Source: an uncultured Verrucomicrobia subdivision 3 bacterium
GTDB lineage: Bacteria > Verrucomicrobiota > Verrucomicrobiia > Limisphaerales > UBA11358
Assembly: GCA_903872345.1 (NCBI GenBank)
Contig: CAIQKM010000040.1
Location: 1-64,000, forward strand
Direction of reading: 5' to 3'
DNA: 64,000 nt
The stretch's first letter is position 1, and every line of letters starts with the position of its first letter. Made by a program: the position numbers and the translations under genes. Under the pieces are notes generated by a model that saw only the letters and a program-made list of their open reading frames with translations, did no database searches and had not been told where the DNA came from. Positions 1 to 64,000 of this stretch are shown one piece after another.

Positions 1-155
1 CAAACTGCGGGAATGCGGGGTGCCACCCTCAAGGAATCGTCGCAGAATTGAAATCGAAAAATGACCGAACAGTGAAAATATACAGGTTTTACCGACCTGA
101 AATCATTCTCAGCTAAATCTTAACCGGACAGTAGTGATTTGACGCGTTTATTTAT

Positions 156-182
156 TTAGAGCCTCCTCACGTCGGCTGCTAC
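156..182. repeat. Dispersed repeat copy 1, downstream of the DUF187-type gene
   Basis: A 27-base word ending in GTCGGCTGCTAC lies just past the 3' end of the gene ending at 199. It recurs without mismatch at 52002-52028, again just past the 3' end of a minus-strand gene. The rest of bases 1-198 holds no gene that I can support. Confidence 0.75.
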
Positions 183-198
183 GTCGTTTAACGAACGG

Positions 199-1686
199 TT
201 ATCGCCCCGCCGTATTGGTCCGCCCCCACAGGGCCGGCGCGCTGGCGATGCCGGTGCGGCTGATGGCGCGCAGGGCGAGCGCATCGGGGCTGGCATCGTC
301 CAGCCGGAGATTCGACTGACTGGCGGGGAAGATTTGCGTGGTCCAACTGCCGTTGGTGCGGAGTTGCAGCAACCACCAGCGGGCCGGCTCGCCCCCCGCA
401 TTGTCCCAGCGGGCGCGGATGGAATGGTTCCGGAGCGTAACGGAAAATGCCGGGGTGGCCGGCAATTTGGCGTTCAACCAAGGCGAGGCCGGGATGAGCG
501 CCGGTTCGCGATAGGCCTCATGGGCGAGCGAGGCGTCCAGCGTGGGATTTTTCATCAGGGCCGAAATGCTCCAATGCACGTGGCCGGCATCGGGAAATTT
601 CCGGGTCAGGCTGATTTCATTCAGGATTTCCGTGGCGGGCCAGCCGTCGCCGGTTTTGAGTGAGTTGAGGCCGGGCCACACATGACGGTGCTGCACGTTT
701 TCGCTGTTCCACCAGCCGAGCAGCGCGCCAAAGCTCTGGCCCTTGGAGCTGGTGGACCAGTAAAGCTGCGGCGCAAAATAATCGCACCAGCCCTCGCGCA
801 GCCATTTGCGAGAATCCGCATACAGTTCGGCGTAAGAATCAAAACCGGTGACCGTGGCCGGATATTTCGGCCGCCAGATGCCGAAGGGACTGATGCCGAA
901 TTTCACCCAGGGCTTGGCCGCCTTGATGTCGTGGTACACCTGCTCCATGAAGAGGTCCACGTTATGCCGGCGCCAGTCGTCGCGTGACAAACTTGGCGTC
1001 CCGTATTTTCGCCAGGTGGCGTTGTCGGGAAAATCAACATCCTGGCCGGCGGAGTTTTTCTCGTGATACGGATAAAAATAATCGTCGAAGTGCACGCCGT
1101 CCACGTCGTAGCGTTTCACCACATCCATGACCACCTTCAGCGAATAGGCCCGCACCGCCGGATCGCCCGGGTCCAGCCACAGATATTTGCCGTAGCTGCG
1201 CACAAATTCCGGATGGGTCTTGCTGATGTGATTGGCCGAGATTGGCGACACCGTTTGAAAATGATGCGCCCGAAACGGATTGAACCACGCGTGCAGTTCC
1301 AGTCCGCGCTGGTGAGCCTCGGTGACGGCGAAGCTCAGGGGATCATAATACGGCCACGGGGCGCGGCCCATGGCCCCGGTGAGATATTCCGACCACGGTT
1401 CGAAATCCGACTGGTACAGCGCATCGCAGGCCGGGCGGACCTGAAAGATCACGGCGTTCAACTTCAGCGCCACGGCGCGGTCGAGGATGGCGGTCAGCTC
1501 GGCCTTTTGCTGGGCGGTGGTCAGGCCGGGTTTGGAAGGCCAGGAGGAATTGCCCACGGTGGCAATCCACGCGGCGCGGAACTCCCGGGGCGGCGCGGGG
1601 GGCCAAGCCACGTCCGCCGCCAAGGCGGTCGCCGCCGGACGGTTCCACACCGCCAGCAGCAGAATAAAACAGAGTAAACGTCGCAT
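199..1686 (-). CDS. Exported glycoside-hydrolase-like protein (DUF187 / GHL10 family)
   Basis: This 495-residue protein starts at the ATG at 1686, which places a signal peptide (MRRLLCFILLLAVW, cleavage near ALAADV) directly at the N-terminus. A longer frame to 1734 would add 16 unlikely residues. The mature start REFRAAWIATVGNSSWPS, the VDGVHFDDYFYPY strand and the GISPFGIWR and DYFAPQLYW segments are typical of the GHL10 (DUF187, formerly 'YngK/lipoprotein') TIM-barrel family. The acidic pair in HFDDY is the likely active-site region. The C-terminal 90 residues look like a small beta domain. Members act on extracellular glycans, but the substrate is not predictable from sequence. It is transcribed away from the rhamnosidase block and seems monocistronic. 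Confidence 0.85.
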   Translation of the reverse strand: MRRLLCFILLLAVWNRPAATALAADVAWPPAPPREFRAAWIATVGNSSWPSKPGLTTAQQKAELTAILDRAVALKLNAVIFQVRPACDALYQSDFEPWSEYLTGAMGRAPWPYYDPLSFAVTEAHQRGLELHAWFNPFRAHHFQTVSPISANHISKTHPEFVRSYGKYLWLDPGDPAVRAYSLKVVMDVVKRYDVDGVHFDDYFYPYHEKNSAGQDVDFPDNATWRKYGTPSLSRDDWRRHNVDLFMEQVYHDIKAAKPWVKFGISPFGIWRPKYPATVTGFDSYAELYADSRKWLREGWCDYFAPQLYWSTSSKGQSFGALLGWWNSENVQHRHVWPGLNSLKTGDGWPATEILNEISLTRKFPDAGHVHWSISALMKNPTLDASLAHEAYREPALIPASPWLNAKLPATPAFSVTLRNHSIRARWDNAGGEPARWWLLQLRTNGSWTTQIFPASQSNLRLDDASPDALALRAISRTGIASAPALWGRTNTAGR

Positions 1687-1747
1687 CGCTATCCTTAAAC
1701 CAATTATTAAGCGCAGGTGCCGGGGACTTGGCAACGCTTTTCCACCA

Positions 1748-2064
1748 GGAACGGCGCGGCGGGGCGCAACTGAACACAGTGATAAAACCCTGACACTTCT
1801 CCCGAACGATAGCCTGGGCCGCCCTGCGCTGCGGAGCGCGGCTGTCCCAGCCGCAGCGCGTGGCTAGGCCAGTTGGCGGCGGAACTTGCACGCACCGGGT
1901 TGGCGGAACGGCGGGGGCATGAGCAGTTCAATCCGGCCCGGTCTGGCGGTACGCTGCGGCTGGGACAGCCGCGCTCCGCCGATGGTTGGCGTTGCCAGGA
2001 GGACTGACGTAACCGGTCACTGTGTCCGGTTGCGCCCGGCGCGGCGGGGCACGTTCTAAGATAC
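1748..2064. repeat. MITE-like imperfect inverted repeat with 28-bp perfect inner arms
   Basis: Bases 1831-1858 and 1952-1979 are perfect 28-base inverted copies, and each arm is itself palindromic around GCGGCTGTCCCAGCCGC. Outside them a second imperfect pair matches 17 of 19 bases: GCGCAACTGAACACAGTGA near 1766 and its complement near 2018. The element has no coding frame that I believe. It fills most of the gap between the genes ending at 1686 and starting at 2465. Confidence 0.7.
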
Positions 2065-2160
2065 AGCACCCGAGACCGAATAGCTGAGCGCCACCTACCC
2101 ATGAACCTCCATTATGGTTTCGCCGCATCGAGGAAACGGCCACAAAAGTTAGTTGGTCGC

Positions 2161-2310
2161 TCGCCCTCACCTGTGTCCTCCCCCGGGGAGAGGATTTTAC
2201 CTTGGCCCATTTTTTTGTTTTTTCGCCCACCGGTCCGACCCATCCAGCCGCTTGATTCACGAAATAGGCGGGAACCGTTTCTCCTTCTCCCCGGGGGGGG
2301 GAGAAGTAAA
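2161..2310. repeat. Degenerate head-to-head copies of the CTCTCC..GGAGAG repeat
   Basis: An inverted partial copy (CGCCCTCACC then CCGGGGAGAGG) lies near 2163-2195. A direct partial copy (GGGAACCGTTTCTCC then a G-rich arm) lies near 2269-2306. Both match pieces of the 95-bp element at 31024-31118 and 63613-63707. The AT-rich stretch from about 2320 to 2460 shows nothing I recognise. Confidence 0.5.
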
Positions 2311-2464
2311 TGGTTATATGACTATTTTTCTTTTTAGGATTACTGGATTACGTGTGAAAAACGACCAAAGCATGAACATTGACATTGTGATTCGGTTGTT
2401 TAGGCTTAAATCATACGCGAAAATATTCGGTCGGCCCAACCCGCCTCGTTGATAAACCATTATT

Positions 2465-2920
2465 ATGCAAAAATATAGATTCACCATAATTGGCTTGGCG
2501 CTCGCAGTTGCTATCGTTTTGCCGTGGGTGGTTGCGTATCGAAGCGATAAGGCTGTGCAATACCATTATGGACTTGTCGAAGGACGCCAACTTGAATGTG
2601 TGGCGATCGACGGCACACATTTCGACCGGTATTATTGTCTGGTATTCGATAGCTCCATGGAGGTCCGAGTGAATTACGGACACGGACAGATTCTCCTTGA
2701 TGGACGCCCGTTGCAATTTCCATTGGGGCAGAACATCTGCTTCTTGAAGCCGAATGGACACACGGATTTTTTGAAAATAGCAGATCGTGACATCACACCA
2801 GACTTCGAAGGTCGCAGCGAGATTTACTACATTTTTGGAAAAGTACCGCATCTGAAGCATTTCACATTTGGTGTCCCACGGACCGAATTTATCGCGCAGA
2901 AATTTCAGAATTTGAATTGA
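2465..2920 (+). CDS. Hypothetical protein with N-terminal membrane anchor
   Basis: The gene encodes 151 residues starting at ATG 2465. I do not recognise the family. Residues about 7-24 (IIGLALAVAIVLPWVVAY) form one hydrophobic segment, followed by a soluble domain rich in aromatic and beta-branched residues, so the likely topology is a single-pass or signal-anchored periplasmic protein. Base composition and codon choice are clearly more AT-rich than in the neighbours, which suggests a transferred or poorly expressed gene. No Shine-Dalgarno sequence is obvious. It stands alone between repeat-rich spacers. Confidence 0.6.
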   Translation: MQKYRFTIIGLALAVAIVLPWVVAYRSDKAVQYHYGLVEGRQLECVAIDGTHFDRYYCLVFDSSMEVRVNYGHGQILLDGRPLQFPLGQNICFLKPNGHTDFLKIADRDITPDFEGRSEIYYIFGKVPHLKHFTFGVPRTEFIAQKFQNLN

Positions 2921-3346
2921 GACTGATGCGTCCAATGTTGGCCGTTAAGCCCAGCGCTGCGTTATTGATTTTTGGAGAAATGAACACTTCGATTAACTTA
3001 GGAGAAATTTATCCCGCATTTTCGGACAATGCTTGTTCATCTTCCTCCTGTAAACCTTGAGAAGGCCGGGATGAGGGCGAGCGTGACACCCTTATTTCCA
3101 CCAAACAGCCGTAAATTTTTCGGTCTCCCGTCCGTACCATGAACCGCTTTCGTTTTCCTTTCGGGTTCAAGGGTTCATGGCGCGGAATTCGATATCGCGG
3201 AATTCTCACCGCTCTCCCCCATTTACCAATGTCGGGTAGAAAACCCGCGCGGGAAAAATTTCCCGGCAGTCCGACCCGCCCGAAAGAATTTTCACAAAAT
3301 ATCGCCATCCGCGGAAAAAACCTTTAAAAAGTCCGCACGCTCTCAC
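2921..3346. other. Intergenic spacer with repeat fragments
   Basis: No gene is supported here. The spacer holds a fragment of the dispersed box (GGATGAGGGCGAGCGT near 3068-3085), an inverted pair (ACCATGAACC at 3136-3145 and GGGTTCATGG near 3171-3180) and a direct repeat of GCGGAATTC near 3182 and 3197. The promoter of the rhamnosidase gene should lie in the last 150 bases, but I cannot place it. Confidence 0.5.
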
Positions 3347-6073
3347 ATGAACATCATACCGACCCTAAAACGCCTCGCCCTGCTCCACCTTGCCGCCGGC
3401 GGTTGCTGGACTCTTTCCGCCCTGGCCGCGCTCAACCCCGTGGATTTGCGCTGTGACTTTGTCCAAAACCCCTTGGGCGTGGATTCCGCCACCCCCCGCC
3501 TCTCCTGGAAACTGGCCGGCACCGGCCAGAACCAGCGGCAAACCGCCTATGAGATCGTCGTCACCCCGGCCGGCGGCGAAAACCCGCTCTGGGACAGCGG
3601 CAAGCTGGCCTCCGATGAAACCGTTCAGATTCCCTATGGCGGCGACAACTTGAAATCCGCCGAACAGGTTTTCTGGAAAGTGCGCGTCTGGGATGAAGCC
3701 GGCCAGCCCTCCGCGTGGAGCAAGACGGCCACCTGGACCATGGGCGTGCTTTCCCCCGCCGATTGGTCGGCCAAATGGATCACCGCCGCCGATACCAATC
3801 TGGCTTCCACCCGCCTGCGCCACACCTTCACCGTACGCCCCCACCTCCGCCGCGCGCTGGTCAACATTTGCGGCCTCGGCCAATATGAACTCACCTTGGA
3901 CGGCCAAAAGGTGGGCGATGATTTCCTTGCCCCCGGCTGGAGCAAATACGACAAAACCTGTCTCTACGACACCCGCGACATTACCGCCGCCCTGAAAACC
4001 GGCCCCAATGCCATCGGCATTCTGCTGGGCAACGGCATGTATAATGTCAGCACCACCGAAGGGCGCTTCACCAAATTCAAAGGCTCCTTCGGCCCCCAAA
4101 AGGCCATCGCCCAAATCCGGCTGGAATACGCCGATGGCACCGTCGAAACCGTCGGCACCGATGACTCCTGGCAGGTCGCCCCCGGCCCCATCACGTTTTC
4201 CTCGATTTATGGCGGCGAAGATTATGATGCCCGCCTCGCCCAACCCGGCTGGGACACCGCCGCCTTCCAGACTGACTCCGTCTGGCAACCCGCGACCGTC
4301 ACCAGCGGCCCCGGCGGCGAACTCAAAGGCCTCTCCTGCGCCGCCCCGCCGATTCGCCGGTTTGAAATTCACCGCCCCGTCGCCACCCGCACGCTTACCA
4401 ATGGCGATGTGGTGTTTGACCTCGGCCAGAACACCGCGCATCTGCCGGAAATCCGCGTGGCCGGTCCCGCCGGCAGCCGTGTCCGCCTCTACCCGACCGA
4501 ACTGATCAATGACGACGGCTCGATGCACCAAGGCTCCATGGGTGCCGGCCATCGCGGCGCCGTCTGGTGCGAATTCACCAAAGGCACGGATGGCGTGGAA
4601 ATTTGGTCGCCCCGCTTCTTCTATGTCGGCTGCCGTTACGTACAGGTTCATTGCACCTCCGCCGTCACCAACGGCCCGCTGCCGACGGTCAAATCGCTTT
4701 CGGCCGCCGCCGTCAATTCCGCCTCCGACCCCGTCGGGGAATTCGCCTGCTCCAACGACCTGTTCAATCGCATCCGCATGCTCGTCCGCTGGGCGCAGCG
4801 CGCCAACATGGTCAGCCTCATGACCGACTGTCCCCACCGCGAACGCCTCGGCTGGCTGGAGGAAGACCACCTGAACGGCCCCGCCCTGCGCTATGAATTT
4901 GATCTCGACCGCCTGTTCACCAAAACGTTGAACGACATCGGCGATTCGCAACTCACCAACGGCCTGGTGCCCACCATTGCGCCCGAGTACACCATCTTCC
5001 GCGATAAAAACGACACCACCCACCTGCGCGGCATGTTCGGCGATTCCCCCGAATGGAGCAGCACGTTCATCCTCGTGCCCTGGCAGCAATATGAATTCGC
5101 CGGCGACCTCGATTTGTTCCGCCAGCACTACGACGCCATGAAGGCGTACCTCGCCTATTTCGGCACCCGCACAAAAGATTACATTGCGAATTACGGTTTG
5201 GGCGACTGGTATGACGTCGGCCCCAATCACCCCGGCGTCTCCCAACTCACGCCCATCGCCCTCACGGCCACCGCCTTTTATTATCAGGATGTCGCCATCA
5301 TGGCGCAGGTGGCCGGGCTGCTTGGCAAATCCGCTGACGCGCGGGAGTACTCCGGCCTCGCGGAGAAAATCCGCGCCGCCTTCAATGCGAAATTTTATCA
5401 CGCGGAGAAACAGTCCTACGCCACCGGCTCCCAATGCGCCAACTCCATTCCCTTGGTGATGAATCTGTGCGAACCGGCCAACCGCGCCGACGTGCTGAAC
5501 GCCATCGTGGCCGATGTCCGCGCCCACACGAACGCCCTCACCGCCGGCGATGTCGGGTACCGTTACCTGCTTCGCGCCCTGGCCGACGGCGGCCGCAGCG
5601 ATGTGATTTTTGACATCAACAACCAGTCCGACAAACCCGGCTACGGCCTCCAGTTGAAACGCGGCGCCACCAGTCTCACCGAAGCCTGGGACGCCGGTCG
5701 GGGCTCCTCGCAGGATCATTTCATGCTCGGCCAGATTCAGGAATGGTTCTATCACGACCTCGCCGGCATCCGCTCCGCCGGTGCCGGTTTCAAGCAGATC
5801 ATCATCGCCCCGCAACCCGTCGGCGACGTCACCTGGACCCGCGCCACCTATGATTCCGTGCGGGGAAAAATTGTGAGCGATTGGAAACGCAATGCCACCA
5901 CCTTCACCTTGAAAGTCGTCATCCCGCCGAACACCACCGCGACCGTATTTGTCCCGGCTGCAGCGGGTGCCAAAGTCACGGTCAACAAGCCGGGTGCCAG
6001 CTTCCTGCGTGAGGAAAACGGTTGTCAAGTCTTCGCCACCGCTTCGGGGAGCTATACGTTTACGGCACGATAA
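3347..6073 (+). CDS. Secreted alpha-L-rhamnosidase (GH78)
   Basis: This 908-residue protein hydrolyses terminal alpha-L-rhamnose from plant glycans or glycosides. The N-terminus has a signal peptide (about residues 1-27, ending LSALAALN). It is followed by the Fn3-like and Bac_rhamnosid N domains (VDLRCDFVQNPLGVDS, LSWKLAG, then YELTLDGQKVGDDFLAPGW). The (alpha/alpha)6 catalytic domain contains DCPHRERLGWLEED from Asp494, which carries the conserved acidic residues, and SLTEAWD with Glu779. A C-terminal beta domain (IIIAPQPVGDVTW) closes the protein. Length and domain order are normal for GH78. Its stop lies two bases from the stop of the convergent GH2 gene. The rhamnose supports a pectin (rhamnogalacturonan) theme for the locus. 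Confidence 0.95.
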   Translation: MNIIPTLKRLALLHLAAGGCWTLSALAALNPVDLRCDFVQNPLGVDSATPRLSWKLAGTGQNQRQTAYEIVVTPAGGENPLWDSGKLASDETVQIPYGGDNLKSAEQVFWKVRVWDEAGQPSAWSKTATWTMGVLSPADWSAKWITAADTNLASTRLRHTFTVRPHLRRALVNICGLGQYELTLDGQKVGDDFLAPGWSKYDKTCLYDTRDITAALKTGPNAIGILLGNGMYNVSTTEGRFTKFKGSFGPQKAIAQIRLEYADGTVETVGTDDSWQVAPGPITFSSIYGGEDYDARLAQPGWDTAAFQTDSVWQPATVTSGPGGELKGLSCAAPPIRRFEIHRPVATRTLTNGDVVFDLGQNTAHLPEIRVAGPAGSRVRLYPTELINDDGSMHQGSMGAGHRGAVWCEFTKGTDGVEIWSPRFFYVGCRYVQVHCTSAVTNGPLPTVKSLSAAAVNSASDPVGEFACSNDLFNRIRMLVRWAQRANMVSLMTDCPHRERLGWLEEDHLNGPALRYEFDLDRLFTKTLNDIGDSQLTNGLVPTIAPEYTIFRDKNDTTHLRGMFGDSPEWSSTFILVPWQQYEFAGDLDLFRQHYDAMKAYLAYFGTRTKDYIANYGLGDWYDVGPNHPGVSQLTPIALTATAFYYQDVAIMAQVAGLLGKSADAREYSGLAEKIRAAFNAKFYHAEKQSYATGSQCANSIPLVMNLCEPANRADVLNAIVADVRAHTNALTAGDVGYRYLLRALADGGRSDVIFDINNQSDKPGYGLQLKRGATSLTEAWDAGRGSSQDHFMLGQIQEWFYHDLAGIRSAGAGFKQIIIAPQPVGDVTWTRATYDSVRGKIVSDWKRNATTFTLKVVIPPNTTATVFVPAAAGAKVTVNKPGASFLREENGCQVFATASGSYTFTAR

Positions 6074-6075
6074 GC

Positions 6076-8928
6076 TTACGGCAACTGTCCAAAAAAGAAA
6101 CTAACCGACCCGTGGTATTCGCCATGGGCCATGCCGCGCTGGCCGGCCGGGCACACCGCCTCCGCCGCCTGGAATTTGCTGCCAATCGGCGGAATGATGT
6201 CGAGCAAGCCGAGACCGCAGGTCGGCACCGGCGGCATCGTGTGCCCCGCCAGGTTGGCCGGCGGGAACTCGGGCGTCAGCACCTGCGTATAAGGCACATG
6301 GTTGGGAACGATCGTGATCAAGCCCTCCGCCGTTTGCCATTGCAGCCAGCGCACCCCGGCGAAGCAGCCTTTGAATTCCGGGTAAACCCAGTCATGCCAG
6401 CCGGTGATGGTATTGTTGTAATCATTCTCCCAAACCCCGAAACTCGCGCCTTCCAAGCGGTTCTGCCAAACGCGGTACGGCCCCTGCCCCAGCCAGCGCT
6501 TGTGTTTCACCAGCGTTTCCGGGTAATCAAACACCACCCCCAGATAATCATTCGTCCCCTCGGCGGCATAGGTGTAATCGCAATTGATCCACCCATTGCC
6601 ATTCACCCGCCACGAAACTGATTTCAACGCCCCGTCATACTTGACCGAGACCACCGAGTCCGGGCCGTCATCCGTGAATGTAATATCAGTTACCCGTCCG
6701 TCCCCGCCGGTAAAGCGAGGACCGTTTGTCAACGAAATCACCTGTTCACCACGCCGCACGCCTGTCAGCCGCCCGGTTTCCTTGCTGAACGTCACGAGCA
6801 AGTCCCCCGAGTTCACAGTAATGACCCCGTTGGTTTCCGAGGGCACGGCCGGATGGGTGACCGGTTCGCTCGACAGCTCATTGAGATAATCGCGGTAAAT
6901 TTCCAGCGACCAAGTCCAGGTCCACAGCTCCCGACCGTGCGGATCCTCCACGCGCAACGCCAGTTCATCCGCCCCCGCCGCGCCGGCCGGCAGCGCAAAA
7001 TCCAAATAGCCCGTCCCGCCCGGCGGAACGGACGGCGACTCAATGACCCCGTCAGATGTCACCATGAAATTGGCATTCGTCCCGCGACAGGACGGAAACT
7101 TGCGCAACTGCCACGAGAACTTGCAGTCATGCAGATCCGTAAAGCTGAACCGGTTCTCCACCGACAAAATCCAATTCGATCCCCGTGTCACCTGCACCGG
7201 CGACCAGACTTGCTTGACCGCATAGAAGCTCGCTTCGCGCTCGCGATTCGGTCCCACAATGCCATCCGGCGCCTCGTTGCCGCTCACATCAATCTGGCCG
7301 TTGTCCGCCCGCCGCACACCTTCATCCAGAAACGCCCAGATGAAGCCGCCACCGATATACGGACTGTGCTGCATCACGTCCCAGATTTCCGCCAGCCCCG
7401 CCCCGGCCCCGCCGTCATAAAGGCCGTGGTTAAATTCGGTCGGCATGTAGATGAACTTTTTCGCGGTGTTCGTGTCCACCAGATAATCGTTTTTGTGATA
7501 GGCGGTCGAAAAGCCGGCGGCGGCGATCTTTGCCAGCTTGTAGGGCAGATAGTGCGTGGTGTTCACCCCGCTGAAGGTCGCCCAGGGATGCAGCACCCGG
7601 CGCTGCTGCGGATCATACTGGCCAAACAAATGGTCAAAGTTGGTATTGAAACCGCCCTCGTTGCCGTTGTCCCAAAACAGAATCGCCGGATGATTTACAT
7701 CGCGCGTCACCATCTCCCTGACCAGGTTGGTGCCGGCGGCGGTGCTGTAATAATGATGCCAACCGCCCAGTTCATCGAGCACATACAGGCCCAGCTCATC
7801 GCACAAATCCAGAAACCGCGCGTCCGGCGGATAATGCGACATGCGCACGGCGTTCATGTTCATGTCCTTCATCGTCTCGATGTCCAGCCGGTGGACCGCA
7901 TCGCTCAGACAGCGACCCGAGTCCGGCCAGAACGAATGCCGGTCGCACCCCTTCAAAATCACCCGGCTGCCGTTCAGATAAAGCCCGTCGCCATCGCGCA
8001 CTTCAAACGTGCGAAAGCCAAACCGCTGGTTCATCACATGCACCACCTGCCCGTTCGCTTTCAACCGCACCTGTACTTGGTAAAGATTCGGCGTCTCCGC
8101 CGTCCACAGTTTCGGCGCGGCCACCTGGGTTGCCAAAGAAACCTGTTCCCCCGCAATGGCGGCCGTAAACGGCTGGCCCACAGCCTGCCCGTCCAACGTT
8201 TGAATCTGCGCCTCAATCACCCCGCCATTCGTGATGCCATTGGGAAAAACTTCCATGGCAAAATTGCCATCCGCCTGGGCATTTACCGCCACGCGGTCAA
8301 CAAACTCCGCCGGCTCCGCCTCCAATGACACCGGCCGAAAGATGCCGCCATACATCCAATAATCTCCCGTGCGCTCGGCCTGATTCACCGAGGCATCGGC
8401 CGAATGCTTGGCCACCGCCACTTCCAGATTGTTGCTGCCGCCAGTCTTGACCAGCGACGTGACTTCGTATTTAAACCTATAATATGCCCCCTGATGCACC
8501 GGCCCCACGGACTGGCCGTTCAACCGCGCCGACGCATCGGTCATCACGCCGTCAAACACCAGAAAGATCCGCTTGCCCGACCATTCGGCCGGCACCGTGA
8601 AATCGTGCTGATAGAGGCCGGTCTCGGGCGCGGGATTGGTGGCATCGCGGTGATAATGAATCGTGCCGAAACCATGCAGTTCCCAGCAGGAAGGCACCGG
8701 CAGATTCGTCCAATAGCCGGAGTGCGCGCCGGTGGTGCAGAAAAAATTCCACGGCACCGCGTCATCCTTGTCGTGACCGGAAAGATAGAGCCGCTGCGTC
8801 TCCTGCGCCTGCGCCATTGGCGTCAGCCCGATCGCCAGCAGCCAGGCCAAGGCGATCCGCTGCCAACCGCTGGCTGGTTTGGTGAAAAAAGTGCGCCCTG
8901 ATTCTGGCGAAGGTTGCTGTTTAAACAT
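6076..8928 (-). CDS. Exported GH2 glycosidase (beta-galactosidase type)
   Basis: The 950-residue product starts at ATG 8928 (MFKQQPSPESG), followed after about 20 residues by a signal segment (ALAWLLAIGLTPMAQAQ). An earlier ATG at 8964 would only lengthen the cytoplasmic leader. It shows the GH2 order of sugar-binding jelly roll, Ig-like domain and TIM barrel. The acid/base is Glu424 in DNGNEGGF and the probable nucleophile is Glu498 in MPTEFNHG. A long C-terminal beta region (after about residue 560) contains the LGQGPYRVWQNRLEG motif of beta-galactosidase small-chain domains. Beta-galactosidase is the likeliest activity, but GH2 also includes glucuronidases and others. The AraC gene lies 55 bp upstream on the same strand and may control it. 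Confidence 0.88.
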   Translation of the reverse strand: MFKQQPSPESGRTFFTKPASGWQRIALAWLLAIGLTPMAQAQETQRLYLSGHDKDDAVPWNFFCTTGAHSGYWTNLPVPSCWELHGFGTIHYHRDATNPAPETGLYQHDFTVPAEWSGKRIFLVFDGVMTDASARLNGQSVGPVHQGAYYRFKYEVTSLVKTGGSNNLEVAVAKHSADASVNQAERTGDYWMYGGIFRPVSLEAEPAEFVDRVAVNAQADGNFAMEVFPNGITNGGVIEAQIQTLDGQAVGQPFTAAIAGEQVSLATQVAAPKLWTAETPNLYQVQVRLKANGQVVHVMNQRFGFRTFEVRDGDGLYLNGSRVILKGCDRHSFWPDSGRCLSDAVHRLDIETMKDMNMNAVRMSHYPPDARFLDLCDELGLYVLDELGGWHHYYSTAAGTNLVREMVTRDVNHPAILFWDNGNEGGFNTNFDHLFGQYDPQQRRVLHPWATFSGVNTTHYLPYKLAKIAAAGFSTAYHKNDYLVDTNTAKKFIYMPTEFNHGLYDGGAGAGLAEIWDVMQHSPYIGGGFIWAFLDEGVRRADNGQIDVSGNEAPDGIVGPNREREASFYAVKQVWSPVQVTRGSNWILSVENRFSFTDLHDCKFSWQLRKFPSCRGTNANFMVTSDGVIESPSVPPGGTGYLDFALPAGAAGADELALRVEDPHGRELWTWTWSLEIYRDYLNELSSEPVTHPAVPSETNGVITVNSGDLLVTFSKETGRLTGVRRGEQVISLTNGPRFTGGDGRVTDITFTDDGPDSVVSVKYDGALKSVSWRVNGNGWINCDYTYAAEGTNDYLGVVFDYPETLVKHKRWLGQGPYRVWQNRLEGASFGVWENDYNNTITGWHDWVYPEFKGCFAGVRWLQWQTAEGLITIVPNHVPYTQVLTPEFPPANLAGHTMPPVPTCGLGLLDIIPPIGSKFQAAEAVCPAGQRGMAHGEYHGSVSFFFGQLP

Positions 8929-8983
8929 GTTTTTTTGACAGTTTGATAGTTCCACCACCGTCACCCGGCCACCGCCATCGTCA

Positions 8984-9835
8984 TCAACCTTTCAGGTGTT
9001 GCCGGAATTCCGTGGGGGTCATGCCGGTATGATGCCGGAAAAAATGGCTGAAGTAAAACTCGCTGGAAAAATTCAACTGGGCCGCGACGTCCTTGATGGA
9101 CAACCGCTTATCGGCCAGCAACAGCCGGGCCTGATCCAGCCGGGCGCGCTGAATATGGCCGTGAATGGTGCCCTGATTCGATTTTTGGAACAGCGCCCGC
9201 AAACCCGAATAGCTGACCTTGCCCAGCGCCGCCAGTTCCTTGGCCTTCCAGTCCCGCGCCGGATTGGCGGAAATCGCATTCAACACCCGCAGCACCGGCG
9301 GCGGCAATTCCTGATGCGGCGACACCAGCAAATCACGCGACATCAGCAGGCGACCCAGCATTTCCGTGATTTGAAGATGAACCTGCCATTCCCAACCGGC
9401 CGGCCGGCGGCGCACCAGCCGCAGCAATTCCGACTGAATGCGCGTGACCACCTTGAAATCCTCCAGCGTGAATTCGGCGTTTTCCTCGTCGCGAAACTCC
9501 TCGTGCCAGAATTCCAGACCCGGACCGCCGAAACGGAAACCCACGATGTTTAAATGCCGGCCCGGCGTCGGCAGATAGGTGCGCGGCTTGGCCATGTCCA
9601 CCAGCCAGATTTCCTTGCCCCGGCGCAGCTTGAAGCGGCGCGACTTGTACTCCAGCTCCCCTTCCCCCGACTGCACCCAGAACAGATGCGCGCCCGGTTT
9701 TTCAAAGCGTTCGTGACGGTCCTCCCGCTCCACCCGCCGGGTGCCCAGCGAAAACAGATGCCACAGCAACCGCCGGGCAATCGGCGATGGCTCGACAAAC
9801 AGCAGGCTGTCAGACTGGCTGGGCGTGGCGGACAT
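8984..9835 (-). CDS. AraC/XylS-family transcriptional regulator
   Basis: The 283-residue protein has an N-terminal cupin-like sensing domain (about residues 30-130, with HLFWVQSGEGELEY) and a C-terminal pair of helix-turn-helix units (WKAKELAALGKVSYSGLRAL and LSIKDVAAQLNFSSEFYFSH). It ends with FFRHHTGMTPTEFRQH, the AraC signature. It lies between the DUF1537/PdxA2 operon and the GH2 gene, all on the minus strand. Its start at 9835 is 19 bases from the upstream stop, so it may be both the last gene of the sugar-acid operon and the regulator of the glycosidases. The ligand is unknown and is plausibly a sugar released by those enzymes. Confidence 0.9.
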   Translation of the reverse strand: MSATPSQSDSLLFVEPSPIARRLLWHLFSLGTRRVEREDRHERFEKPGAHLFWVQSGEGELEYKSRRFKLRRGKEIWLVDMAKPRTYLPTPGRHLNIVGFRFGGPGLEFWHEEFRDEENAEFTLEDFKVVTRIQSELLRLVRRRPAGWEWQVHLQITEMLGRLLMSRDLLVSPHQELPPPVLRVLNAISANPARDWKAKELAALGKVSYSGLRALFQKSNQGTIHGHIQRARLDQARLLLADKRLSIKDVAAQLNFSSEFYFSHFFRHHTGMTPTEFRQHLKG

Positions 9836-9854
9836 TCCTTTAATTACAAAATCA

Positions 9855-11012
9855 TTAAACGCATGTCCACTGTTCCGGCCAGGAATATGAACCGGGCTTG
9901 ATCGTCAGCCAGCGGGAACTTCCCTCCGCCAGGGCCAGTGTGGCCACCCCGCGCGCCCATTCCCGGCGCACTTCCAGCCGCGCCCATTTCATCCGCCGCA
10001 CCAGTTCCGCCGACGTCGCGCCGCCCTCGGCAAACAAATTTCTCACCTCCACCTGCCGCAACACGAGCTGGGCGATGTCCACGAGGTTCTCGGACAGCCG
10101 CCGCGACACGTGTACATCGTGCACATGCGGCAACCCCACGCACAGCACCACCCGCCGCGCCGCGCCAAACGCCTCCACCACCCGCTGCGAAATGACTTCG
10201 CGCGCGCCCTCGGAAAAATCCGCCCCCCACATCAGTTCCTGCGGCAGGCTGAACACCGGCGTCCGCGCCTTTTTGGCCGATTTCACCAGCAACTGCGCCG
10301 ACGGACTCGCCGTGCCGCAAATGAAGAGCTGCTTCCCTTCGTCGAAATTCAAATCATCCGGCACCGCCGGCGCGACCTCCGCAAATTCCGACGCCAGCAG
10401 CGCGCTGAAATATTCCGAGCCCCCCACCGGCAGCAGATTGGTGGCGCGGACGGCCGCCCAATCCCGCACCATTTCCGAAGTGTCCGTCTGCCCGATCAGC
10501 AGCGTATTGTCCGGCACCACCAGATCCCCCTCCGCCAGCCGCATCAGAAAATGTTGCGGCGCCCCCAGCAGGCGCAATACCTGCGACGACCGGCGCGGAT
10601 ACTCCGGGTCATGCGCAAACTCGGTCCGGTGGATCGGCTTGCCCTTCACAAAATATTCGCCATCCCGGATGACGCGGCCCAGCGACGGATTCGCCGGCAC
10701 CAGCAATGCCCGGTTGAAATTCAACTGCCGCAGCACCGCCTCCACCTCCGACGTCACATTGCCGCGCAACACCGAATCCACCTTCTTGTAAATCCATTTG
10801 GCGCCGGCGCCCCACAACATTTTCGCCGCCGCCGCCGCGCGTTTCCCGGCTTCCACCGGATTGGCCGAACGCGAATCCGTATCCACGCAGACCAGATCCG
10901 CCTCGCCGCCCGGCATGCCGCTGCGAACGATTTCCGCCCGCAGCCCATGGCGCAATCCCAGCGCGCCCAGTTCGGCCGCGCCCGTCAAATCATCCGCAAT
11001 CACTCCAATCAT
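9855..11012 (-). CDS. DUF1537 four-carbon acid sugar kinase
   Basis: This 385-residue kinase starts at ATG 11012, overlapping the pdxA2 stop as ATGA, with AAGGAG a few bases upstream. The N-terminal GVIADDLTGAAELG is the acid-sugar binding motif of the family. The C-terminal nucleotide-binding part has FAEGGATSAELVRRM and TIKPGSYSWPEQW. Characterised DUF1537 enzymes phosphorylate C4 sugar acids (threonate, erythronate). When paired with PdxA2, the 4-phosphate is oxidised and decarboxylated to dihydroxyacetone phosphate. The pairing here supports D-threonate, D-erythronate or a related tetronate as substrate. The exact stereochemistry cannot be read from sequence. Confidence 0.88.
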   Translation of the reverse strand: MIGVIADDLTGAAELGALGLRHGLRAEIVRSGMPGGEADLVCVDTDSRSANPVEAGKRAAAAAKMLWGAGAKWIYKKVDSVLRGNVTSEVEAVLRQLNFNRALLVPANPSLGRVIRDGEYFVKGKPIHRTEFAHDPEYPRRSSQVLRLLGAPQHFLMRLAEGDLVVPDNTLLIGQTDTSEMVRDWAAVRATNLLPVGGSEYFSALLASEFAEVAPAVPDDLNFDEGKQLFICGTASPSAQLLVKSAKKARTPVFSLPQELMWGADFSEGAREVISQRVVEAFGAARRVVLCVGLPHVHDVHVSRRLSENLVDIAQLVLRQVEVRNLFAEGGATSAELVRRMKWARLEVRREWARGVATLALAEGSSRWLTIKPGSYSWPEQWTCV

Positions 11013-12022
11013 AGGGCTCCTTTCTGTCGGCCCCGGGCCAGATCCGCAGCCACTTTGATGGCCGAATAAAGACTCGTCGGATCCGCCTTCATCTGCCACG
11101 CAATGTCAAACGCCGTGCCGTGATCCACCGAGGTTCGGATGATCGGCAGGCCCAAAGTGATGTTCACCCCGGTATCAAACGCCAGCATCTTGAACGGGAT
11201 ATGCCCCTGGTCATGGTACAGCGTCACAATCGCGTCATATTTCTTCCGCTGCCCGGTGGTAAATACCGCATCCGGCACCAGCGGCCCGACCGCATCCACC
11301 CCGTTTTTGCGCGCGGCGGCCACAGCGGGCTCCACCAGCCGTTCTTCCTCCCGCCGGCCAAACAGACCATGTTCGCCCGCGTGGGGATTCAAGCCGCAGA
11401 CACCAATGCGCGGTTCGCGCTGCAACATCAGCCGCATCGTCTGCGCCGTCAGTTCAATCACGTTCAACACCCGTTCCACCGACAGTTTCTTCGGCACTTC
11501 ATAATAGCCGATGTGCGTCGTGACCATGCTCACCGTGAGCTTGTCCGAATACAGCATCATGCAACTGCGCGGGGCCTTGGTCAGCGCCGTGAAAATTTCC
11601 GTGTGTCCGGGGTATTTGACGCCGGAGAGATTGAGCGATTCCTTGTGAATCGGGGCTGTCACCACGCCGTCCACTTTTCCGGCCAGCGCCGCCTGAATGG
11701 CCGTTTCAATGAAAATATATCCCGCGCGACCGCAGGCGGCCGAAATTTTTCCGGGCTTTATTTTAGCCGCCGCGATGGCCGCACAATCCACTACCAGCGG
11801 ACCGGTGGCCCGTGGCAACTGCGCCCATTCCTGGAGAGAGACCGTCGGATACTTTGCCTTCACTCCGGTCTGGAGTCGCGCCAGCACGCCGGCATCGCCG
11901 AACAGCACGGGTACGCAGCGTTTCAGCACCGCCGGCTCCGTCAGGGCGCGCACGCAGATTTCCGGGCCGATCCCCGCCGGATCGCCCATCGTCAACGCCA
12001 GAACTGGCCGGGTGGTTTTCAT
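11009..12022 (-). CDS. pdxA2: 4-phospho-tetronate dehydrogenase, PdxA2 type
   Basis: The 337-residue protein belongs to the PdxA metal-dependent dehydrogenase family. GDPAGIGPEI at the N-terminus, PGHTEIF, the CGLNPHAGEHGLFG motif, LYHDQGHIPFK and RTSVDHGTAFDIA are all intact, so it should be active. True PdxA makes pyridoxal precursors, while the PdxA2 branch oxidises 4-phospho-D-threonate or -erythronate and decarboxylates it to dihydroxyacetone phosphate. The direct overlaps with a DUF1537 kinase downstream and a DapA-family gene upstream (ATGA-type, 4 bp) argue for PdxA2. It is the second-last enzyme of a minus-strand operon. Confidence 0.9.
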   Translation of the reverse strand: MKTTRPVLALTMGDPAGIGPEICVRALTEPAVLKRCVPVLFGDAGVLARLQTGVKAKYPTVSLQEWAQLPRATGPLVVDCAAIAAAKIKPGKISAACGRAGYIFIETAIQAALAGKVDGVVTAPIHKESLNLSGVKYPGHTEIFTALTKAPRSCMMLYSDKLTVSMVTTHIGYYEVPKKLSVERVLNVIELTAQTMRLMLQREPRIGVCGLNPHAGEHGLFGRREEERLVEPAVAAARKNGVDAVGPLVPDAVFTTGQRKKYDAIVTLYHDQGHIPFKMLAFDTGVNITLGLPIIRTSVDHGTAFDIAWQMKADPTSLYSAIKVAADLARGRQKGAL

Positions 12023-12933
12023 TTTCCGTTAAGCAAATGCAGCTCTGTCATCTGGCGGCGGATTTTTTCCACTTCCGCCGACGACACCCGGCGCAGCGGT
12101 GGCAGCACCTCGGGCTCGCACAGGCCCCGACAAAACATCGCCGCCTTCAGCACCGCCAGCGACTCGTTCAGCGTCCGCCCCTTCTGGTAGAGCGACGCCA
12201 CCGTGTTCATGCGCAACACATGACCCGCCATGCCGGCGGCATCCGTCTGCCGCGCCGCCACGCATAACTGATGGCACACGTCCGGAATGAGATTGCCCAC
12301 GCTGGGCACAATGCCGTCCGCGCCCAGCTTCAGGCCTTTTTCCATCAGCGCGCCCACGCCGACGAACACCGAGAAATCCTTCTTCCCGCCAAACCGGCTC
12401 AGCAGTTCCTCCAGGCGTTTCGGATTGTTTTCCGAATCCTTGATGCCCGCCAGTCGCGGATGCCCCAGCAACTGTTCCACCGCGTCCAGCGGAATGGACA
12501 TGCCCGTCGTCATGGGCATGTTGTACAGCAGCAGCGGTCCTTCCAGCCGGTCCAGCAGGGTCTTGAACCACACCTGCAATTGCTCCGGTTTGACCTTTTC
12601 GGAAATCGGGGGATGGGCCACCACGGCATCCGCGCCCACGCCAAAAAACTGGTTCGCCTCCGCCAGATCGGATTCCCGGACATCGCCCAACCCGGCGAAC
12701 ACCAGCGCCCGCCGGTTAACCCGGCGCACCGTCTGCGCCACCAGTTGCCGGCGCAGTTCGCGCGGCACGTGCGCGCCTTCGCCCGTGGTGCCAAGCACAA
12801 ACACGCCCTCCACGCCGCCGGCGATCATCAGATCCACCACCCGGTCCAGCGCCGCTTCATCGAGCCCGCCGCCAGCCGTAAAGGGGGTGACCAGCGGCAC
12901 CACCGCACCATGATATTTGGAACCGTTCTTCAT
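12019..12933 (-). CDS. DapA-family (class I aldolase) lyase
   Basis: This 304-residue TIM-barrel protein belongs to the dihydrodipicolinate synthase / N-acetylneuraminate lyase superfamily. Family marks are FVLGTTGEG near residue 45, LLYNMPMTTG with the catalytic tyrosine, and AGIKDSENN with the Schiff-base lysine. It is unlikely to be biosynthetic DapA, because it sits in a sugar-acid operon and overlaps pdxA2. A retro-aldol or dehydratase role on a 2-keto-3-deoxy sugar acid, or on a sialic-acid-like substrate, is more likely. The BNR gene in the same operon makes the second option worth keeping. The substrate is unresolved. Confidence 0.85.
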   Translation of the reverse strand: MKNGSKYHGAVVPLVTPFTAGGGLDEAALDRVVDLMIAGGVEGVFVLGTTGEGAHVPRELRRQLVAQTVRRVNRRALVFAGLGDVRESDLAEANQFFGVGADAVVAHPPISEKVKPEQLQVWFKTLLDRLEGPLLLYNMPMTTGMSIPLDAVEQLLGHPRLAGIKDSENNPKRLEELLSRFGGKKDFSVFVGVGALMEKGLKLGADGIVPSVGNLIPDVCHQLCVAARQTDAAGMAGHVLRMNTVASLYQKGRTLNESLAVLKAAMFCRGLCEPEVLPPLRRVSSAEVEKIRRQMTELHLLNGK

Positions 12934-14079
12934 CTAAAATGTTGCCTCGTAAATGGCCAGCGCATCCGCTTCCGTGAGCGGTCGCAGGTTGTTTTTTAAC
13001 AGGCGCGTCACCGACATCGCCGATTTCGCCAGCCAGGGAAGCGCGTCGCGGGGAATGGCCAGTTCCGCCAGGGTCTGCGGCACGCCGCAGTCGCGCGACA
13101 ACTGCGACAAAAATTGCACCCCATGCTCCGCCGTTGTCAGGCTGGAACCGTTCCGGGCTACGCCCAACGCGCCCGCCACTTCCGCGTACCGCTCCGTCGC
13201 CGCCGGAAAATTAAACCGCAATACATGCGGCAGCAGCACCGCATTGGAAACGCCGTGCGCAATGTGGAACCGGCCGCCCAGCGGATACGCGAGGGCATGC
13301 ACCGCCGCCGTGTTCACCGGCCCCAAACACAGACCGCCGTACAGACTCCCCAGCGCCAGCGCGCCCCGGGCTTCGAGGTCGCCGCCATCACGCACCGCGC
13401 GCAGCAGATTCGCGGCGATCAGTTTGATGCCTTGCAACGCATAGACATCCACGATCGGATGCGCAAATTTGTTGGCATACGCCTCGATGCAATGCGTGAG
13501 CGCATCCAATCCCGTCGCCGCCGTCACCGCCGGCGGCACGGTCAGCGTCAGCAGCGGATCCACATACGCCGCATCCGCCACCAAATACGGACTCACCACG
13601 CCTTTTTTAAGATCGTCCGTCTCATCCAGCAAAATGGCGTTGGGCGACACTTCCGCACCCGTTCCCGCCGTGGTCGGCAGGCACACCAACGGCAGCTCCC
13701 GGCCCGACAGCAGGTTAATCCCAAAGACCTCGGAAACTGTCTGACGACTGCGCGTCAAGGCGGCAACCAATTTGGCCGCGTCAATCGCGCTGCCGCCGCC
13801 AATGCCCAGCACGCCGTCAATCTTTTGATCGCGCGCCAACTGTAAAATGGCCTCAAATTTTTCGCGGGTCGGCTCGGCATCCACCAGCACCGGCGGCAGC
13901 GTTTCCACTCCGGCCGATTGCAAGGCCGCCAGCACACCGTCCAGCAATGGCAGCACCGGCGTGCCCGTGACGAGCATGACGCGTCTCACCCCGCGCTGCG
14001 CCAGAAATTCCGCGCAGGACGGCGCACATCCGTTGCCAAAAACAATCCGCGCCGGTTGCTGGAGGGTAACACTGTTCAC
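12934..14079 (-). CDS. Iron-containing alcohol dehydrogenase
   Basis: The 381-residue protein starts at GTG 14079, which overlaps the symporter stop as GTGA. It ends one base before the DapA-family start. The Rossmann-like half has GVLGIGGGSAIDAAKL and PTTAGTGAEVSPN. The helical half has GLDALTHCIEAYANKFAHPI and IAHGVSNAVLLPH, which supply the Asp and His metal ligands. These enzymes reduce or oxidise small aldehydes and polyols with NAD(P). In this operon it probably interconverts an aldehyde or ketone released by the lyase, for example glycolaldehyde, lactaldehyde or glyceraldehyde derivatives. That assignment is by context only. Confidence 0.9.
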   Translation of the reverse strand: MNSVTLQQPARIVFGNGCAPSCAEFLAQRGVRRVMLVTGTPVLPLLDGVLAALQSAGVETLPPVLVDAEPTREKFEAILQLARDQKIDGVLGIGGGSAIDAAKLVAALTRSRQTVSEVFGINLLSGRELPLVCLPTTAGTGAEVSPNAILLDETDDLKKGVVSPYLVADAAYVDPLLTLTVPPAVTAATGLDALTHCIEAYANKFAHPIVDVYALQGIKLIAANLLRAVRDGGDLEARGALALGSLYGGLCLGPVNTAAVHALAYPLGGRFHIAHGVSNAVLLPHVLRFNFPAATERYAEVAGALGVARNGSSLTTAEHGVQFLSQLSRDCGVPQTLAELAIPRDALPWLAKSAMSVTRLLKNNLRPLTEADALAIYEATF

Positions 14080-15674
14080 AGGTTGGCCTCCATGGCGGTC
14101 ATTGCCGCCAAATGATCCATGCCCGGCGTCTTGCGCGTTTCCCGCCAGCCCCAGTAGGTCCATTCCGATTTCAAATTCGTCTCCGGCGGAAACAGCCAGC
14201 TCGCCAGGTATCCCAGCACCAGCACGATCACGTGGGCAATCACGCCGATCATCACGTCCGGCCAGGTAAAGTTGAAACCAATATCCAGCATCTTATATTT
14301 GCCGCCGGTTAGCGTGGCCCACACGGTGAAAATCAGGGCGGCGGTGATGCCAATCCACAAGCCCTGGCGATTCGCCCGACGGCTGAAAAACGCCAGCAGA
14401 AACATCCCGGCCAGCCCGGCGGAAACAATCGAGGTCGCCGCATAATACAACACCAGCGCGCTGTCCCCCTTGTGGGCGATAAAAGCGCCGATGCCCACGG
14501 CCAGCGCCCCGCAAACCGCCACAATCAGCTTGCCGGCAAACAGGCGCTGACGGTCGGTCGCCGCCGGCCGCAGCTTGCGGTAATAATCTTCCACGCCCAC
14601 GGCCGCCAGACAGTTCAGGTCCGAGGACATCGTGGACATCGCCGCCGAAAACAGTGCCGCCATGAAAATCCCGGCCAGCCCGGCGGGAATCTTCGTCGTC
14701 AGAAAAAAGGGAAAAACCTGATCGTTCAAAACCTTGCCACTCGCGTCATACAAATGGGCCGGCAGCGCCTCGCCCGATAACTGGTAATACGCCCACAGCA
14801 ACGTGCCGATCAGCATGAACGCCGTCCACGCCGGCACGCAGAGCAACGCCCCCATCGCCACGCCCTTCAGCGCTTGGCGGTCGCTTTTCGCCACCAGATA
14901 ACGCTGCACCAGCGTCTGATCCGCCGCGTACTTTTGCAAATACCAGAAGGAACCGTACAGCAGCATCACCCAGAAGCCGCCGTCCTTTGAAAAGTCGAAA
15001 TCAAAACTGCCGAGGCTCATTTTATGATGCTCCGCCGCCAGGTGAAACGCCGCGCCCGGACCGCCAGGCATGATGGAAAACAGCACGCCAATGACCACGG
15101 CCACGCCGATCAGTTTGACGATTCCCTGCAACACTTCCGTCCAGATCACCGCTTCCAGCCCGCCCAGCAGGGTGTAGAGCACGGTCAACACACCCACGCC
15201 CACGATCACCTGGTATTTGTCCCAGCCGGTCATCCCGCAAATCGCCGACGTGATGGTAAACAGCACAAAACCCATCTTGGAAAAATGGCCGGCGGTGAAC
15301 GCCAGGGCGCTGTACGCCCGCGCGCCGTAGCCAAACCGCTTTTCAAAATATTCGTACACGCTCATGCCCACGGCATGGCGGAAGAAGGCAATCAGGGTCG
15401 TGCCCGCCAGCACCAGCACGCCCACCGCCATGAAGCCCGGCACCAGCAGGTTCCAGTTGCCTTTGAACGCCGCCCCGGGATATGCCACAAACGTGATGCT
15501 GCTGATGATGGTGGCAAAAATGGACATGCCCATTGCCCAAGAAGGAATCGAACGCCGCGCCACAAAATAGGCCTCGGTTGTGGTCTGCCGCCGGGCAAAA
15601 TGCAGGCCAATGCCCGCCACCGCGACAAAATAGGCCGCAATCACCACCAGATCCAATGTGCGCAGGGAGTTCAT
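14076..15674 (-). CDS. Sodium:solute symporter (SSS family)
   Basis: The 532-residue integral membrane protein has about 13-14 hydrophobic helices and opens with MNSLRTLDLVVIAAYFVAV. The segment ARRSIPSWAMGMSIFATIIS and later GLAGIFMAALFSAAMSTMSSDLN are hallmarks of SSS transporters, the second forming part of the sodium site. It is the likely importer for the substrate of the operon. It starts one base after the BNR gene stop and overlaps the dehydrogenase start, so the three genes are translationally coupled. Sialic acids, glucose-like sugars and sugar acids are all known SSS substrates. Confidence 0.93.
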   Translation of the reverse strand: MNSLRTLDLVVIAAYFVAVAGIGLHFARRQTTTEAYFVARRSIPSWAMGMSIFATIISSITFVAYPGAAFKGNWNLLVPGFMAVGVLVLAGTTLIAFFRHAVGMSVYEYFEKRFGYGARAYSALAFTAGHFSKMGFVLFTITSAICGMTGWDKYQVIVGVGVLTVLYTLLGGLEAVIWTEVLQGIVKLIGVAVVIGVLFSIMPGGPGAAFHLAAEHHKMSLGSFDFDFSKDGGFWVMLLYGSFWYLQKYAADQTLVQRYLVAKSDRQALKGVAMGALLCVPAWTAFMLIGTLLWAYYQLSGEALPAHLYDASGKVLNDQVFPFFLTTKIPAGLAGIFMAALFSAAMSTMSSDLNCLAAVGVEDYYRKLRPAATDRQRLFAGKLIVAVCGALAVGIGAFIAHKGDSALVLYYAATSIVSAGLAGMFLLAFFSRRANRQGLWIGITAALIFTVWATLTGGKYKMLDIGFNFTWPDVMIGVIAHVIVLVLGYLASWLFPPETNLKSEWTYWGWRETRKTPGMDHLAAMTAMEANL

Positions 15675-15675
15675 C

Positions 15676-17475
15676 TTATTGGCTTAAACTCCTTTCACGC
15701 CCCGTAGTTTCGCCGGTGAATTCGCCCTGCTTGAAAAGATATTCGTGCGTCAGCCGGCCGGTTTCGTCCCATTGCCGCACCGGGCCGTCCGCCACCAGCC
15801 CGAAAAAGCTCCGCTTCAAATCGCGCGCCTGCGGGTGCGTGTTCCAATTGGACTCCAGCTTCCGCCGGCCATCCGGCCAGAATTGAACCCACACGCTCCG
15901 GCCATCCGCCAAATCATGCACCCAGGTCCAGCGCTTCGAGCCGTCCGGCTGCCAAAAAGTTTCTTCGCCCGACTTGCGACCATTGATATAAACCGCCTCA
16001 TGCTGCTTGGCACCGCTGTCGTAATAATCCGTTTCCCGGCCTTGCAGCAGATAACGGCCGCCGGGACAGATTCGCGCGCTCCATTCGGAACGGAGGGTTC
16101 CGTTGGCATAGGATTCCGAAAAACTTTTCACCACGCCGCCGGCGGTCTCGGGCGCAATATCGCCCGCGTCCGAAAGAATCCACGCTTCGTTCAGCTCATA
16201 ATGCAAACACGGCTGGGTCTCCGTGGTCAGCACGTGAATGACGCCATTCGGCGCCTGCCGTGCGGTTACGTAACCGACCGTGCCATAATGGCGGTGCTCG
16301 TGATTCGGCAACTGCACCGGCAGCGGCTTGACGCGCCAGGAAACACCCTGATTGGTCGAAATGGCCACAAAGCAATCGTTGCCATATTTCCAACCCGTCG
16401 GCGGCGCAATTTCCTTCTTGTGCATGTAGGCGTCGCTGACAAAAAAGAGGTCCCCATTCGCCAACCGGATCAGCGATGGCCGCTGCGCGCTGCCCAGCGG
16501 CGGAAAGGCTCCGGCCACCGGCTTGCTCCAGGTGGCGCCCCAGTCCGTCGAAACGGATTGCGGCGTCCAGCCATCCACCGAACTGTTCTTGCCGCCAATC
16601 GCCAGAAGCGGACCTTGATCGTTCAACGGCACCACCGCGCTGTGCCGCCCGCCCGTGCGTCCGCCCATGTCGTGCCAGTGAATGCCGTTGTCCTGACTGC
16701 GCCACAGCAGGCTGGTGGACTTGTCCCCGTCCATCGCAAAGTAAATGGACTGGTCCGGACCCCGGAAAGCGCTCGTGATCGGCTGTTCCGTCACCTTGGC
16801 CATGGGCTGATCCAGTTGTGGCAGCGACAGCGTCCAGCTCGCTCCGTTATCGGTCGAAACCGCCATCTTAAACGGCACCCAGTCGGAAAGCCCGCGTCCG
16901 CCGCCAAAAAACCAAATTTTGCCGCCGTCCCGCCACAGCAGGCCGGACTGGTCGTTGTAGTTCTCCAGCTTGAAAAACAGTTCCGGCACATCCCAGTCTT
17001 CCGCCCCATAGCGCAGGCGGGCCTGGATGAACGAGGTTTCCGGATCACTCTCGCTCTTGCCCGGCGGGGTGCTGAAATAGACCGCCAGCGCATCGCCGTT
17101 CGGCAGAATTTCAAACCCCGGCGAATGATTGTGCGTAAAAACTTTCGGATCCAGTCCGGCAAACGCGGCCACCTCATTGGTCGCATTCTCCGGCGGAATC
17201 GGCAGCGCAAAACGGACGGTAAAGTAAGGCTTGGCCGGATCCGGTCCGTACACCGCAGCGGCAACCCCTTGCTTGACAGCCGACTGGCCATAGGGCAGCG
17301 CCGCCGCGCGCTCCAGCGTCAGCTCCAGCCGGTTGGATTCGCCATTGGCGGAACTCTGCGTCCCCAAAGTGAACCCGGCCGCCGCCACCGGCAATTGCTT
17401 GGTTTCTCCCGCCCCGGCCGCCAGCGCCAAAGCCAGCGCCCCGGCCGCCACCGTAATCAGGGGCAGCCGCGTCAT
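15676..17475 (-). CDS. Exported BNR/Asp-box (sialidase-fold) protein with MORN-like tail
   Basis: The 599-residue protein starts at ATG 17475 (MTRLPLITVAAG), giving a clean signal peptide ending near AAGAG. A longer frame to 17544 is less likely. Four Asp-box repeats (STDNGASW, SQDNGIHW, STDWGATW, STNQGVSW) show a six-bladed propeller of the exo-alpha-sialidase superfamily. After about residue 455 the sequence changes to repeats such as YYDSGAKQHEAVYINGRKSG and FWPDGRRKLESNW, which match the YwqK/MORN_2 type. The family mixes hydrolases and lectin-like proteins, so sialidase activity is not assured. It leads the sugar-acid operon and probably releases or binds the substrate outside the inner membrane. 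Confidence 0.8.
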   Translation of the reverse strand: MTRLPLITVAAGALALALAAGAGETKQLPVAAAGFTLGTQSSANGESNRLELTLERAAALPYGQSAVKQGVAAAVYGPDPAKPYFTVRFALPIPPENATNEVAAFAGLDPKVFTHNHSPGFEILPNGDALAVYFSTPPGKSESDPETSFIQARLRYGAEDWDVPELFFKLENYNDQSGLLWRDGGKIWFFGGGRGLSDWVPFKMAVSTDNGASWTLSLPQLDQPMAKVTEQPITSAFRGPDQSIYFAMDGDKSTSLLWRSQDNGIHWHDMGGRTGGRHSAVVPLNDQGPLLAIGGKNSSVDGWTPQSVSTDWGATWSKPVAGAFPPLGSAQRPSLIRLANGDLFFVSDAYMHKKEIAPPTGWKYGNDCFVAISTNQGVSWRVKPLPVQLPNHEHRHYGTVGYVTARQAPNGVIHVLTTETQPCLHYELNEAWILSDAGDIAPETAGGVVKSFSESYANGTLRSEWSARICPGGRYLLQGRETDYYDSGAKQHEAVYINGRKSGEETFWQPDGSKRWTWVHDLADGRSVWVQFWPDGRRKLESNWNTHPQARDLKRSFFGLVADGPVRQWDETGRLTHEYLFKQGEFTGETTGRERSLSQ

Positions 17476-17668
17476 ATCAGCCTTTGCATGGTTAAAGCGC
17501 ATGAGCGGTTGGTTGGGACATCTATTCTTAACCCATTTGGGCATTTCCGGTCATATTTATATCGCCAAACTATTTGATAATAATGCCAAACAGGCGTTTC
17601 TTCAAAAGAAACCGCTTGGCTTCCGGGGCGCGGGCGGGAATTCTCTAGGAACAACCAATTCCCTGAAC
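17476..17668. promoter_or_regulatory. Divergent control region with a palindrome
   Basis: This 193-bp spacer separates the minus-strand BNR operon from the plus-strand isomerase operon and must carry both promoters. It contains the palindrome GTTTCTTCAAAAGAAAC at 17596-17612 (7-bp arms), a plausible operator for a LacI- or GntR-type repressor. I see no clear -35/-10 pair. Confidence 0.4.
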
Positions 17669-19102
17669 ATGAACTCGATCAAAAGCAAACCGCCCGTGCT
17701 CGGCGTCATCTACGGCAACCGCGACTTTTTCCCCGACCAGCTCGTCACCGAGGCCCGCCGGGACATCGCCGCTCTCTTCGCCAAACTTGGCATCAAAGCC
17801 ATTCAACTCGCCGAAACCGACTCCAAGCTCGGCGGGGTCGAGACCCACGCCGACGCCCGCAAATGCGCCGAGCTCTTCCGCCGGCACGCCGGTGAAATCG
17901 ACGGCGTCCTCGTCTGCCTGCCAAATTTCGGCGATGAGAAAGGCGTGGCCGACACACTCAAACTGTCCAAGCTGAATGTCCCCGTGCTCATCCAGGGCTA
18001 CCCCGACGATCTGGCTCAGCTCTCCCCCGCCCGCCGGCGCGACGCCTATTGCGGCAAGATTTCCGTGTGCAACAATCTGGTGCAGGCCGGCATCAAGTTT
18101 TCCCTCACCGGCAAGCACGTGTCGCACCCGACGTCCGCCAGCTTCGTCCACGATCTTCAGCAGTTCCTCGGCGTCTGCCGCGTGGTCAACGGCGTACGCG
18201 GCGTGCGCCTCGGTGCCGTCGGCGCGCGGCCCGGCGCGTTTAACACCGTGCGTTACTCGGAAAAACTGCTGGAGCGCCACGGCATCAGCGTCACCACCGT
18301 GGATCTCTCCGAATTTTTGGGCAAGGCCGACAAACTCGATGCCGAGGCCGCCGCCGTTAAAGCCAAGCTGGCGGAAATTACCGGCTACGCGCCCGCGCCC
18401 GGCGTGCCGCCCGCCAAGCTCGTCCAGATGGCCAAGCTCGGGGTGATCCTTACCGACTGGATGGATGCCAACGCCATTGACGCCACCGCCATCCAATGCT
18501 GGACCTCCGTGCAGCAGAATTTCGGCTGCAACGTCTGCACGCTCATGAGCATGATGAGCGACAAGTTCCTGCCCAGCGCCTGCGAAGTGGATGTGACCGG
18601 CGTGCTCACCATGTACGCCATGCAACTGGCCGGCAGCACGCCCGCCGCGCTCGTGGACTGGAATAACAATTACGCGGACGACGACGACAAGTGCGTGCTC
18701 TTCCACTGCGGCAACTGGGCCAAGAGTTTCCTGCCCGACATCAAGATTTCCAACGCCCCCATCCTCGGCAGCATTCTGGGCGTGGAAAACACCTATGGTG
18801 CGCTCGATGGCCGCACCCCGGGCGGACCGCTCACCTTCGGCCGGCTCACCACCGCCGATGCCGAGGGCAAAATTCGCGCGTACGTGGGCGAAGGCGAACT
18901 GACCAATGATCCGCTCAACACCTTCGGCAACCGCGCCGTCGCCAAAATTCCGCGCCTCCAAAACCTCATGCATCACGTCTGCCGCGAAGGCTTTGAACAT
19001 CACGTGGTCATGACCCAGTCCAAATCCGCCGGCATTTTGACCGAAGCGTTCCGCAATTATTTCGGCTGGGATGTCCACCATCACAACGCACCGCAGGATT
19101 GA
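17669..19102 (+). CDS. L-fucose/L-arabinose isomerase-fold sugar isomerase
   Basis: The 477-residue protein starts at ATG 17669 (MNSIKSKPPVLGVIYGNRDF). The C-terminal half matches the L-fucose isomerase family: LPSACEVDVTGVLTMYAM with the metal-binding acidic residues, ALVDWNNNY, VLFHCGNW and a final GFEHHVVM with a conserved histidine. Such enzymes interconvert aldoses and ketoses. Three overlapping or close genes follow: a two-part transketolase and an FGGY kinase. That order (isomerase, kinase, split transketolase) mirrors the D-apiose to D-apulose-4-phosphate route, although the characterised apiose isomerase is of the xylose-isomerase-like type. I suggest a branched or short ketose product. 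Fucose itself is less likely, since no fuculose-phosphate aldolase is present. Confidence 0.82.
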   Translation: MNSIKSKPPVLGVIYGNRDFFPDQLVTEARRDIAALFAKLGIKAIQLAETDSKLGGVETHADARKCAELFRRHAGEIDGVLVCLPNFGDEKGVADTLKLSKLNVPVLIQGYPDDLAQLSPARRRDAYCGKISVCNNLVQAGIKFSLTGKHVSHPTSASFVHDLQQFLGVCRVVNGVRGVRLGAVGARPGAFNTVRYSEKLLERHGISVTTVDLSEFLGKADKLDAEAAAVKAKLAEITGYAPAPGVPPAKLVQMAKLGVILTDWMDANAIDATAIQCWTSVQQNFGCNVCTLMSMMSDKFLPSACEVDVTGVLTMYAMQLAGSTPAALVDWNNNYADDDDKCVLFHCGNWAKSFLPDIKISNAPILGSILGVENTYGALDGRTPGGPLTFGRLTTADAEGKIRAYVGEGELTNDPLNTFGNRAVAKIPRLQNLMHHVCREGFEHHVVMTQSKSAGILTEAFRNYFGWDVHHHNAPQD

Positions 19103-19104
19103 TC

Positions 19105-19953
19105 ATGGGCCAACCAATGTTATCCGACCGCGAGCTCGCGCTGAAATCCGTCCAGTTGCGACGGCAGACGCTGCTGGCAATTTCACACGCCGGCGCCGGT
19201 CATACCGGCGGCGGTCTGTCCTGCCTCGACATTCTGAACGTGCTGTACAACCGCATTCTGAATGTGTCGCCCGCCACGGCTCAAAGCCCGGACCGCGACC
19301 GCTATGTCCAAAGCAAGGGACATGCCGTCGAGGCGCTTTACACCGTGCTGGCCGATCGCGGGTTTTTCCCGGCGGCGGACCTGGATACCATTTGCCATTA
19401 TCAGTCCCATTACGTCGGTCATCCCACGCGCCATATTCCCGGCATTGAAATGAACACCGGCGCGCTCGGCCACGGCCTGCCCATCTGCACCGGCATGGCC
19501 ATTGCCGCCAAGCTCGACGCCAAACCGTACCGGGTGTTTACCCTGCTCGGTGACGGCGAGCTCGCCGAGGGTTCCAACTGGGAGGCCGCCATGGCCGCCG
19601 CCCATTATCACCTCGATAATCTGACCGCCATCATTGACCACAACACCCTGCAAATCAGCGGCCGCACCCGCGACGTGTGCAGCAACGAGCCGCTCGATGA
19701 AAAATTCCGCGCCTTCGGTTGGGCCGTCAAAGTCATCAACGGCCATGATTTTGCCGCGCTGACCGATGCTTTGTCCCACCCCGCCGAGCCGGGCAAACCA
19801 ACGTGCGTCATCGCCAACACGGTGAAAGGCAAAGGCGTGAGCTTTATGGAAGACGTGGCCAAATGGCATCATGGCGTGCCCAGTGAAACCGAATTGCAAC
19901 AGGCCCTGGCGGAACTTGCCGCCGCCGAAGCCAAATTGAAGGAGGTCGCATGA
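19105..19953 (+). CDS. Transketolase N-terminal subunit (AptA-like)
   Basis: This 282-residue protein carries only the thiamine-diphosphate pyrophosphate-binding half of a transketolase. HAGAGHTGGGLSCLDIL, RDRYVQSKGHAVEALY, TGALGHGLPICTGMA and LLGDGELAEGSNWEA followed by IDHNTLQISG (the GDG..N metal site) are all present. I chose ATG 19105, although a TTG at 19099 and an ATG at 19117 are also in frame. The next gene starts inside its stop codon (ATGA), so the two halves are co-translated. Split transketolases beside an FGGY kinase are known as apulose-4-phosphate transketolase (AptAB), which yields dihydroxyacetone phosphate. Other split transketolases exist, so the assignment is by context. 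Confidence 0.85.
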   Translation: MGQPMLSDRELALKSVQLRRQTLLAISHAGAGHTGGGLSCLDILNVLYNRILNVSPATAQSPDRDRYVQSKGHAVEALYTVLADRGFFPAADLDTICHYQSHYVGHPTRHIPGIEMNTGALGHGLPICTGMAIAAKLDAKPYRVFTLLGDGELAEGSNWEAAMAAAHYHLDNLTAIIDHNTLQISGRTRDVCSNEPLDEKFRAFGWAVKVINGHDFAALTDALSHPAEPGKPTCVIANTVKGKGVSFMEDVAKWHHGVPSETELQQALAELAAAEAKLKEVA

Positions 19954-20954
19954 GCGCGCCCGCCCCGTCCATGTACACGCCCGCCGCCAAAGCCATGGCG
20001 GAAAAGCTCAGCCTGAAAATGGGCCGCGCCAACCTGGATGAATTCGCCGCCACGCTGATGGAACTGGCGAAGGCCAATCCCAATATCGTCGCCGTCACGA
20101 GTGATTCGCGCGGCTCCGGCAAGCTCGGCCCCTTCGGTCAAGCTTTGCCCAAGCAGCTCGTCGAAGTCGGCATTGCCGAACAGAATCTCGTCGGCATCAC
20201 CGCCGGCCTCGCGGCTTGCGGCAAGAAATCCTTCGGCGTCTCGCCCTCCTGCTTTCTCACGGCGCGTTCGCTGGAACAGATCAAGAACGACATCTGCTAC
20301 TCGGATGTCCCCGCCACCTTGATCGGCATCAGTTCCGGCGTCAGCTATGGTGCGTTGGGCACCACCCATCATTCGCTGCACGACCTCGCGGTTCTCCGGG
20401 CCATTCACAATCTCATCGTCATTGTCCCGGCGGATAATTTTGAAACCCGCGAAGCCATCCGCTTCGCCGCCCAATCGCCGAAGCCGGTTTTTGTCCGGTT
20501 TGGCAAGGCGCCCATGTACGACCTGCATGAGCCGGGCACCCGGTTCACGCCCGATCAGGCCATTCAGATCGGCAACGGCAATGACTTCGCTTTCCTCGCC
20601 ACCGGCGAAACGGTGGTCCACGCCGTGCTCGCCGCCGGCCAGCTTGAATCCCAGGGCTTGAAAGGTCGTGTGCTTTCCGTGCCCACCATCAAGCCGCTCG
20701 ACACCGCCGCCATTCTGAAAGCCGGACACGAATGCCGCGCGCTCATCACGGTGGAAGAACACAGCGTCCACGGCGGTCTCGGCGAAGCCTGCGCCGCCGT
20801 GCTGATGCAGGCCGGCATCCGTGTACCCTTCCGCATCATTGGCATGCCGGATGAAGACACCATCACCGGCGCGCAAGCCGACATCTTCCGTCACTATGGC
20901 ATTTCGATGGAAGGGTTAAGCCAAAGCATGGCCACATTACTCGCGGCCAAGTAA
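19950..20954 (+). CDS. Transketolase C-terminal subunit (AptB-like)
   Basis: The 334-residue partner contains the pyrimidine-binding and C-terminal transketolase domains. VEVGIAEQNLVGITAGLA holds the catalytic glutamate that activates thiamine diphosphate. SVSYGALGTTHHSLHDLAV and ITVEEHSVHGGLGEA are family motifs. Each subunit alone lacks half of the active site, so a heterotetramer is expected. It overlaps the N-subunit by 4 bp and is followed 16 bp later by the kinase gene. The same folds occur in DXP synthase and pyruvate dehydrogenase E1, but the split arrangement and kinase partner favour a sugar-phosphate transketolase. Confidence 0.86.
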   Translation: MSAPAPSMYTPAAKAMAEKLSLKMGRANLDEFAATLMELAKANPNIVAVTSDSRGSGKLGPFGQALPKQLVEVGIAEQNLVGITAGLAACGKKSFGVSPSCFLTARSLEQIKNDICYSDVPATLIGISSGVSYGALGTTHHSLHDLAVLRAIHNLIVIVPADNFETREAIRFAAQSPKPVFVRFGKAPMYDLHEPGTRFTPDQAIQIGNGNDFAFLATGETVVHAVLAAGQLESQGLKGRVLSVPTIKPLDTAAILKAGHECRALITVEEHSVHGGLGEACAAVLMQAGIRVPFRIIGMPDEDTITGAQADIFRHYGISMEGLSQSMATLLAAK

Positions 20955-20970
20955 CCATTCTCCCGCTCGC

Positions 20971-22449
20971 GTGAAATATCTCCTCGCCATTGACCAAAGC
21001 ACTTCCGCCACCAAGGCGGTGCTCTTCGACGTCACGGGCAACATCGTGGACAAAGCCGCCTGCGATCATCGCCAGATTTATCCCCAGCCCGGCTGGGTGG
21101 AACACGATGCCGAGGAAATCTGGCAAAATGTCCTCGCCGTCATCCGGGAAGTTGCCGAACGCAATCGCTCCATCCTGGCCGATCTCACCGGCCTGAGCAT
21201 CACCAACCAGCGCGAGACCGTGCTGATATTCGACCGCGCCACCGGCCGCCCCCTGCATCACGCCCTGGTCTGGCAATGCCGGCGCGGCGATGCGCTCTGC
21301 CAGCAGCTTCGGTCCCAGGGCCACGCCGAATCCGTTCAGCGCCGGACCGGCCTGAAAATTGACACCTATTTCTCCGCCTCCAAACTTGCCTGGCTGGTCG
21401 CGGAAAAACCCGACCTCGCGGCCCGCCTGCGCGCCGGCACCGCCGTGATCGGTACGATTGATGCCTATCTCATCCACCGGCTGACACACGGGGCCGTCTT
21501 TGCCACCGATTACACCAACGCCAGCCGCACCCTGCTGTTTGACATCGGGTCGCTCAAATGGGACGCCGGTCTGTGTGAATTGTTTAACGTTCCGCCCGCC
21601 GCGCTGCCCGCAGTCCGCGAAAGCGCCGCCACCTATGGCAGCACTGATGTGGACGGCATTCTGCCCGCACCCGTCCCTATCGCCGGTGTGATGGGCGATT
21701 CCCAAGCCTCTCTCTTTGCGCAACGCTGCTTTCAACCCGGTACCGCCAAAGCCACCTTTGGCACCGGCACCAGCGTGTTGCTCAACATCGGGGACACATG
21801 CAAAACCTCCGCCACCGGTGCCGTCACCGCCCTGGCCTGGGTCTGGCAGGGCCGCCCTACTTACGCTTTCGAAGGCCTCATTAATTTTTCCGCCGCCTCC
21901 CTTTCCTGGCTCAAAAACCAGCTCGGCCTGATCCACGACAACGCCGAGATTGAACCCCTCGCCCGCGCCGTGACCGACAACGGCGGCGTCTATCTGGTGC
22001 CCGCCTTTTCCGGCCTGAGCGCCCCCTACTGGTCGCCTGATGCCCGCGCCGCCATCATTGGCCTCACCGCTTTTTCCCAGAAGGAACACATCGTCCGCGC
22101 CGCGCAGGAGGCCATCGCTTACCAGATTCGCGATGTGCTCGACATGATGCGCGCCGATGCCGGCGTGACCTTGCAAAATCTCCACGCCGATGGCGGCCCC
22201 ACCCGGAACAGTTTCCTGATGCAGTTCACAGCCGACATCACCGGCACCGACCTGTGCGTCTCCGAAGTGGCCGAATCCTCCGCCTGGGGTGCCGCCATGA
22301 TGGGACTGGCCGGCCTCGGCCTTTGCCCCTCATTGGAACAGCTCGCCGCCCTGCCCCGCGAACAGAAAAATTATCACCCGCAAATGCCCGCCAGCCAGGT
22401 GCAGGCGTATTACGCCGGCTGGCAGCAGGCCGTCAAACGCGTCCTCTAA
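20971..22449 (+). CDS. FGGY-family carbohydrate kinase (apulose/glycerol-kinase-like)
   Basis: This 492-residue kinase starts at GTG 20971 (read as [20 protein letters not shown]). It has the phosphate-1 motif [18 protein letters not shown], the [16 protein letters not shown] and GTGTSVLLN segments, and the C-terminal [15 protein letters not shown] adenosine-binding region. Overall it is closest to glycerol kinases, a group that includes kinases for other short polyols and ketoses. Following the isomerase and split transketolase, it most likely phosphorylates the ketose made by the isomerase to give the transketolase donor, as AplK does with apulose. It is 38 bp upstream of the substrate-binding protein gene, so uptake and catabolism are probably one operon. 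Confidence 0.88.
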
Positions 22450-22487
22450 TTTCCCGAATCCAGCGCAACCAACCACTCCTACTCACC

Positions 22488-23441
22488 ATGAAAACTCCCC
22501 TGTTCAAACTCCTGCTCGCCGCCAGCCTCGCCGTGCTGGCCAGCCTGTTCCTTCCGACCGCCAGCGCCCAAACCGCCGCGAAGGACAAGATCGCCGTGGT
22601 TGTCTCCACCTTGAACAATCCCTGGTTCGTCGTGCTCGGCGAAACCGCCAAGGCCCGCGCCGTGGAACTCGGCTACGACGCCACCATTTTTGATTCACAG
22701 AACGACACCGCCAAGGAAGCCGCCAATTTCGAGAACATCATCGCCGGCGGGTACAAGGCCATCCTGTTCAACCCCACCGACGCCAACGGCTCCATCGCCA
22801 GCGTGCTCAAGGCCAAGGCGGCGGGCATCCCCGTGTTTTGCATTGATCGCGAAATTAACGCCACCAACGCCGCCACCTCCCAGATGCTCTCGGACAGCTA
22901 TTCCGGCTGCGTGAAACTCGGTCAATACTTTGTGAAGACCGTCGGCAAGGAAGGCGAATACGCCGAACTGCTTGGCATCGTCGGCGACAATAATACGTGG
23001 AACCGTTCCAAGGGTTTTCACAGTGTCGTGGACCGCTACCCAGGCCTGAAAATGGTCGCCCAGCAGAGCGGTGAATTCGACCGCGCCAAAGGCCTCGAAG
23101 TCATGGAATCCATCCTCCAGGCGCATCCGAATATCAAGGCCGTTTTCTGCGGCAACGATGCCATGGCCATGGGTGCCTATCAGGCCCTCGTCACCGCCAA
23201 CAAGGCTGATGTCGTCAAGGTCTTCGGCTTCGACGGCGCGGACGACGTGGTAAAACTCATCGCCGAAGGCAAGATCGCCGCCACCGGCATGCAATTCCCC
23301 AAGCTGATGGCCCGTCAGGCCGCCGAATACGCCGACAGCTACGTGAAAGGCAAACGCGATTTTGCCCAGAAAATTCCCGTCCCCGTTGAACTGGTCACGC
23401 AACAGAACGTGAGCAAGTACGGCGATTACGGCAAGAAATAA
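22488..23441 (+). CDS. Periplasmic sugar-binding protein of a CUT2 ABC transporter (RbsB-like)
   Basis: The 317-residue protein starts at ATG 22488 with a signal peptide ([20 protein letters not shown]). The mature part is a Peripla_BP_4 ribose-binding fold: [64 protein letters not shown] and [12 protein letters not shown]. Aromatic and acidic ligand residues of the ribose/xylose type can be seen (NPWF, DRE, GND, FDG). It should capture the monosaccharide processed by the genes upstream. The transporter is completed by the permease at 24096 but lacks an ATPase gene here. Confidence 0.92.
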
Positions 23442-23446
23442 GCCCC

Positions 23447-24088
23447 ATGCGCGCGCTCCGCTGGATCAGCTTCATGGTTGTGCTCGCCGGCCTGGCCTGG
23501 CGGTTTCCGCTCTTCCATGTCGTGCCCCTGCAACAGGCCGTGGCGGAGAAAAAGGCGGCCACGTTTGATCCCACCCAGTTCGCCGGCACCTTTTGGACCA
23601 ACCGCCTCCTGGCCTCACTGGACAAAGCCGTCAGCGCCACGGTGCTATTGCCCGCCATCCAAAGCGATCCCGCCGCCGCCAAAAAACAATTCGCCCGCAG
23701 CGTGGGCATGGGTGAAAGTTATTTCTATTTTGTCGCGGGGATAGGGCGTGTGGTGTCCGTCTCCGACGATGAAATCCTCCTCGCCGTGACCGCCACCGGC
23801 ACCAATGCCGACATCTCCCTCCCCGCCGGCCCGGTCTTCGGCAACGCCCTGCGCGACAGCACCAGCCTCCTGAATGTGAGCGACTACCCCAATTCGCAGG
23901 ATTTCAACGACATCTCCGCCGCGCTGAATCATCTGGTCGAAACCACCGTGCTGCCGACCTTGCGCGTCCAGGCCAAAGTCGGCGCGCAACTGTCCTTCGC
24001 CGGCTGCGCCGAAGTAGCCGATGAATCCAGCGACCTGAAACCCTTGCACGTCGTCCCGGTGATGACCCGCCTATTGCCCAACCTGTAA
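23447..24088 (+). CDS. DUF2291-family lipoprotein-like/anchored protein of sugar ABC operons
   Basis: This 213-residue protein lies 5 bp after the binding-protein gene and 7 bp before the permease. An N-terminal hydrophobic segment (WISFMVVLAGLAWRFPLFHVV) looks like a signal anchor rather than a lipobox. FDPTQFAGTFW, the region around SVGMGESYFYFVAG and the C-terminal VPVMTRLLPNL fit DUF2291, a family found beside RbsB/RbsC genes and of unknown mechanism. It probably works with the transporter at the outer face of the inner membrane. Confidence 0.75.
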   Translation: MRALRWISFMVVLAGLAWRFPLFHVVPLQQAVAEKKAATFDPTQFAGTFWTNRLLASLDKAVSATVLLPAIQSDPAAAKKQFARSVGMGESYFYFVAGIGRVVSVSDDEILLAVTATGTNADISLPAGPVFGNALRDSTSLLNVSDYPNSQDFNDISAALNHLVETTVLPTLRVQAKVGAQLSFAGCAEVADESSDLKPLHVVPVMTRLLPNL

Positions 24089-24095
24089 CGGCATC

Positions 24096-25061
24096 ATGTT
24101 CAAATCCGACCATTTCAAACGCTTCCAGTCGTTCATCGCGCTGGCGGTGATGATCATCGCCCTGAGCCTGCTGTCGGACAAATTTCTCACCGTCGCCAAC
24201 GGCCGGAACATCCTGCTCCAAATCGCCGTCAACCTGTGCCTCTCCATCGGGATGACCCTCGTCATCCTCACCGGCGGCATTGACCTCTCCGTCGGGGCCA
24301 TCCTCGGTTTCGCCGGCGCCTTTGCCGCCGGCCTGTTGAAAAACGGTCTCACCCTGAAATGCTTTGGCGTGGTGCTGCAATTCACACCGTTCGGTGCCAT
24401 GGTCGCCGGCCTGCTCGCGGGCCTGGGGTTGGGGTTAATCAATGGCGTCACCATTACGCGCTTCCGGCTGCCGCCCTTCGTCGCCACGCTCGGCATGTTG
24501 AGCATCGCACGCGGCTTCACCATGTTGTGGACCGGCGGCTTTCCCATCACCGACCTCGGCCCGCAATTCGGGTTTATTGGCGCCGGCTTCTGGCTGGGCG
24601 TTCCCATGGCGGTTTGGATTTCCGCCCTCCTCGTGGCCCTGTTCGTCGTCATTTCGCGCCGCACCATTCTGGGCCGTTACATCTATGCGGTGGGTGGCAG
24701 CGAAAAGGCCGCCGCGTTTTCGGGATTAAACGTCAACCGCATCAAGCTCTGGGTTTATGCGCTCGGTGGCGGGCTCGCCGCCATCGCCGGCCTGATCGTC
24801 AGCGCCCGGCTCGATGCCGCCGACCCCAAGGCCGGCCTCGGTTACGAATTGGATTCCATCGCCGCCGTCGTCATTGGCGGCACGTCCCTCAGCGGCGGGC
24901 GCGGCTCCATCCTCGGCACCGTGCTGGGCTGCCTCATCATCGGCGTGCTGAACAACGGGCTTTTCCTCCTCGATGTCTCCCCCTTCTGGCAACAGGTTGT
25001 CAAAGGCGTCGTCATCCTCATCGCCGTAGCCGCCGACAAAATGGGCGCACCCCGCGAATGA
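24096..25061 (+). CDS. Sugar ABC transporter permease (RbsC-like)
   Basis: The 321-residue permease has about 8-10 transmembrane helices and the BPD_transp_2 features LSIGMTLVILTGGIDLSVGA and GRYIYAVGGSEKAAAFSGLN, the latter being the coupling (EAA-like) loop that contacts an ATPase. LDSIAAVVIGGTSLSGGRG near the C-terminus is the usual family motif. Length is normal. Its stop codon directly abuts the stop of the convergent BASS gene, with no spacer. No RbsA-type ATPase is encoded in this operon or elsewhere in the window, so the subunit must come from another locus. Confidence 0.92.
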   Translation: MFKSDHFKRFQSFIALAVMIIALSLLSDKFLTVANGRNILLQIAVNLCLSIGMTLVILTGGIDLSVGAILGFAGAFAAGLLKNGLTLKCFGVVLQFTPFGAMVAGLLAGLGLGLINGVTITRFRLPPFVATLGMLSIARGFTMLWTGGFPITDLGPQFGFIGAGFWLGVPMAVWISALLVALFVVISRRTILGRYIYAVGGSEKAAAFSGLNVNRIKLWVYALGGGLAAIAGLIVSARLDAADPKAGLGYELDSIAAVVIGGTSLSGGRGSILGTVLGCLIIGVLNNGLFLLDVSPFWQQVVKGVVILIAVAADKMGAPRE

Positions 25062-26333
25062 TTATTCAGGTTTGACGGAATCGACCGGCCGCTTGCGCCA
25101 ATAATTCGCCAGGATCGAACCGCCGACATTCATCCACACAATAAAGATCGCCGGGGCCAGCCCCACCGTGGCGAGCTTGCCCATGGCGCTGGCCAGGCCC
25201 GACGCCATTCCGCCGTTTTGCAGACCCACTTCAAACGCCACCGACCGTGCGGAATTTTTGTCCAGCCCGACGCCCCGGCTCAGAAAATACCCCAAGCAGA
25301 AACCCGCCATGTTGTGCAGTCCGGACGCGATGACCAGGCATACCCCCACCTTGAACAAATTGTCCCGCCCCGCCGCCGTTGTCATCGCCGTCACGTAGAG
25401 AATGCCGACAATCGCCAGCGTGGGCATGATCCGATCCAGCCACGCCAGCCGGAGCGTCAGCGCGTGATAGCTCGTGCCTATCACCACCGCACTCAGCAAA
25501 AATCCACCCAATCCGATGACCGACAAAGCCCCATCACCCACCAGACCTAACAGCCAGCCCCAACCGCCCAGCGCCAAAAATCCCAGCCACCCCAAAGCCA
25601 GAGCCGTCACCAACAGCACCACTCGCCAGCCGCGGCCCGAAGCCCGTTTCAGATAATCGTGCAACAAAGCCGCGCCAATCGGCACAATCATGATCTTCAC
25701 GATCTCGATCATCATTTTGACAAAGCTCACCTCCACCATCGTGCCCGCCAGCAGCTTCATCCACAGCGGCGTCAGGAAGGGTGCCAGCATGGTCGTGACG
25801 GCGGTAACCGTTACCGACAGTGCCAAATTCGACCGCGCAATGTACGCCATCACATTCGACGCCAGCCCGCTGGAACACGAGCCAATCAAAATCACCCCCG
25901 CGCCAATTTCCGGCGGAAACTTGAAAATCTTGGTCAGCGCAAACCCCACCAGCGGCATCACGGAAAAATGACAGACAATGCCCACCAACACCCCGCGCGG
26001 ATTTTTCGCCACCCCCGCAAAATCATGCAGACTCATCTGCGTGCCCATCCCGAACATCACCATCTGAATCGCCACCAACATCACCCATTTGTTGCGCATG
26101 TCAAAACCGTCCACATGCAGAAAATGAGTCGGATAAATCAGCGCCGCCGTCACCACCGCAATCACCCACGCCGTAAACTGATACGTCCGCAGCGCCGGCA
26201 CAAACCGCAACCCCACCGCGAGCCCCAAAGTCAGCACCACCAAGGCCGCTTGCCAGCCCCCCAAACAACTCACGCCCAGCGCCACCAAAACGGCGATAAT
26301 CACTCCCAAGATATATTTCCCCAGCGGATACAT
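25062..26333 (-). CDS. Bile acid:sodium symporter (BASS) family transporter
   Basis: The 423-residue membrane protein has roughly ten or more helices. LIGSCSSGLASNVMAYIARS corresponds to the sodium-site crossing (GxCPGGxxSN in the family), and FEVGLQNGGMASGLAS is the conserved E-x-G-x-QN motif, so a sodium-coupled mechanism is likely. It is about 100 residues longer than typical BASS proteins, partly through an added N-terminal pair of helices and a central insertion. As the last gene downstream of a RuBisCO-like protein and a DUF1537 kinase, it probably imports an organic acid such as a branched sugar acid. Confidence 0.85.
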   Translation of the reverse strand: MYPLGKYILGVIIAVLVALGVSCLGGWQAALVVLTLGLAVGLRFVPALRTYQFTAWVIAVVTAALIYPTHFLHVDGFDMRNKWVMLVAIQMVMFGMGTQMSLHDFAGVAKNPRGVLVGIVCHFSVMPLVGFALTKIFKFPPEIGAGVILIGSCSSGLASNVMAYIARSNLALSVTVTAVTTMLAPFLTPLWMKLLAGTMVEVSFVKMMIEIVKIMIVPIGAALLHDYLKRASGRGWRVVLLVTALALGWLGFLALGGWGWLLGLVGDGALSVIGLGGFLLSAVVIGTSYHALTLRLAWLDRIMPTLAIVGILYVTAMTTAAGRDNLFKVGVCLVIASGLHNMAGFCLGYFLSRGVGLDKNSARSVAFEVGLQNGGMASGLASAMGKLATVGLAPAIFIVWMNVGGSILANYWRKRPVDSVKPE

Positions 26334-26370
26334 TCAGTTCGTTGATCTAATTGGAAAGAACCCGTTTCCC

Positions 26371-26413
26371 TTATCCGTGTTCATCAGTGTCCATCCGTGG
26401 TTGAATATTCTTC
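26371..26413. repeat. Dispersed 'CCGTG' word repeat, copy 1
   Basis: A stretch built from ATCCGTGT-like words ending CCATCCGTGGTTGAA recurs at 62717-62758 with few differences. It occupies the spacer between the BASS gene and the racemase-like gene. Its function is unknown. Confidence 0.55.
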
Positions 26414-26420
26414 GCTCCCT

Positions 26421-27083
26421 TTACAGAACGGTCGCCAGATATTCCACCGCAATGCGCGGACTCGCCAGAATCGGCACCCGCCGGTCTTCCGCCGCCAGCG
26501 TGTCCACCACCCGCGCCATCGAAGCCTGCGCGAGCACGACCACGTCAACCTCCTGCGAAAGCGCTTTCAAGGCCGCCGCCACCTTGGCGTCATGCGTCGC
26601 CGCGTCACCGCTCATCAGCGCCTCAAACGCACCTTCACAGAGCCGCGCCGTCAGCTCAATGTGCTTGCCCGCCAGCTCCGCCCGCCGGGAAATCAAATCC
26701 GCCGTCGGCTCCAGCGTGGTTCGCAGCGTGGCGACCACGCCGATCTTCGCGCCCGTCGCCACCGCCCGATCCGCCATCGGCTGATCCACGCGCAGCACCG
26801 GCACGCCGATCAGTTTCGCCCCCGCTTCCACGGCCGGCCCGATCGAGGAACAGGTAACCATGATGTAATCCGCCCCCGCCAGTTCGGCGGATTCCAGATA
26901 CGCCGCCACCCGCCGCGCAATCACCGCCGTCAGGCTGCCGCTGCTGATGATGCCTTTCACCAGGCTGTCGTCGGCAATGTTAAACACATTCACGCCGGGC
27001 AACAGTTCCTTGCACAACGCGCCAAACACCGGCACCAGCGTGGCCGAGGTATGCACCAGACCGAGGGTTTTCTGTTTCATCAT
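26421..27083 (-). CDS. Asp/Glu racemase-superfamily protein with a single catalytic cysteine
   Basis: The 220-residue protein starts at ATG 27083 (a second ATG follows at 27080), overlapping the upstream kinase stop. The pattern KTLGLVHTSATLVPVFGAL, YIMVTCSSIGPAVEAG and VLRVDQPMADRAV fits the aspartate/glutamate/hydantoin racemase fold. The first catalytic cysteine is in VTCSS. Where racemases carry the second (the GCT motif), this protein has VVLAQASMAR, so a two-base racemase mechanism is improbable. A one-cysteine member could be a decarboxylase, isomerase or hydrolase. It is coupled to a DUF1537 kinase and a RuBisCO-like protein and likely acts in the same sugar-acid route. Confidence 0.78.
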   Translation of the reverse strand: MMKQKTLGLVHTSATLVPVFGALCKELLPGVNVFNIADDSLVKGIISSGSLTAVIARRVAAYLESAELAGADYIMVTCSSIGPAVEAGAKLIGVPVLRVDQPMADRAVATGAKIGVVATLRTTLEPTADLISRRAELAGKHIELTARLCEGAFEALMSGDAATHDAKVAAALKALSQEVDVVVLAQASMARVVDTLAAEDRRVPILASPRIAVEYLATVL

Positions 27084-28441
27084 TTCAACTTTCCGCTTTT
27101 TAAGATTCCAAAATAATTCTTCGGGCCCACCTGGCCGCCCTTGAAATTCACTTCCAGCCCGTCCGCCGGCGAACCCGGCGCAAACGCCCGGCACAACGGC
27201 GCGCCCGGCACCAGCGGCGCCGCCATCTCCAGCGCTTTGATGCCCAAGGCGCGCGCCGCAAAACTCGACGTATCCCCGCCCGCAATGCACACGCGCCGGA
27301 CTTTCGCCTGCAACAAAACTTTTCGCAGCACCAAACCCAAGGCCGTGCCCAAAACACTCGCTGTGGCCTGCTGCAACACTTCCGCCACCTGCCGGTCCGA
27401 GCCCTTCCGCGTCGTGTGTACGATCACACTGCGACCGCGCTCCAGCAACGCCACCGTGGCCCGCACCGCCCGTTGCATTTCCGCCTGGGTTCTCTTGGCA
27501 TTCGCCAGCGCCCCGGCACGCAACGCCACTTCGGCAAAACCGTGCTCCATGGCCCAGTCCATCTGCTGCTGCGTCACCGGCGAGCAACTGCCCGAACCCA
27601 CCAGCAACTGTTTCACCGGCCGCACCTTGATCAAATGCGCCCGGCTCGCGCGCAATTCGCCCGCCGCTTTCCAATGCGCCGTCAGCGCCATCTCCACGCC
27701 GGAGGAACCTACGGAAAACAACGGCTTCCGCGCGCTGCCCCGTTCATCCAGCAGGCCGCCGATGCGCGCCAGGTGCGTCACCTCCAGCACGTCAAACAGC
27801 ACCGCGTCCGGCTGCTCCGCCAGCACGTCGCGCAACGCCGCCCGCGCCTCGGCGACTGGCAAGGCCACTTGCAAAATATCGAACAACCCCACGGTCAGCT
27901 TCGTCTGCTGCTCCAGATGCCGCCGCAAATCCGCTTCCAACATGGGCGTAATCGGATGCCGGCTGATGGCGGGATGCCGGTCCAACCGGTGAATCGCCCC
28001 CTGGCTGCCAATGCCCATGCGCGCAAATAGATTGCCAAATAGACAGTAACGTCCCAGCGCCGGCGCACCCACCAGCAGCGGAATGAACGGCGCCTTGAAC
28101 AGCCTTTGCCCCAACTCCATCACGCAGCCGATGCTGCCGATCGCCGGCGAGGAATCAAACGTGGAGCACACCTTGTAGTGAACCTGCGGCGCACCCAGGT
28201 CTTTCAAATGTTTCAGCGCCGGACGCAGCACCGCCCGCATTTTGTCCGGCGGCAGCGACCGCGTCACCCCCGCCACGCCCACCGCCTCGAGTTGGGGAAA
28301 CTGTTTTAACTGCGCCCGGGTCGGCGGCGCAATGAACAGCATCGTGCGCACCCCGGCGCGCGCGAGCTGTTCCAGCGCGTCCGTGGACCCGGTGAAATCA
28401 TCCGCGTAAAACGCGAGCCGTAATGAATTGCGACCTTTCAT
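27080..28441 (-). CDS. DUF1537 acid-sugar kinase (OiaK-like context)
   Basis: This 453-residue kinase is longer than the DUF1537 protein encoded at 9855-11012 and only distantly related to it. It has LAFYADDFTGSTDALEQLAR at the N-terminus, LVGSGSCSPVTQQQMDWA in the middle and RVCIAGGDTSSFAARALG for nucleotide binding. It overlaps the RuBisCO-like gene upstream (ATGA, 4 bp) and the racemase-like gene downstream. In the known D-apionate pathway, a DUF1537 kinase (OiaK) phosphorylates 3-oxo-isoapionate before a RuBisCO-like decarboxylase acts. The same gene pair here supports an equivalent step on that or a similar branched 3-oxo acid. Confidence 0.87.
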   Translation of the reverse strand: MKGRNSLRLAFYADDFTGSTDALEQLARAGVRTMLFIAPPTRAQLKQFPQLEAVGVAGVTRSLPPDKMRAVLRPALKHLKDLGAPQVHYKVCSTFDSSPAIGSIGCVMELGQRLFKAPFIPLLVGAPALGRYCLFGNLFARMGIGSQGAIHRLDRHPAISRHPITPMLEADLRRHLEQQTKLTVGLFDILQVALPVAEARAALRDVLAEQPDAVLFDVLEVTHLARIGGLLDERGSARKPLFSVGSSGVEMALTAHWKAAGELRASRAHLIKVRPVKQLLVGSGSCSPVTQQQMDWAMEHGFAEVALRAGALANAKRTQAEMQRAVRATVALLERGRSVIVHTTRKGSDRQVAEVLQQATASVLGTALGLVLRKVLLQAKVRRVCIAGGDTSSFAARALGIKALEMAAPLVPGAPLCRAFAPGSPADGLEVNFKGGQVGPKNYFGILKSGKLK

Positions 28442-29688
28442 CCGCCATGCTTGCCAAATTTATCGAGCGAGGGTTTGAGCTCGGGATACTTTGCCGACGC
28501 CGACTCCATGGTCAGCCCCTCCACCGCCGCCGCCCACCATTGTTGCAGCGACCGCACGCCCGCCGCCGCCCCGTGCGGATGCGCCATGATGCCGCCGCCG
28601 GCCATGTACAGCAAGTCCACCGTCCGCGTGCGACGATACGTCTCCGGCGCCTGCCCGCCCCACTGACCTGAGGACACCACCGGGAGCACCGAAAATCCGC
28701 CCAGCAACGGCTTTTGACACGCCGCAATGGACCGCACCACCGAGTCATCGCTCTCCCAAAACTTGTTCGCAATGCCGTTCACATGAATCTGATCCACGCC
28801 CGCCAGCCGCCAGATTTTCTGGTACGCCGGAAATTCAATCCCCAGCCACGGATGCCGGTTCAACGCGCCCCAGCCGTTGCGATGACCATGAATCGCCAGC
28901 GCGCCCGCATCGCAAATTTTCTTCACCCCCGCCAGCCCCACGCTGTTCAGCGACACCATCGCGCCCGTGCCCCCGCTGCGCACCACCTTTTCATAATGCC
29001 GCTGCATCGCGTCCAGTTCATCGCTGATATTAAACGCGTACATCACCTTTTTGCCCGTGCGGTCGGCGTGCTCATTCAACACGCGCATGATGGCATCCAC
29101 CCGCGCATCAAAGGGCGAATGCGGCGGGTCCGCCATCAGTTCGTCATCCTTGATAAAATCAATCCCCGCGCCCGCCAGCGTGCGAACCATCTCCGCCGTC
29201 TGCTCCGGCGTCAGACCAATGCTCGGCTTGATGATCGTCCCAATCAGCGGCCGACCCGTCACACCCGTCAATTGGCGGCAACCCGCCACCCCGAATTTCG
29301 GTCCGCGAAAATGTTCGGCAAACGACGGCGGAAATTCCACATCCATCAGCTTCAGCCCGGAGAACTGGGTCAGCTCATAGAGATTGCCTTGCAGCGTCGA
29401 AACCAGCGTGGGCAGGTTCCAGCCCATGTTCTCCACCGGCCAGGACACCACGATCTCCGCGCGCTGAAAGCTTCCGCTCGCCGACCGGCAACCCGGCAGA
29501 CTCGGAGTCGTGACCGTTTCCAGCAGCGTGATTTTTTCCACCCGCGCCGCAAACCGCTGCTTCAACTCCTCCGTCTCGCCCGGCACCGCCACGAAGGTGC
29601 CCGATGACTGCTCGCCCGCCAGCGAGGCCGCCGCCTTCGCCACCGCCAGCGGTGTCTCAATCAGGTAGGTTGCAACAATTCGTTCCAT
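28438..29688 (-). CDS. RuBisCO-like protein (form IV; OiaX/OiaT-like candidate)
   Basis: The 416-residue protein starts at ATG 29688 (MERIVATYLIETPLAVAKAA). It keeps the core RuBisCO features: Lys154 in GTIIKPSIGL, the carbamylated-lysine cluster at 180-183 (FIKDDE, Lys-Asp-Asp-Glu), GHRNGWGALNRHPWLG and a loop-6-like NKFWE lysine. Carbon fixation is unlikely, because there is no small subunit or phosphoribulokinase and the neighbours are a DUF1537 kinase and a transporter. RuBisCO-like proteins beside DUF1537 kinases act as 3-oxo-isoapionate-4-phosphate decarboxylase or transcarboxylase. Isomerase-type members (methionine salvage) are an alternative, but no mtn genes are here. It starts 8 bp after the FGE-like gene ends. 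Confidence 0.88.
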   Translation of the reverse strand: MERIVATYLIETPLAVAKAAASLAGEQSSGTFVAVPGETEELKQRFAARVEKITLLETVTTPSLPGCRSASGSFQRAEIVVSWPVENMGWNLPTLVSTLQGNLYELTQFSGLKLMDVEFPPSFAEHFRGPKFGVAGCRQLTGVTGRPLIGTIIKPSIGLTPEQTAEMVRTLAGAGIDFIKDDELMADPPHSPFDARVDAIMRVLNEHADRTGKKVMYAFNISDELDAMQRHYEKVVRSGGTGAMVSLNSVGLAGVKKICDAGALAIHGHRNGWGALNRHPWLGIEFPAYQKIWRLAGVDQIHVNGIANKFWESDDSVVRSIAACQKPLLGGFSVLPVVSSGQWGGQAPETYRRTRTVDLLYMAGGGIMAHPHGAAAGVRSLQQWWAAAVEGLTMESASAKYPELKPSLDKFGKHGG

Positions 29689-29696
29689 GTTCAAAT

Positions 29697-30524
29697 TCAA
29701 GGTTTGGCCGCCAGCACACAGCGGAAGCCCGTCGCCACGCTGAAACGTCCCGGGGCAACGTGCGTGCGCGATGACGACCACAAACTCTTCGGCCCGCAAT
29801 TGATCCACGCCCCGCCGCGCAGCACGCGCTGCTTGTGCGTGCCATCATAATCATCCGCGCACCATTCCAGCGCGTTCCCCGCCAGATCATACAGGCCCGA
29901 CGGCTCGGGCGTAAAGCTCCCCACCGGCGACGTCGTCACAAATCCGTCGTTGTACCCCTCAATGTGCGGCCAGTTCGTAAAATAATTCTTCGCACTCAGA
30001 TCGGCGAAATTGCCCGCGCCCGGCGGCGGCGGATACTGTGTGCCCCACGGATAGACATTCGCCAGCTTGGCGTTTTTGTCGCGCGGCGTCGCGCCCGATT
30101 CTTGGCCGCCAATCCCCACCGCTTCGCTCCACTCCGCATCCGTCGGCAGCCGGTACTCAAACCCAGAGGACAGCTTACCCGCGTCCTGCTCCGTCGCCGT
30201 CAGCCACCGGCAAAACGCCGTCGCATCGTTCCAACTCACATTCACCACCGGATATTCCGGCCCCGGCGACACCGGCGTAACCTCATGGTACAGCGCGTGG
30301 TTCCAGTTCGTCCCATCCAGCTTCGGCCCCGTGGTGGCAAACGCCGCAAAATCCATTACCCGCGTCTCAAAAATGGAAAACCGCACCCCCGCCGACGGCA
30401 CCGGCAGAAATACCATCCCCAAGGTGTTCGTCCACCGCCCCGCCGACGGCAAAGTCTGCGCCTCCGCCATCACCGGCCAGGCCAGGACGGCAAGCAGATA
30501 CAATCTGGGCAGCAGGGGGTTCAT
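29697..30524 (-). CDS. Exported FGE/SUMF1-domain protein lacking the second active-site cysteine
   Basis: The 275-residue protein has a signal peptide (LYLLAVLAWPVMAEAQ) and a full FGE-sulfatase-type domain: PVVNVSWNDATAFCRWLTA, EYRLPTDAEWSEA, GLYDLAGNALEWCAD and RVLRGGAWINCG. True formylglycine-generating enzymes need two cysteines five residues apart after RGGSW. Here the first is present, but the second position is leucine, and no sulfatase is encoded nearby. It is probably a structural or ligand-binding variant. It is the first gene of the RuBisCO-like operon (8-bp spacing), which is an unusual partnership. Confidence 0.82.
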   Translation of the reverse strand: MNPLLPRLYLLAVLAWPVMAEAQTLPSAGRWTNTLGMVFLPVPSAGVRFSIFETRVMDFAAFATTGPKLDGTNWNHALYHEVTPVSPGPEYPVVNVSWNDATAFCRWLTATEQDAGKLSSGFEYRLPTDAEWSEAVGIGGQESGATPRDKNAKLANVYPWGTQYPPPPGAGNFADLSAKNYFTNWPHIEGYNDGFVTTSPVGSFTPEPSGLYDLAGNALEWCADDYDGTHKQRVLRGGAWINCGPKSLWSSSRTHVAPGRFSVATGFRCVLAAKP

Positions 30525-30602
30525 TTTGATTCCCCGGATATTGCCGGAATCCCCGCCCGCGAGTCATGCAAATAATGCCAAATGAATTTTGATAAATGAT
30601 AA

Positions 30603-34484
<3,882 letters not shown>

Positions 34485-34525
34485 CCCGGGTGGCCGCGTA
34501 TGCCAACCCGCAGATTGGTGGCGTG

Positions 34526-34951
34526 CTAATCGGCGCTTTCTTCCGGCGCTGAGAAATATTTGGCCACGAAAGGAATTTGCCGGCGATGGAGTACCAGCGT
34601 GACCAGGCTGCAAACCGCCACGGTGAGCGCCAGGGCAAAGAGCAATCCGCCGTCGCCCTGCACCACAATGCCCAGAACGGTGAGATGCGACATGATGGCA
34701 CCGCCCATCACACCCAGCGCGAGCAGCGCGCCAAGCCAGCAGTGGCAACGGGACAACAGCAGGATGCCGGCAATCAATTCCACCACCCCGGAGCCATAGC
34801 GTCCCCACGGTTCCATCCCCACCTTGGTGAAAATGTAAACCGACTCGGGCGCGCCGGTGAATTTGAAAAACAACGTTTGCAGCAAGATGACGGCCGCCGT
34901 CAGCCGAACCACCCAACTGGCAATTTTTTGGTATTTGGCAAGCGAGTTCAT
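34526..34951 (-). CDS. DoxX-family membrane protein
   Basis: The 141-residue protein starts at ATG 34951 (MNSLAKYQKIASWVVRL) and has four hydrophobic helices. LLQTLFFKFTGAPESV and YGSGVVELIAGILLLS match the DoxX/SURF4-like family. The family is linked to thiol or quinone redox functions, but no specific reaction is established for such members. It stands alone, converging with the LacZ-type gene. Confidence in the family is good and in the role is low. Confidence 0.8.
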   Translation of the reverse strand: MNSLAKYQKIASWVVRLTAAVILLQTLFFKFTGAPESVYIFTKVGMEPWGRYGSGVVELIAGILLLSRCHCWLGALLALGVMGGAIMSHLTVLGIVVQGDGGLLFALALTVAVCSLVTLVLHRRQIPFVAKYFSAPEESAD

Positions 34952-35262
34952 AATGTACCGGTTTGGTCGCAGCGGGCGGCGAAAGCTTACAAAAAATGTT
35001 GCGGCCGGGCGACGCAAATGATCCGCGGCATCGTTGACTATGGCAAGCTGCCTACGCCGCAATTGCAAAGTTTGGACAGTCGGTTGAACGCCGCCACGGC
35101 GGAGTTTGACCGCGGCCGGATGAGCCAAGGTTGTTGCGTTTTGAGAGAATAGTTGACCTTGGTGAAAAAATTTCATTTGGACTCGGGCACCGCGCAACTT
35201 CGCCCTCCGCCCCCCATTGGCAATTGGCAATTGGCAATTAAAGGCGGCAAATCTCCTCGCCC
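34952..35262. other. Intergenic spacer with a small tandem repeat
   Basis: No gene is supported here. A 7-bp unit (ATTGGCA) is repeated three times with a partial fourth at 35216-35239. The rest is unremarkable. Confidence 0.5.
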
Positions 35263-35302
35263 GTAAAAACAGTTCAGCCAGATACCCGCAGGCATCTGGC
35301 TG
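35263..35302 (-). terminator. Rho-independent terminator after the carB half
   Basis: Read on the minus strand, CAGCCAGAT (35302-35294) pairs with ATCTGGCTG (35283-35275) around a short GC loop. A TTTTT run follows a few bases later near 35265-35270. It lies 35 bp past the carB stop at 35337. Confidence 0.7.
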
Positions 35303-35336
35303 AGAATGTTAAATCCGAATGTAGCCGACTAACCCC

Positions 35337-37127
35337 TCAGTGATATTCCTGAATCGTCTTCACCGCGTAGCCGGACTTCTTCAGCGCGGCGATGCCCAGG
35401 GCGGCGGCTTTTGCACCGGAGAGGGTCGTCATGATGGGCGTGCCGGTATAAACGGACGTGGTGCGGATCTTCACCTCATCCACGCGCGGGGTGGCGCCGC
35501 TGGGAGTGTTGATGACAAGCTGGATTTCCTTGTTCTTCAGCAGGTCCACCACGTTGGGACGGCCTTCGGTGAGCTTCATGATGCGCTGCACTTTCAGTCC
35601 GGCCTTTTCCAGCACGGCGGCGGTGCCGGCGGTGGCCACGATTTCAAACCCGAGATTGACGTAGGATTGCGCCACTTCGGCAACTTCATCCTTGTGCATG
35701 TCGCTGACGCTGATGAACACGCGACCGCCGATGGGCAGCGGGGAATTCGCCGCCATCTGCGATTTGGCATAAGCGGTGCCGAGATCGGCATCCAGGCCCA
35801 TGACTTCGCCGGTCGAACGCATTTCGGGCGAGAGCAGGATGTCCTGCCCATGAAATCGATTGAAGGGGAAAACGGATTCCTTCACCGCCCAATACTTGGG
35901 CCAGATTTCCTCGGTGAAATTCAGTTCCTTGAGGGTCTTGCCGGCCATGACCTTGGCGGCAAGTTTGGCGAGCGGGAAGCCGATGGCCTTGCTCACAAAC
36001 GGCACTGTGCGGGAGGCGCGGGGATTCACTTCGAGCACATAGACGGTCGAGCCCTTGACCGCGTACTGCACGTTCATGAGGCCGATCACCTGGAGTTCCC
36101 GGGCCATCGCATGGGTATATTCGCGGATGGTGTTGATGACTTCCTGGGACAGCGTGTGCGGCGGCAGCACCATGGCGGCATCGCCGGAATGGACGCCGGC
36201 GTACTCGATGTGCTCCAACATGCCGCCGATCACGATGGTGCCGCCGTTGGGCAGGCCCACATCGGTGATGCAGTCCACATCCACTTCGGTGGCGTCTTCG
36301 AGAAATTTGTCCACGAGCACCGGCCGCTCCGGCGAAGCTTCCACCGCGAAGCGCATGTAGTGCGACAGTTCGGCGTCGGAGTAAACAATCTGCATCGCGC
36401 GGCCGCCGAGCACAAAGGACGGGCGAACCAGCACGGGATAGCCCAGGCGTTTGGAGGCGACGAGCGCCTCGGCTTCGTTGGTGGCCAGCCCGTTCGGGGG
36501 CTGCGGAATGTTGAGTTTGTTCAACATCGCTGCGAACAGCTTGCGATCCTCGGCAATTTCAATGCTCTGCGGCGAGGTGCCGATAATGTTCACACCGTTC
36601 TTCTGCAGGCCCAGCGCCAGATTCAACGGCGTCTGACCGCCGAACTGGGCGATGGCGCCCCAGCACTTTTCGCGTTCGTAAATGTGGAGGACATCCTCCA
36701 GCGTGAGCGGTTCAAAGAACAGCTTGTCGCTGGTGTCGTAGTCGGTCGAAACCGTCTCGGGATTCGAGTTGACCATGATGGTCTCGAAGCCGTCCTCCTT
36801 GAGGGCAAAGGCGGCGTGGACGCAGCAGTAATCGAATTCAATCCCCTGCCCGATCCGGTTCGGGCCGCCGCCGAGGATCATGACCTTCTTGGCCACGTTG
36901 TTTTTGACCTCGTCATCGCCGCGGTCGTAAGTGGAATAGTAATAGGGGGTAAAGGCCTCGAATTCAGCGGCGCAGGTATCCACCAGCCGGTAGCTGGGGA
37001 TAATGTTCAACTGCTTGCGCAAGGCGCGGATCGAGTCCTCGGTTTCACCCACCAAATGGGCAATTTGCCGGTCGGAAAACCCGAGCGATTTGGCCCGGGC
37101 GAGTTTTTCTGCATTTAATGACGACAT
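35337..37127 (-). CDS. carB: Carbamoyl-phosphate synthase large subunit, C-terminal half (split CarB)
   Basis: The 596-residue protein starts at ATG 37127 (MSSLNAEKLARAKSLGFSDR). Standard CarB is about 1,070 residues. This gene begins exactly at the oligomerisation domain (DRQIAHLVGETEDSIRALRK, then YRLVDTCAAEFEAFTPYYYS). It continues through the second ATP-grasp (carbamoyl-phosphate) domain (VMILGGGPNRIGQGIEFDYC, PVLVRPSFVLGGRAMQIVY, VLEVNPRASRTVPFVSKA) and ends with the MGS-like allosteric domain. All segments look intact, so this is a domain-clean split and not decay. The N-terminal carboxyphosphate half is not in the window and must be elsewhere. Split CarB is known in Aquifex and some archaea. 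It feeds arginine and pyrimidine synthesis. Confidence 0.92.
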   Translation of the reverse strand: MSSLNAEKLARAKSLGFSDRQIAHLVGETEDSIRALRKQLNIIPSYRLVDTCAAEFEAFTPYYYSTYDRGDDEVKNNVAKKVMILGGGPNRIGQGIEFDYCCVHAAFALKEDGFETIMVNSNPETVSTDYDTSDKLFFEPLTLEDVLHIYEREKCWGAIAQFGGQTPLNLALGLQKNGVNIIGTSPQSIEIAEDRKLFAAMLNKLNIPQPPNGLATNEAEALVASKRLGYPVLVRPSFVLGGRAMQIVYSDAELSHYMRFAVEASPERPVLVDKFLEDATEVDVDCITDVGLPNGGTIVIGGMLEHIEYAGVHSGDAAMVLPPHTLSQEVINTIREYTHAMARELQVIGLMNVQYAVKGSTVYVLEVNPRASRTVPFVSKAIGFPLAKLAAKVMAGKTLKELNFTEEIWPKYWAVKESVFPFNRFHGQDILLSPEMRSTGEVMGLDADLGTAYAKSQMAANSPLPIGGRVFISVSDMHKDEVAEVAQSYVNLGFEIVATAGTAAVLEKAGLKVQRIMKLTEGRPNVVDLLKNKEIQLVINTPSGATPRVDEVKIRTTSVYTGTPIMTTLSGAKAAALGIAALKKSGYAVKTIQEYH

Positions 37128-37204
37128 GGCGATTAAAGTTGCCATAGTAACCCAAATTTTTGGCCAACTGTCCAGAACGACCGTACGCAATTTGGGGGGC
37201 GGCC

Positions 37205-37312
37205 GGGGCACGCCCATCCCCGGGCGCAGCAACTTGGCGAATCAAGCGGCGGGGAAAGAATCCAGCCGCCTGTACGTTTGGTAATTGCTGCGCCCACAGA
37301 CGGGTGTGGGCC
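37205..37312. repeat. Inverted-repeat dispersed element upstream of the carB half
   Basis: The left end (CGCCCATCCCCGGGCGCAGC then AA, 37211-37232) and the right end (TTGCTGCGCCCACAGACGGG, about 37285-37304) are imperfect inverted copies. The left end matches the elements in the LacZ-type gene and near 40260. The element lies in the divergent spacer between carB and the gene at 37409. Confidence 0.65.
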
Positions 37313-37408
37313 AGGACCGCAACCATATTGCAATTTCGGGGTTCTATCTCCCGGCGCCGCAGCGCGCCGGCGACGGGAAGGCGCTTGCCGCCGGGGGCGA
37401 AATGATTT

Positions 37409-38629
37409 ATGAATGCTTTGATGAGACGGGTTTATCGAGATTTGAGCTGGCTGGCGGTGCTGCTGCCGGTGATGGCGGGGGCGCAGATTGATCCGGTCAA
37501 GCGCGACCTGATCCAGTTTGGCTACAATCAGCCCACGGAAGGCAAGGCGCCGCTGGCCGCCTACGCCTATTATTACCACAACCAGCCGGATTTCCTCCGC
37601 ACCAACCTCACCCTGCGACTGGCCCTGGCCCCGACGTACATTGACTCCGAATTCGGCTTCAACCACGGGCTGGGACCAAACACCGATTTCGCCCTCGGCC
37701 TGGCCGGCGGCGGCTTTGCGGACGGCTACAATGAAATCCGGAACGGCAAATGGCTGGAAGGGCAATCCTTTGACGGCAACGGTGCGGAGATCAACGGCAG
37801 CGTCTATCACCTCTTCAATCCGGGTGACATGATCCCGCTCAACTGGGTATTTCATACGGGCGCTCGCGGCTCCTTTTATCAGGCCAATGACAAAACCTCC
37901 CCCGCCTTTGAACTGCCCGATGACATGGCCGAGTTCAACGTTCGCACCGGCCTGCGCTATGGCGGCATGGAACCCACATTGTTTCCCGATCTGGCGATGG
38001 AACTGGCGGTCTGGTACGAAAGCGAAATCCGCACCTCCGCCGGCAGCTACGGATTTAACGGCGACCGGGAACTGGAAACCGCCTCGCACCTGTTTTGGGC
38101 CTCGGCGGCGCTGTCCTACACGCTGCCGGAGAGCAAACAGAATATCTTCGCGCGGCTCATCGCCGGCACCAGCGTGAATGCGGACCGCCTGAGCGCCTAC
38201 CGGCTGGGCGGCTTTCTGCCGCTCATCGCCGAATATCCCCTCTCGCTGCCCGGCTATTATTTTCAGGAATTCAGCGCCCGGCAATTTGTGCTGTTGAACG
38301 CGAGTTATACGGTTCCCATCGCGCCGAATGAACGCTGGAACCTGGAATTCAACGGGGCCACGGCGGGCATCAATTATCTGTCCGGCACCGCGCAGGCCGG
38401 CAATTGGGTGAGCGGCGTGGGCGCCGGGCTGCTGTATCGTTCGCCGTCGGACCGCTACAAGGTGATCTTGAACTATGCGTACGGCATTGACGCCATCCGC
38501 AGCGATGGGCGCGGCGCCAGCAGCATCACCGTGCTGCTCCAGGTGGATCTGGGCAAAATGCACAGCAAGGATTTCTCCCAAACCCAGCCCAATCGCTGGC
38601 AGGGCTGGAACTGGCTGCTGGGCCGTTAG
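37409..38629 (+). CDS. Putative outer-membrane beta-barrel protein
   Basis: The 406-residue protein has a signal peptide (LSWLAVLLPVMAGAQ, cleavage before IDPVK). The remainder alternates aromatic and small residues in predicted strands (YAYYYHNQPDFLRTNLTLRL, GVGAGLLYRSPSDRYKVILN) and ends near an aromatic-rich tail. These are features of an outer-membrane barrel of roughly 12-16 strands. I do not recognise a named family. It is transcribed away from carB and seems monocistronic. Confidence 0.7.
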   Translation: MNALMRRVYRDLSWLAVLLPVMAGAQIDPVKRDLIQFGYNQPTEGKAPLAAYAYYYHNQPDFLRTNLTLRLALAPTYIDSEFGFNHGLGPNTDFALGLAGGGFADGYNEIRNGKWLEGQSFDGNGAEINGSVYHLFNPGDMIPLNWVFHTGARGSFYQANDKTSPAFELPDDMAEFNVRTGLRYGGMEPTLFPDLAMELAVWYESEIRTSAGSYGFNGDRELETASHLFWASAALSYTLPESKQNIFARLIAGTSVNADRLSAYRLGGFLPLIAEYPLSLPGYYFQEFSARQFVLLNASYTVPIAPNERWNLEFNGATAGINYLSGTAQAGNWVSGVGAGLLYRSPSDRYKVILNYAYGIDAIRSDGRGASSITVLLQVDLGKMHSKDFSQTQPNRWQGWNWLLGR

Positions 38630-39411
38630 GGCATTGCCAGCAACGCCGCAGCGGCTGGCCGGGCGAAGACAGGCGCCGGGGAGCCATTGTTCAATTATCC
38701 TTACCAACCAAATCAAAGCAGAACAGGAATTCTAATCATATCCATTTGTTTGTAGTATTGTTTTTTAATCAGTCCGCCGGCGCCCTGCAACCGTTCGCAA
38801 GTGTACCGGTTCACTTCTGCACCTGGTTTTCCAGACCGGTTCCAAGCGGATGCCAACCCGCCGAATCACCGCCCGCCTCGATGCCCGGGAGAACACTTCC
38901 GCCGCCAACCCCCTTCCGTCGCCCGCCCCGCCTCCTCAGACACAACGCCGCCCCAAGCGCAGCAATAATCGTTTATTGTCTTTGTTTAAGCAATTTATGT
39001 CAGGTCAATGGCAAACCCAACCCGGTCTCCTTGCGGCGTGTCACCTCGTAAACCGCTCCCCGCCAGACAGGTGCCGGCACGGATCCAAAACCAGACCTCG
39101 GATCAGCGCCGCCGCCGGCCAAACCACACCCGCAGCCGGATGCCTCCACCGCCTGACACGAGCCAAAAGCGCCGGCTAATGTTATTTTTATGTCTTCTTA
39201 TAACTTTTGACTTGGTTGACTTTTTAATTGATCGGATTTGTGAACACTGTTCTAATCCAACAAGAAACAGGCGGTGGGCGGGCAGCCAGAGTGGCAGCCA
39301 GAGAATATCTGGGGAAACGTTGAACTGGTTTGGGCCGTTTGCTGCGAGGAATAAATAACGGGCGCAAGCAACAATAAAAATATTTAAGAACCAGACACAA
39401 CCATCATACCT
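38630..39411. other. 780-bp intergenic spacer
   Basis: No convincing gene is present. Short open frames here have poor composition and no start signal. The region becomes AT-rich from about 39180, where TTGACT (39219) could be part of the promoter of the PEP-CTERM gene, but no matching -10 box is clear. Confidence 0.4.
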
Positions 39412-40129
39412 ATGAAATACACATCACCAATTGGCAAGTTCAGTGCCGCCGCCTTGATCGCGGGATTCGTTTTGACATTCTCCACTGCGGTTAATGTGCA
39501 AGCCCAGATTGTCGTTCCTGGCAACGGGTCGGGTGCTCCAACCGGTTACAATTTGTATAATGCGAATAACGTCCCCGGTTTTTCGATCACGAATGGCAAT
39601 CTGGTGTTTTCGGATTTTACCGCTGTTGAAAAATCACTGGCCATCGGGTTGTCCGGCACCGCGATTGATACTTATAACGCCAATGGCATTGAGTTTCAGT
39701 CTGGCGTTTGGACAGTCGATCCGGGCACCAATTATGATTTGAGCATATCGTTCATTGTTTCGGCGTTGAATGGTTCGCCCATCACCGATGTCGGTGCCGC
39801 ATTGCAGGCTACCCCCCCCAACATCGCCAGGAATGATCAGCGTGGATGAAACGATTTCAACGGTCGGGCCGGGGGGCTCTATTGGCAACTCGATTGGCGC
39901 CTTGGCGCTTTTAGCCGGCGGGATACAATCAACAAATGTTGAATTAAATCCCTCTTACAGCAGCCTGTATATCTATAAGGATTTTAAAATGGATAATCAG
40001 ACTGCCACCAGCGGTACCCTAAATGCAAGTGACATCATCCAAACATATGTTACCCCTGAACCGTCCACCTGCGCGATGCTCGTATCCGGTCTCGCTGGCT
40101 TGGGCTTCATGATCCGCCGTCGCAAATAA
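39412..40129 (+). pseudogene. PEP-CTERM sorting-signal protein, frameshifted at a C8 tract
   Basis: The first part (from ATG 39412) has a signal peptide (AALIAGFVLTFSTAVNVQAQ) and a lectin-like beta domain up to VGAALQATPP, then reads into a stop at 39847-39849. The remainder is in the +1 frame and ends with PEPSTCAMLVSGLAGLGFMI followed by arginines, a full PEP-CTERM tripartite signal. Eight cytosines at 39812-39819 mark the junction. With seven, the frame reads ATPPTSPGMISVDE and the two parts join into a protein of about 238 residues. The product would be exported and sorted by an exosortase. The defect may be a sequencing error, a real mutation or a phase-variable switch. Confidence 0.82.
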
Positions 40130-40151
40130 TTCATCCTTTCTCCTCCAACAA

Positions 40152-40183
40152 CCTCCGCCGCTTCACTGTGGCGGGGGTTTTTT
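40152..40183 (+). terminator. Rho-independent terminator after the PEP-CTERM gene
   Basis: CCTCCGCC (40152-40159) pairs with GGCGGGGG (40170-40177) with one G-T wobble, followed directly by six T residues. It lies 22 bp past the stop at 40129. Confidence 0.85.
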
Positions 40184-40258
40184 ATTGTCCCAAACTCACG
40201 CTGAAAGCCGGTGGCGGAATCATCTGCCATTCCATCGGCCCGGGCAAATCCGCCGGAG

Positions 40259-40361
40259 GCGCCCTTCCCCGGGCGCAGTCATCACCAAAAGTTCAGGTCG
40301 CCGTATCTTTGCCGCACCGCTTCATCCGCCACGTTGCCGCGCCCGGGGACGGGCGGCGTTC
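40259..40361. repeat. Inverted-repeat dispersed element
   Basis: The left end CGCCCTTCCCCGGGCGCAG (40260-40278) and the inverted right end GCGCCCGGGGACGGGCGGCG (about 40339-40358) belong to the same family as 37205-37312 and 33515-33548. The spacer 40184-40528 holds no gene I can support. Confidence 0.65.
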
Positions 40362-40528
40362 CGCCAGCATGGCAACACGCGGTCCCGACCTTCAGGTTGC
40401 TCAGGATCCGACCGTGGCTGCCGATACGCCGCGCGCCGGCCAGTGGGCAAGCGGGAACAATAACAAAATGCGCCCCGCGCTATGGGCGCTTTCTATACCA
40501 GATCACATTGACATTGGCATAGGAAAGA

Positions 40529-41368
40529 TCAAATCGTGTGTCCGGATACTTCCGAACCGGACGGGGCTTTTAAACCAGAAGCTTCGGTGGCGGGCAAACG
40601 GTCGAGCAGGCGCAGCAGTCCGTCCAGAATGGTCAGCGGATGCGGCGGGCAGCCGGGGATGTACAGATCCACGGGCAGGACGGAACCGGCACCCTGCAAC
40701 ACCTCCGGGTTGCCCGCAAACGGGCCGCCGGCAATGGCGCAGGCGCCGACCGCGATAACCAGCTTCGGCGCGGGCACGGCATCCCAGGTCTTTTTAAGCG
40801 CCAGTTCCATGTTGCGGCTGATGGCTCCCGTTACCAGCAAACCGTCGGCATGGCGGGGCGACGCGACGAATTGAATGCCGAAGCGGCCGAGATCCCAGCC
40901 GATGGTGCCGAGCACATTCACATCCGCCTCGCAGGCGTTGCAACCGCCGGCGCTCACCTGCCGCAACCGCAGGGAACGGCCAAAGAGGCTTTTCATTTTT
41001 CCCGTCAGCGCGGCGGCCAGACGCACTTCTTCCGCGCCCGGCGAACCGAGGAGCAGGTCTTCGCGCCGCCGCACCGCGAGCCGGTAATCATTGGTTTGGG
41101 TGATGGCCCGGGTTGGACACGCCGCCACACATTCGCCGCAGAAAATACATTTGCCCAGGTCGAGGGCGACGGGATTGCCCGGCGTCCGCGCAATAGCCTG
41201 CACGGGGCAGACCGGCACGCAGGCGGCGCAATCGGCGGCGCAGCGGGCGGCCTCCACGCGCAGCGCGCCGCCGTGGCGGTCGGGCAGCGCGGGCGGCGAA
41301 CCGGCCGGGAAGGCCATGGTCTGGCAACCCTGGCGGAGGCGATGGGTGATGGGTTCAAAAAAGGACAT
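40529..41368 (-). CDS. Ferredoxin / NuoB-like small subunit fusion of an Ehr-type complex
   Basis: The 279-residue protein joins two modules. Residues about 35-95 carry two 4Fe-4S motifs (CAADCAACVPVCP and CIFCGECVAACPTRAI), as in HycF/NuoI. The rest is a NuoB/HycG-type small subunit with the N2-cluster cysteines in GGCNACEADVNVLG, AVGACAIAGG and IPGCPPHPLTILDG. So the electron-transfer wire is complete even though the partner large subunit has no [NiFe] site. It is the last gene of the operon, 12 bp after the large-subunit stop. HyfH and HyfI are separate genes in E. coli, so this is a fusion relative to that system. Confidence 0.88.
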   Translation of the reverse strand: MSFFEPITHRLRQGCQTMAFPAGSPPALPDRHGGALRVEAARCAADCAACVPVCPVQAIARTPGNPVALDLGKCIFCGECVAACPTRAITQTNDYRLAVRRREDLLLGSPGAEEVRLAAALTGKMKSLFGRSLRLRQVSAGGCNACEADVNVLGTIGWDLGRFGIQFVASPRHADGLLVTGAISRNMELALKKTWDAVPAPKLVIAVGACAIAGGPFAGNPEVLQGAGSVLPVDLYIPGCPPHPLTILDGLLRLLDRLPATEASGLKAPSGSEVSGHTI

Positions 41369-41380
41369 GAAAGGACGTGG

Positions 41381-42862
41381 TCAAAGGTCAAATCCGCAGT
41401 AGGAGAGATTGAAACTTTTGTTGCATATCGGGAAATCCGAGATGGCCTGGCCTCGCATTGCCAGGGCCAGACCCGGCCAGTTGTGAAAGGAGGGATCAGT
41501 GATTTTGTAGCGGCGAAACCGGCCGGCGGCGTCCGTTATGGCGACATGGCAGATTTCACCGCGCCAGCCTTCGACGAGCGCAACGGCCAGGGTGTCGCCA
41601 GCGGGCGGGCGGGCGGCGGTGAAAATTTCCCCGTCCGGGGGCGTGCCAAGCTGGTCTTCGAGAAATTTGCCGGAGCGCTGAATTTCCAGTGAGCGCACCC
41701 GCGCCCGCGCCAGCACATCGCCATCCGGCCAGACGGCGACGGGCACGGGGGCGAAGCGATGCCAGCCGGCCGGGTGATCGAACCGGACATCGCGCACCAG
41801 GCCGGAGGCGCGGGCGGCCACGCCGACCAAACCCAGTTCCGCCGCCTGCACGGAGGCGACGGTGCCGGTGAGTTCAAAGCGGGCGCGCACGGAGTTGGCC
41901 GCCCACAGCCATTCGGCGGCCTGGTTCACATCGGCCAGGGCGGCGCGAAGTCTGCCCAGCAAGGCTCCGGCGCGGGCGGTTTCCAAATCGTGCCGGCAGC
42001 CGCCGGGGCGCACCAAACCGCGCCCGAACCGGTTGCCGCAAATCAGGGCGGTGAGATTCAGGAAGTCGCCGCGAATTTTTCCGCAGGCGGCGGCGGTGGG
42101 CAAGAAAGCCACGTCGCCGGCGAGCGCGCCGAGGTCGCCGGTGTGATTGGCGAGCCGCTCCAGTTCGAGGGCCAGGGCGCGCAGCCATTGCGCGCGCAAC
42201 GGCGCCTCCTCCCCGGCCAGCGATTCCATGATGGTCGCGTACGCGGTGGCGTGGCCGATGGTGGTGTCGCCGGCGACCGTTTCCAACTGGCTCAACGTGG
42301 CGCGGTGCGGCCCGCCCGCAAGCGCGGTCTCCACGCCGCGATGCTGGTAGCCAAGCGCGATTTCCAGGTGCAGCACCTCCTCGCCGTTGCATTGAAAACG
42401 GAAATGGCCCGGCTCGATGATGCCCGCGTGAACCGGCCCGACGGACACTTCGTGAATTTCGCCGCCGGCCACGCGGAAGAATTCGCCCGCCGCCGGGTGT
42501 CCGCCGCCCTGCCGCCGCACCGGTTTCAGCCAGGGATGACCGTCTGGAACAAGGCCGTGCTGCTCCCACACTTCGCGCTCAAAAAGATGCGCCTGCGGAT
42601 GGCCCGGAGTGAGCGACGGATAACTGTTCACCGCCGGCAGGCTGCGCCCCACGGCCAGGGTGTTTTCGGCATCAAACGCGATGACGGCCACCAGACATGT
42701 CCCGTCCGCTTCCGGCACGCCGAACCACGCACACAGGCGTCCGCCCCGGGCGAGTTCGGCGGCGGTGGCCGCCACAAACTCTTCCGCCGGCCAGGCGGGC
42801 ACCTCCGCCCACGGCACGCTGGCGCCGTTGCCACACAGATAAAATTCGCGGGGCGGGTTCAT
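41381..42862 (-). CDS. Large (NuoCD/HycE-like) subunit without [NiFe] ligands
   Basis: The 493-residue protein starts at ATG 42862, overlapping the upstream gene as ATGA. Residues about 1-150 are a NuoC-like domain (SYPSLTPGHPQAHLFEREVW, EQHGLVPDGHPWL) and the remainder is NuoD/HycE-like (GYQHRGVETALAGG). Group 4 hydrogenases carry RxCGxCxxxH after that point, but here the segment is LETVAGDTTIGHATAY. The C-terminal CxxC is likewise absent: the end reads DFPICNKSFNLSYCGFDL with cysteines too far apart. So it cannot bind a [NiFe] centre. It matches the energy-converting-hydrogenase-related (Ehr) class that links hydrogenases to complex I. The substrate is unknown. Confidence 0.88.
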   Translation of the reverse strand: MNPPREFYLCGNGASVPWAEVPAWPAEEFVAATAAELARGGRLCAWFGVPEADGTCLVAVIAFDAENTLAVGRSLPAVNSYPSLTPGHPQAHLFEREVWEQHGLVPDGHPWLKPVRRQGGGHPAAGEFFRVAGGEIHEVSVGPVHAGIIEPGHFRFQCNGEEVLHLEIALGYQHRGVETALAGGPHRATLSQLETVAGDTTIGHATAYATIMESLAGEEAPLRAQWLRALALELERLANHTGDLGALAGDVAFLPTAAACGKIRGDFLNLTALICGNRFGRGLVRPGGCRHDLETARAGALLGRLRAALADVNQAAEWLWAANSVRARFELTGTVASVQAAELGLVGVAARASGLVRDVRFDHPAGWHRFAPVPVAVWPDGDVLARARVRSLEIQRSGKFLEDQLGTPPDGEIFTAARPPAGDTLAVALVEGWRGEICHVAITDAAGRFRRYKITDPSFHNWPGLALAMRGQAISDFPICNKSFNLSYCGFDL

Positions 42863-44304
42863 GGCGGTGGAAGCGGGAGTTGGGCGGCGGCGGCGGTCCA
42901 GGCCGCGCGCAACAGCGCGGGCGCGGCCAGGCCCAGCCAAAGGGAAAGTCCAAGGAACAGGAGCGGCGGCAGGATCACGCCGGGCTGTTCGGGAATGCGT
43001 TCACCGGGTGGACGGTTGGCGGTCCGGGGCCGGCCATCCACAATGGCAAACACGAGGCGGCCCATCCCGAAAAAGGCAAAGAACAGGCAGCCCAGAAACA
43101 CGGTGGCGGCGAAGAAATTGTCCATCTGGAACGTGGCGAGAATGATTTTCAACTCGCTGAAAAAAACGCCGAAGGGGGGGCAGGCCGTGACCGCAAACAG
43201 GCCGGCCACAAAAATCCGCGCCGAGACCGGGGCGCGCCACGCCAGGCCGGAAACCAAATCCGACGTCTGCGCGCCGGCGGCGCGGCGGAGGTTGCCGGCG
43301 CTCAGGAAGAGCGCGCCTTTGGTCAGTGCGTTGGTCCAGACATGAAAGAGCGCGGCCCAAACTCCCGCCCCGCCGAGCGCGGCCCCGACGGCGAGGATGC
43401 CCATGTGTTCGACACTCGAATAGGCGAGCATCCGTTTGTAGTCCTTCGTAGTCAGCAGAAACAGCGCGGCGACAACCATGGAAAACAGGCCGAAGGCCAG
43501 CAACGTGCGTTCCGTCATGTCACCCGCGCCGGCGGCATCCACCACCTGTTTGACGCGGAGGATGGCCACGAAAGCCATGGTGGTGGTGCCGCCCGCGAGC
43601 AGCGCGCCGACCATGCCGGGCGCTTCGCCGTAGGCATCCGGCTTCCATGTGTGCATGGGGGCCAAACCCATTTTGGTGCCGTAACCGGCCAGCAGCAGCA
43701 CCCACGCGGTGATGAGCCACGGACGGGTGAGCGACGCGCCCTGCGCCACCAGCGCGGTGAACGCGAGATCACCGTTGCCGCCGCCGTGCAGCGAGGCGTA
43801 ACCAAGGCAGAACGAGCCAAGCAGCGAGAGGGCGATGCCCGTGCCGCCGACGAGCAGATATTTCCACGACGCCTCGAAGGCGCGGGCCGTGCGGTTGAAA
43901 TGCAGCAGCGGCACGGTGACCAGCGTGGTGGCCTCGGCCGCGACCCAGAGCAGTCCGAGGTTTTGCGCCTGCAAGGCAAGACTGAGCAGCCCGATCATCA
44001 CCAGCAGCGCGGTCACAAAGACGCGGTTTTTCCGTTCGGAACGCAGGCGCAAATACGACACGCCATAAATGGAGCAGACGAGAAACAGGAGCGAAACCAT
44101 GGGCAGCACGGCGCGCGCCAGCGGGTCGAACCCAAACCACGCATCCCGCGCCAGCACGGGCGGATTGGCCAGCAACCAGAAAGCCAGCGCGGTGTGAACG
44201 CCCCCGGCCGCCGGCAGAAACCACGGCCGCGTCCGTTCGCCGGGCCAGGCGAAGGCGGCGGCGGCGGCAAGCAACGGCAGGGCGATGAGCAGCAGGGAAA
44301 TCAT
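42859..44304 (-). CDS. Antiporter-like membrane subunit (HyfF/NuoN-like)
   Basis: The 481-residue protein has about 14 helices and starts at ATG 44304 (MISLLLIALPLLAAAAAFAW), overlapping the HyfE-like stop. It contains the proton-channel features of Mrp/NuoL-type subunits: LLWVAAEATTLVTVPLLHFN with the conserved Glu, AGYGTKMGLAPMHTWKPDAY with the key Lys, and TTKDYKRMLAYSSVEHMG. It should pump protons or sodium, driven by electron transfer in the soluble arm. The downstream overlap with the large-subunit gene suggests fixed stoichiometric translation. Confidence 0.87.
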   Translation of the reverse strand: MISLLLIALPLLAAAAAFAWPGERTRPWFLPAAGGVHTALAFWLLANPPVLARDAWFGFDPLARAVLPMVSLLFLVCSIYGVSYLRLRSERKNRVFVTALLVMIGLLSLALQAQNLGLLWVAAEATTLVTVPLLHFNRTARAFEASWKYLLVGGTGIALSLLGSFCLGYASLHGGGNGDLAFTALVAQGASLTRPWLITAWVLLLAGYGTKMGLAPMHTWKPDAYGEAPGMVGALLAGGTTTMAFVAILRVKQVVDAAGAGDMTERTLLAFGLFSMVVAALFLLTTKDYKRMLAYSSVEHMGILAVGAALGGAGVWAALFHVWTNALTKGALFLSAGNLRRAAGAQTSDLVSGLAWRAPVSARIFVAGLFAVTACPPFGVFFSELKIILATFQMDNFFAATVFLGCLFFAFFGMGRLVFAIVDGRPRTANRPPGERIPEQPGVILPPLLFLGLSLWLGLAAPALLRAAWTAAAAQLPLPPP

Positions 44305-44942
44305 TCTCGCAATGAGTTCAGTTTCCGCGTGTCCAGCGTGTCGAACTCGCGCTGGATGCGATCCACGATGATGCCGATGACGAAGACGGCGACGGTAAGG
44401 TCGAGCAGGATGCCGGCCTCGACCAGCAGCGGCGTGGAGTTGATGAGCAGCAGGCCGAACAGGTAGATGCCGTTTTCCAGCATCAGATAGCCGCAGACCT
44501 GCGAGATGGCCTTGGTGCGGGCGATGAGCAGGATGAAGCCGCACACCACCGTGGCGAACGCGCCGGGCACCAGCAGCGAGCGGGCGTGTTCGGGCCGCAA
44601 CGGCAGCACCGTGGCCAGCGCCGCCGCGCCAACGGTGGCCGCCGCGCCCAGCAGCAGCGACGGCACGAACCCGAGCAGCGGCTCGACCTCGCGGTCAATG
44701 TTGGCCGCGCGCAACGCCCGGCGGAGCAGGCTGGGAATGACAAAACCTTTGACGGTGATGGTGCCGATGGCGACGGCGACGACGAGCCAGTGGAACTTCG
44801 CCTCCAGCAACAGCGGCAGCACGCCGAGAATCATGCCTTGAAACGCCGCCGCCCGGATGACCGACGGCAACCGGCTGCTGGCGAGCGCCACCAGGCTGAA
44901 GCCCATGGCCAGGCCGATGAGGAGGTTCATGGCGCCGCTCAT
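44301..44942 (-). CDS. Membrane subunit (HyfE-like, NuoK/MrpC-related)
   Basis: The 213-residue protein has about six helices, and its second half (RTKAISQVCGYLMLENGIYL) matches the NuoK-related HyfE family, including the glutamate in LMLENG that serves in proton transfer. It overlaps both neighbours by ATGA junctions. Its presence along with two antiporter-like subunits shows a Hyf-like membrane arm and not the minimal Ech/Hyc-type one. Confidence 0.85.
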   Translation of the reverse strand: MSGAMNLLIGLAMGFSLVALASSRLPSVIRAAAFQGMILGVLPLLLEAKFHWLVVAVAIGTITVKGFVIPSLLRRALRAANIDREVEPLLGFVPSLLLGAAATVGAAALATVLPLRPEHARSLLVPGAFATVVCGFILLIARTKAISQVCGYLMLENGIYLFGLLLINSTPLLVEAGILLDLTVAVFVIGIIVDRIQREFDTLDTRKLNSLRE

Positions 44943-45847
44943 GGCATGCCTCCCTTCCAGGCCACCAGCAGGGCAAACACGCAGAGCACAAACGCGGTGG
45001 TGAGCAGCAGCGGCACCCGCCGGAAAGCGAGCCGCGCCATCAATGATTCCACCAGGCCGGCAATGACCGCCACCAGCAGCACGGAACCGGCCAGCGCGGC
45101 GAGGGCCGGGAGCAGCGACAGTTTGCCCAGCGGCAGCACAGCCTCGGTGAGCAGCACGGCGAAGAGCAGCAGCTTCAGGGCCGCGCCGTGCAGGATGGCG
45201 GCAAGCGGCGGGCCGCTGTGATCCAGCACCATGGCTTCATGGATCATGGTGAGTTCGAGGTGGGTGTTGGGGTCGTCGAACGGCACGCGGCAGTTTTCCG
45301 CGAGCAGCACGCCGAACAGCCCGGCGGCCAGCAGCGCGGCCCCGGCCCCGGCGGAGGGCGCGAGCATGGTGACGAGCGAGACGCTGTTGCTTTGCACGCA
45401 GAGGGTGAGCAGCGCGGTGATGATCGCGGCCTCGGCGAGCACGGCGTAGCTGACCTCGCGCGCCACGCCCATGCCGGCGAAGGCGGAGCCGGTGTCCAGC
45501 GCCGCCAGCGCTAGGCAAAACCGGGCGAACGCGAGCAGATAGACGAACAGCAGCGCATCGCCGCGAAAAGAAAGCGTTGCGCCCGCCTGCCCCACGGGCA
45601 GCAGCAGCGCGGCCCCGACCAGCGCCACCCAGGCCAGGGCCGGGCCGGCAATGTGCGCCGGGGAAACGGCGGTGCTGAGGACAATGCCTTTGCGCCAGAG
45701 CCGGGCCAGGTCGTAATAAAGTTGCAACACCGGCGGGCCGCGCCGTCCGGCCACCCAGGACTTGACCCGGTTGATGATGCCCGGCAGCAGCGGGGCGAGC
45801 AGCAGCCACGCCGCGAGACGCAGAAACAGTTCAAGCACGGCAATCAT
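44939..45847 (-). CDS. Membrane anchor subunit (HyfC/NuoH-like)
   Basis: The 302-residue protein has about eight helices and belongs to the NuoH / HycD family that docks the soluble arm. VLQLYYDLARLWRKG and ENCRVPFDDPNTHLELTMIH are diagnostic. The acidic residues of the latter (EN..DDPNTHLE) form the quinone-side funnel in complex I. Whether this complex uses quinone or a soluble carrier cannot be told. It overlaps hyfB-like and hyfE-like genes. Confidence 0.87.
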   Translation of the reverse strand: MIAVLELFLRLAAWLLLAPLLPGIINRVKSWVAGRRGPPVLQLYYDLARLWRKGIVLSTAVSPAHIAGPALAWVALVGAALLLPVGQAGATLSFRGDALLFVYLLAFARFCLALAALDTGSAFAGMGVAREVSYAVLAEAAIITALLTLCVQSNSVSLVTMLAPSAGAGAALLAAGLFGVLLAENCRVPFDDPNTHLELTMIHEAMVLDHSGPPLAAILHGAALKLLLFAVLLTEAVLPLGKLSLLPALAALAGSVLLVAVIAGLVESLMARLAFRRVPLLLTTAFVLCVFALLVAWKGGMP

Positions 45848-47793
45848 CGCGGGCCTCCCATCACGGCGAGAATCGCCAGCGCGGCCAGACCCAGCAGCAG
45901 ATATAATATGTAGGCTTGCACGCGACCGTCCTGCAACCGGCGCACGGCGAGCGACAGCCGTTGCACCAGCGAACCGGCGGGTTCAATCACCCGTTCCAAA
46001 ACGGTTTCGGGCGTGTGCTCCGCAAAATCGGCCCGCGCCGGAAAGTTATCCTTGGGCAAATGGGCATGGCGCACCGGGCGCAAAATCCAGTCGAACCAGC
46101 CGGTGATGATGCCGGCGAAGGAACCGGCGGTGTATTGCATGCGCGGCGCGGGCGCGGCGTACCCGCAATCCCAGGTGCCGGCGCGGCGAATGCCATTCTG
46201 TTTCACCCGCCGCCAGAGCAGCACCGCCGCTAGGATCACGAGTCCGGCCAGCGCCAGATGGAACGATCCCAGCGTGGCAAGCGGCGTGGACGACGCGTCA
46301 TCCACCCAACCGGGCTGCCACGCGTCCGCCGCCGAGACCAGGGCGGGCCAGAACAAAACGGGAGCCAGGCCGATGGCCACGCAGGCCGCGCCCAGGCCGA
46401 GCATGGGCAGGCGCATCCGCCAGCCGCATTCATGAACATGCCGGCTGATGGGCGTGCGCGGCAGGCCGAGGAAAACCACGCCGCAGACTTTTACAAAACA
46501 CGCCAGCGCCAGCGCGCCGGTCAGGCCCAGGGCCACGGCGGCCGGAATGGCGGCATACGCGGCGGTGCCATGAGCGGAGACGGCGTCGAACAGGCCGAGA
46601 TACACCAGCCATTCGCTGACAAAACCGTTCAACGGCGGCAGACCGGCAATGGCCGTAGCGGCAAGCGCGAACAGGCTGGCCGTCCACGGCAGGGCGCGCC
46701 AGAGGCCGCCGAGCCGGCTCATTTCCCGCGTGCCGGTGGCATGCACCACGGAACCCGCGCCCAAGAACAGCAGGGCTTTGAACAGACCGTGATTCCAGAT
46801 GTGCAACAGCGCCCCGGCCAGGGCGAGCCGCCCCCACGCGGCCTGCCCCTGCGCGGCGGCGATCATGGCAAAGCCGAGGCCGATGAGAATGATGCCGATG
46901 TTTTCCACGCTGTGATAGGCAAGCAGGCGTTTGAGGTCGTGCTGGCCCAGCGCGAAGGCGACGCCCAGCACGGCGCTGACCACGCCGAGCAAAGCCACGA
47001 CCCAGCCGGCGGAATCCGGCACCGGCAGCCAGCCGGTAAACCGCACCAGTCCATAAATACCCAGCTTGATGGCCATGCCGGAAAGGATCGCGGAAACGTG
47101 GCTGGGCGCGTTGGCGTGCGCGGAGGGCAGCCAGATGTGGAGCGGAAACAACCCGGCCTTGAGACCGAACCCGACCAGGGCCAGCCAGAACAGCGGCGCG
47201 AGTCCGGGCCGGTCGCCCATCGGGCCGAGTTCCCAACCGCCCGTCCGCGCGGCAAGCAGCGCGAAGAAGGCGAACAGGCACACCATGGCCACGTGCGAGG
47301 CGGCCAGATAAAGCCAGCCCGCCGCGCGCGCTGCCGGACGCTGGCGTTCGGTGGTGATGAGGAAATACGCGCAGACGGTGAAAATCTCCCAGCCGATGAG
47401 AAAGTGCAGTCCGTTCGCGCACAGCAGCACTCCGCCCATGCTGAGCAACAGGCCATTCCACCAGGCACGGGCGGACGGCGCGGAAACGGGATGGTCGCGG
47501 TCCGCCCAATATTCGGCGGCATACAGCGTGCCCGCGCCGCCGAGCACGGAAAGCAGCAGCAGAAAGAACGCGCTGAGGCCGTCCAGCCGCAGGTGCAGCG
47601 CTTCGCCCCCGATGACGAAGCCAGGCTGCCAGTCCCAGACGGGGCCGGTCGCCAGCGCCCACACGGCGGCGGCGAACGCGGCGGCGGCACCGGTCAGGGT
47701 GGCGGCCAGCCAGAGGCGCGGGGCTTTGAAGGCGCCAAGAATTCCGGCCGTCAGGCCGATGCCGGCAATGCCCAGCAGCCCGCCGGGTGTCAT
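45844..47793 (-). CDS. Antiporter-like membrane subunit (HyfB/NuoL-like)
   Basis: The 649-residue protein has about 16 helices. LIGWEIFTVCAYFLITTERQ carries the conserved glutamate. GFGLKAGLFPLHIWLPSAHA and ILSGMAIKLGIYGLVRF carry the lysines, and QHDLKRLLAYHSVENIGII is the broken-helix motif of the NuoL/Mrp superfamily. Length and order match HyfB, the first structural gene in hydrogenase-4-like operons. It overlaps the EIIA gene upstream by ATGA, which ties that regulator directly to the complex. Confidence 0.89.
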   Translation of the reverse strand: MTPGGLLGIAGIGLTAGILGAFKAPRLWLAATLTGAAAAFAAAVWALATGPVWDWQPGFVIGGEALHLRLDGLSAFFLLLLSVLGGAGTLYAAEYWADRDHPVSAPSARAWWNGLLLSMGGVLLCANGLHFLIGWEIFTVCAYFLITTERQRPAARAAGWLYLAASHVAMVCLFAFFALLAARTGGWELGPMGDRPGLAPLFWLALVGFGLKAGLFPLHIWLPSAHANAPSHVSAILSGMAIKLGIYGLVRFTGWLPVPDSAGWVVALLGVVSAVLGVAFALGQHDLKRLLAYHSVENIGIILIGLGFAMIAAAQGQAAWGRLALAGALLHIWNHGLFKALLFLGAGSVVHATGTREMSRLGGLWRALPWTASLFALAATAIAGLPPLNGFVSEWLVYLGLFDAVSAHGTAAYAAIPAAVALGLTGALALACFVKVCGVVFLGLPRTPISRHVHECGWRMRLPMLGLGAACVAIGLAPVLFWPALVSAADAWQPGWVDDASSTPLATLGSFHLALAGLVILAAVLLWRRVKQNGIRRAGTWDCGYAAPAPRMQYTAGSFAGIITGWFDWILRPVRHAHLPKDNFPARADFAEHTPETVLERVIEPAGSLVQRLSLAVRRLQDGRVQAYILYLLLGLAALAILAVMGGPR

Positions 47794-48485
47794 GATTCGC
47801 CGGCCTTCCGTCCGGCATTTTCCGCGCTGGCGATGGCGGCAAAGATTTCCGCGTCGGTCACCTGCGGCTCCAGCATCCGGCCCAGGTCGCCCCGCGAGAT
47901 GGCGGTGCTCAACTGGGCGAGCATTTCCAGATGCGCACGCGGCGAGGGGGCCACGAAAAACAGCAGGCGCGTGACGGGTTGATCGTCCGGAGCGGGCTCA
48001 TTGATGACGAGCGCCTCGCGCAGAAACAGGATGGCGAAAATGCCGGCCTCGCGACCGAGCGCAATGGGGGTGCGCAAATGAGGCAAGGCCAAACCGCGCC
48101 CCACGGGCGCCCAGGAAATGCCGTCCGGCGCGCGCAACCGTTGCTGCAGCATCGAGCGCACGGGCGGCGTGGCGCCGGGCAGCCGGGCGACGATGTCTGC
48201 GAACGCCGCCGCCACCCCGGCGGCGGCCAGATCGCGCCAGATGCCGCCGGCGTGAAGCATGGTCTCCAGCCGGTGGCCGCCGGGAACCGGGATGCGTTCG
48301 GGGGCGAGGAAACCGACTTTGGCGGCCAGTCCGTGGGATTCGGCCCAGACCACGACCTGCGTGCGGTCAAAGAGGAGGCGGCCGCGGTCGGTCACGTGCG
48401 GGAGACCCTCATTGCGAATCCAGCCGTCCACGACACTCTCTTCCACGCCGAAGGATTCGGCCAGTTGGATGACATTTAAAAACAT
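47790..48485 (-). CDS. HTH-EIIA (PtsN-like) regulatory protein leading the Ehr operon
   Basis: I place the start at ATG 48485 (MFLNVIQLAESFGVEESVVD), giving 231 residues. Longer frames add an unlikely basic leader. The first 60 residues are an excisionase/MerR-type helix-turn-helix (VVDGWIRNEGLPHVTDRGRL). The remainder is a PTS EIIA-Ntr/fructose domain with the phosphorylatable histidine in GRGLALPHLRTPIAL and LLFFVAPSPRAHLEMLAQLS. No sugar permease is encoded nearby, so it is a regulator. It overlaps the first membrane-subunit gene and may control the synthesis or activity of the complex through the PTS-Ntr phosphorelay. Confidence 0.82.
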   Translation of the reverse strand: MFLNVIQLAESFGVEESVVDGWIRNEGLPHVTDRGRLLFDRTQVVVWAESHGLAAKVGFLAPERIPVPGGHRLETMLHAGGIWRDLAAAGVAAAFADIVARLPGATPPVRSMLQQRLRAPDGISWAPVGRGLALPHLRTPIALGREAGIFAILFLREALVINEPAPDDQPVTRLLFFVAPSPRAHLEMLAQLSTAISRGDLGRMLEPQVTDAEIFAAIASAENAGRKAGES

Positions 48486-48654
48486 GGCGCGGGTCGCATG
48501 ACAGTTGCCCGGTGCGGATTGCGGGACGGCAACGTGCTGTTGATCCGTTACCAGCAAAACAAAATCAGGCGGCGGGCGCAATGCCGATTCTTGGGCGCGG
48601 GGCGGCTTAATTTTTTTAATAATCATCGCTTGCCAAAAAAATAATATTTATGCC

Positions 48655-49137
48655 ATGCTCACCTTAACTCCCATGAACACCCTTGCCCAATTCACCGAGC
48701 CCGGTCTGCTCGTGCCACAATTGACCGGCGACCACCGCGAAAGCGTCATCACCGAACTCTGCCAGCGGTTGAAGGATGCGGGCCGCATTGACAGCCTGGA
48801 AACATTCAGCCGCGCCGTGATGGAGCACGACGCCGTGGCTCCGGCCATTTTTGACGGCGTGGCGTTTCCGCTGGCGCACAAGGGGGCTTACCGGGAGCTT
48901 TCGTTTGCCCTGGGCATGGCGCCGCAAGCCATTCACTGGGGCGGGCCGAACGCGCCGCTGGTGCATACGGTCGTGCTTTTTGCCGTGCCGGTGGCGGAGG
49001 AAAAACGGTATCTCTCGCTGGTGCCGGCCTTTTCCAAACTGCTCAAGGACGCCAAAGCCTGCGCCACCCTGCACGCCTGCACCCGGCCGGAAGCCATGCT
49101 GGAAGTGCTCGGCCAGGTCCGGTTTGGAGCGCCGTGA
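48655..49137 (+). CDS. EIIA-like protein with displaced active-site histidine
   Basis: The protein has 160 residues from ATG 48655. A second ATG at 48673 (MNTLAQFTEPGLLVPQLTGD) fits family N-termini better. It is an EIIA-Ntr-type domain throughout (SVITELCQRLKDAGRIDSLE, YLSLVPAFSKLLKD). The normal active site reads FPHARTD or IPHGK, with histidine directly after proline. Here it reads GVAFPLAHKGAYRELSFALG, with leucine in that place and histidine two residues on. It may not be phosphorylated. It diverges from the HTH-EIIA gene across a 169-bp shared promoter region, which suggests a paired regulatory function. Confidence 0.8.
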   Translation: MLTLTPMNTLAQFTEPGLLVPQLTGDHRESVITELCQRLKDAGRIDSLETFSRAVMEHDAVAPAIFDGVAFPLAHKGAYRELSFALGMAPQAIHWGGPNAPLVHTVVLFAVPVAEEKRYLSLVPAFSKLLKDAKACATLHACTRPEAMLEVLGQVRFGAP

Positions 49138-49165
49138 AGGAAAAAGTACGGCGACCGGGTGCCGG

Positions 49166-49290
49166 CCCCGGAGCGCCGGCTTGAAGCCGGCTTTGCGCGT
49201 GATCAAACCCACACCGTCCGAAACAAAAGAAAAAACCACGCGTGCCTCGGTTCGCACACCCAAAGCCGGTCACAGACCGGCGCTCCGGGG
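49166..49290. repeat. Inverted-repeat dispersed element
   Basis: The arms 49166-49195 and 49261-49290 both read CCCCGGAGCGCCGG ... CGGCTTTG after reverse complementing, matching at about 25 of 30 positions. It lies 3' of the EIIA gene and could also stop transcription. The spacer 49138-49418 shows nothing else. Confidence 0.7.
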
Positions 49291-49418
49291 GCAGTGCGCG
49301 AATGCGCGCATTTCAAAACACACCATTTGATTCGCCACGACGGCGCGCACGGAGTGGGGCACCCTACTGACACGATTTGTTCCAAGGCAAAACCACAGAC
49401 ACCGGGTTTTTCCTCGCG

Positions 49419-50069
49419 TCACGGAATTACCCAGCGGTTCGAGCAAACAATCACGTCCGGCACCAGGGTTTGACCGGGGCGCACGGTTGGCATTGCACAC
49501 GAGCCATCGGCCATAACCAAGTTGCCGCCCGTTTGATGCCGATCCTTGCTCCACGTGACGCGCTGGCCGGCCAGATTCAAAACACCCGACGGCACGGGTT
49601 GGCCGTTGATTACCAGATTGGCATCGCCGGCCAGCACGGTTTGCGTTTGGGCTAACGTGGCATCCATGCCGGCGAAGTAGCTGAGGTTTTTGGCGGTGAA
49701 ATTCACCAAGAAATTGGTGGCGGCTGGGTGGGCATCATCATCCGGGCAGGCCAAAATTTTGGGCGTGCTCAATTCGTTGGACATGCATTGATACAGAATC
49801 ACGACATTACCGGTGGCCACCGATTCCATGGCACCGCCGTTGATCACGGATACTTGGAAGGGGAGTTTATCATTGTTATCGCCTGACCAGATTTTGTAGG
49901 AGAGCCCAATTTCTCTCAGGTTGTATACACATTGGATACGACCAGTCCGTCTTGCCCGATGAGGGAAAGGGGCTAGCATCATAATCAAAAACATTACCAG
50001 AGCGATCACGACCACGACCTCCGTCAGTGTCATGGCGCGGGTGCGATGGGTGTTTCGTTTCAGTTTCAT
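49419..50069 (-). CDS. Pseudopilin-like protein (prepilin N-terminal signal)
   Basis: The 216-residue protein starts at ATG 50069. The short basic leader RNTHRTRA is followed by MTLTEVVVVIALVMFLIMML, with Glu at +5, so it is a class III prepilin-type signal, although position -1 is Ala instead of Gly. The globular part has CVYNLREIGLSYKIWSGDN and GGNLVMADGSCAM, typical of the DUF1559-like pseudopilins abundant in Verrucomicrobia and Planctomycetes. It would be exported and processed by a prepilin peptidase. It overlaps the preceding paralogue by ATGA. Confidence 0.82.
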   Translation of the reverse strand: MKLKRNTHRTRAMTLTEVVVVIALVMFLIMMLAPFPHRARRTGRIQCVYNLREIGLSYKIWSGDNNDKLPFQVSVINGGAMESVATGNVVILYQCMSNELSTPKILACPDDDAHPAATNFLVNFTAKNLSYFAGMDATLAQTQTVLAGDANLVINGQPVPSGVLNLAGQRVTWSKDRHQTGGNLVMADGSCAMPTVRPGQTLVPDVIVCSNRWVIP

Positions 50070-50728
50070 CAGGGAATGGCCAGTCGGTCGGTGTTCGTCA
50101 AGCCGCCGGGCGCAGAGTTGCGGCCCATCTGCGGAACCAACATAGAAACCGAACCATCGCAAAACAGTACATTGCCGGTTAGATTGTGGCGGTTTTTAGT
50201 CCATGAGGCCGTGTTGGTGGCCAGATTCAGCAGGCCCGGAGGTGCGGGGCGGCCATTTACCAAGAGATTGGCATCGCCCGAGAGCAGTCCGCCTGGTTGG
50301 GCGTCGGTGGCGTCAACGCCGATGAAGTAACTAATATTGCTGGTCGTAAAGTTGACGGAAAAGTTGGTGGCGTAATTGTGGCTGCTATCCCAGCCGCAAA
50401 CGAGGATTTTGGGCGTGCTCAGTTCGTTGGACATCACTTGAAACGTGGACAAGACATCCCCGGTCAGTGCCAGTTCCATGGAACCGCCATTGGTGATAGA
50501 AACGGCATTAGGAAACCGGTCATTATTATTGTCACCCTCCCAAATTTTGTAGGCGAGGCCGATTTCTTTAAGATTGTCTATACAATTTAGGCGATAATCA
50601 CGGTGTGGCCTCGTCAGTACCGCAGGAAGCAGGACGCCCAGCAAAAAAACCAATATAAACACAACGACTATTACCTCCGGCAGCGTCAGGCCCCGGATAC
50701 TTTGAATATGGCTGCCCCGCAATTTCAT
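50069..50728 (-). CDS. Pseudopilin-like protein, tandem paralogue
   Basis: The 219-residue protein starts at ATG 50728 (MKLRGSHIQSIRG). The signal G|LTLPEVIVVVFILVFLLGVL has the usual Gly at -1 and Glu at +5. The rest (CIDNLKEIGLAYKIWEGDNN, MSNELSTPKILVCGWDSSH, NVLFCDGSVSM) closely parallels the downstream gene, so the two arose by tandem duplication. No secretion-machine gene is nearby. They probably form part of a pseudopilus or surface structure assembled elsewhere. Confidence 0.83.
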   Translation of the reverse strand: MKLRGSHIQSIRGLTLPEVIVVVFILVFLLGVLLPAVLTRPHRDYRLNCIDNLKEIGLAYKIWEGDNNNDRFPNAVSITNGGSMELALTGDVLSTFQVMSNELSTPKILVCGWDSSHNYATNFSVNFTTSNISYFIGVDATDAQPGGLLSGDANLLVNGRPAPPGLLNLATNTASWTKNRHNLTGNVLFCDGSVSMLVPQMGRNSAPGGLTNTDRLAIP

Positions 50729-50920
50729 ACATCTCCCGATAACGACAACCCGATGGGCTAACCCATTTACGGGTTTGCACCTATTCATCTGACCGGCTGG
50801 TTCGGACGGCTTTCAGATTTTTTGGTTTAACTGGCTGTGCGGGTTCAGCGTAGTCCGGTCCGGCGGGCGTGCAATCAAAAACTGGGGTTCGAATTTTGGG
50901 AGGGGCGCGGCGCGGGGCAT

Positions 50921-50952
50921 GTGGAGTGCGGCGTCATGTCCGCGCACTCCAC
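50921..50952. repeat. Hairpin repeat GTGGAGTGCG...CGCACTCCAC
   Basis: Perfect 10-bp arms at 50921-50930 and 50943-50952 enclose a 12-base loop. It lies in the 409-bp spacer 50729-51137, which otherwise shows no gene. It marks the boundary between the pseudopilin genes and the phage-like region. Confidence 0.6.
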
Positions 50953-51137
50953 AGGGGCGGCAGGCACGCCATGGCTGGCAAAGATCGGGAAACGGTGACA
51001 AGGTGGCATTTAATTTTCCAACGTCTGCCTTGATGAGGTTTGATAAGGCTTGATTTGCCTTGATTGCCGGGGGTTTTGCCTTGATTGGAGCGAAAATGGG
51101 CGGAAATGGAAAACATCCAACATCCAAAAATGGGATC

Positions 51138-51809
51138 TCAAGGCATCAGTTGCTTCAACACGGGTACACCATTGGTCAGCCAAATGCCGACGAGGGCCTG
51201 GCCGTTGCTGGAGGCGATTTTGAAGTCGCCATCGTTCATGCCGTTGGTGAGGGCGGCGAGAGACCACGCGGCGGAACGGTATGTCCGCCAGGGCCAACCG
51301 TTGGTGGCGTTGAGGGCGGCACCATAGGGATCGTAGAGCGGGAGGTTGGGCGAGGTGAGGTTCTGGCTCGCAAGGGACACGGTAAAACCGCTGCCGGTTT
51401 GATAGAGATACAGGGTATTGGCGGCGGAATTAAAATTGGACAAGACAAACGCGGTGCCGCCGAAGGCGTTGCTCGGGTCGTCGGAGGTGAAGGTGACGGC
51501 GACTTGCAGATTGGAGCCAGCGGCGATGAGGCTGCCGGCGATGGCCCAGTTGCCGTTGCTGACGGTGAAGGCGGGGGTGACGTATAAATCGGTTTCATCG
51601 CAGGCGACGTGCAAAACCAGATTGCTGGCGGGCAGCAGATTGGTGATGGTCAGGCCGGTGAAGTTGAAATTTAACGGCACGCCGGGGGTGGGCCAGAGAC
51701 CGCCGATGGATTGGGTGTAAAGATACGGCGGTGAAGGCGGCGTGGCGCGGGCGGACGGGAGGGAGACAGCGGCCAGGGCGATTGGTATGATTTTGATGAT
51801 GGTTTTCAT
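51138..51809 (-). CDS. Exported hypothetical protein at the end of the tail cassette
   Basis: The 223-residue protein starts at ATG 51809 with a clear cleavable signal peptide (IIKIIPIALAAVSLPSARA, cleavage before TPPSPP). The mature part is Asn/Thr/Ser-rich and beta-like. I do not recognise a family. It follows the tail-tip gene by 223 bp on the same strand. A Sec signal is odd for a phage structural protein, so it may be a host gene that happens to lie next to the cassette. Confidence 0.65.
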   Translation of the reverse strand: MKTIIKIIPIALAAVSLPSARATPPSPPYLYTQSIGGLWPTPGVPLNFNFTGLTITNLLPASNLVLHVACDETDLYVTPAFTVSNGNWAIAGSLIAAGSNLQVAVTFTSDDPSNAFGGTAFVLSNFNSAANTLYLYQTGSGFTVSLASQNLTSPNLPLYDPYGAALNATNGWPWRTYRSAAWSLAALTNGMNDGDFKIASSNGQALVGIWLTNGVPVLKQLMP

Positions 51810-51862
51810 GGTTGGTTGTTTAAATGGGATTTAAATTTGTGGAGAATCCTCCCTCACCCAAA

Positions 51863-51882
51863 CCCTCTCCCCAAGGAGAGGG
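51863..51882. repeat. Hairpin CCCTCTCC/GGAGAGGG of the dispersed 95-bp family
   Basis: Perfect 8-bp arms with a 4-base loop, preceded by CCTCACCC in the inverted orientation of the 95-bp repeat, followed by CTTTTC. It sits between the exported protein gene and the tail-tip gene. Confidence 0.6.
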
Positions 51883-51958
51883 CTTTTCGTTGGCACGTTT
51901 TCAGATGTTCGTAAACGCGTCGGTCCCATCCAGCGGGTGGGTTGGCGGATTAATTGGA

Positions 51959-52028
51959 GTAGCAGCCGACCTGAGAGCATATTTTCGGAATCATATTTTA
52001 ATTAGAGCCTCCTCACGTCGGCTGCTAC
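51959..52028. repeat. Inverted repeat containing dispersed repeat copy 2
   Basis: GTAGCAGCCGAC (51959-51970) and GTCGGCTGCTAC (52017-52028) are perfect 12-bp inverted arms. The right arm is the end of the 27-base repeat (52002-52028) that is identical to 156-182. It lies 5 bp past the stop of the tail-tip gene. Confidence 0.75.
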
Positions 52029-52032
52029 CCGT

Positions 52033-54933
52033 TCAACGCGCCTGCGCGACGTAGAGCACGACGAGGTCGGAGATGGCGTAGCCGGGGGCGGTGGCCCAAG
52101 CGAAGACTTGATAGGCCTCGGCAGTGGTGAGGGCGTTGAAGGGGCAGTTGTTCGCGGGGTCATAGGTGATGGCCTGATTGCTGCGGGTAAGTCCGCCGGT
52201 TTGGAGCAGCACGCCGGTGGTGACGAAATAAATGGTCGCGCCGGGCGTGGAACAGGTGAGTGGCAGGCGGTCGAAGGGCAGGTTCTGATTTGGCACGACG
52301 GACCAGAACCAGCCACGTCCGCCGTTGGGATATTGCGGACATTCGATGATGCCGTATTGGCCGGTGCCAATGTAGTTGGCGTACTGGCCGGACCAGTCGG
52401 GTGCGCCGGTGGTAATGGGCGCCGGCGGGGCTTTATGCAGCGTTTTGCCGTTGCCGAGGCCGGTGTAGTAACCGGGATCGTTGGCGGAGCCGAGATATTC
52501 ATAGCAGTTCAGAATGGGATTCCCGGCGGCATCGGCGAATTGGGGGAAGGCGCATTTCAACGACGTGGTGCCGCTGACGGTGATGGCGACGTCGCGTTCG
52601 GTAACAAGATTCGTGCTATCGCGAGCGATGAGCTTGAGGGTGTAATTGCCGGGTTGCTCGAGCTGGATGGCGGTCTGCAACGGCTGGGTAAAGCATGGTG
52701 CAAAGATTTGATCGGCGATCACGCGGTCGGCGGTGTCGGTGGCCAGGCGGAGGGCAATTTTGGTTTCCACCAGGTTGCCATCGGGATCGCTCCACATGCC
52801 GGCCACGGGAATGACGAGGGGCCACGAACTCACGCTGGTGTAAACGGACGCAAAACTGGCGGGAGCAGTGAGCACGAGGGACGGCGCGCTGGCGGAGTTC
52901 AGCGGGAAGCGGAAGGGTTCGCTCACCGCGCCGGACAGCGGCAATTGCGCGACAAAGGTGTACGGGCAAAACCGGAATTGCGCCTCGTACGGCGTGAGGC
53001 CGGCGAGGCGGTTGGCGCGAAGCTGGTCGAATTGCTGGTGCGTAAAGGCGGTGACCAGCGCGCGGGGAATGAGCCAGACTTCGGTGTTCGCGGCGGCAAA
53101 GGCGGCGGCGGTGGTGTTCTGACGTCCGCGCAACACAGTGAGCGTGTAGCGTCCCGCCGCGACGAGGCTCATGGTGCTGACGCTGCAAATCTCCATGAGC
53201 TGATAGCCGCCGGATTCGGCGACCTGCCCGGCATCGGCCCCGCTGGTGATAGTTGCCACGAGGAAGGCGAGCATCACGTCATCCGCCGCATCATTGGCGG
53301 AATAGGAGGTGGTGAAATAGCCGGCATCGGGTTGCATGGTATCCACGGTGACGGTGAGGGTGCCGTCAGTGGCGGCGGCATCGGCGTAGAGCGCGGCCCG
53401 GGCGGCGAAGCCGGTGAACACGCCGAGCGACGAGAAGGTGCCGGTGGAGCTGGTGTCGAAATAGAGCTGGCAGCCGACAATGAGATTGCTCGGTCGTTCC
53501 ACGAGGGCAATGACCGCGCCGCGCTGGCCGCTCAAAACGGTGGGGACTTCCAGCACGCGGAAATTCGCAATGGCGGGCACGCTGGTGGTAGTGCCAAGTT
53601 TCGGCCCGGCGGCGGGCGGATACGGAATGGCGGCGAGCGTGTTATCCGCGAGCACTTCCAGCTTCATCGGCCCGATCATGGGAATGGTGCGCTTGGTAAC
53701 GCGGAAGAATTGATAGAAGGTGCTGACGTTTGGTTCGATATCCACATCCAGCAGCACGTAACTGCCGGCCACGCAGTTGCGAGCGAACTCGCGTCGGACA
53801 CTCAAGGAGCCGGTCATTTGGGCATGGCCGACCACGCGCAACGTTTCGTGACCGTGATTCAGCGCCTGAGTTTGACGTGTGATGTAGGGGCGGTCCAGAT
53901 TCACATCGCGCACGCTTTTCAGCACGGTCCAAGCGCGGGGATCATCCGCGTGCAGACTGGTGGGCTGATAGTTGAGCTGGCGATCCGGATAGCGCACGGT
54001 GGCGCGACTGTACGTGCCCTGCCAGGAAGTGGACTTGAGTCGGGGCGGTTCGGTGAGAGCGTCTTCCGTGAGCGTGACATAGGCGGTGGGCGTGGTGCCA
54101 TGCTGATAAACGCCCATTTCGATCAGGTTGGTGGCGGGATTGTAACGCACAAAGCCATCCAGCATGGCGGTGATCTTATCCAGCACGCTGCGCAGGGTTT
54201 CCGTGGAATCAATCAGCACGGAAGCGCCGTAGAGCGTGGGCTTATTATCCAGATAGGTGGCTACGACATTGAAGCTGGTGGCGTCGAGGTTTGCGACTGG
54301 CAGGCCGATGCCGTTTTCGTTGGTTAAAATTTCCGCGACCACGGCGGCGAGATTCGCCTGGCCATCGGCGAGGCCGGCGGGGCCGCCGGTGACGACCGAT
54401 TGCGTGGGCGCTTTGCGGACGACGATTTCAATGTTCGGCGCGGACTGCACTTCCTGTCCGAGCAAAAAATCAATGAGCACGATGTAGCAGATGCCTGCGT
54501 AGTTCGGATGCTGGTCGCCGCTGGAGTTGTTCGCCGATTGCAAATAATGATCCACGGTCTGCGCGGCCGTGCCCCAATAGAATCGCAACACGCCGTAGTA
54601 GGTGCCATCGCTGGTGGCGATGCTGAAGTCGTTGTAGGGCGCGCCGCCCCGGGCGAAGGCGTATTCGGTCCAGCCTTCAAAACCGCTGCCGGGAGCGTTC
54701 GTGGTGACGGCGGTGTGATTGGCGGTGCAGACCCAGGTCTGGGCATCATAGACATAGAGTTGCCCGGCGATGATGTTCAGGCCCGCAGCCCATGGCGTCC
54801 CCTGCGGCCAGACCTCCTGGCCATTGAGGATGATGGACACGAGGGCATCCACCGGCCCGAGGCAGACGCCACAGGCGATGGTGCCGTAATAATCGTAGGT
54901 TTGACCGGCGCCGCCGGATTTGCCGCTGCTCAT
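52033..54933 (-). CDS. Phage/GTA tail-tip (J-like host specificity) protein
   Basis: The 966-residue protein starts MSSGKSGGAGQTYDYYGTIA and proceeds through VDALVSIILNGQEVWPQG, AFARGGAPYNDFSI and YYGVLRFYWGTAAQTVDHYL. This is the beginning of tail-tip attachment proteins of the lambda J / GTA gp15 type. The middle contains a phage-tail baseplate-like region (YSRATVRYPDRQLNYQPTSL) and Fn3/Ig-like repeats. The C-terminus (PGATIYFVTTG) is a chitobiase/CHB_HEX_C-like domain. It should form the tail tip that meets the host envelope. A short gene upstream (55032) seems to encode the domain usually preceding it. Confidence 0.82.
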   Translation of the reverse strand: MSSGKSGGAGQTYDYYGTIACGVCLGPVDALVSIILNGQEVWPQGTPWAAGLNIIAGQLYVYDAQTWVCTANHTAVTTNAPGSGFEGWTEYAFARGGAPYNDFSIATSDGTYYGVLRFYWGTAAQTVDHYLQSANNSSGDQHPNYAGICYIVLIDFLLGQEVQSAPNIEIVVRKAPTQSVVTGGPAGLADGQANLAAVVAEILTNENGIGLPVANLDATSFNVVATYLDNKPTLYGASVLIDSTETLRSVLDKITAMLDGFVRYNPATNLIEMGVYQHGTTPTAYVTLTEDALTEPPRLKSTSWQGTYSRATVRYPDRQLNYQPTSLHADDPRAWTVLKSVRDVNLDRPYITRQTQALNHGHETLRVVGHAQMTGSLSVRREFARNCVAGSYVLLDVDIEPNVSTFYQFFRVTKRTIPMIGPMKLEVLADNTLAAIPYPPAAGPKLGTTTSVPAIANFRVLEVPTVLSGQRGAVIALVERPSNLIVGCQLYFDTSSTGTFSSLGVFTGFAARAALYADAAATDGTLTVTVDTMQPDAGYFTTSYSANDAADDVMLAFLVATITSGADAGQVAESGGYQLMEICSVSTMSLVAAGRYTLTVLRGRQNTTAAAFAAANTEVWLIPRALVTAFTHQQFDQLRANRLAGLTPYEAQFRFCPYTFVAQLPLSGAVSEPFRFPLNSASAPSLVLTAPASFASVYTSVSSWPLVIPVAGMWSDPDGNLVETKIALRLATDTADRVIADQIFAPCFTQPLQTAIQLEQPGNYTLKLIARDSTNLVTERDVAITVSGTTSLKCAFPQFADAAGNPILNCYEYLGSANDPGYYTGLGNGKTLHKAPPAPITTGAPDWSGQYANYIGTGQYGIIECPQYPNGGRGWFWSVVPNQNLPFDRLPLTCSTPGATIYFVTTGVLLQTGGLTRSNQAITYDPANNCPFNALTTAEAYQVFAWATAPGYAISDLVVLYVAQAR

Positions 54934-55031
54934 GGTTTTTGGGGATATACGGTTTGTGATATTTGATTTACGCGCCGCCCGATTTCACTGTGCGCATATC
55001 GTAAATCGCAATTCGTAAATGGTTCGGGGTT

Positions 55032-55220
55032 TTATTTCTTTTGCGGTATGGAATTCGGGGCCGGAGCCGTACGCAGGTTGTACACCGGCGAGAGGGCCGT
55101 TACGGCGATCTTGCGGGTGCCCGCGATGTATGGCACCGGGATGGCCTGCTGCGAATTACTCGTCTGCTGATCCTGGATGCCGAAGGGCTGCGGCTGTTTG
55201 GGAGTTGGATTGCCGAACAT
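55032..55220 (-). CDS. Small tail protein, likely detached N-terminus of the J-like protein
   Basis: The 62-residue product starts at ATG 55220 and is Gln/Pro-rich. Its second half (AIPVPYIAGTRKIAVTALSP then VYNLR) resembles the 'PVxYGxRK' segment that normally precedes GGAG.YDYYGTI in one continuous tail-tip protein. Here the two parts are separated by 98 bp and lie in different frames. It may be a real separate gene or the result of an old frameshift plus insertion. I favour an expressed small gene because the frame is clean from end to end. Confidence 0.55.
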   Translation of the reverse strand: MFGNPTPKQPQPFGIQDQQTSNSQQAIPVPYIAGTRKIAVTALSPVYNLRTAPAPNSIPQKK

Positions 55221-55230
55221 AATTGGGGGG

Positions 55231-55258
55231 ATTTACGATTTGCGATTTTCGATTTACG
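55231..55258. repeat. Intergenic ATTTACGATTTGCGATTT-type repeat
   Basis: Variants of TTTACGA and TGCGATTT words fill junctions in the tail cassette here, at 54998-55020 (inverted), near 57782-57793 and at 57904-57919 (inverted). They lie in or beside gene starts and stops. Confidence 0.5.
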
Positions 55259-55724
55259 CGGCTTCCAGTGGCCGCCAGATCTTTTTGACCAGACGCATAT
55301 ACACGGCTTCGCGGAGATGACTGATGATCACGCCGCGATCGCGCAGACAATGGACGAAGGAGCCTTCGGACAGCACGAGTCCGCAGTGGTGGACACAGCC
55401 GCCGTAGCGAATGCCCAGGACATCGCCGGGCAGCGCGTGCTGATACGCGGGTAATTCCACCAGCGCAAAACGGTCGGCGTGCCGGGCCATGAACTGTTCC
55501 AGCAACGAATCGGTGTGCGCATGCGACCAGTTCATCGGCTCGGCGGGAAGCTCAAACCCGGCGGGCAGAAACCCCGCGTCCATCAGGACATGCCCCGCCA
55601 ATTTCTGACAGGAAACACCATGCCCCTTAATAGCCGCATTCGGCACAAACGGCGTGCCCAGCCAGGACGTGGCCGCCCTCTTGAGGGCCGCAATCCGCTC
55701 CGGAGTGTTAAAATAAGGTGTCAT
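55254..55724 (-). CDS. NlpC/P60-family tail peptidase
   Basis: The 156-residue protein matches NlpC/P60 cell-wall peptidases of phage tails and GTAs. The catalytic Cys is in KGHGVSCQKLAGHVL, the His in GGCVHHCGLVLSEG, and ALPGDVLGIRYG is the usual GD-x-x motif. It probably cuts peptidoglycan or processes the tail tip. In gene transfer agents the order tape measure, DUF2460, DUF2163, NlpC/P60, host-specificity protein is fixed, and this gene occupies exactly that slot. Confidence 0.85.
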   Translation of the reverse strand: MTPYFNTPERIAALKRAATSWLGTPFVPNAAIKGHGVSCQKLAGHVLMDAGFLPAGFELPAEPMNWSHAHTDSLLEQFMARHADRFALVELPAYQHALPGDVLGIRYGGCVHHCGLVLSEGSFVHCLRDRGVIISHLREAVYMRLVKKIWRPLEAA

Positions 55725-55768
55725 TTCTCTGCGTTCTCTGCGGTTAAATAATTCGTGTATATTCGTGG

Positions 55769-57772
55769 TTACTTCTTCCCCATTCCGGTATTCGTCGGAA
55801 TCCGCAACACAAACGGATTGCCCGTGGGAATAAACGGGAAGCCGCCGAAGTTGGCGTAGTTGTTGAACGTATTGATGGCGGTTTCGGCCTGGCCATCGTA
55901 GCCGGGATAGAGCGCCACGGTGTCGCCCGCCGAGGGGGCGGTGACGAGCGGTGACGTGAGCGCGAGCGTGATCTGGCCGCCGGCGGGCGCGGTGGAATCG
56001 GCAATCATGCGATACTGGGTCGCGCCTGCGTGAGTTACGGCCAGATACCCGGCGGCAAAAAAGTGCGCGTTCAGCGTGGCGGCGTTGGTGCTGGTGATGG
56101 TGCCGATGATGAGCGCGGCGCCGGGCACATCATAACTCACCACCACGGCAGTCCATTGCCAGTCGGCGGGCAGCAAACCATTTGCGGGTTCAAACAAAAT
56201 CCAATTGTCGTTTTGCTGATATAACCGGCGCGCGGCGGTGCGGTCGAACATCCAGTTCAGCGCGGCACAATTCGCCGTGATAATGGGACCTTCCAGCGAC
56301 ACATCGCTGACTTCGCCGGAGAAGTAACAACGCAGATTGCCGGCCGTGCTGCCGGAGACATCCGCCTCATAAATCGCCACCAGCAGCGGCCACTCCAGTT
56401 GAAACGGCACCAGCAGCGCGAGCGGGTTGCCGGGAAAGTTCCGCGCCTTCAGCGAAACATTCTGGCGCTCCGGCGTGGCGGCTTCGTTGATGTCGCCATT
56501 CTCCAGCGGCACGCTCAGATAGGTGTTCGTGCCGTCGCTGAGATTGCGTTCAAAATTGGTGAAGCGGCTCACGACATTTGCGCCGGGAACGGTGAGGGTG
56601 AACACGTAGAGCATGGCCGTGACCGGCAGCGACCCCATGGTGGCGCCGATGGTTTCGCCGGCCACGGCAGCCGTTTCCCAAGGCAGTTCCTTGAATTTGA
56701 ATCTGCCCTTGGCGGTGGTGGGACTGAGAAAATTCAACTCCACTTTCAACACATCGAACCGCGCAAGCACAAGCGATTCGATCTGCGTCAACCCGGCGGT
56801 GAAGGCCGTGCCGACGGCGGCGGCAAGATTCCATTGGCTGCCCGCCACACTACTGACGGCGAGCGGCACACGCTGATTGACGCTTTCCAAAATAATGAAG
56901 GTGTTGGTGCCGAGGGCGGCGCCATTATCCACCTGCAAGGCGGTATCGGTAGCAAGGACATCCTGAGTCAAGGCCGCCTCCATCAGCGCGGCTGGCAGCC
57001 AGAAGGAATCATTCTCGCCGCCCATGGCCGCGAAGAAGGACAGCAGGTTCAGCGGGTCAGAATTCAGCAGGGTAAAACTTTGTTCGATGCGCCGACGGTT
57101 CGGCTGAGTGAAATATACCGAAGCCAGCGGACGCGTTGCGCCAATCTGCTGGCGCGTTACATCCACTTCTGCGCCGCCGCTGACGGGGTTGATCTGCCAG
57201 TCCGGCGCAAAGGGGAAAAGCGGTCGCACTCCGCCCGCCGCCGTAATACCCGTCGGCGGAATGAATGCTGGCGGCGTGAGCGAGGAAGCATCATCTTCCG
57301 CAAACTGAAAATCCACCTGGCACATGGCGGCGCCGAGCATGGCGGGATCGGGCAGTTCCGCCAACCGGCCAATCATGAGCGGATACGCAAACCGCGCAAA
57401 GCCCGAGCCCAAGGCCGAAGCGGGCTGAACACTGGGCGCGCTGACGCCATCCAATAACACGTACCATGAGGCGGTAATGACCGGCAGCGTTCCCGCCGCA
57501 AACCCGCCGGGCCAGAAGGGACAGAGCACCGGCTGCACGTTCAGCGTTTGCAGCGCATTTCGCAAACCCGTGACCCGCGCCGCGCCATCAACAAGCGCGG
57601 ACCATTTTATTTCCAGCCGCAGTGTATCGCCCGTCGGCCGCCGTGTCTCTTTGCCGGTAAGACTACGCTCATAACTCGCCGGCAGCGTGGCCGTGACGGT
57701 GACGGGAGCGGCCCAGTTTGGGGCATCGTCCAGCAAGTAAGCGGGCGCTGAATTGAAAGTGACTGGTTGCAT
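55769..57772 (-). CDS. Tail protein fusing DUF2460-like and DUF2163 (BR0599) domains
   Basis: The 667-residue protein starts at ATG 57772 (MQPVTFNSAPAYLLDDAPNW). Residues about 370-667 match the DUF2163 / BR0599 tail domain: MLYVFTLTVPGANVVSRFTN, RCYFSGEVSDVSLEG, YPGYDGQAETAINTFNNYAN and GGFPFIPTGNPF. Residues 1-370 look like a DUF2460-type distal tail region (FTQPNRRRIEQSFTLLNSDP). In gene transfer agents these are two genes (gp12 and gp13), so this appears to be a fusion. It would sit in the baseplate hub between the tape measure and the tail tip. The N-terminal assignment is tentative. Confidence 0.75.
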   Translation of the reverse strand: MQPVTFNSAPAYLLDDAPNWAAPVTVTATLPASYERSLTGKETRRPTGDTLRLEIKWSALVDGAARVTGLRNALQTLNVQPVLCPFWPGGFAAGTLPVITASWYVLLDGVSAPSVQPASALGSGFARFAYPLMIGRLAELPDPAMLGAAMCQVDFQFAEDDASSLTPPAFIPPTGITAAGGVRPLFPFAPDWQINPVSGGAEVDVTRQQIGATRPLASVYFTQPNRRRIEQSFTLLNSDPLNLLSFFAAMGGENDSFWLPAALMEAALTQDVLATDTALQVDNGAALGTNTFIILESVNQRVPLAVSSVAGSQWNLAAAVGTAFTAGLTQIESLVLARFDVLKVELNFLSPTTAKGRFKFKELPWETAAVAGETIGATMGSLPVTAMLYVFTLTVPGANVVSRFTNFERNLSDGTNTYLSVPLENGDINEAATPERQNVSLKARNFPGNPLALLVPFQLEWPLLVAIYEADVSGSTAGNLRCYFSGEVSDVSLEGPIITANCAALNWMFDRTAARRLYQQNDNWILFEPANGLLPADWQWTAVVVSYDVPGAALIIGTITSTNAATLNAHFFAAGYLAVTHAGATQYRMIADSTAPAGGQITLALTSPLVTAPSAGDTVALYPGYDGQAETAINTFNNYANFGGFPFIPTGNPFVLRIPTNTGMGKK

Positions 57773-57790
57773 ATTACATTTGTGATTTAC

Positions 57791-57856
57791 GGGGTGGGGA
57801 CGGCTCGTCCCCATAACGTCCCCAAGATGGTTGTGGGGACGAGCCGTCCCCACCCC
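57791..57856. repeat. Perfect 22-bp inverted repeat between tail genes
   Basis: GGGGTGGGGACGGCTCGTCC then CC (57791-57812) is exactly inverted at 57835-57856, with a 22-base loop. It lies in the 145-bp gap between the tape-measure and baseplate genes. It could be a dispersed element or an attenuator. Confidence 0.75.
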
Positions 57857-57917
57857 GCTTTTGCAGTCGGGCTTTGCGGAGGTTGAAGGTTTTTCTCATA
57901 GGCGCGTAAATCGCAAA

Positions 57918-59084
57918 TCAGCGGAGTTTGTGCGCGTTGCGGCTCAGAACATCCACGACCCATTTTTCGTGGTCGTCGTTTTTCTCCAGGTGCTGGCGCA
58001 TCTGGTTGGGATCGGTGAAGGAATACACGCTTACTTTGCCGCCCATCGGAGGGGAGCCGGCGGCATTGACGGAACCGCCGGGGGCGGTCGCGCCGTTATG
58101 GATGGCATCCAGCACGGGCACACCGATGCGATCCACCGCCGCCTGGCTGAAGACATATTCGCCGCGATGCACCACGCCCGCCGGTTCCCACACTCCGCCC
58201 GCGCCGGTGTAACCGCCCTCCGCGAACATGCCGAGTCCGAGTGTAACCGCTTCCGCGCCGCCGATGAATCCCGGCGCCGCCACCGCCGCCGCCCCGAGGG
58301 TGGCAATGGTGGCCAGCGTGGCGGGAGTCGCCCAGACCGCCGATTGCGCCACCGCCAGCGGAGCACTGGCGGCGAGAGCCGCCGCCATGATGGCGCGTCC
58401 CCCCACCGCCATGAGCGCCTGCGTGAGCAGATAGCGCACGCCCATTTGCACAATCGCGGAGATGATTTCATTCAGAATGCTGTTGGCAATGTTGCGCAAG
58501 GCCTCGCCCCAGGTCAGCGTGCCTTCGATCAGCCCGGTAATGCCGTGGCTGATGGCATTCACCGCCGTGTTGAAAACACTGGTAAAGGTATTGGCCAGCG
58601 TGGCAAAACTGATTTGCGCGCGGTTCTCCAATTCCGTCAGGGCGGCGCTCATGGCGGCGAGGGCCGAAGGCTGGTTTGCCGCCGCCGGCTTTGGCCTGGC
58701 TGAGTCGTCCCCATCCTCCCCCGCCCGCTGATTGGGTGTTTCCAACTTTGCACCGGCGGGAACTTTGTCCAATACGACCGCATACTCGGGAAGCATTTCC
58801 GCGAGCACGTCCGCGAGGATGGTGGCGGCCGATTCCGCGACCGCCAGGGCCGTGGCGACCTGTTGCAACTCGGACAACAATTCCGTGAAATTATCCCCGC
58901 CAATTCCAGCCAAACTGCCGGCCAGCGCCTGCACGCCCTCGCCCGCCTGGGCAAACGAGTCGCCGGCCAACTGCCCCTGCCCCGCCACTTGCCCCAACAC
59001 GTCACCGGAATTCTGCGCAAACTGCGCCAACCGCCGCGTCGCCTCGGAAGTCTCCGCCGTCACTTTAATGGTAATGGGATGCAT
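57918..59084 (-). CDS. Short tail tape-measure protein
   Basis: The 388-residue protein starts MHPITIKVTAETSEATRRLA and has a helical N-terminus, a central hydrophobic stretch rich in Ala and Val (ALMAVGGRAIMAAALAASAP) and a Gly-rich region ending with FAEGGYTGAGGVWEPAG and VHRGEYVFSQAAVDRIG. These are the standard C-terminal marks of tape-measure proteins. Length sets tail length, and 388 residues would give a very short tail compared with the 800 or more residues of most siphophages. It is directly downstream of the tail-chaperone frames. Confidence 0.8.
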   Translation of the reverse strand: MHPITIKVTAETSEATRRLAQFAQNSGDVLGQVAGQGQLAGDSFAQAGEGVQALAGSLAGIGGDNFTELLSELQQVATALAVAESAATILADVLAEMLPEYAVVLDKVPAGAKLETPNQRAGEDGDDSARPKPAAANQPSALAAMSAALTELENRAQISFATLANTFTSVFNTAVNAISHGITGLIEGTLTWGEALRNIANSILNEIISAIVQMGVRYLLTQALMAVGGRAIMAAALAASAPLAVAQSAVWATPATLATIATLGAAAVAAPGFIGGAEAVTLGLGMFAEGGYTGAGGVWEPAGVVHRGEYVFSQAAVDRIGVPVLDAIHNGATAPGGSVNAAGSPPMGGKVSVYSFTDPNQMRQHLEKNDDHEKWVVDVLSRNAHKLR

Positions 59085-59108
59085 ATCGTTTCGTCTCGGT
59101 TTTAGCCT

Positions 59109-59337
59109 TTAGCGTTCAGCCTTCAGCAGTTGCTTCAGCGTTTCCGCCTGCGTGCGCCAGCAATCCCCCGCCCCCTGCGCGGCGATCATGAATTGCAGCA
59201 TCTGGCGGGCGGCGCGCCGCTCATGCGCCCGGGCCAGGAGATTCAATCGCTCCCAGCTCAGGTACAGAGCGGCATCCAGAGTCAACCCGCAGGCGGCGGC
59301 AAGATCGGCGACCGCGTCGGCGAGGTGACTTTTTGGC
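59109..59337 (-). CDS. Overlapping -1 frame of the tail-assembly chaperone (T-like extension)
   Basis: A 75-codon frame in the -1 phase begins inside the chaperone gene and ends at TAA 59111-59109. It encodes LADAVADLAAACGLTLDAAL, LSWERLNLLARAHERRAARQ and WRTQAETLKQLLKAER, a credible helical protein. It has no start codon of its own. Zero-frame CAA-AAA-G at 59335-59329 (CCAAAAAG) would allow a -1 slip, giving a G-T type fusion of about 191 residues, as in lambda gpG/gpGT. The stop lies 24 bp before the tape-measure start. Confidence 0.6.
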
Positions 59338-59683
59338 GTTCGATGATTTTCTCGACCAGCTCCGCCGGCAGTTGTTTCAGATTCGCCGCCGCGCGCTCCA
59401 GTCGCCGGGCGGCAAAGGCGAAAAAACCGTTCGCATTCACCTCCCTTACCGTGGCCAGCGCCAGTTCATAACTCTCCGGTGCGAGGGTCTGGATGAATTC
59501 GCGAGGGCGACTGCAGGCGCGGGCCACGAGGGCGAACTCGTCATCGTTCGCGCGGAAGGCGTCCTCGTATTCCGCGAGGCGGAACTGACGAATTTTCAAT
59601 TCGCCGGGCGTGCCGTTTTCAAATTGTACGGCGATGGTTTTACCGCCCAGCAGGGTGATGGATTGATCAGTGTTGGTTTGCAT
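59282..59683 (-). CDS. Tail-assembly chaperone (gpG-like)
   Basis: The 133-residue protein starts at ATG 59683 (MQTNTDQSITLLGGKTIAVQ). The region IRQFRLAEYEDAFRANDDEF and the helical remainder resemble phage tail-assembly chaperones, and its position just before the tape-measure gene supports this. The last 17 residues (from VTSPTRSP) are low-complexity, as expected of a frame that is normally left by frameshifting. It would bind the tape-measure protein and recruit tail-tube subunits. Confidence 0.65.
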   Translation of the reverse strand: MQTNTDQSITLLGGKTIAVQFENGTPGELKIRQFRLAEYEDAFRANDDEFALVARACSRPREFIQTLAPESYELALATVREVNANGFFAFAARRLERAAANLKQLPAELVEKIIERQKVTSPTRSPILPPPAG

Positions 59684-59718
59684 ATTCGGGAACGGATTTC
59701 AGGTCTCGGATTTCGGGG

Positions 59719-61545
59719 TTAAGGGCCGGTGACGTAATTGGTGTGCGCGGTGGTCACCCAGTAAGAAGCGCCGTTGGAATTCCACAGGATGGCCTGGCCG
59801 GATACGGGCGCCGGACAAGCCGTGTTGGTGGGAATGCGCACACTGCCCACCCAGTTCATCTGCGCTTGGTTGGTCAGGGTTAGTTCGCTGTAACAGCCGT
59901 TGGTAATCACGCCGATGCCGGTGTTATCCAGCGTGAAAGCAAACGCATCCTGCCACGAACAATTGTTAAAGATGGTCGCGCCCGTATTATTGGTAATCAC
60001 CAGGATGCTGGCCGCGTCAAACATGCACCCGTTAAAAGTCACCCCGGCGTTGTTGCCGCAGATGTATAGGCCATCCCCGCCGCGCAACTGCTGACCGCTG
60101 ATGACCTCGCCGGCGGACACCCCGCTGATGTAGTAGGACACCCCGGAATTGTGATTCAAATTGCCGCCGCTAATCACCCCGTGCACATTGCCCGAAAGGT
60201 AAATGCCAATGAAGGAATCGGATATCTGCGGGTTATTGATGGCCACGTTCCAGGCCCCCTCCACAATTCCAAAGGTGCTGTCATGACCGACGGGTGAATT
60301 GATCACCGTATATTGCGGATCGCCCCAACCCGGTATCTGGCCGCCGCCATCGTAATAGAGATAGGTATTGTTCGTGGTAAAATCACAAACGTGCAAACCC
60401 GGCAGTTCCACCCCGATATAGCACCAGTCCCAGCCGGGATTCTTAAACGTGGCGATCGGCGTACTGTGACTATACTGCGTATTGGTGTTGGACAAGTAGA
60501 AGCCGGCCACATTGAAGCCGTCAGCCTTCAGATCTTCAAATGCCGACCAGCCGAACATCGGCAGATAAAAGCCGCTCCGGGCATTGGTCGGCGTCTGGTT
60601 GAATATCGGAATTGTGGCCCAGCCATATTCCGACATGCTGGCGGGCGGAACCACGTTGTTGGTAAACGTCCATCCCGGCGGCTGGTGGATGCCGCCATAT
60701 ACTGAAAGCCCCTTCAACGAAATGTTCGTCATGCCGCGGGCACACACCGCATAGCCTTGCAGATTCGTCAGCATGTGCAGCCGGCAACCGTACCCGGAGA
60801 TGGCTTCGTTGTCGTTCGTGATGAGAATGTGCGAGATGTTGAAATCGCCCACCGGACAGACCACCGGTTTTTGCGAATTGAAATAAGTGTTGAAAATGCC
60901 GGTGTCATCATTCGTGCCCCCGAGCGCCGGCACGGTGAGATTGGTGATCGCCCCCGGCGGCAGGTTCGCAATGCTCGCAAGCTGACCGGCCATGAGCGCC
61001 AGATTGGTCGTGCCCGTCGCGGCGGCGATCCAATTCGTATTACCGGTGGCCGATTGCTTCACCCATTGCTGGAGGAGGTTCGTGCCGGTGGCGGCATCGA
61101 ATTGCATGTAAAGGCTGCCATAGCCCGAGGTGATCACCCCGTTCGGATTATTCGTGCCGCCCCACAGACTGACCGGCGCCGGCGTGGCGGCGGGTGGATT
61201 CGTATTAAATCCCGGTGAATTGGTAACCGTGCCTACGCCGCCCGCGCCAAAGGCCGGGGCCGGTGAAATAGTACCGGGACGGTTCGTGCTGAATTGTGCC
61301 AGTGCAGAAAACCCTGACAGCAGAGCAAAGAAAATCAGCAACACCACTTTGGCGGCAGCCGCGCCGCCCCCATTCGTCCCAGCCGTCTCATTCGTCCCCT
61401 TGGCATCCGGCTTGCATTCCTTGGGAGTCTCCCCGGAAAACCCGGCCGGTTTCCCGGTCGAGACCGCTGGCTGTTTCGGCTTCGGCAGATTCTTATGATC
61501 CAGCCCATCGGGCCGGACGTGTTCAAAAGCAGCATGTTCGTTCAT
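59719..61545 (-). CDS. Right-handed beta-helix protein with N-terminal export segment (tail-spike-like)
   Basis: The 608-residue protein has an unusual N-terminus: about 60 Pro/Lys/Gly-rich residues, then a hydrophobic segment at about 63-83 (AKVVLLIFFALLSGFSALAQ). The body has repeated beta-helix turns (VCPVGDFNISHILITNDNEA, GLHVCDFTTNNTYLYYDGGG, VAINNPQISDSFIGIYLSGN), like pectate-lyase-fold proteins and tail spikes. The C-terminus (CPAPVSGQAILWNSNGASYW) resembles phage fibre ends. It lies between the tail-tube and chaperone genes on the same strand. A signal anchor is unexpected for a virion protein, so it could be a surface depolymerase or a cargo gene. Confidence 0.7.
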   Translation of the reverse strand: MNEHAAFEHVRPDGLDHKNLPKPKQPAVSTGKPAGFSGETPKECKPDAKGTNETAGTNGGGAAAAKVVLLIFFALLSGFSALAQFSTNRPGTISPAPAFGAGGVGTVTNSPGFNTNPPAATPAPVSLWGGTNNPNGVITSGYGSLYMQFDAATGTNLLQQWVKQSATGNTNWIAAATGTTNLALMAGQLASIANLPPGAITNLTVPALGGTNDDTGIFNTYFNSQKPVVCPVGDFNISHILITNDNEAISGYGCRLHMLTNLQGYAVCARGMTNISLKGLSVYGGIHQPPGWTFTNNVVPPASMSEYGWATIPIFNQTPTNARSGFYLPMFGWSAFEDLKADGFNVAGFYLSNTNTQYSHSTPIATFKNPGWDWCYIGVELPGLHVCDFTTNNTYLYYDGGGQIPGWGDPQYTVINSPVGHDSTFGIVEGAWNVAINNPQISDSFIGIYLSGNVHGVISGGNLNHNSGVSYYISGVSAGEVISGQQLRGGDGLYICGNNAGVTFNGCMFDAASILVITNNTGATIFNNCSWQDAFAFTLDNTGIGVITNGCYSELTLTNQAQMNWVGSVRIPTNTACPAPVSGQAILWNSNGASYWVTTAHTNYVTGP

Positions 61546-61625
61546 AATTAAAATTAGGTTAATGGTTTTTGGGGTGATGGGCTGGCACCAGAGTTGGCCT
61601 CCTGGCCATCCTCCATCATCGTTTT

Positions 61626-62180
61626 TTAAATAGCGGAGCCCGCCAGTGAGCTGTACAGCCAGGTGAATTCAAATTTGGGGTGTACGATATTGCCCTCATC
61701 CACGGCCAGGTCGGTGACGTTCAGGTCCACCCACCAGTCGTCAATGATGTACAGGCCGTTGGCCGCGTCGTAGCGTTGACGTTTGAGCCAGCCCTGAAAA
61801 CTGCCCGTGCCGCTCAGCGGATAAAACGCCGTGTCCGCAAGCTGAATGAGCGGCGACTTGTAAAACCCCGCCAGCCCGAGGCGGCTGAGCTCATTCATTT
61901 CCACCGTCATTTTCAAACTGCGCTCCGGCCGCACGACATTTTGCGTCACAATGATGCCGGTGCCCGGCATGGGCGCTTTAATTTCGATTTCCTTCGCCTC
62001 GACCTTGTCCATGGCCGGCTTCTTGACCGTGCCCAGGCCAAAGGTGGTCCAGATGGCATCCGCCGCGCCGGGTTTGGCATTGGCGGAAACCGTTCCGCTG
62101 GAAGGCACCGTGAAGGCTTGCCCGGCGGGCGCAAAATAAAGGAAATCGCCGGTTTGAATAACTGAAGGTTGTTGTTGCAT
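61626..62180 (-). CDS. Tail tube protein candidate
   Basis: The 184-residue protein starts MQQQPSVIQTGDFLYFAPAG. GTGIIVTQNVVRPERSLKMT and DLAVDEGNIVHPKFEFTWLY suggest a beta-sandwich tail-tube or major tail protein. Its position between the terminator-like gene upstream and the chaperone downstream (interrupted by the beta-helix gene) fits. I have no firm family match. Confidence 0.55.
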   Translation of the reverse strand: MQQQPSVIQTGDFLYFAPAGQAFTVPSSGTVSANAKPGAADAIWTTFGLGTVKKPAMDKVEAKEIEIKAPMPGTGIIVTQNVVRPERSLKMTVEMNELSRLGLAGFYKSPLIQLADTAFYPLSGTGSFQGWLKRQRYDAANGLYIIDDWWVDLNVTDLAVDEGNIVHPKFEFTWLYSSLAGSAI

Positions 62181-62254
62181 GATGGGTTATTGGTTGGTGT
62201 TGGATTGATGGTTGGTTGTTGTCTGTGAAAATGGTTTGCTCGGCTCGATGTGGT

Positions 62255-62713
62255 TCACGTCAATGGCGCTACCGTCATGGAGGTCTCGATTGTCACTTCA
62301 AAAAGCTGCCGCTTCTTGTCCGGCACGAACTGGCAGTGCGTCACGCGCAGATTCGTCAGGCCGGGAATTTTCAAATTGTGGAGCAGTTGGGTGAGCAGCA
62401 GCGCCACATCCCGGGCCTTGGGCCGCGACTCATTCGTGCGCCACACCACCGGCACCTCGCCAATCGCCACCGCCGTGGTGATTTTCAAAGTCGCCGTGGG
62501 GCTGAACTCGCTGGCCGTCTGCTCAAACACCGGCTCGCCGATCAGGATCAGCAGGCCGATCTTGGCAATCGCCTTGTCAATTTCCATCGTCAAATCGTGC
62601 GCGTCCTCCACCAGCACACTCGCGCCATTCAATTGCGGCGCGGAACCCGACGGCAGCTGCGCCGCCGTAATGCGATTATAAATCCCCTGCGTAAGATCAT
62701 TTAAAGTAGCCAT
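62255..62713 (-). CDS. Tail terminator / minor tail protein candidate
   Basis: The 152-residue protein starts MATLNDLTQGIYNRITAAQL. The mixed alpha-beta pattern (LKITTAVAIGEVPVVWRTNE, ARDVALLLTQLLHNLKIPGL, RQLFEVTIETSMTV) resembles tail-completion or terminator proteins found just upstream of the tail-tube gene. No diagnostic motif is present. Confidence 0.5.
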   Translation of the reverse strand: MATLNDLTQGIYNRITAAQLPSGSAPQLNGASVLVEDAHDLTMEIDKAIAKIGLLILIGEPVFEQTASEFSPTATLKITTAVAIGEVPVVWRTNESRPKARDVALLLTQLLHNLKIPGLTNLRVTHCQFVPDKKRQLFEVTIETSMTVAPLT

Positions 62714-62716
62714 GTT

Positions 62717-62758
62717 TTATCCGTGTTAATCCGTGTCCATCCGTGGTTGAAAATCTTC
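62717..62758. repeat. Dispersed 'CCGTG' word repeat, copy 2
   Basis: TTATCCGTGTTAATCCGTGT followed by CCATCCGTGGTTGAAAATC closely matches 26371-26413. It lies in the gap between two phage-like genes. Confidence 0.6.
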
Positions 62759-63063
62759 TACCCCATCCTTTCCGAGAGACTCGTACGTACCGTTATCCCC
62801 GTAACGAGTCGCGACCCGACCAGTCCATCGCCCTGTTTCATTGAATAATCCCGTGCCTCCGCGTCCGGCGAACCGCCCGCCTCTTTGCGGGTTTGCAGTC
62901 GCCCCACCACCCGCCGGACGCTTTCCGGACGCGGAGTAAATTGAAAACGAACCTGGCCGCCAGTTGGCTGCATTAACGCCTCCGCCCCGACTGGGAACGC
63001 CACGAATCGCGCCGCCACTTCCGGCGACCGGCTCATCCGCAAAACGGGAAAATTGGAATTCAT
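62758..63063 (-). CDS. Hypothetical phage-cassette protein
   Basis: The 101-residue product starts at ATG 63063 (MNSNFPVLRMSRSPEVAARF). I do not recognise it. It is basic and Arg/Gly-rich, and it sits between the connector-like and terminator-like genes where head-tail joining proteins are usually encoded. Composition agrees with the neighbours, which supports a real gene. Confidence 0.45.
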   Translation of the reverse strand: MNSNFPVLRMSRSPEVAARFVAFPVGAEALMQPTGGQVRFQFTPRPESVRRVVGRLQTRKEAGGSPDAEARDYSMKQGDGLVGSRLVTGITVRTSLSERMG

Positions 63064-63099
63064 ACGCCGTTCAATTATTGAATCGCCACCACATTCCCC

Positions 63100-63540
63100 T
63101 CACCCCTCAACAATAGTGGCTGTAACGCAGTTACCGAAGCTGGGCGGCGGAACCGTCGGCTCCATGGGCGACACGACCGGATTGTCCGGCTGATCCACCA
63201 CGTCATCGCCATTGGCCACGCGATTCAAATCGCGCTCATGCCGGGCCAGCGTCTGCCGTTCGTCCTCGCTCAAATCGAGTTCGAGCGCCACCTTGAGCCG
63301 GCCGATAATCACGTCCACCGCCAGATTGCGCAGCCCCTGCGGAATTGTGGTGGTATCTGCATCCAGCAGATTGCGACGGCAACTCGCCACCTTGCGCCGC
63401 AAATCATCCACCACCCCTTGGATGATGCCCGTGGTGCGATTCGTCTGGCCCGCGCCGAGCGCGGCGGCATCGCACGCATCAATCAGCGCGGCGGCCTTCG
63501 AGTCATAAAGCGTGGCTTTGGTAATGGAGATCCAGGGCAT
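63100..63540 (-). CDS. Head-tail connector-like protein (Mu gp36 / DUF1320-like)
   Basis: The 146-residue protein starts MPWISITKATLYDSKAAALI. The helical middle (GIIQGVVDDLRRKVASCRRN, GLRNLAVDVIIGRLKVALEL, SEDERQTLARHERDLNRVAN) follows the DUF1320 pattern, with residues that stack around a ring. It would join capsid and tail. The Pro-rich C-terminus is variable. Confidence 0.6.
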   Translation of the reverse strand: MPWISITKATLYDSKAAALIDACDAAALGAGQTNRTTGIIQGVVDDLRRKVASCRRNLLDADTTTIPQGLRNLAVDVIIGRLKVALELDLSEDERQTLARHERDLNRVANGDDVVDQPDNPVVSPMEPTVPPPSFGNCVTATIVEG

Positions 63541-63612
63541 AACAATTTTGGGGGTTAATGGATGTTGGGCGTTGGATGTGCCTGTACAAATCTTTCAGGG
63601 TTTAAACGCGTG

Positions 63613-63707
63613 AACCATCCGCCCGCTTGGCCGGGTCAAAACGCGGCAACCGTTTCCCCCTCTCCTCGGGGGAGAGGGCCGGGGTGAGGGCGAGCGTTAA
63701 ACCATAT
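63613..63707. repeat. 95-bp dispersed repeat, copy B
   Basis: This is the second near-full copy of the element at 31024-31118, in the same orientation, including the GAGAGGGCCGGGGTGAGGGC core. It sits between two phage-like genes in a 263-bp gap that contains nothing else recognisable. Confidence 0.8.
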
Positions 63708-63803
63708 AAACACTTGCTTGGCATCTGGTTCGATGTTGGATGTTTTTTTGGAGTGCGATTATTAGCGGCGGCAGCCGTCGCCGGCTGCCGCCGCATTATG
63801 GGC

Positions 63804-64000
63804 TTAATACGCCGCGCCATAGGCCACGCGGTTTACGAAGAAACCCGCGTTGGTCAGCGTGCCCGAATTGAGGTTGGTTACCGTCGTCACGTTCAGGGAA
63901 ACAAATCCCGCCAGTTGCGAACTGTTCCAGTTGGTGGCCGCCACCACCCGGTTCGTCCCGTTCGCGGGAATGATCCACGTCCACGGCATCGTCCCGTAGT
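63804..64000 (-). CDS. C-terminal end of a gene running off the window (phage-like)
   Basis: The frame is open from the stop at 63804 to the right edge, giving at least 65 residues ending NAGFFVNRVAYGAAY. An ATG at 63989 lies in frame, but the sequence continues through it (YGTMPWTW). The Asn/Thr/Ser-rich beta-type sequence (NVTTVTNLNSGTLT) suggests a capsid or decoration protein, because head genes are expected here. The identity cannot be settled from this end. Confidence 0.5.
   Translation of the reverse strand, partial: YGTMPWTWIIPANGTNRVVAATNWNSSQLAGFVSLNVTTVTNLNSGTLTNAGFFVNRVAYGAAY

Follow-up and report, generated by a model that had tools for sequence, protein, structure and literature searches.

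Which compound is handled by a gene cassette that combines a RuBisCO-like protein (RLP) with a DUF1537 kinase, a one-cysteine protein of the Asp/Glu racemase fold (RAC) and a BASS-family transporter? The cassette lies at positions 25062-29688 of the window, the 64,000-nucleotide stretch of DNA that was analyzed, and the four genes recognized there by an earlier sequence-only reading were indeed found in the order described, all on the minus strand (Table 1). The kinase and RLP genes overlap by 4 nt (ATGA), the RAC start ATGATG spans the kinase stop so that the overlap is 1 or 4 nt, and 87 nt separate RAC from the BASS gene.

Table 1. Positions and characteristics of genes and operons in the window.
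Feature	Position	Strand	Size, family or best match	Proposed role or remark
GH78-type alpha-L-rhamnosidase	3347..6073	+	PF17389, 317 bits	
GH2 enzyme	6076..8964	-	PF02836, 116 bits	
Separate operon	9855-15674			2-keto-3-deoxy acid/aldolase-route type
Fucose_iso_C isomerase	17597..19102	+	PF02952	first gene of apulose-type (D-apiose) operon; putative apiose isomerase
Split transketolase, two genes	19099-19953, 19950-20954	+	51% and 38% identical to AptA/AptB, E. coli SE15 D-apiose cluster	
FGGY kinase (AplK-like)	20971..22449	+	36% identical to E. coli SE15 AplK; best NCBIfam model glycerol kinase GlpK	
Ribose-type ABC importer: binding protein, DUF2291, permease	22488..25061	+	PF13407, PF10054, PF02653	
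BASS-family (SBF) transporter	25062..26333	-	423 aa; PF01758	proposed aceric acid importer
RAC, one-cysteine Asp/Glu-racemase-fold protein	26421..27080 or 27083	-	219/220 aa; PF01177, 75 bits	proposed aceric acid aldose-ketose isomerase
DUF1537 (four-carbon acid sugar) kinase	27080..28441	-	453 aa; PF07005 and PF17042	proposed ketose kinase
RuBisCO-like protein (RLP)	28438..29688	-	416 aa, ATG start	proposed substrate: 1-phosphate of aceric acid ketose
GH2 beta-galactosidase-like enzyme	30657..34484	+	best PDB match 6sd0, 693 bits	divergent from cassette; ORF start mechanical, similarity begins at about 31200

The RLP belongs to the RuBisCO-like protein superfamily, as its RuBisCO_large catalytic domain (PF00016) scored 204.6 bits, above the gathering cut-off of 30.1, with 30 bits for PF02788 (both scored on a 408-aa piece, residues 9-416). 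The active-site residues noticed earlier, the catalytic Lys154, Lys180-Asp-Asp-Glu183 with the carbamate lysine, and the loop-6 lysine (Lys309), are all in place and invariant in 72/72 RLPs of the main clade described below and in 27/27 comparison RLPs; His267/269 is also conserved. The top PDB sequence match was 3nwr (407 bits). OiaX (NF042437) was the best NCBIfam model, with 511 bits, under the cut-off of 700, while Paracoccus OiaX, to which the RLP is 52% identical, scored 761 bits. A methionine-salvage enolase, named beforehand as one refuting outcome, or another isomerase-type RLP comes from the same superfamily, but the MtnW model (TIGR03332) was excluded by score, with 140.1 bits against a cut-off of 513.6. 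Furthermore, the loop-6 and carbamate lysines are both present and the partner enzyme is a sugar-acid kinase, which makes such a function extremely improbable.

For the kinase, the best NCBIfam model was OiaK (NF042436), at 439 bits and below the cut-off of 700. Since the kinase adjoining Paracoccus OiaX also reached just 444 bits with this model, the cut-off discriminates poorly. The suggested kinship of the two proteins with OiaK, OiaX and OiaT is supported.

RAC fits the Asp/Glu racemase fold but does not have the two catalytic cysteines. Among 80 RAC sequences, from which pieces shorter than 171 aa or containing a stop were left out, Cys77 is the sole invariant cysteine. At the site that we take, from the racemase family, to be that of the second catalytic cysteine, none of the 80 has a cysteine and the sequence is Gln-Ala-Ser, with one Gly for Ala. 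Cys148 (66/80) and Cys23 (53/80) are located elsewhere. The best 50 VIA-align matches of the RAC structure model were racemase-family entries only; the absence of arylmalonate decarboxylase from these 50 proves nothing. We know of no racemase-fold member that acts as a sugar aldose-ketose isomerase. The transporter is a member of the SBF family (PF01758, 113.8 bits, gathering cut-off 24.3), and its best NCBIfam model was the ketopantoate/pantoate transporter PanS (NF047939), with 192.9 bits where the cut-off is 400.

To follow the four-gene order across genomes, as the sequence-only reading had proposed, we surveyed 80 named RLP loci. All four genes occurred in 51 of them, in 47 with the same order and strand, and in 17/22 loci of close relatives, a recurrence that is far beyond chance. 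RAC accompanies the RLP even where gene order is rearranged (L082, L121, L124, L133) and also occurs beside RLPs that branch outside the main clade. We rejected the view that RAC and BASS lie there by accident, as they recur with the RLP across loci. RAC was found in 57 of the 80 loci and ApnO in 13, never both, and the family PF16896, which we take to be that of the ApnO oxidoisomerase, had 0 matches in the source genome (94.6% complete) and 48 same-genus relatives. Because RAC and ApnO never occur together and the genome has no ApnO-family match, the cassette seems different from the D-apionate pathway as published. RAC takes the slot of ApnO, within a separate RLP clade. The earlier suspicion of a new variant is thus backed, but RAC and BASS are not extras to a known pathway, and breakdown of D-apionate as known was not borne out, given sub-cut-off scores of both RLP and kinase and no PF16896 match.

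The separate clade was apparent from a tree of 117 RLP rows (113 different), in which the RAC-type RLPs, including that of the window, fall in a single 76-row clade (72 with RAC, 4 with neither gene, 0 with ApnO; SH-aLRT 100). The expected grouping with OiaX was not recovered, as L034, L209 and L210, the OiaX-type proteins, are on a separate branch (97). Regarding a grouping with the Xanthobacter-type OiaT, the Microvirga RLP L195 falls outside the RAC clade but is nearer by path than OiaX L034 (1.96 vs 2.73); among its closest relatives are proteins of Ancylobacter and Xanthobacteraceae, which are not part of the tree rows. Fifteen alignment columns split the RAC clade from ApnO types, e.g., Tyr232, Gln300 and Ser97; L137 and L140, which carry RAC independently, each have only some two of them in common with the clade, so that the columns say little about specificity. 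The window RLP is part of a large environmental group, with at least 8000 candidate relatives in the search. These results bear on the possibility of an ordinary D-apionate pathway, with a plain OiaT or OiaX and OiaK, an unrelated oxidoisomerase encoded at another genomic site, and some other purpose for RAC and BASS. The identity of the active-site residues to those of ApnO-type RLPs would agree with this, as would the JGI label OiaT, carried by 1 of the best 120 relatives of the window RLP (9 of the best 120 for the Microvirga RLP). However, the RAC-type RLPs are a clade of their own, RAC stays with the RLP in rearranged loci and outside the main clade, and no RAC-cassette genome of the same-genus set has a PF16896 match, so that we regard an ordinary D-apionate pathway as quite unlikely.

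RAC-type loci are found among hydrolases of rhamnogalacturonan-II (RG-II), the most complex pectin of plants, and these surroundings suggest RG-II, and the aceric acid in it, as the target. The representative GH127 enzyme has PDB entry 5mqo as best match (772 bits, next best 360), which presumably is BT1003 and carries the PDB title 'Non-reducing end beta-L-arabinofuranosidase'. The entry code 5mqo has no mention in three papers searched for it; the literature describes BT1003 itself as an aceric acid hydrolase. Full-length GH127 genes occur in 25 loci, in 17 of these immediately 5' of the RLP gene and in the same orientation, with 5-154 nt between aligned ends. These 17 are 16 RAC loci and L076, where no RAC shows; in 3 further loci the GH127 copy is cut by the contig end. 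GH127 is in-locus in only 22/61 RAC loci (loci of at least 12 kb). A neighboring GH106 matches 5mqm (1217 bits), a GH141 matches 'BT_1002' (625 bits), and homologues of the GH2 enzyme divergent from the cassette are present in 18/61 RAC loci and 0/20 ApnO loci.

At the genome level, a BT1003-like gene was found in 20/20 genomes with a main-clade RLP (the source genome and relatives; RAC was seen in 19, the contig of G008 ending inside the RLP) vs 5/77 others. Tested for 50 of the 80 loci, BT1003-like GH127 was present in 38/39 RAC genomes vs 2/11 ApnO genomes (L123, L127). In the source genome it lies outside the window on another contig (best PDB match 5mqo, 671 bits). In the five of the 77 others that have a BT1003-like gene no RAC cassette was found, and the RAC genome L144 has no BT1003-like gene. 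Outside the main clade, the Chloroflexota RLPs L137 and L140 occur with RAC and a BT1003-like GH127, and in a third lineage (L144, L032) another GH127-domain gene is just upstream of the RLP. A GH140-like apiosidase, run as control, was present in 19/20 cassette carriers vs 8/77 others. Because it follows the cassette almost as closely as GH127 does, co-occurrence alone shows RG-II degradation and not which sugar is used. The tree offers 3-4 independent contrasts, with GH127 going in the same direction in about 2 and never opposite, too few for significance at either the locus or the genome level. Apiose, a substrate first favored from the pectin surroundings of Rufibacter, was displaced by the GH127 adjacency.

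Aceric acid, 3-C-carboxy-5-deoxy-L-xylose, is a rare branched sugar acid of pectic RG-II. Its ketose corresponds to 3-oxo-isoapionate in which one CH2OH is replaced by CH(OH)CH3, and we propose that it may be the kind of substrate accepted by an OiaK-like kinase and an OiaX/OiaT-like RLP. Chemical reasoning suggests that aceric acid, being an aldose acid, would need an isomerase and not an oxidoisomerase. On balance we lean toward the cassette being an import and catabolic unit for aceric acid, for which we infer every reaction, substrate and product; the import and degradation of a branched sugar acid that were anticipated earlier are to that extent supported. Aceric acid would be freed by the GH127 hydrolase and imported by BASS, by family probably in symport with a cation. 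Cys77 of RAC could then mediate proton transfer between C2 and C1, converting the aldose to the 2-ketose CH2OH-CO-C(OH)(COOH)-CH(OH)CH3, of which the kinase would phosphorylate the primary hydroxyl. The RLP, with carbamylated lysine and metal, would split the resulting beta-keto acid, either like OiaX by decarboxylation to 5-deoxypentulose 1-phosphate, with an aldolase giving DHAP and acetaldehyde, or like OiaT by transcarboxylation/hydrolysis to 3-phosphoglycerate and lactate. The OiaT way is slightly preferred because the unit is without an aldolase; the genome has two class II aldolases, neither on the contig of the window. A complete three-enzyme route from RAC isomerase through kinase and RLP to 3-phosphoglycerate and lactate, served by a dedicated BASS importer and, in many Bacteroidota, by a dedicated releasing hydrolase encoded in the same operon, is put forward tentatively. 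No aceric acid catabolic pathway was among the matches listed in literature searches.

Other acids from the same polysaccharide have to be weighed as well. The neutral sugar apiose seems to be handled by a separate apulose-type operon alongside, where homologues of AplK, AptA, AptB and the ABC importer occur together. The importer's binding protein and permease share 35% and 41% identity with their counterparts in the apiose cluster of E. coli SE15, where DUF2291 had no match at 1e-5, and the operon has no ABC ATPase gene. A PF02952 homologue adjoins the transketolase pair in locus L110. An acid derived from D-apiose could still enter the cassette if another dehydrogenase made 2-oxo-apionate, BASS imported it, and RAC shifted the hydroxymethyl group to give 3-oxo-isoapionate, i.e., the isomerase half of ApnO. 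Occupation of the ApnO slot by RAC, the frequent apiosidase, the nearby apulose-type operon and the sub-cut-off PanS match (ketopantoate is an analogue of 2-oxo-apionate) would suit this scheme, which nevertheless seems unlikely to us: the conserved cassette contains no dehydrogenase (the commonest such neighbor, a Gfo/Idh/MocA cluster, is in 9/84 loci), apiose seems served by the redox-neutral isomerase/kinase/transketolase route, the GH127 gene in the operon is left unexplained, and a cysteine racemase fold is odd for a metal-dependent ketol shift. About as improbable is a different sugar acid of RG-II or pectin, such as Dha, Kdo or a linear 3-oxo-tetronate, with RAC epimerizing the carbon beside the keto group before phosphorylation. 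For Dha and Kdo, which are 2-keto-3-deoxy acids, an aldolase route is expected, and the window holds a separate operon of that type. The scores of RLP and kinase with the OiaX and OiaK models are also far above those with any model for tetronates.

RG-II is present in all plants and enzymes that depolymerize it are known. If aceric acid is the substrate, the cassette would supply the missing fate of one of the rarest sugars of RG-II, give a function to a large environmental RLP group and add a new reaction to the RLP family, whose chemistry would be reused by swapping the upstream enzyme. The one-cysteine racemase fold would gain a sugar-isomerase function, a new reaction class. If the substrate is wrong, the mutual exclusion of RAC and ApnO still marks a distinct branch of RLP-DUF1537 pathways.

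Among known systems, D-apionate catabolism by OiaK and OiaX or OiaT together with ApnO was reportedly described by Carter et al. in 2018 in Nat Chem Biol. The cassette resembles it in the adjacent, overlapping RLP and DUF1537 kinase genes, the same RLP active-site residues and the same class of beta-keto sugar acid phosphate to be expected. It differs in having RAC instead of an ApnO-type gene, BASS rather than an ABC or TRAP transporter, an RLP in its own clade and a location among RG-II hydrolases. This work is also mentioned in PMC6302742. The route by D-apiose isomerase, apulose kinase and AptAB (PMC13001218; E. coli SE15 cluster) has most of its gene set divergent beside the cassette (17597-25061), but it handles a neutral sugar, with no RLP and no acid. 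RAC shares 14% identity with the L-Asp/Glu-specific racemase of E. coli (PDB 5ell) and differs from Asp/Glu racemases in lacking the second catalytic cysteine, in its context without amino-acid metabolism and in its proposed role as sugar isomerase. The RG-II system of Bacteroides thetaiotaomicron is said to have been covered, as to depolymerization, by Ndeh et al. in 2017. Homologues of its GH127, GH106 and GH141 enzymes stand beside the cassettes, and to the degradation system treated in PMC7939467, PMC5698469 and PMC10850190 the RLP cassette would add a proposed intracellular pathway.

The cassette, whose genes encode a RuBisCO-like protein (RLP), a DUF1537 kinase, the Asp/Glu-racemase-fold protein RAC with its single conserved cysteine, and a BASS transporter, adds a new variant to the RLP-DUF1537 sugar-acid pathways, one that is widespread in degraders of pectic rhamnogalacturonan-II (RG-II). 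Its substrate is most likely aceric acid, a constituent of RG-II along with apiose, and every catalytic step is one that we infer.

Features of the window and of contig C180 of the same genome
Feature	Coordinates	Strand	Content
Second DUF1537 operon	9855-15674	-	DUF1537 kinase, PdxA family, DapA/NanA-like aldolase, iron alcohol dehydrogenase, gene read as SSF-type transporter
BNR-repeat protein	15676-17544	-	sialidase-like; between putative Dha operon and apiose operon
Apulose-type operon	17597-25061	+	fucose-isomerase-like protein, split transketolase, FGGY kinase, ribose-type binding protein, DUF2291, permease
ABC importer	22488-25061	+	
Cassette	25062-29688	-	RLP, DUF1537 kinase, RAC, BASS transporter
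GH127 copy	C180:32925-34955		

GTDB genomes were scanned with an RLP alignment, and among the 80 named loci (the best 80 of at least 497 confirmed) all four genes occurred together in 51, with the same order and strand in 47 and a rearranged order in L082, L121, L124 and L133; six further loci had the kinase and RAC, BASS being absent from the stretch. Carriers in the RLP tree set belong to Verrucomicrobiota, Bacteroidota, Balneolota and Planctomycetota, with two Chloroflexota and one Acidobacteriota; Pedobacter frigiditerrae (L078) and Flavobacterium are among those that can be cultured. A plasmid of Rufibacter tibetensis has the identical gene order, embedded among genes for hydrolases of pectin and the plant wall. 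Across 97 genomes (the source genome and its relatives) the RLP was found in 23. The 22 extended loci of relatives, the source genome apart, comprised 17 with all four genes, one without BASS, three with only RLP and kinase, and one cut by a contig end. Some same-genus RLPs (L016-L019 and L050-L053) carry about 23 or more residues inserted after residue ~329, just before VLPVVSSGQ.

The Paracoccus oiaX locus (L034) and many of its relatives encode a phosphogluconate-dehydrogenase-C-terminal protein (PF16896), which we take to be the D-apionate oxidoisomerase ApnO. RAC occurred in 57 and ApnO in 13 of the 80 named loci (best of at least 497), and both together in none. Among the 97 genomes, PF16896 matched in 11, including all three RLP carriers that lack RAC (G075, G077 and G087), and in neither the source genome nor its 48 same-genus relatives. 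In an RLP tree built by a quick method (117 rows, 113 different), the RAC types formed a 76-row clade with an SH-aLRT of 100, containing 72 rows with RAC, four with neither gene and none with ApnO. RAC also accompanies RLPs outside this clade at L137, L140 and L144 (on the opposite strand in the last), and it is present, apart from the RLP, on a Croceibacterium plasmid whose RLP (L032) is the nearest relative of that of L144. In a RAC tree rooted on two rhizobial homologues, these four RACs lie inside the cassette RAC clade, that of L140 on a very long branch and with several inner branches there supported at 84-92 only. This nesting suggests that RAC was combined with more than one RLP lineage. 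Two Rhizobium plasmids (L035 and L036) encode RAC relatives of 50 and 46% identity with the same single cysteine, adjoining FAD oxidoreductases, aldehyde dehydrogenases and ABC transporters, with no RLP in the stretch; this would be a different use of the family.

To characterize the surroundings, 30 proteins, mostly representatives of recurring neighbour clusters and including three window genes, were scanned against Pfam. They included GH127, GH106, GH78, GH95, GH2 and GH88 enzymes, a SASA esterase, a DUF5703/GH95-like enzyme and a GH141 protein that also has an L-rhamnose mutarotase domain. The apiosidase family PF13204 was matched by none of the 30. Against the PDB, the GH127 representative matched 5mqo (772 bits; next GH127 360), presumably BT1003, and the GH106 representative matched 5mqm (1217 bits), which we take to be BT0986. 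The GH141 representative matched 5mqp ('Glycoside hydrolase BT_1002') with 625 bits. The entry code 5MQO was not mentioned in the papers searched for that code. In the literature, BT1002 and BT1001 are described as RG-II enzymes (PMC7939467) and BT1003 as an aceric acid hydrolase (PMC10850190; PMC5698469).

Full-length BT1003-like GH127 genes were present in 25 loci, and in 17 of these the gene immediately precedes the RLP in the same orientation, with 5-154 nt between the aligned ends; the 17 are 16 RAC loci and L076, which showed neither kinase nor RAC. At L092, L094 and L101 a copy just upstream is cut by the contig end. When only the 94 loci 12 kb or longer were counted (17 fell below that length), the gene occurred in 22 of 61 RAC loci, in none of the 20 ApnO loci and in one of the 13 remaining loci. 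By genome, all 20 with a main-clade RLP had it (RAC was seen in 19 of them), versus 5 of 77 others, at a cut-off of at least 530 bits that was chosen after the scores were seen, the next score down being 391. A second set (at least 590 bits; 50 of the 80 loci, excluding most short MAG contigs and loci with neither gene) gave 38 of 39 RAC genomes versus 2 of 11 ApnO genomes. In the one RAC genome without it, that of L144, a different GH127-domain gene precedes the RLP at a distance of 30 nt, and in the related L032 a GH127-domain gene likewise lies directly before the RLP. The copy in the source genome (best PDB match 5mqo, 671 bits) lies ~3 kb from an apiosidase-like gene. Four genomes (G018, G040, G041 and G096) have a BT1003-like GH127 and no RLP was found in them; either their assemblies are incomplete or they release the sugar without using it.

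Apiosidase homologues (at least 500 bits) were present in 19 of 20 carriers versus 8 of 77 others, and GH141 (at least 150 bits) in 14 of 20 versus 3 of 77, the source genome itself having no more than a weak match. This co-occurrence ties the cassette to RG-II degradation as a whole. The trees offer only 3-4 independent contrasts, none opposed and none significant. Aceric acid is chosen over apiose, and is the most likely substrate, because of the operon adjacency of GH127, the acid-type transporter, the separate apiose operon and the chemistry.

Gene content suggests that the window holds a separate route for apiose. The D-apiose cluster of E. coli SE15, described in PMC13001218, served for comparison. 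Most of its content is matched by the window operon (AptA 51%, AptB 38%, AplK 36%, binding protein 35% and permease 41% identity). The window DUF2291 had no match there at 1e-5, and the cluster lacks an isomerase of the fucose-isomerase-like kind. Portions of the window operon are also found next to RAC-type cassettes and next to some of the ApnO type. In the window importer no ATPase gene lies between DUF2291 and permease, and the spacing is equally tight in G028; G014 and Sphingobacterium loci have a gene of roughly 500 aa there, presumably the ABC ATPase.

The second DUF1537 operon would fit breakdown of Dha (3-deoxy-lyxo-heptulosarate). The aldolase would yield pyruvate and a C4 aldehyde acid, and the latter would be reduced to a tetronate, phosphorylated by the kinase and converted by PdxA to DHAP. 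The nearest NCBIfam model of this kinase is D-threonate kinase (123 bits, below that model's cut-off). In G012, G028 and G033 the cassette has homologues of this operon nearby. Release of Dha or Kdo from RG-II is a possible role for the BNR-repeat protein. With its putative Dha, apiose and aceric operons, the window resembles an island for the rare sugars of RG-II.

Decarboxylation and transcarboxylation/hydrolysis of 3-oxo-isoapionate 4-phosphate are reported for RLPs from A. radiobacter K84 and Xanthobacter (PMC6302742). In the RLP tree, the path from the window RLP is 1.96 to the Microvirga type and 2.73 to OiaX; the nearest relatives of the Microvirga RLP include Ancylobacter and Xanthobacteraceae proteins, and 9 of the 120 matches listed are JGI-named OiaT. 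Enolase, pyruvate kinase or PEP carboxylase genes occur at 4 of the 11 plasmid loci examined that are of neither OiaX nor RAC type (L190, L191, L211 and L212, from Cupriavidus, Azospirillum, Bradyrhizobium and Haloterrigena), which suggests 3-phosphoglycerate as the RLP product there, haloarchaea included; the other seven have none of these genes in the stretch. Given the Microvirga-side path length, these central-metabolism genes and the lack of an aldolase in the cassette, we lean toward 3-phosphoglycerate and lactate as the products of the window RLP, as expected of an OiaT-like reaction; an OiaX-like one would instead yield CO2 and 5-deoxypentulose 1-phosphate.

Aceric acid, which belongs to side chain B of RG-II, is CHO-CHOH-C(OH)(COOH)-CHOH-CH3, and its aldose-ketose isomerisation would give CH2OH-CO-C(OH)(COOH)-CHOH-CH3. 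RAC should be the isomerase, since it is the sole extra enzyme of the cassette and occupies the place of ApnO; its single cysteine would shift one proton between adjacent carbons, compatible with a cis-enediol mechanism. The OiaK-like kinase would then phosphorylate the same primary hydroxyl, and the RLP would attack the same beta-keto acid, as in 3-oxo-isoapionate, CH2OH-CO-C(OH)(COOH)-CH2OH, of the known D-apionate pathway, from which the aceric ketose differs by one CH2OH swapped for CH(OH)CH3.
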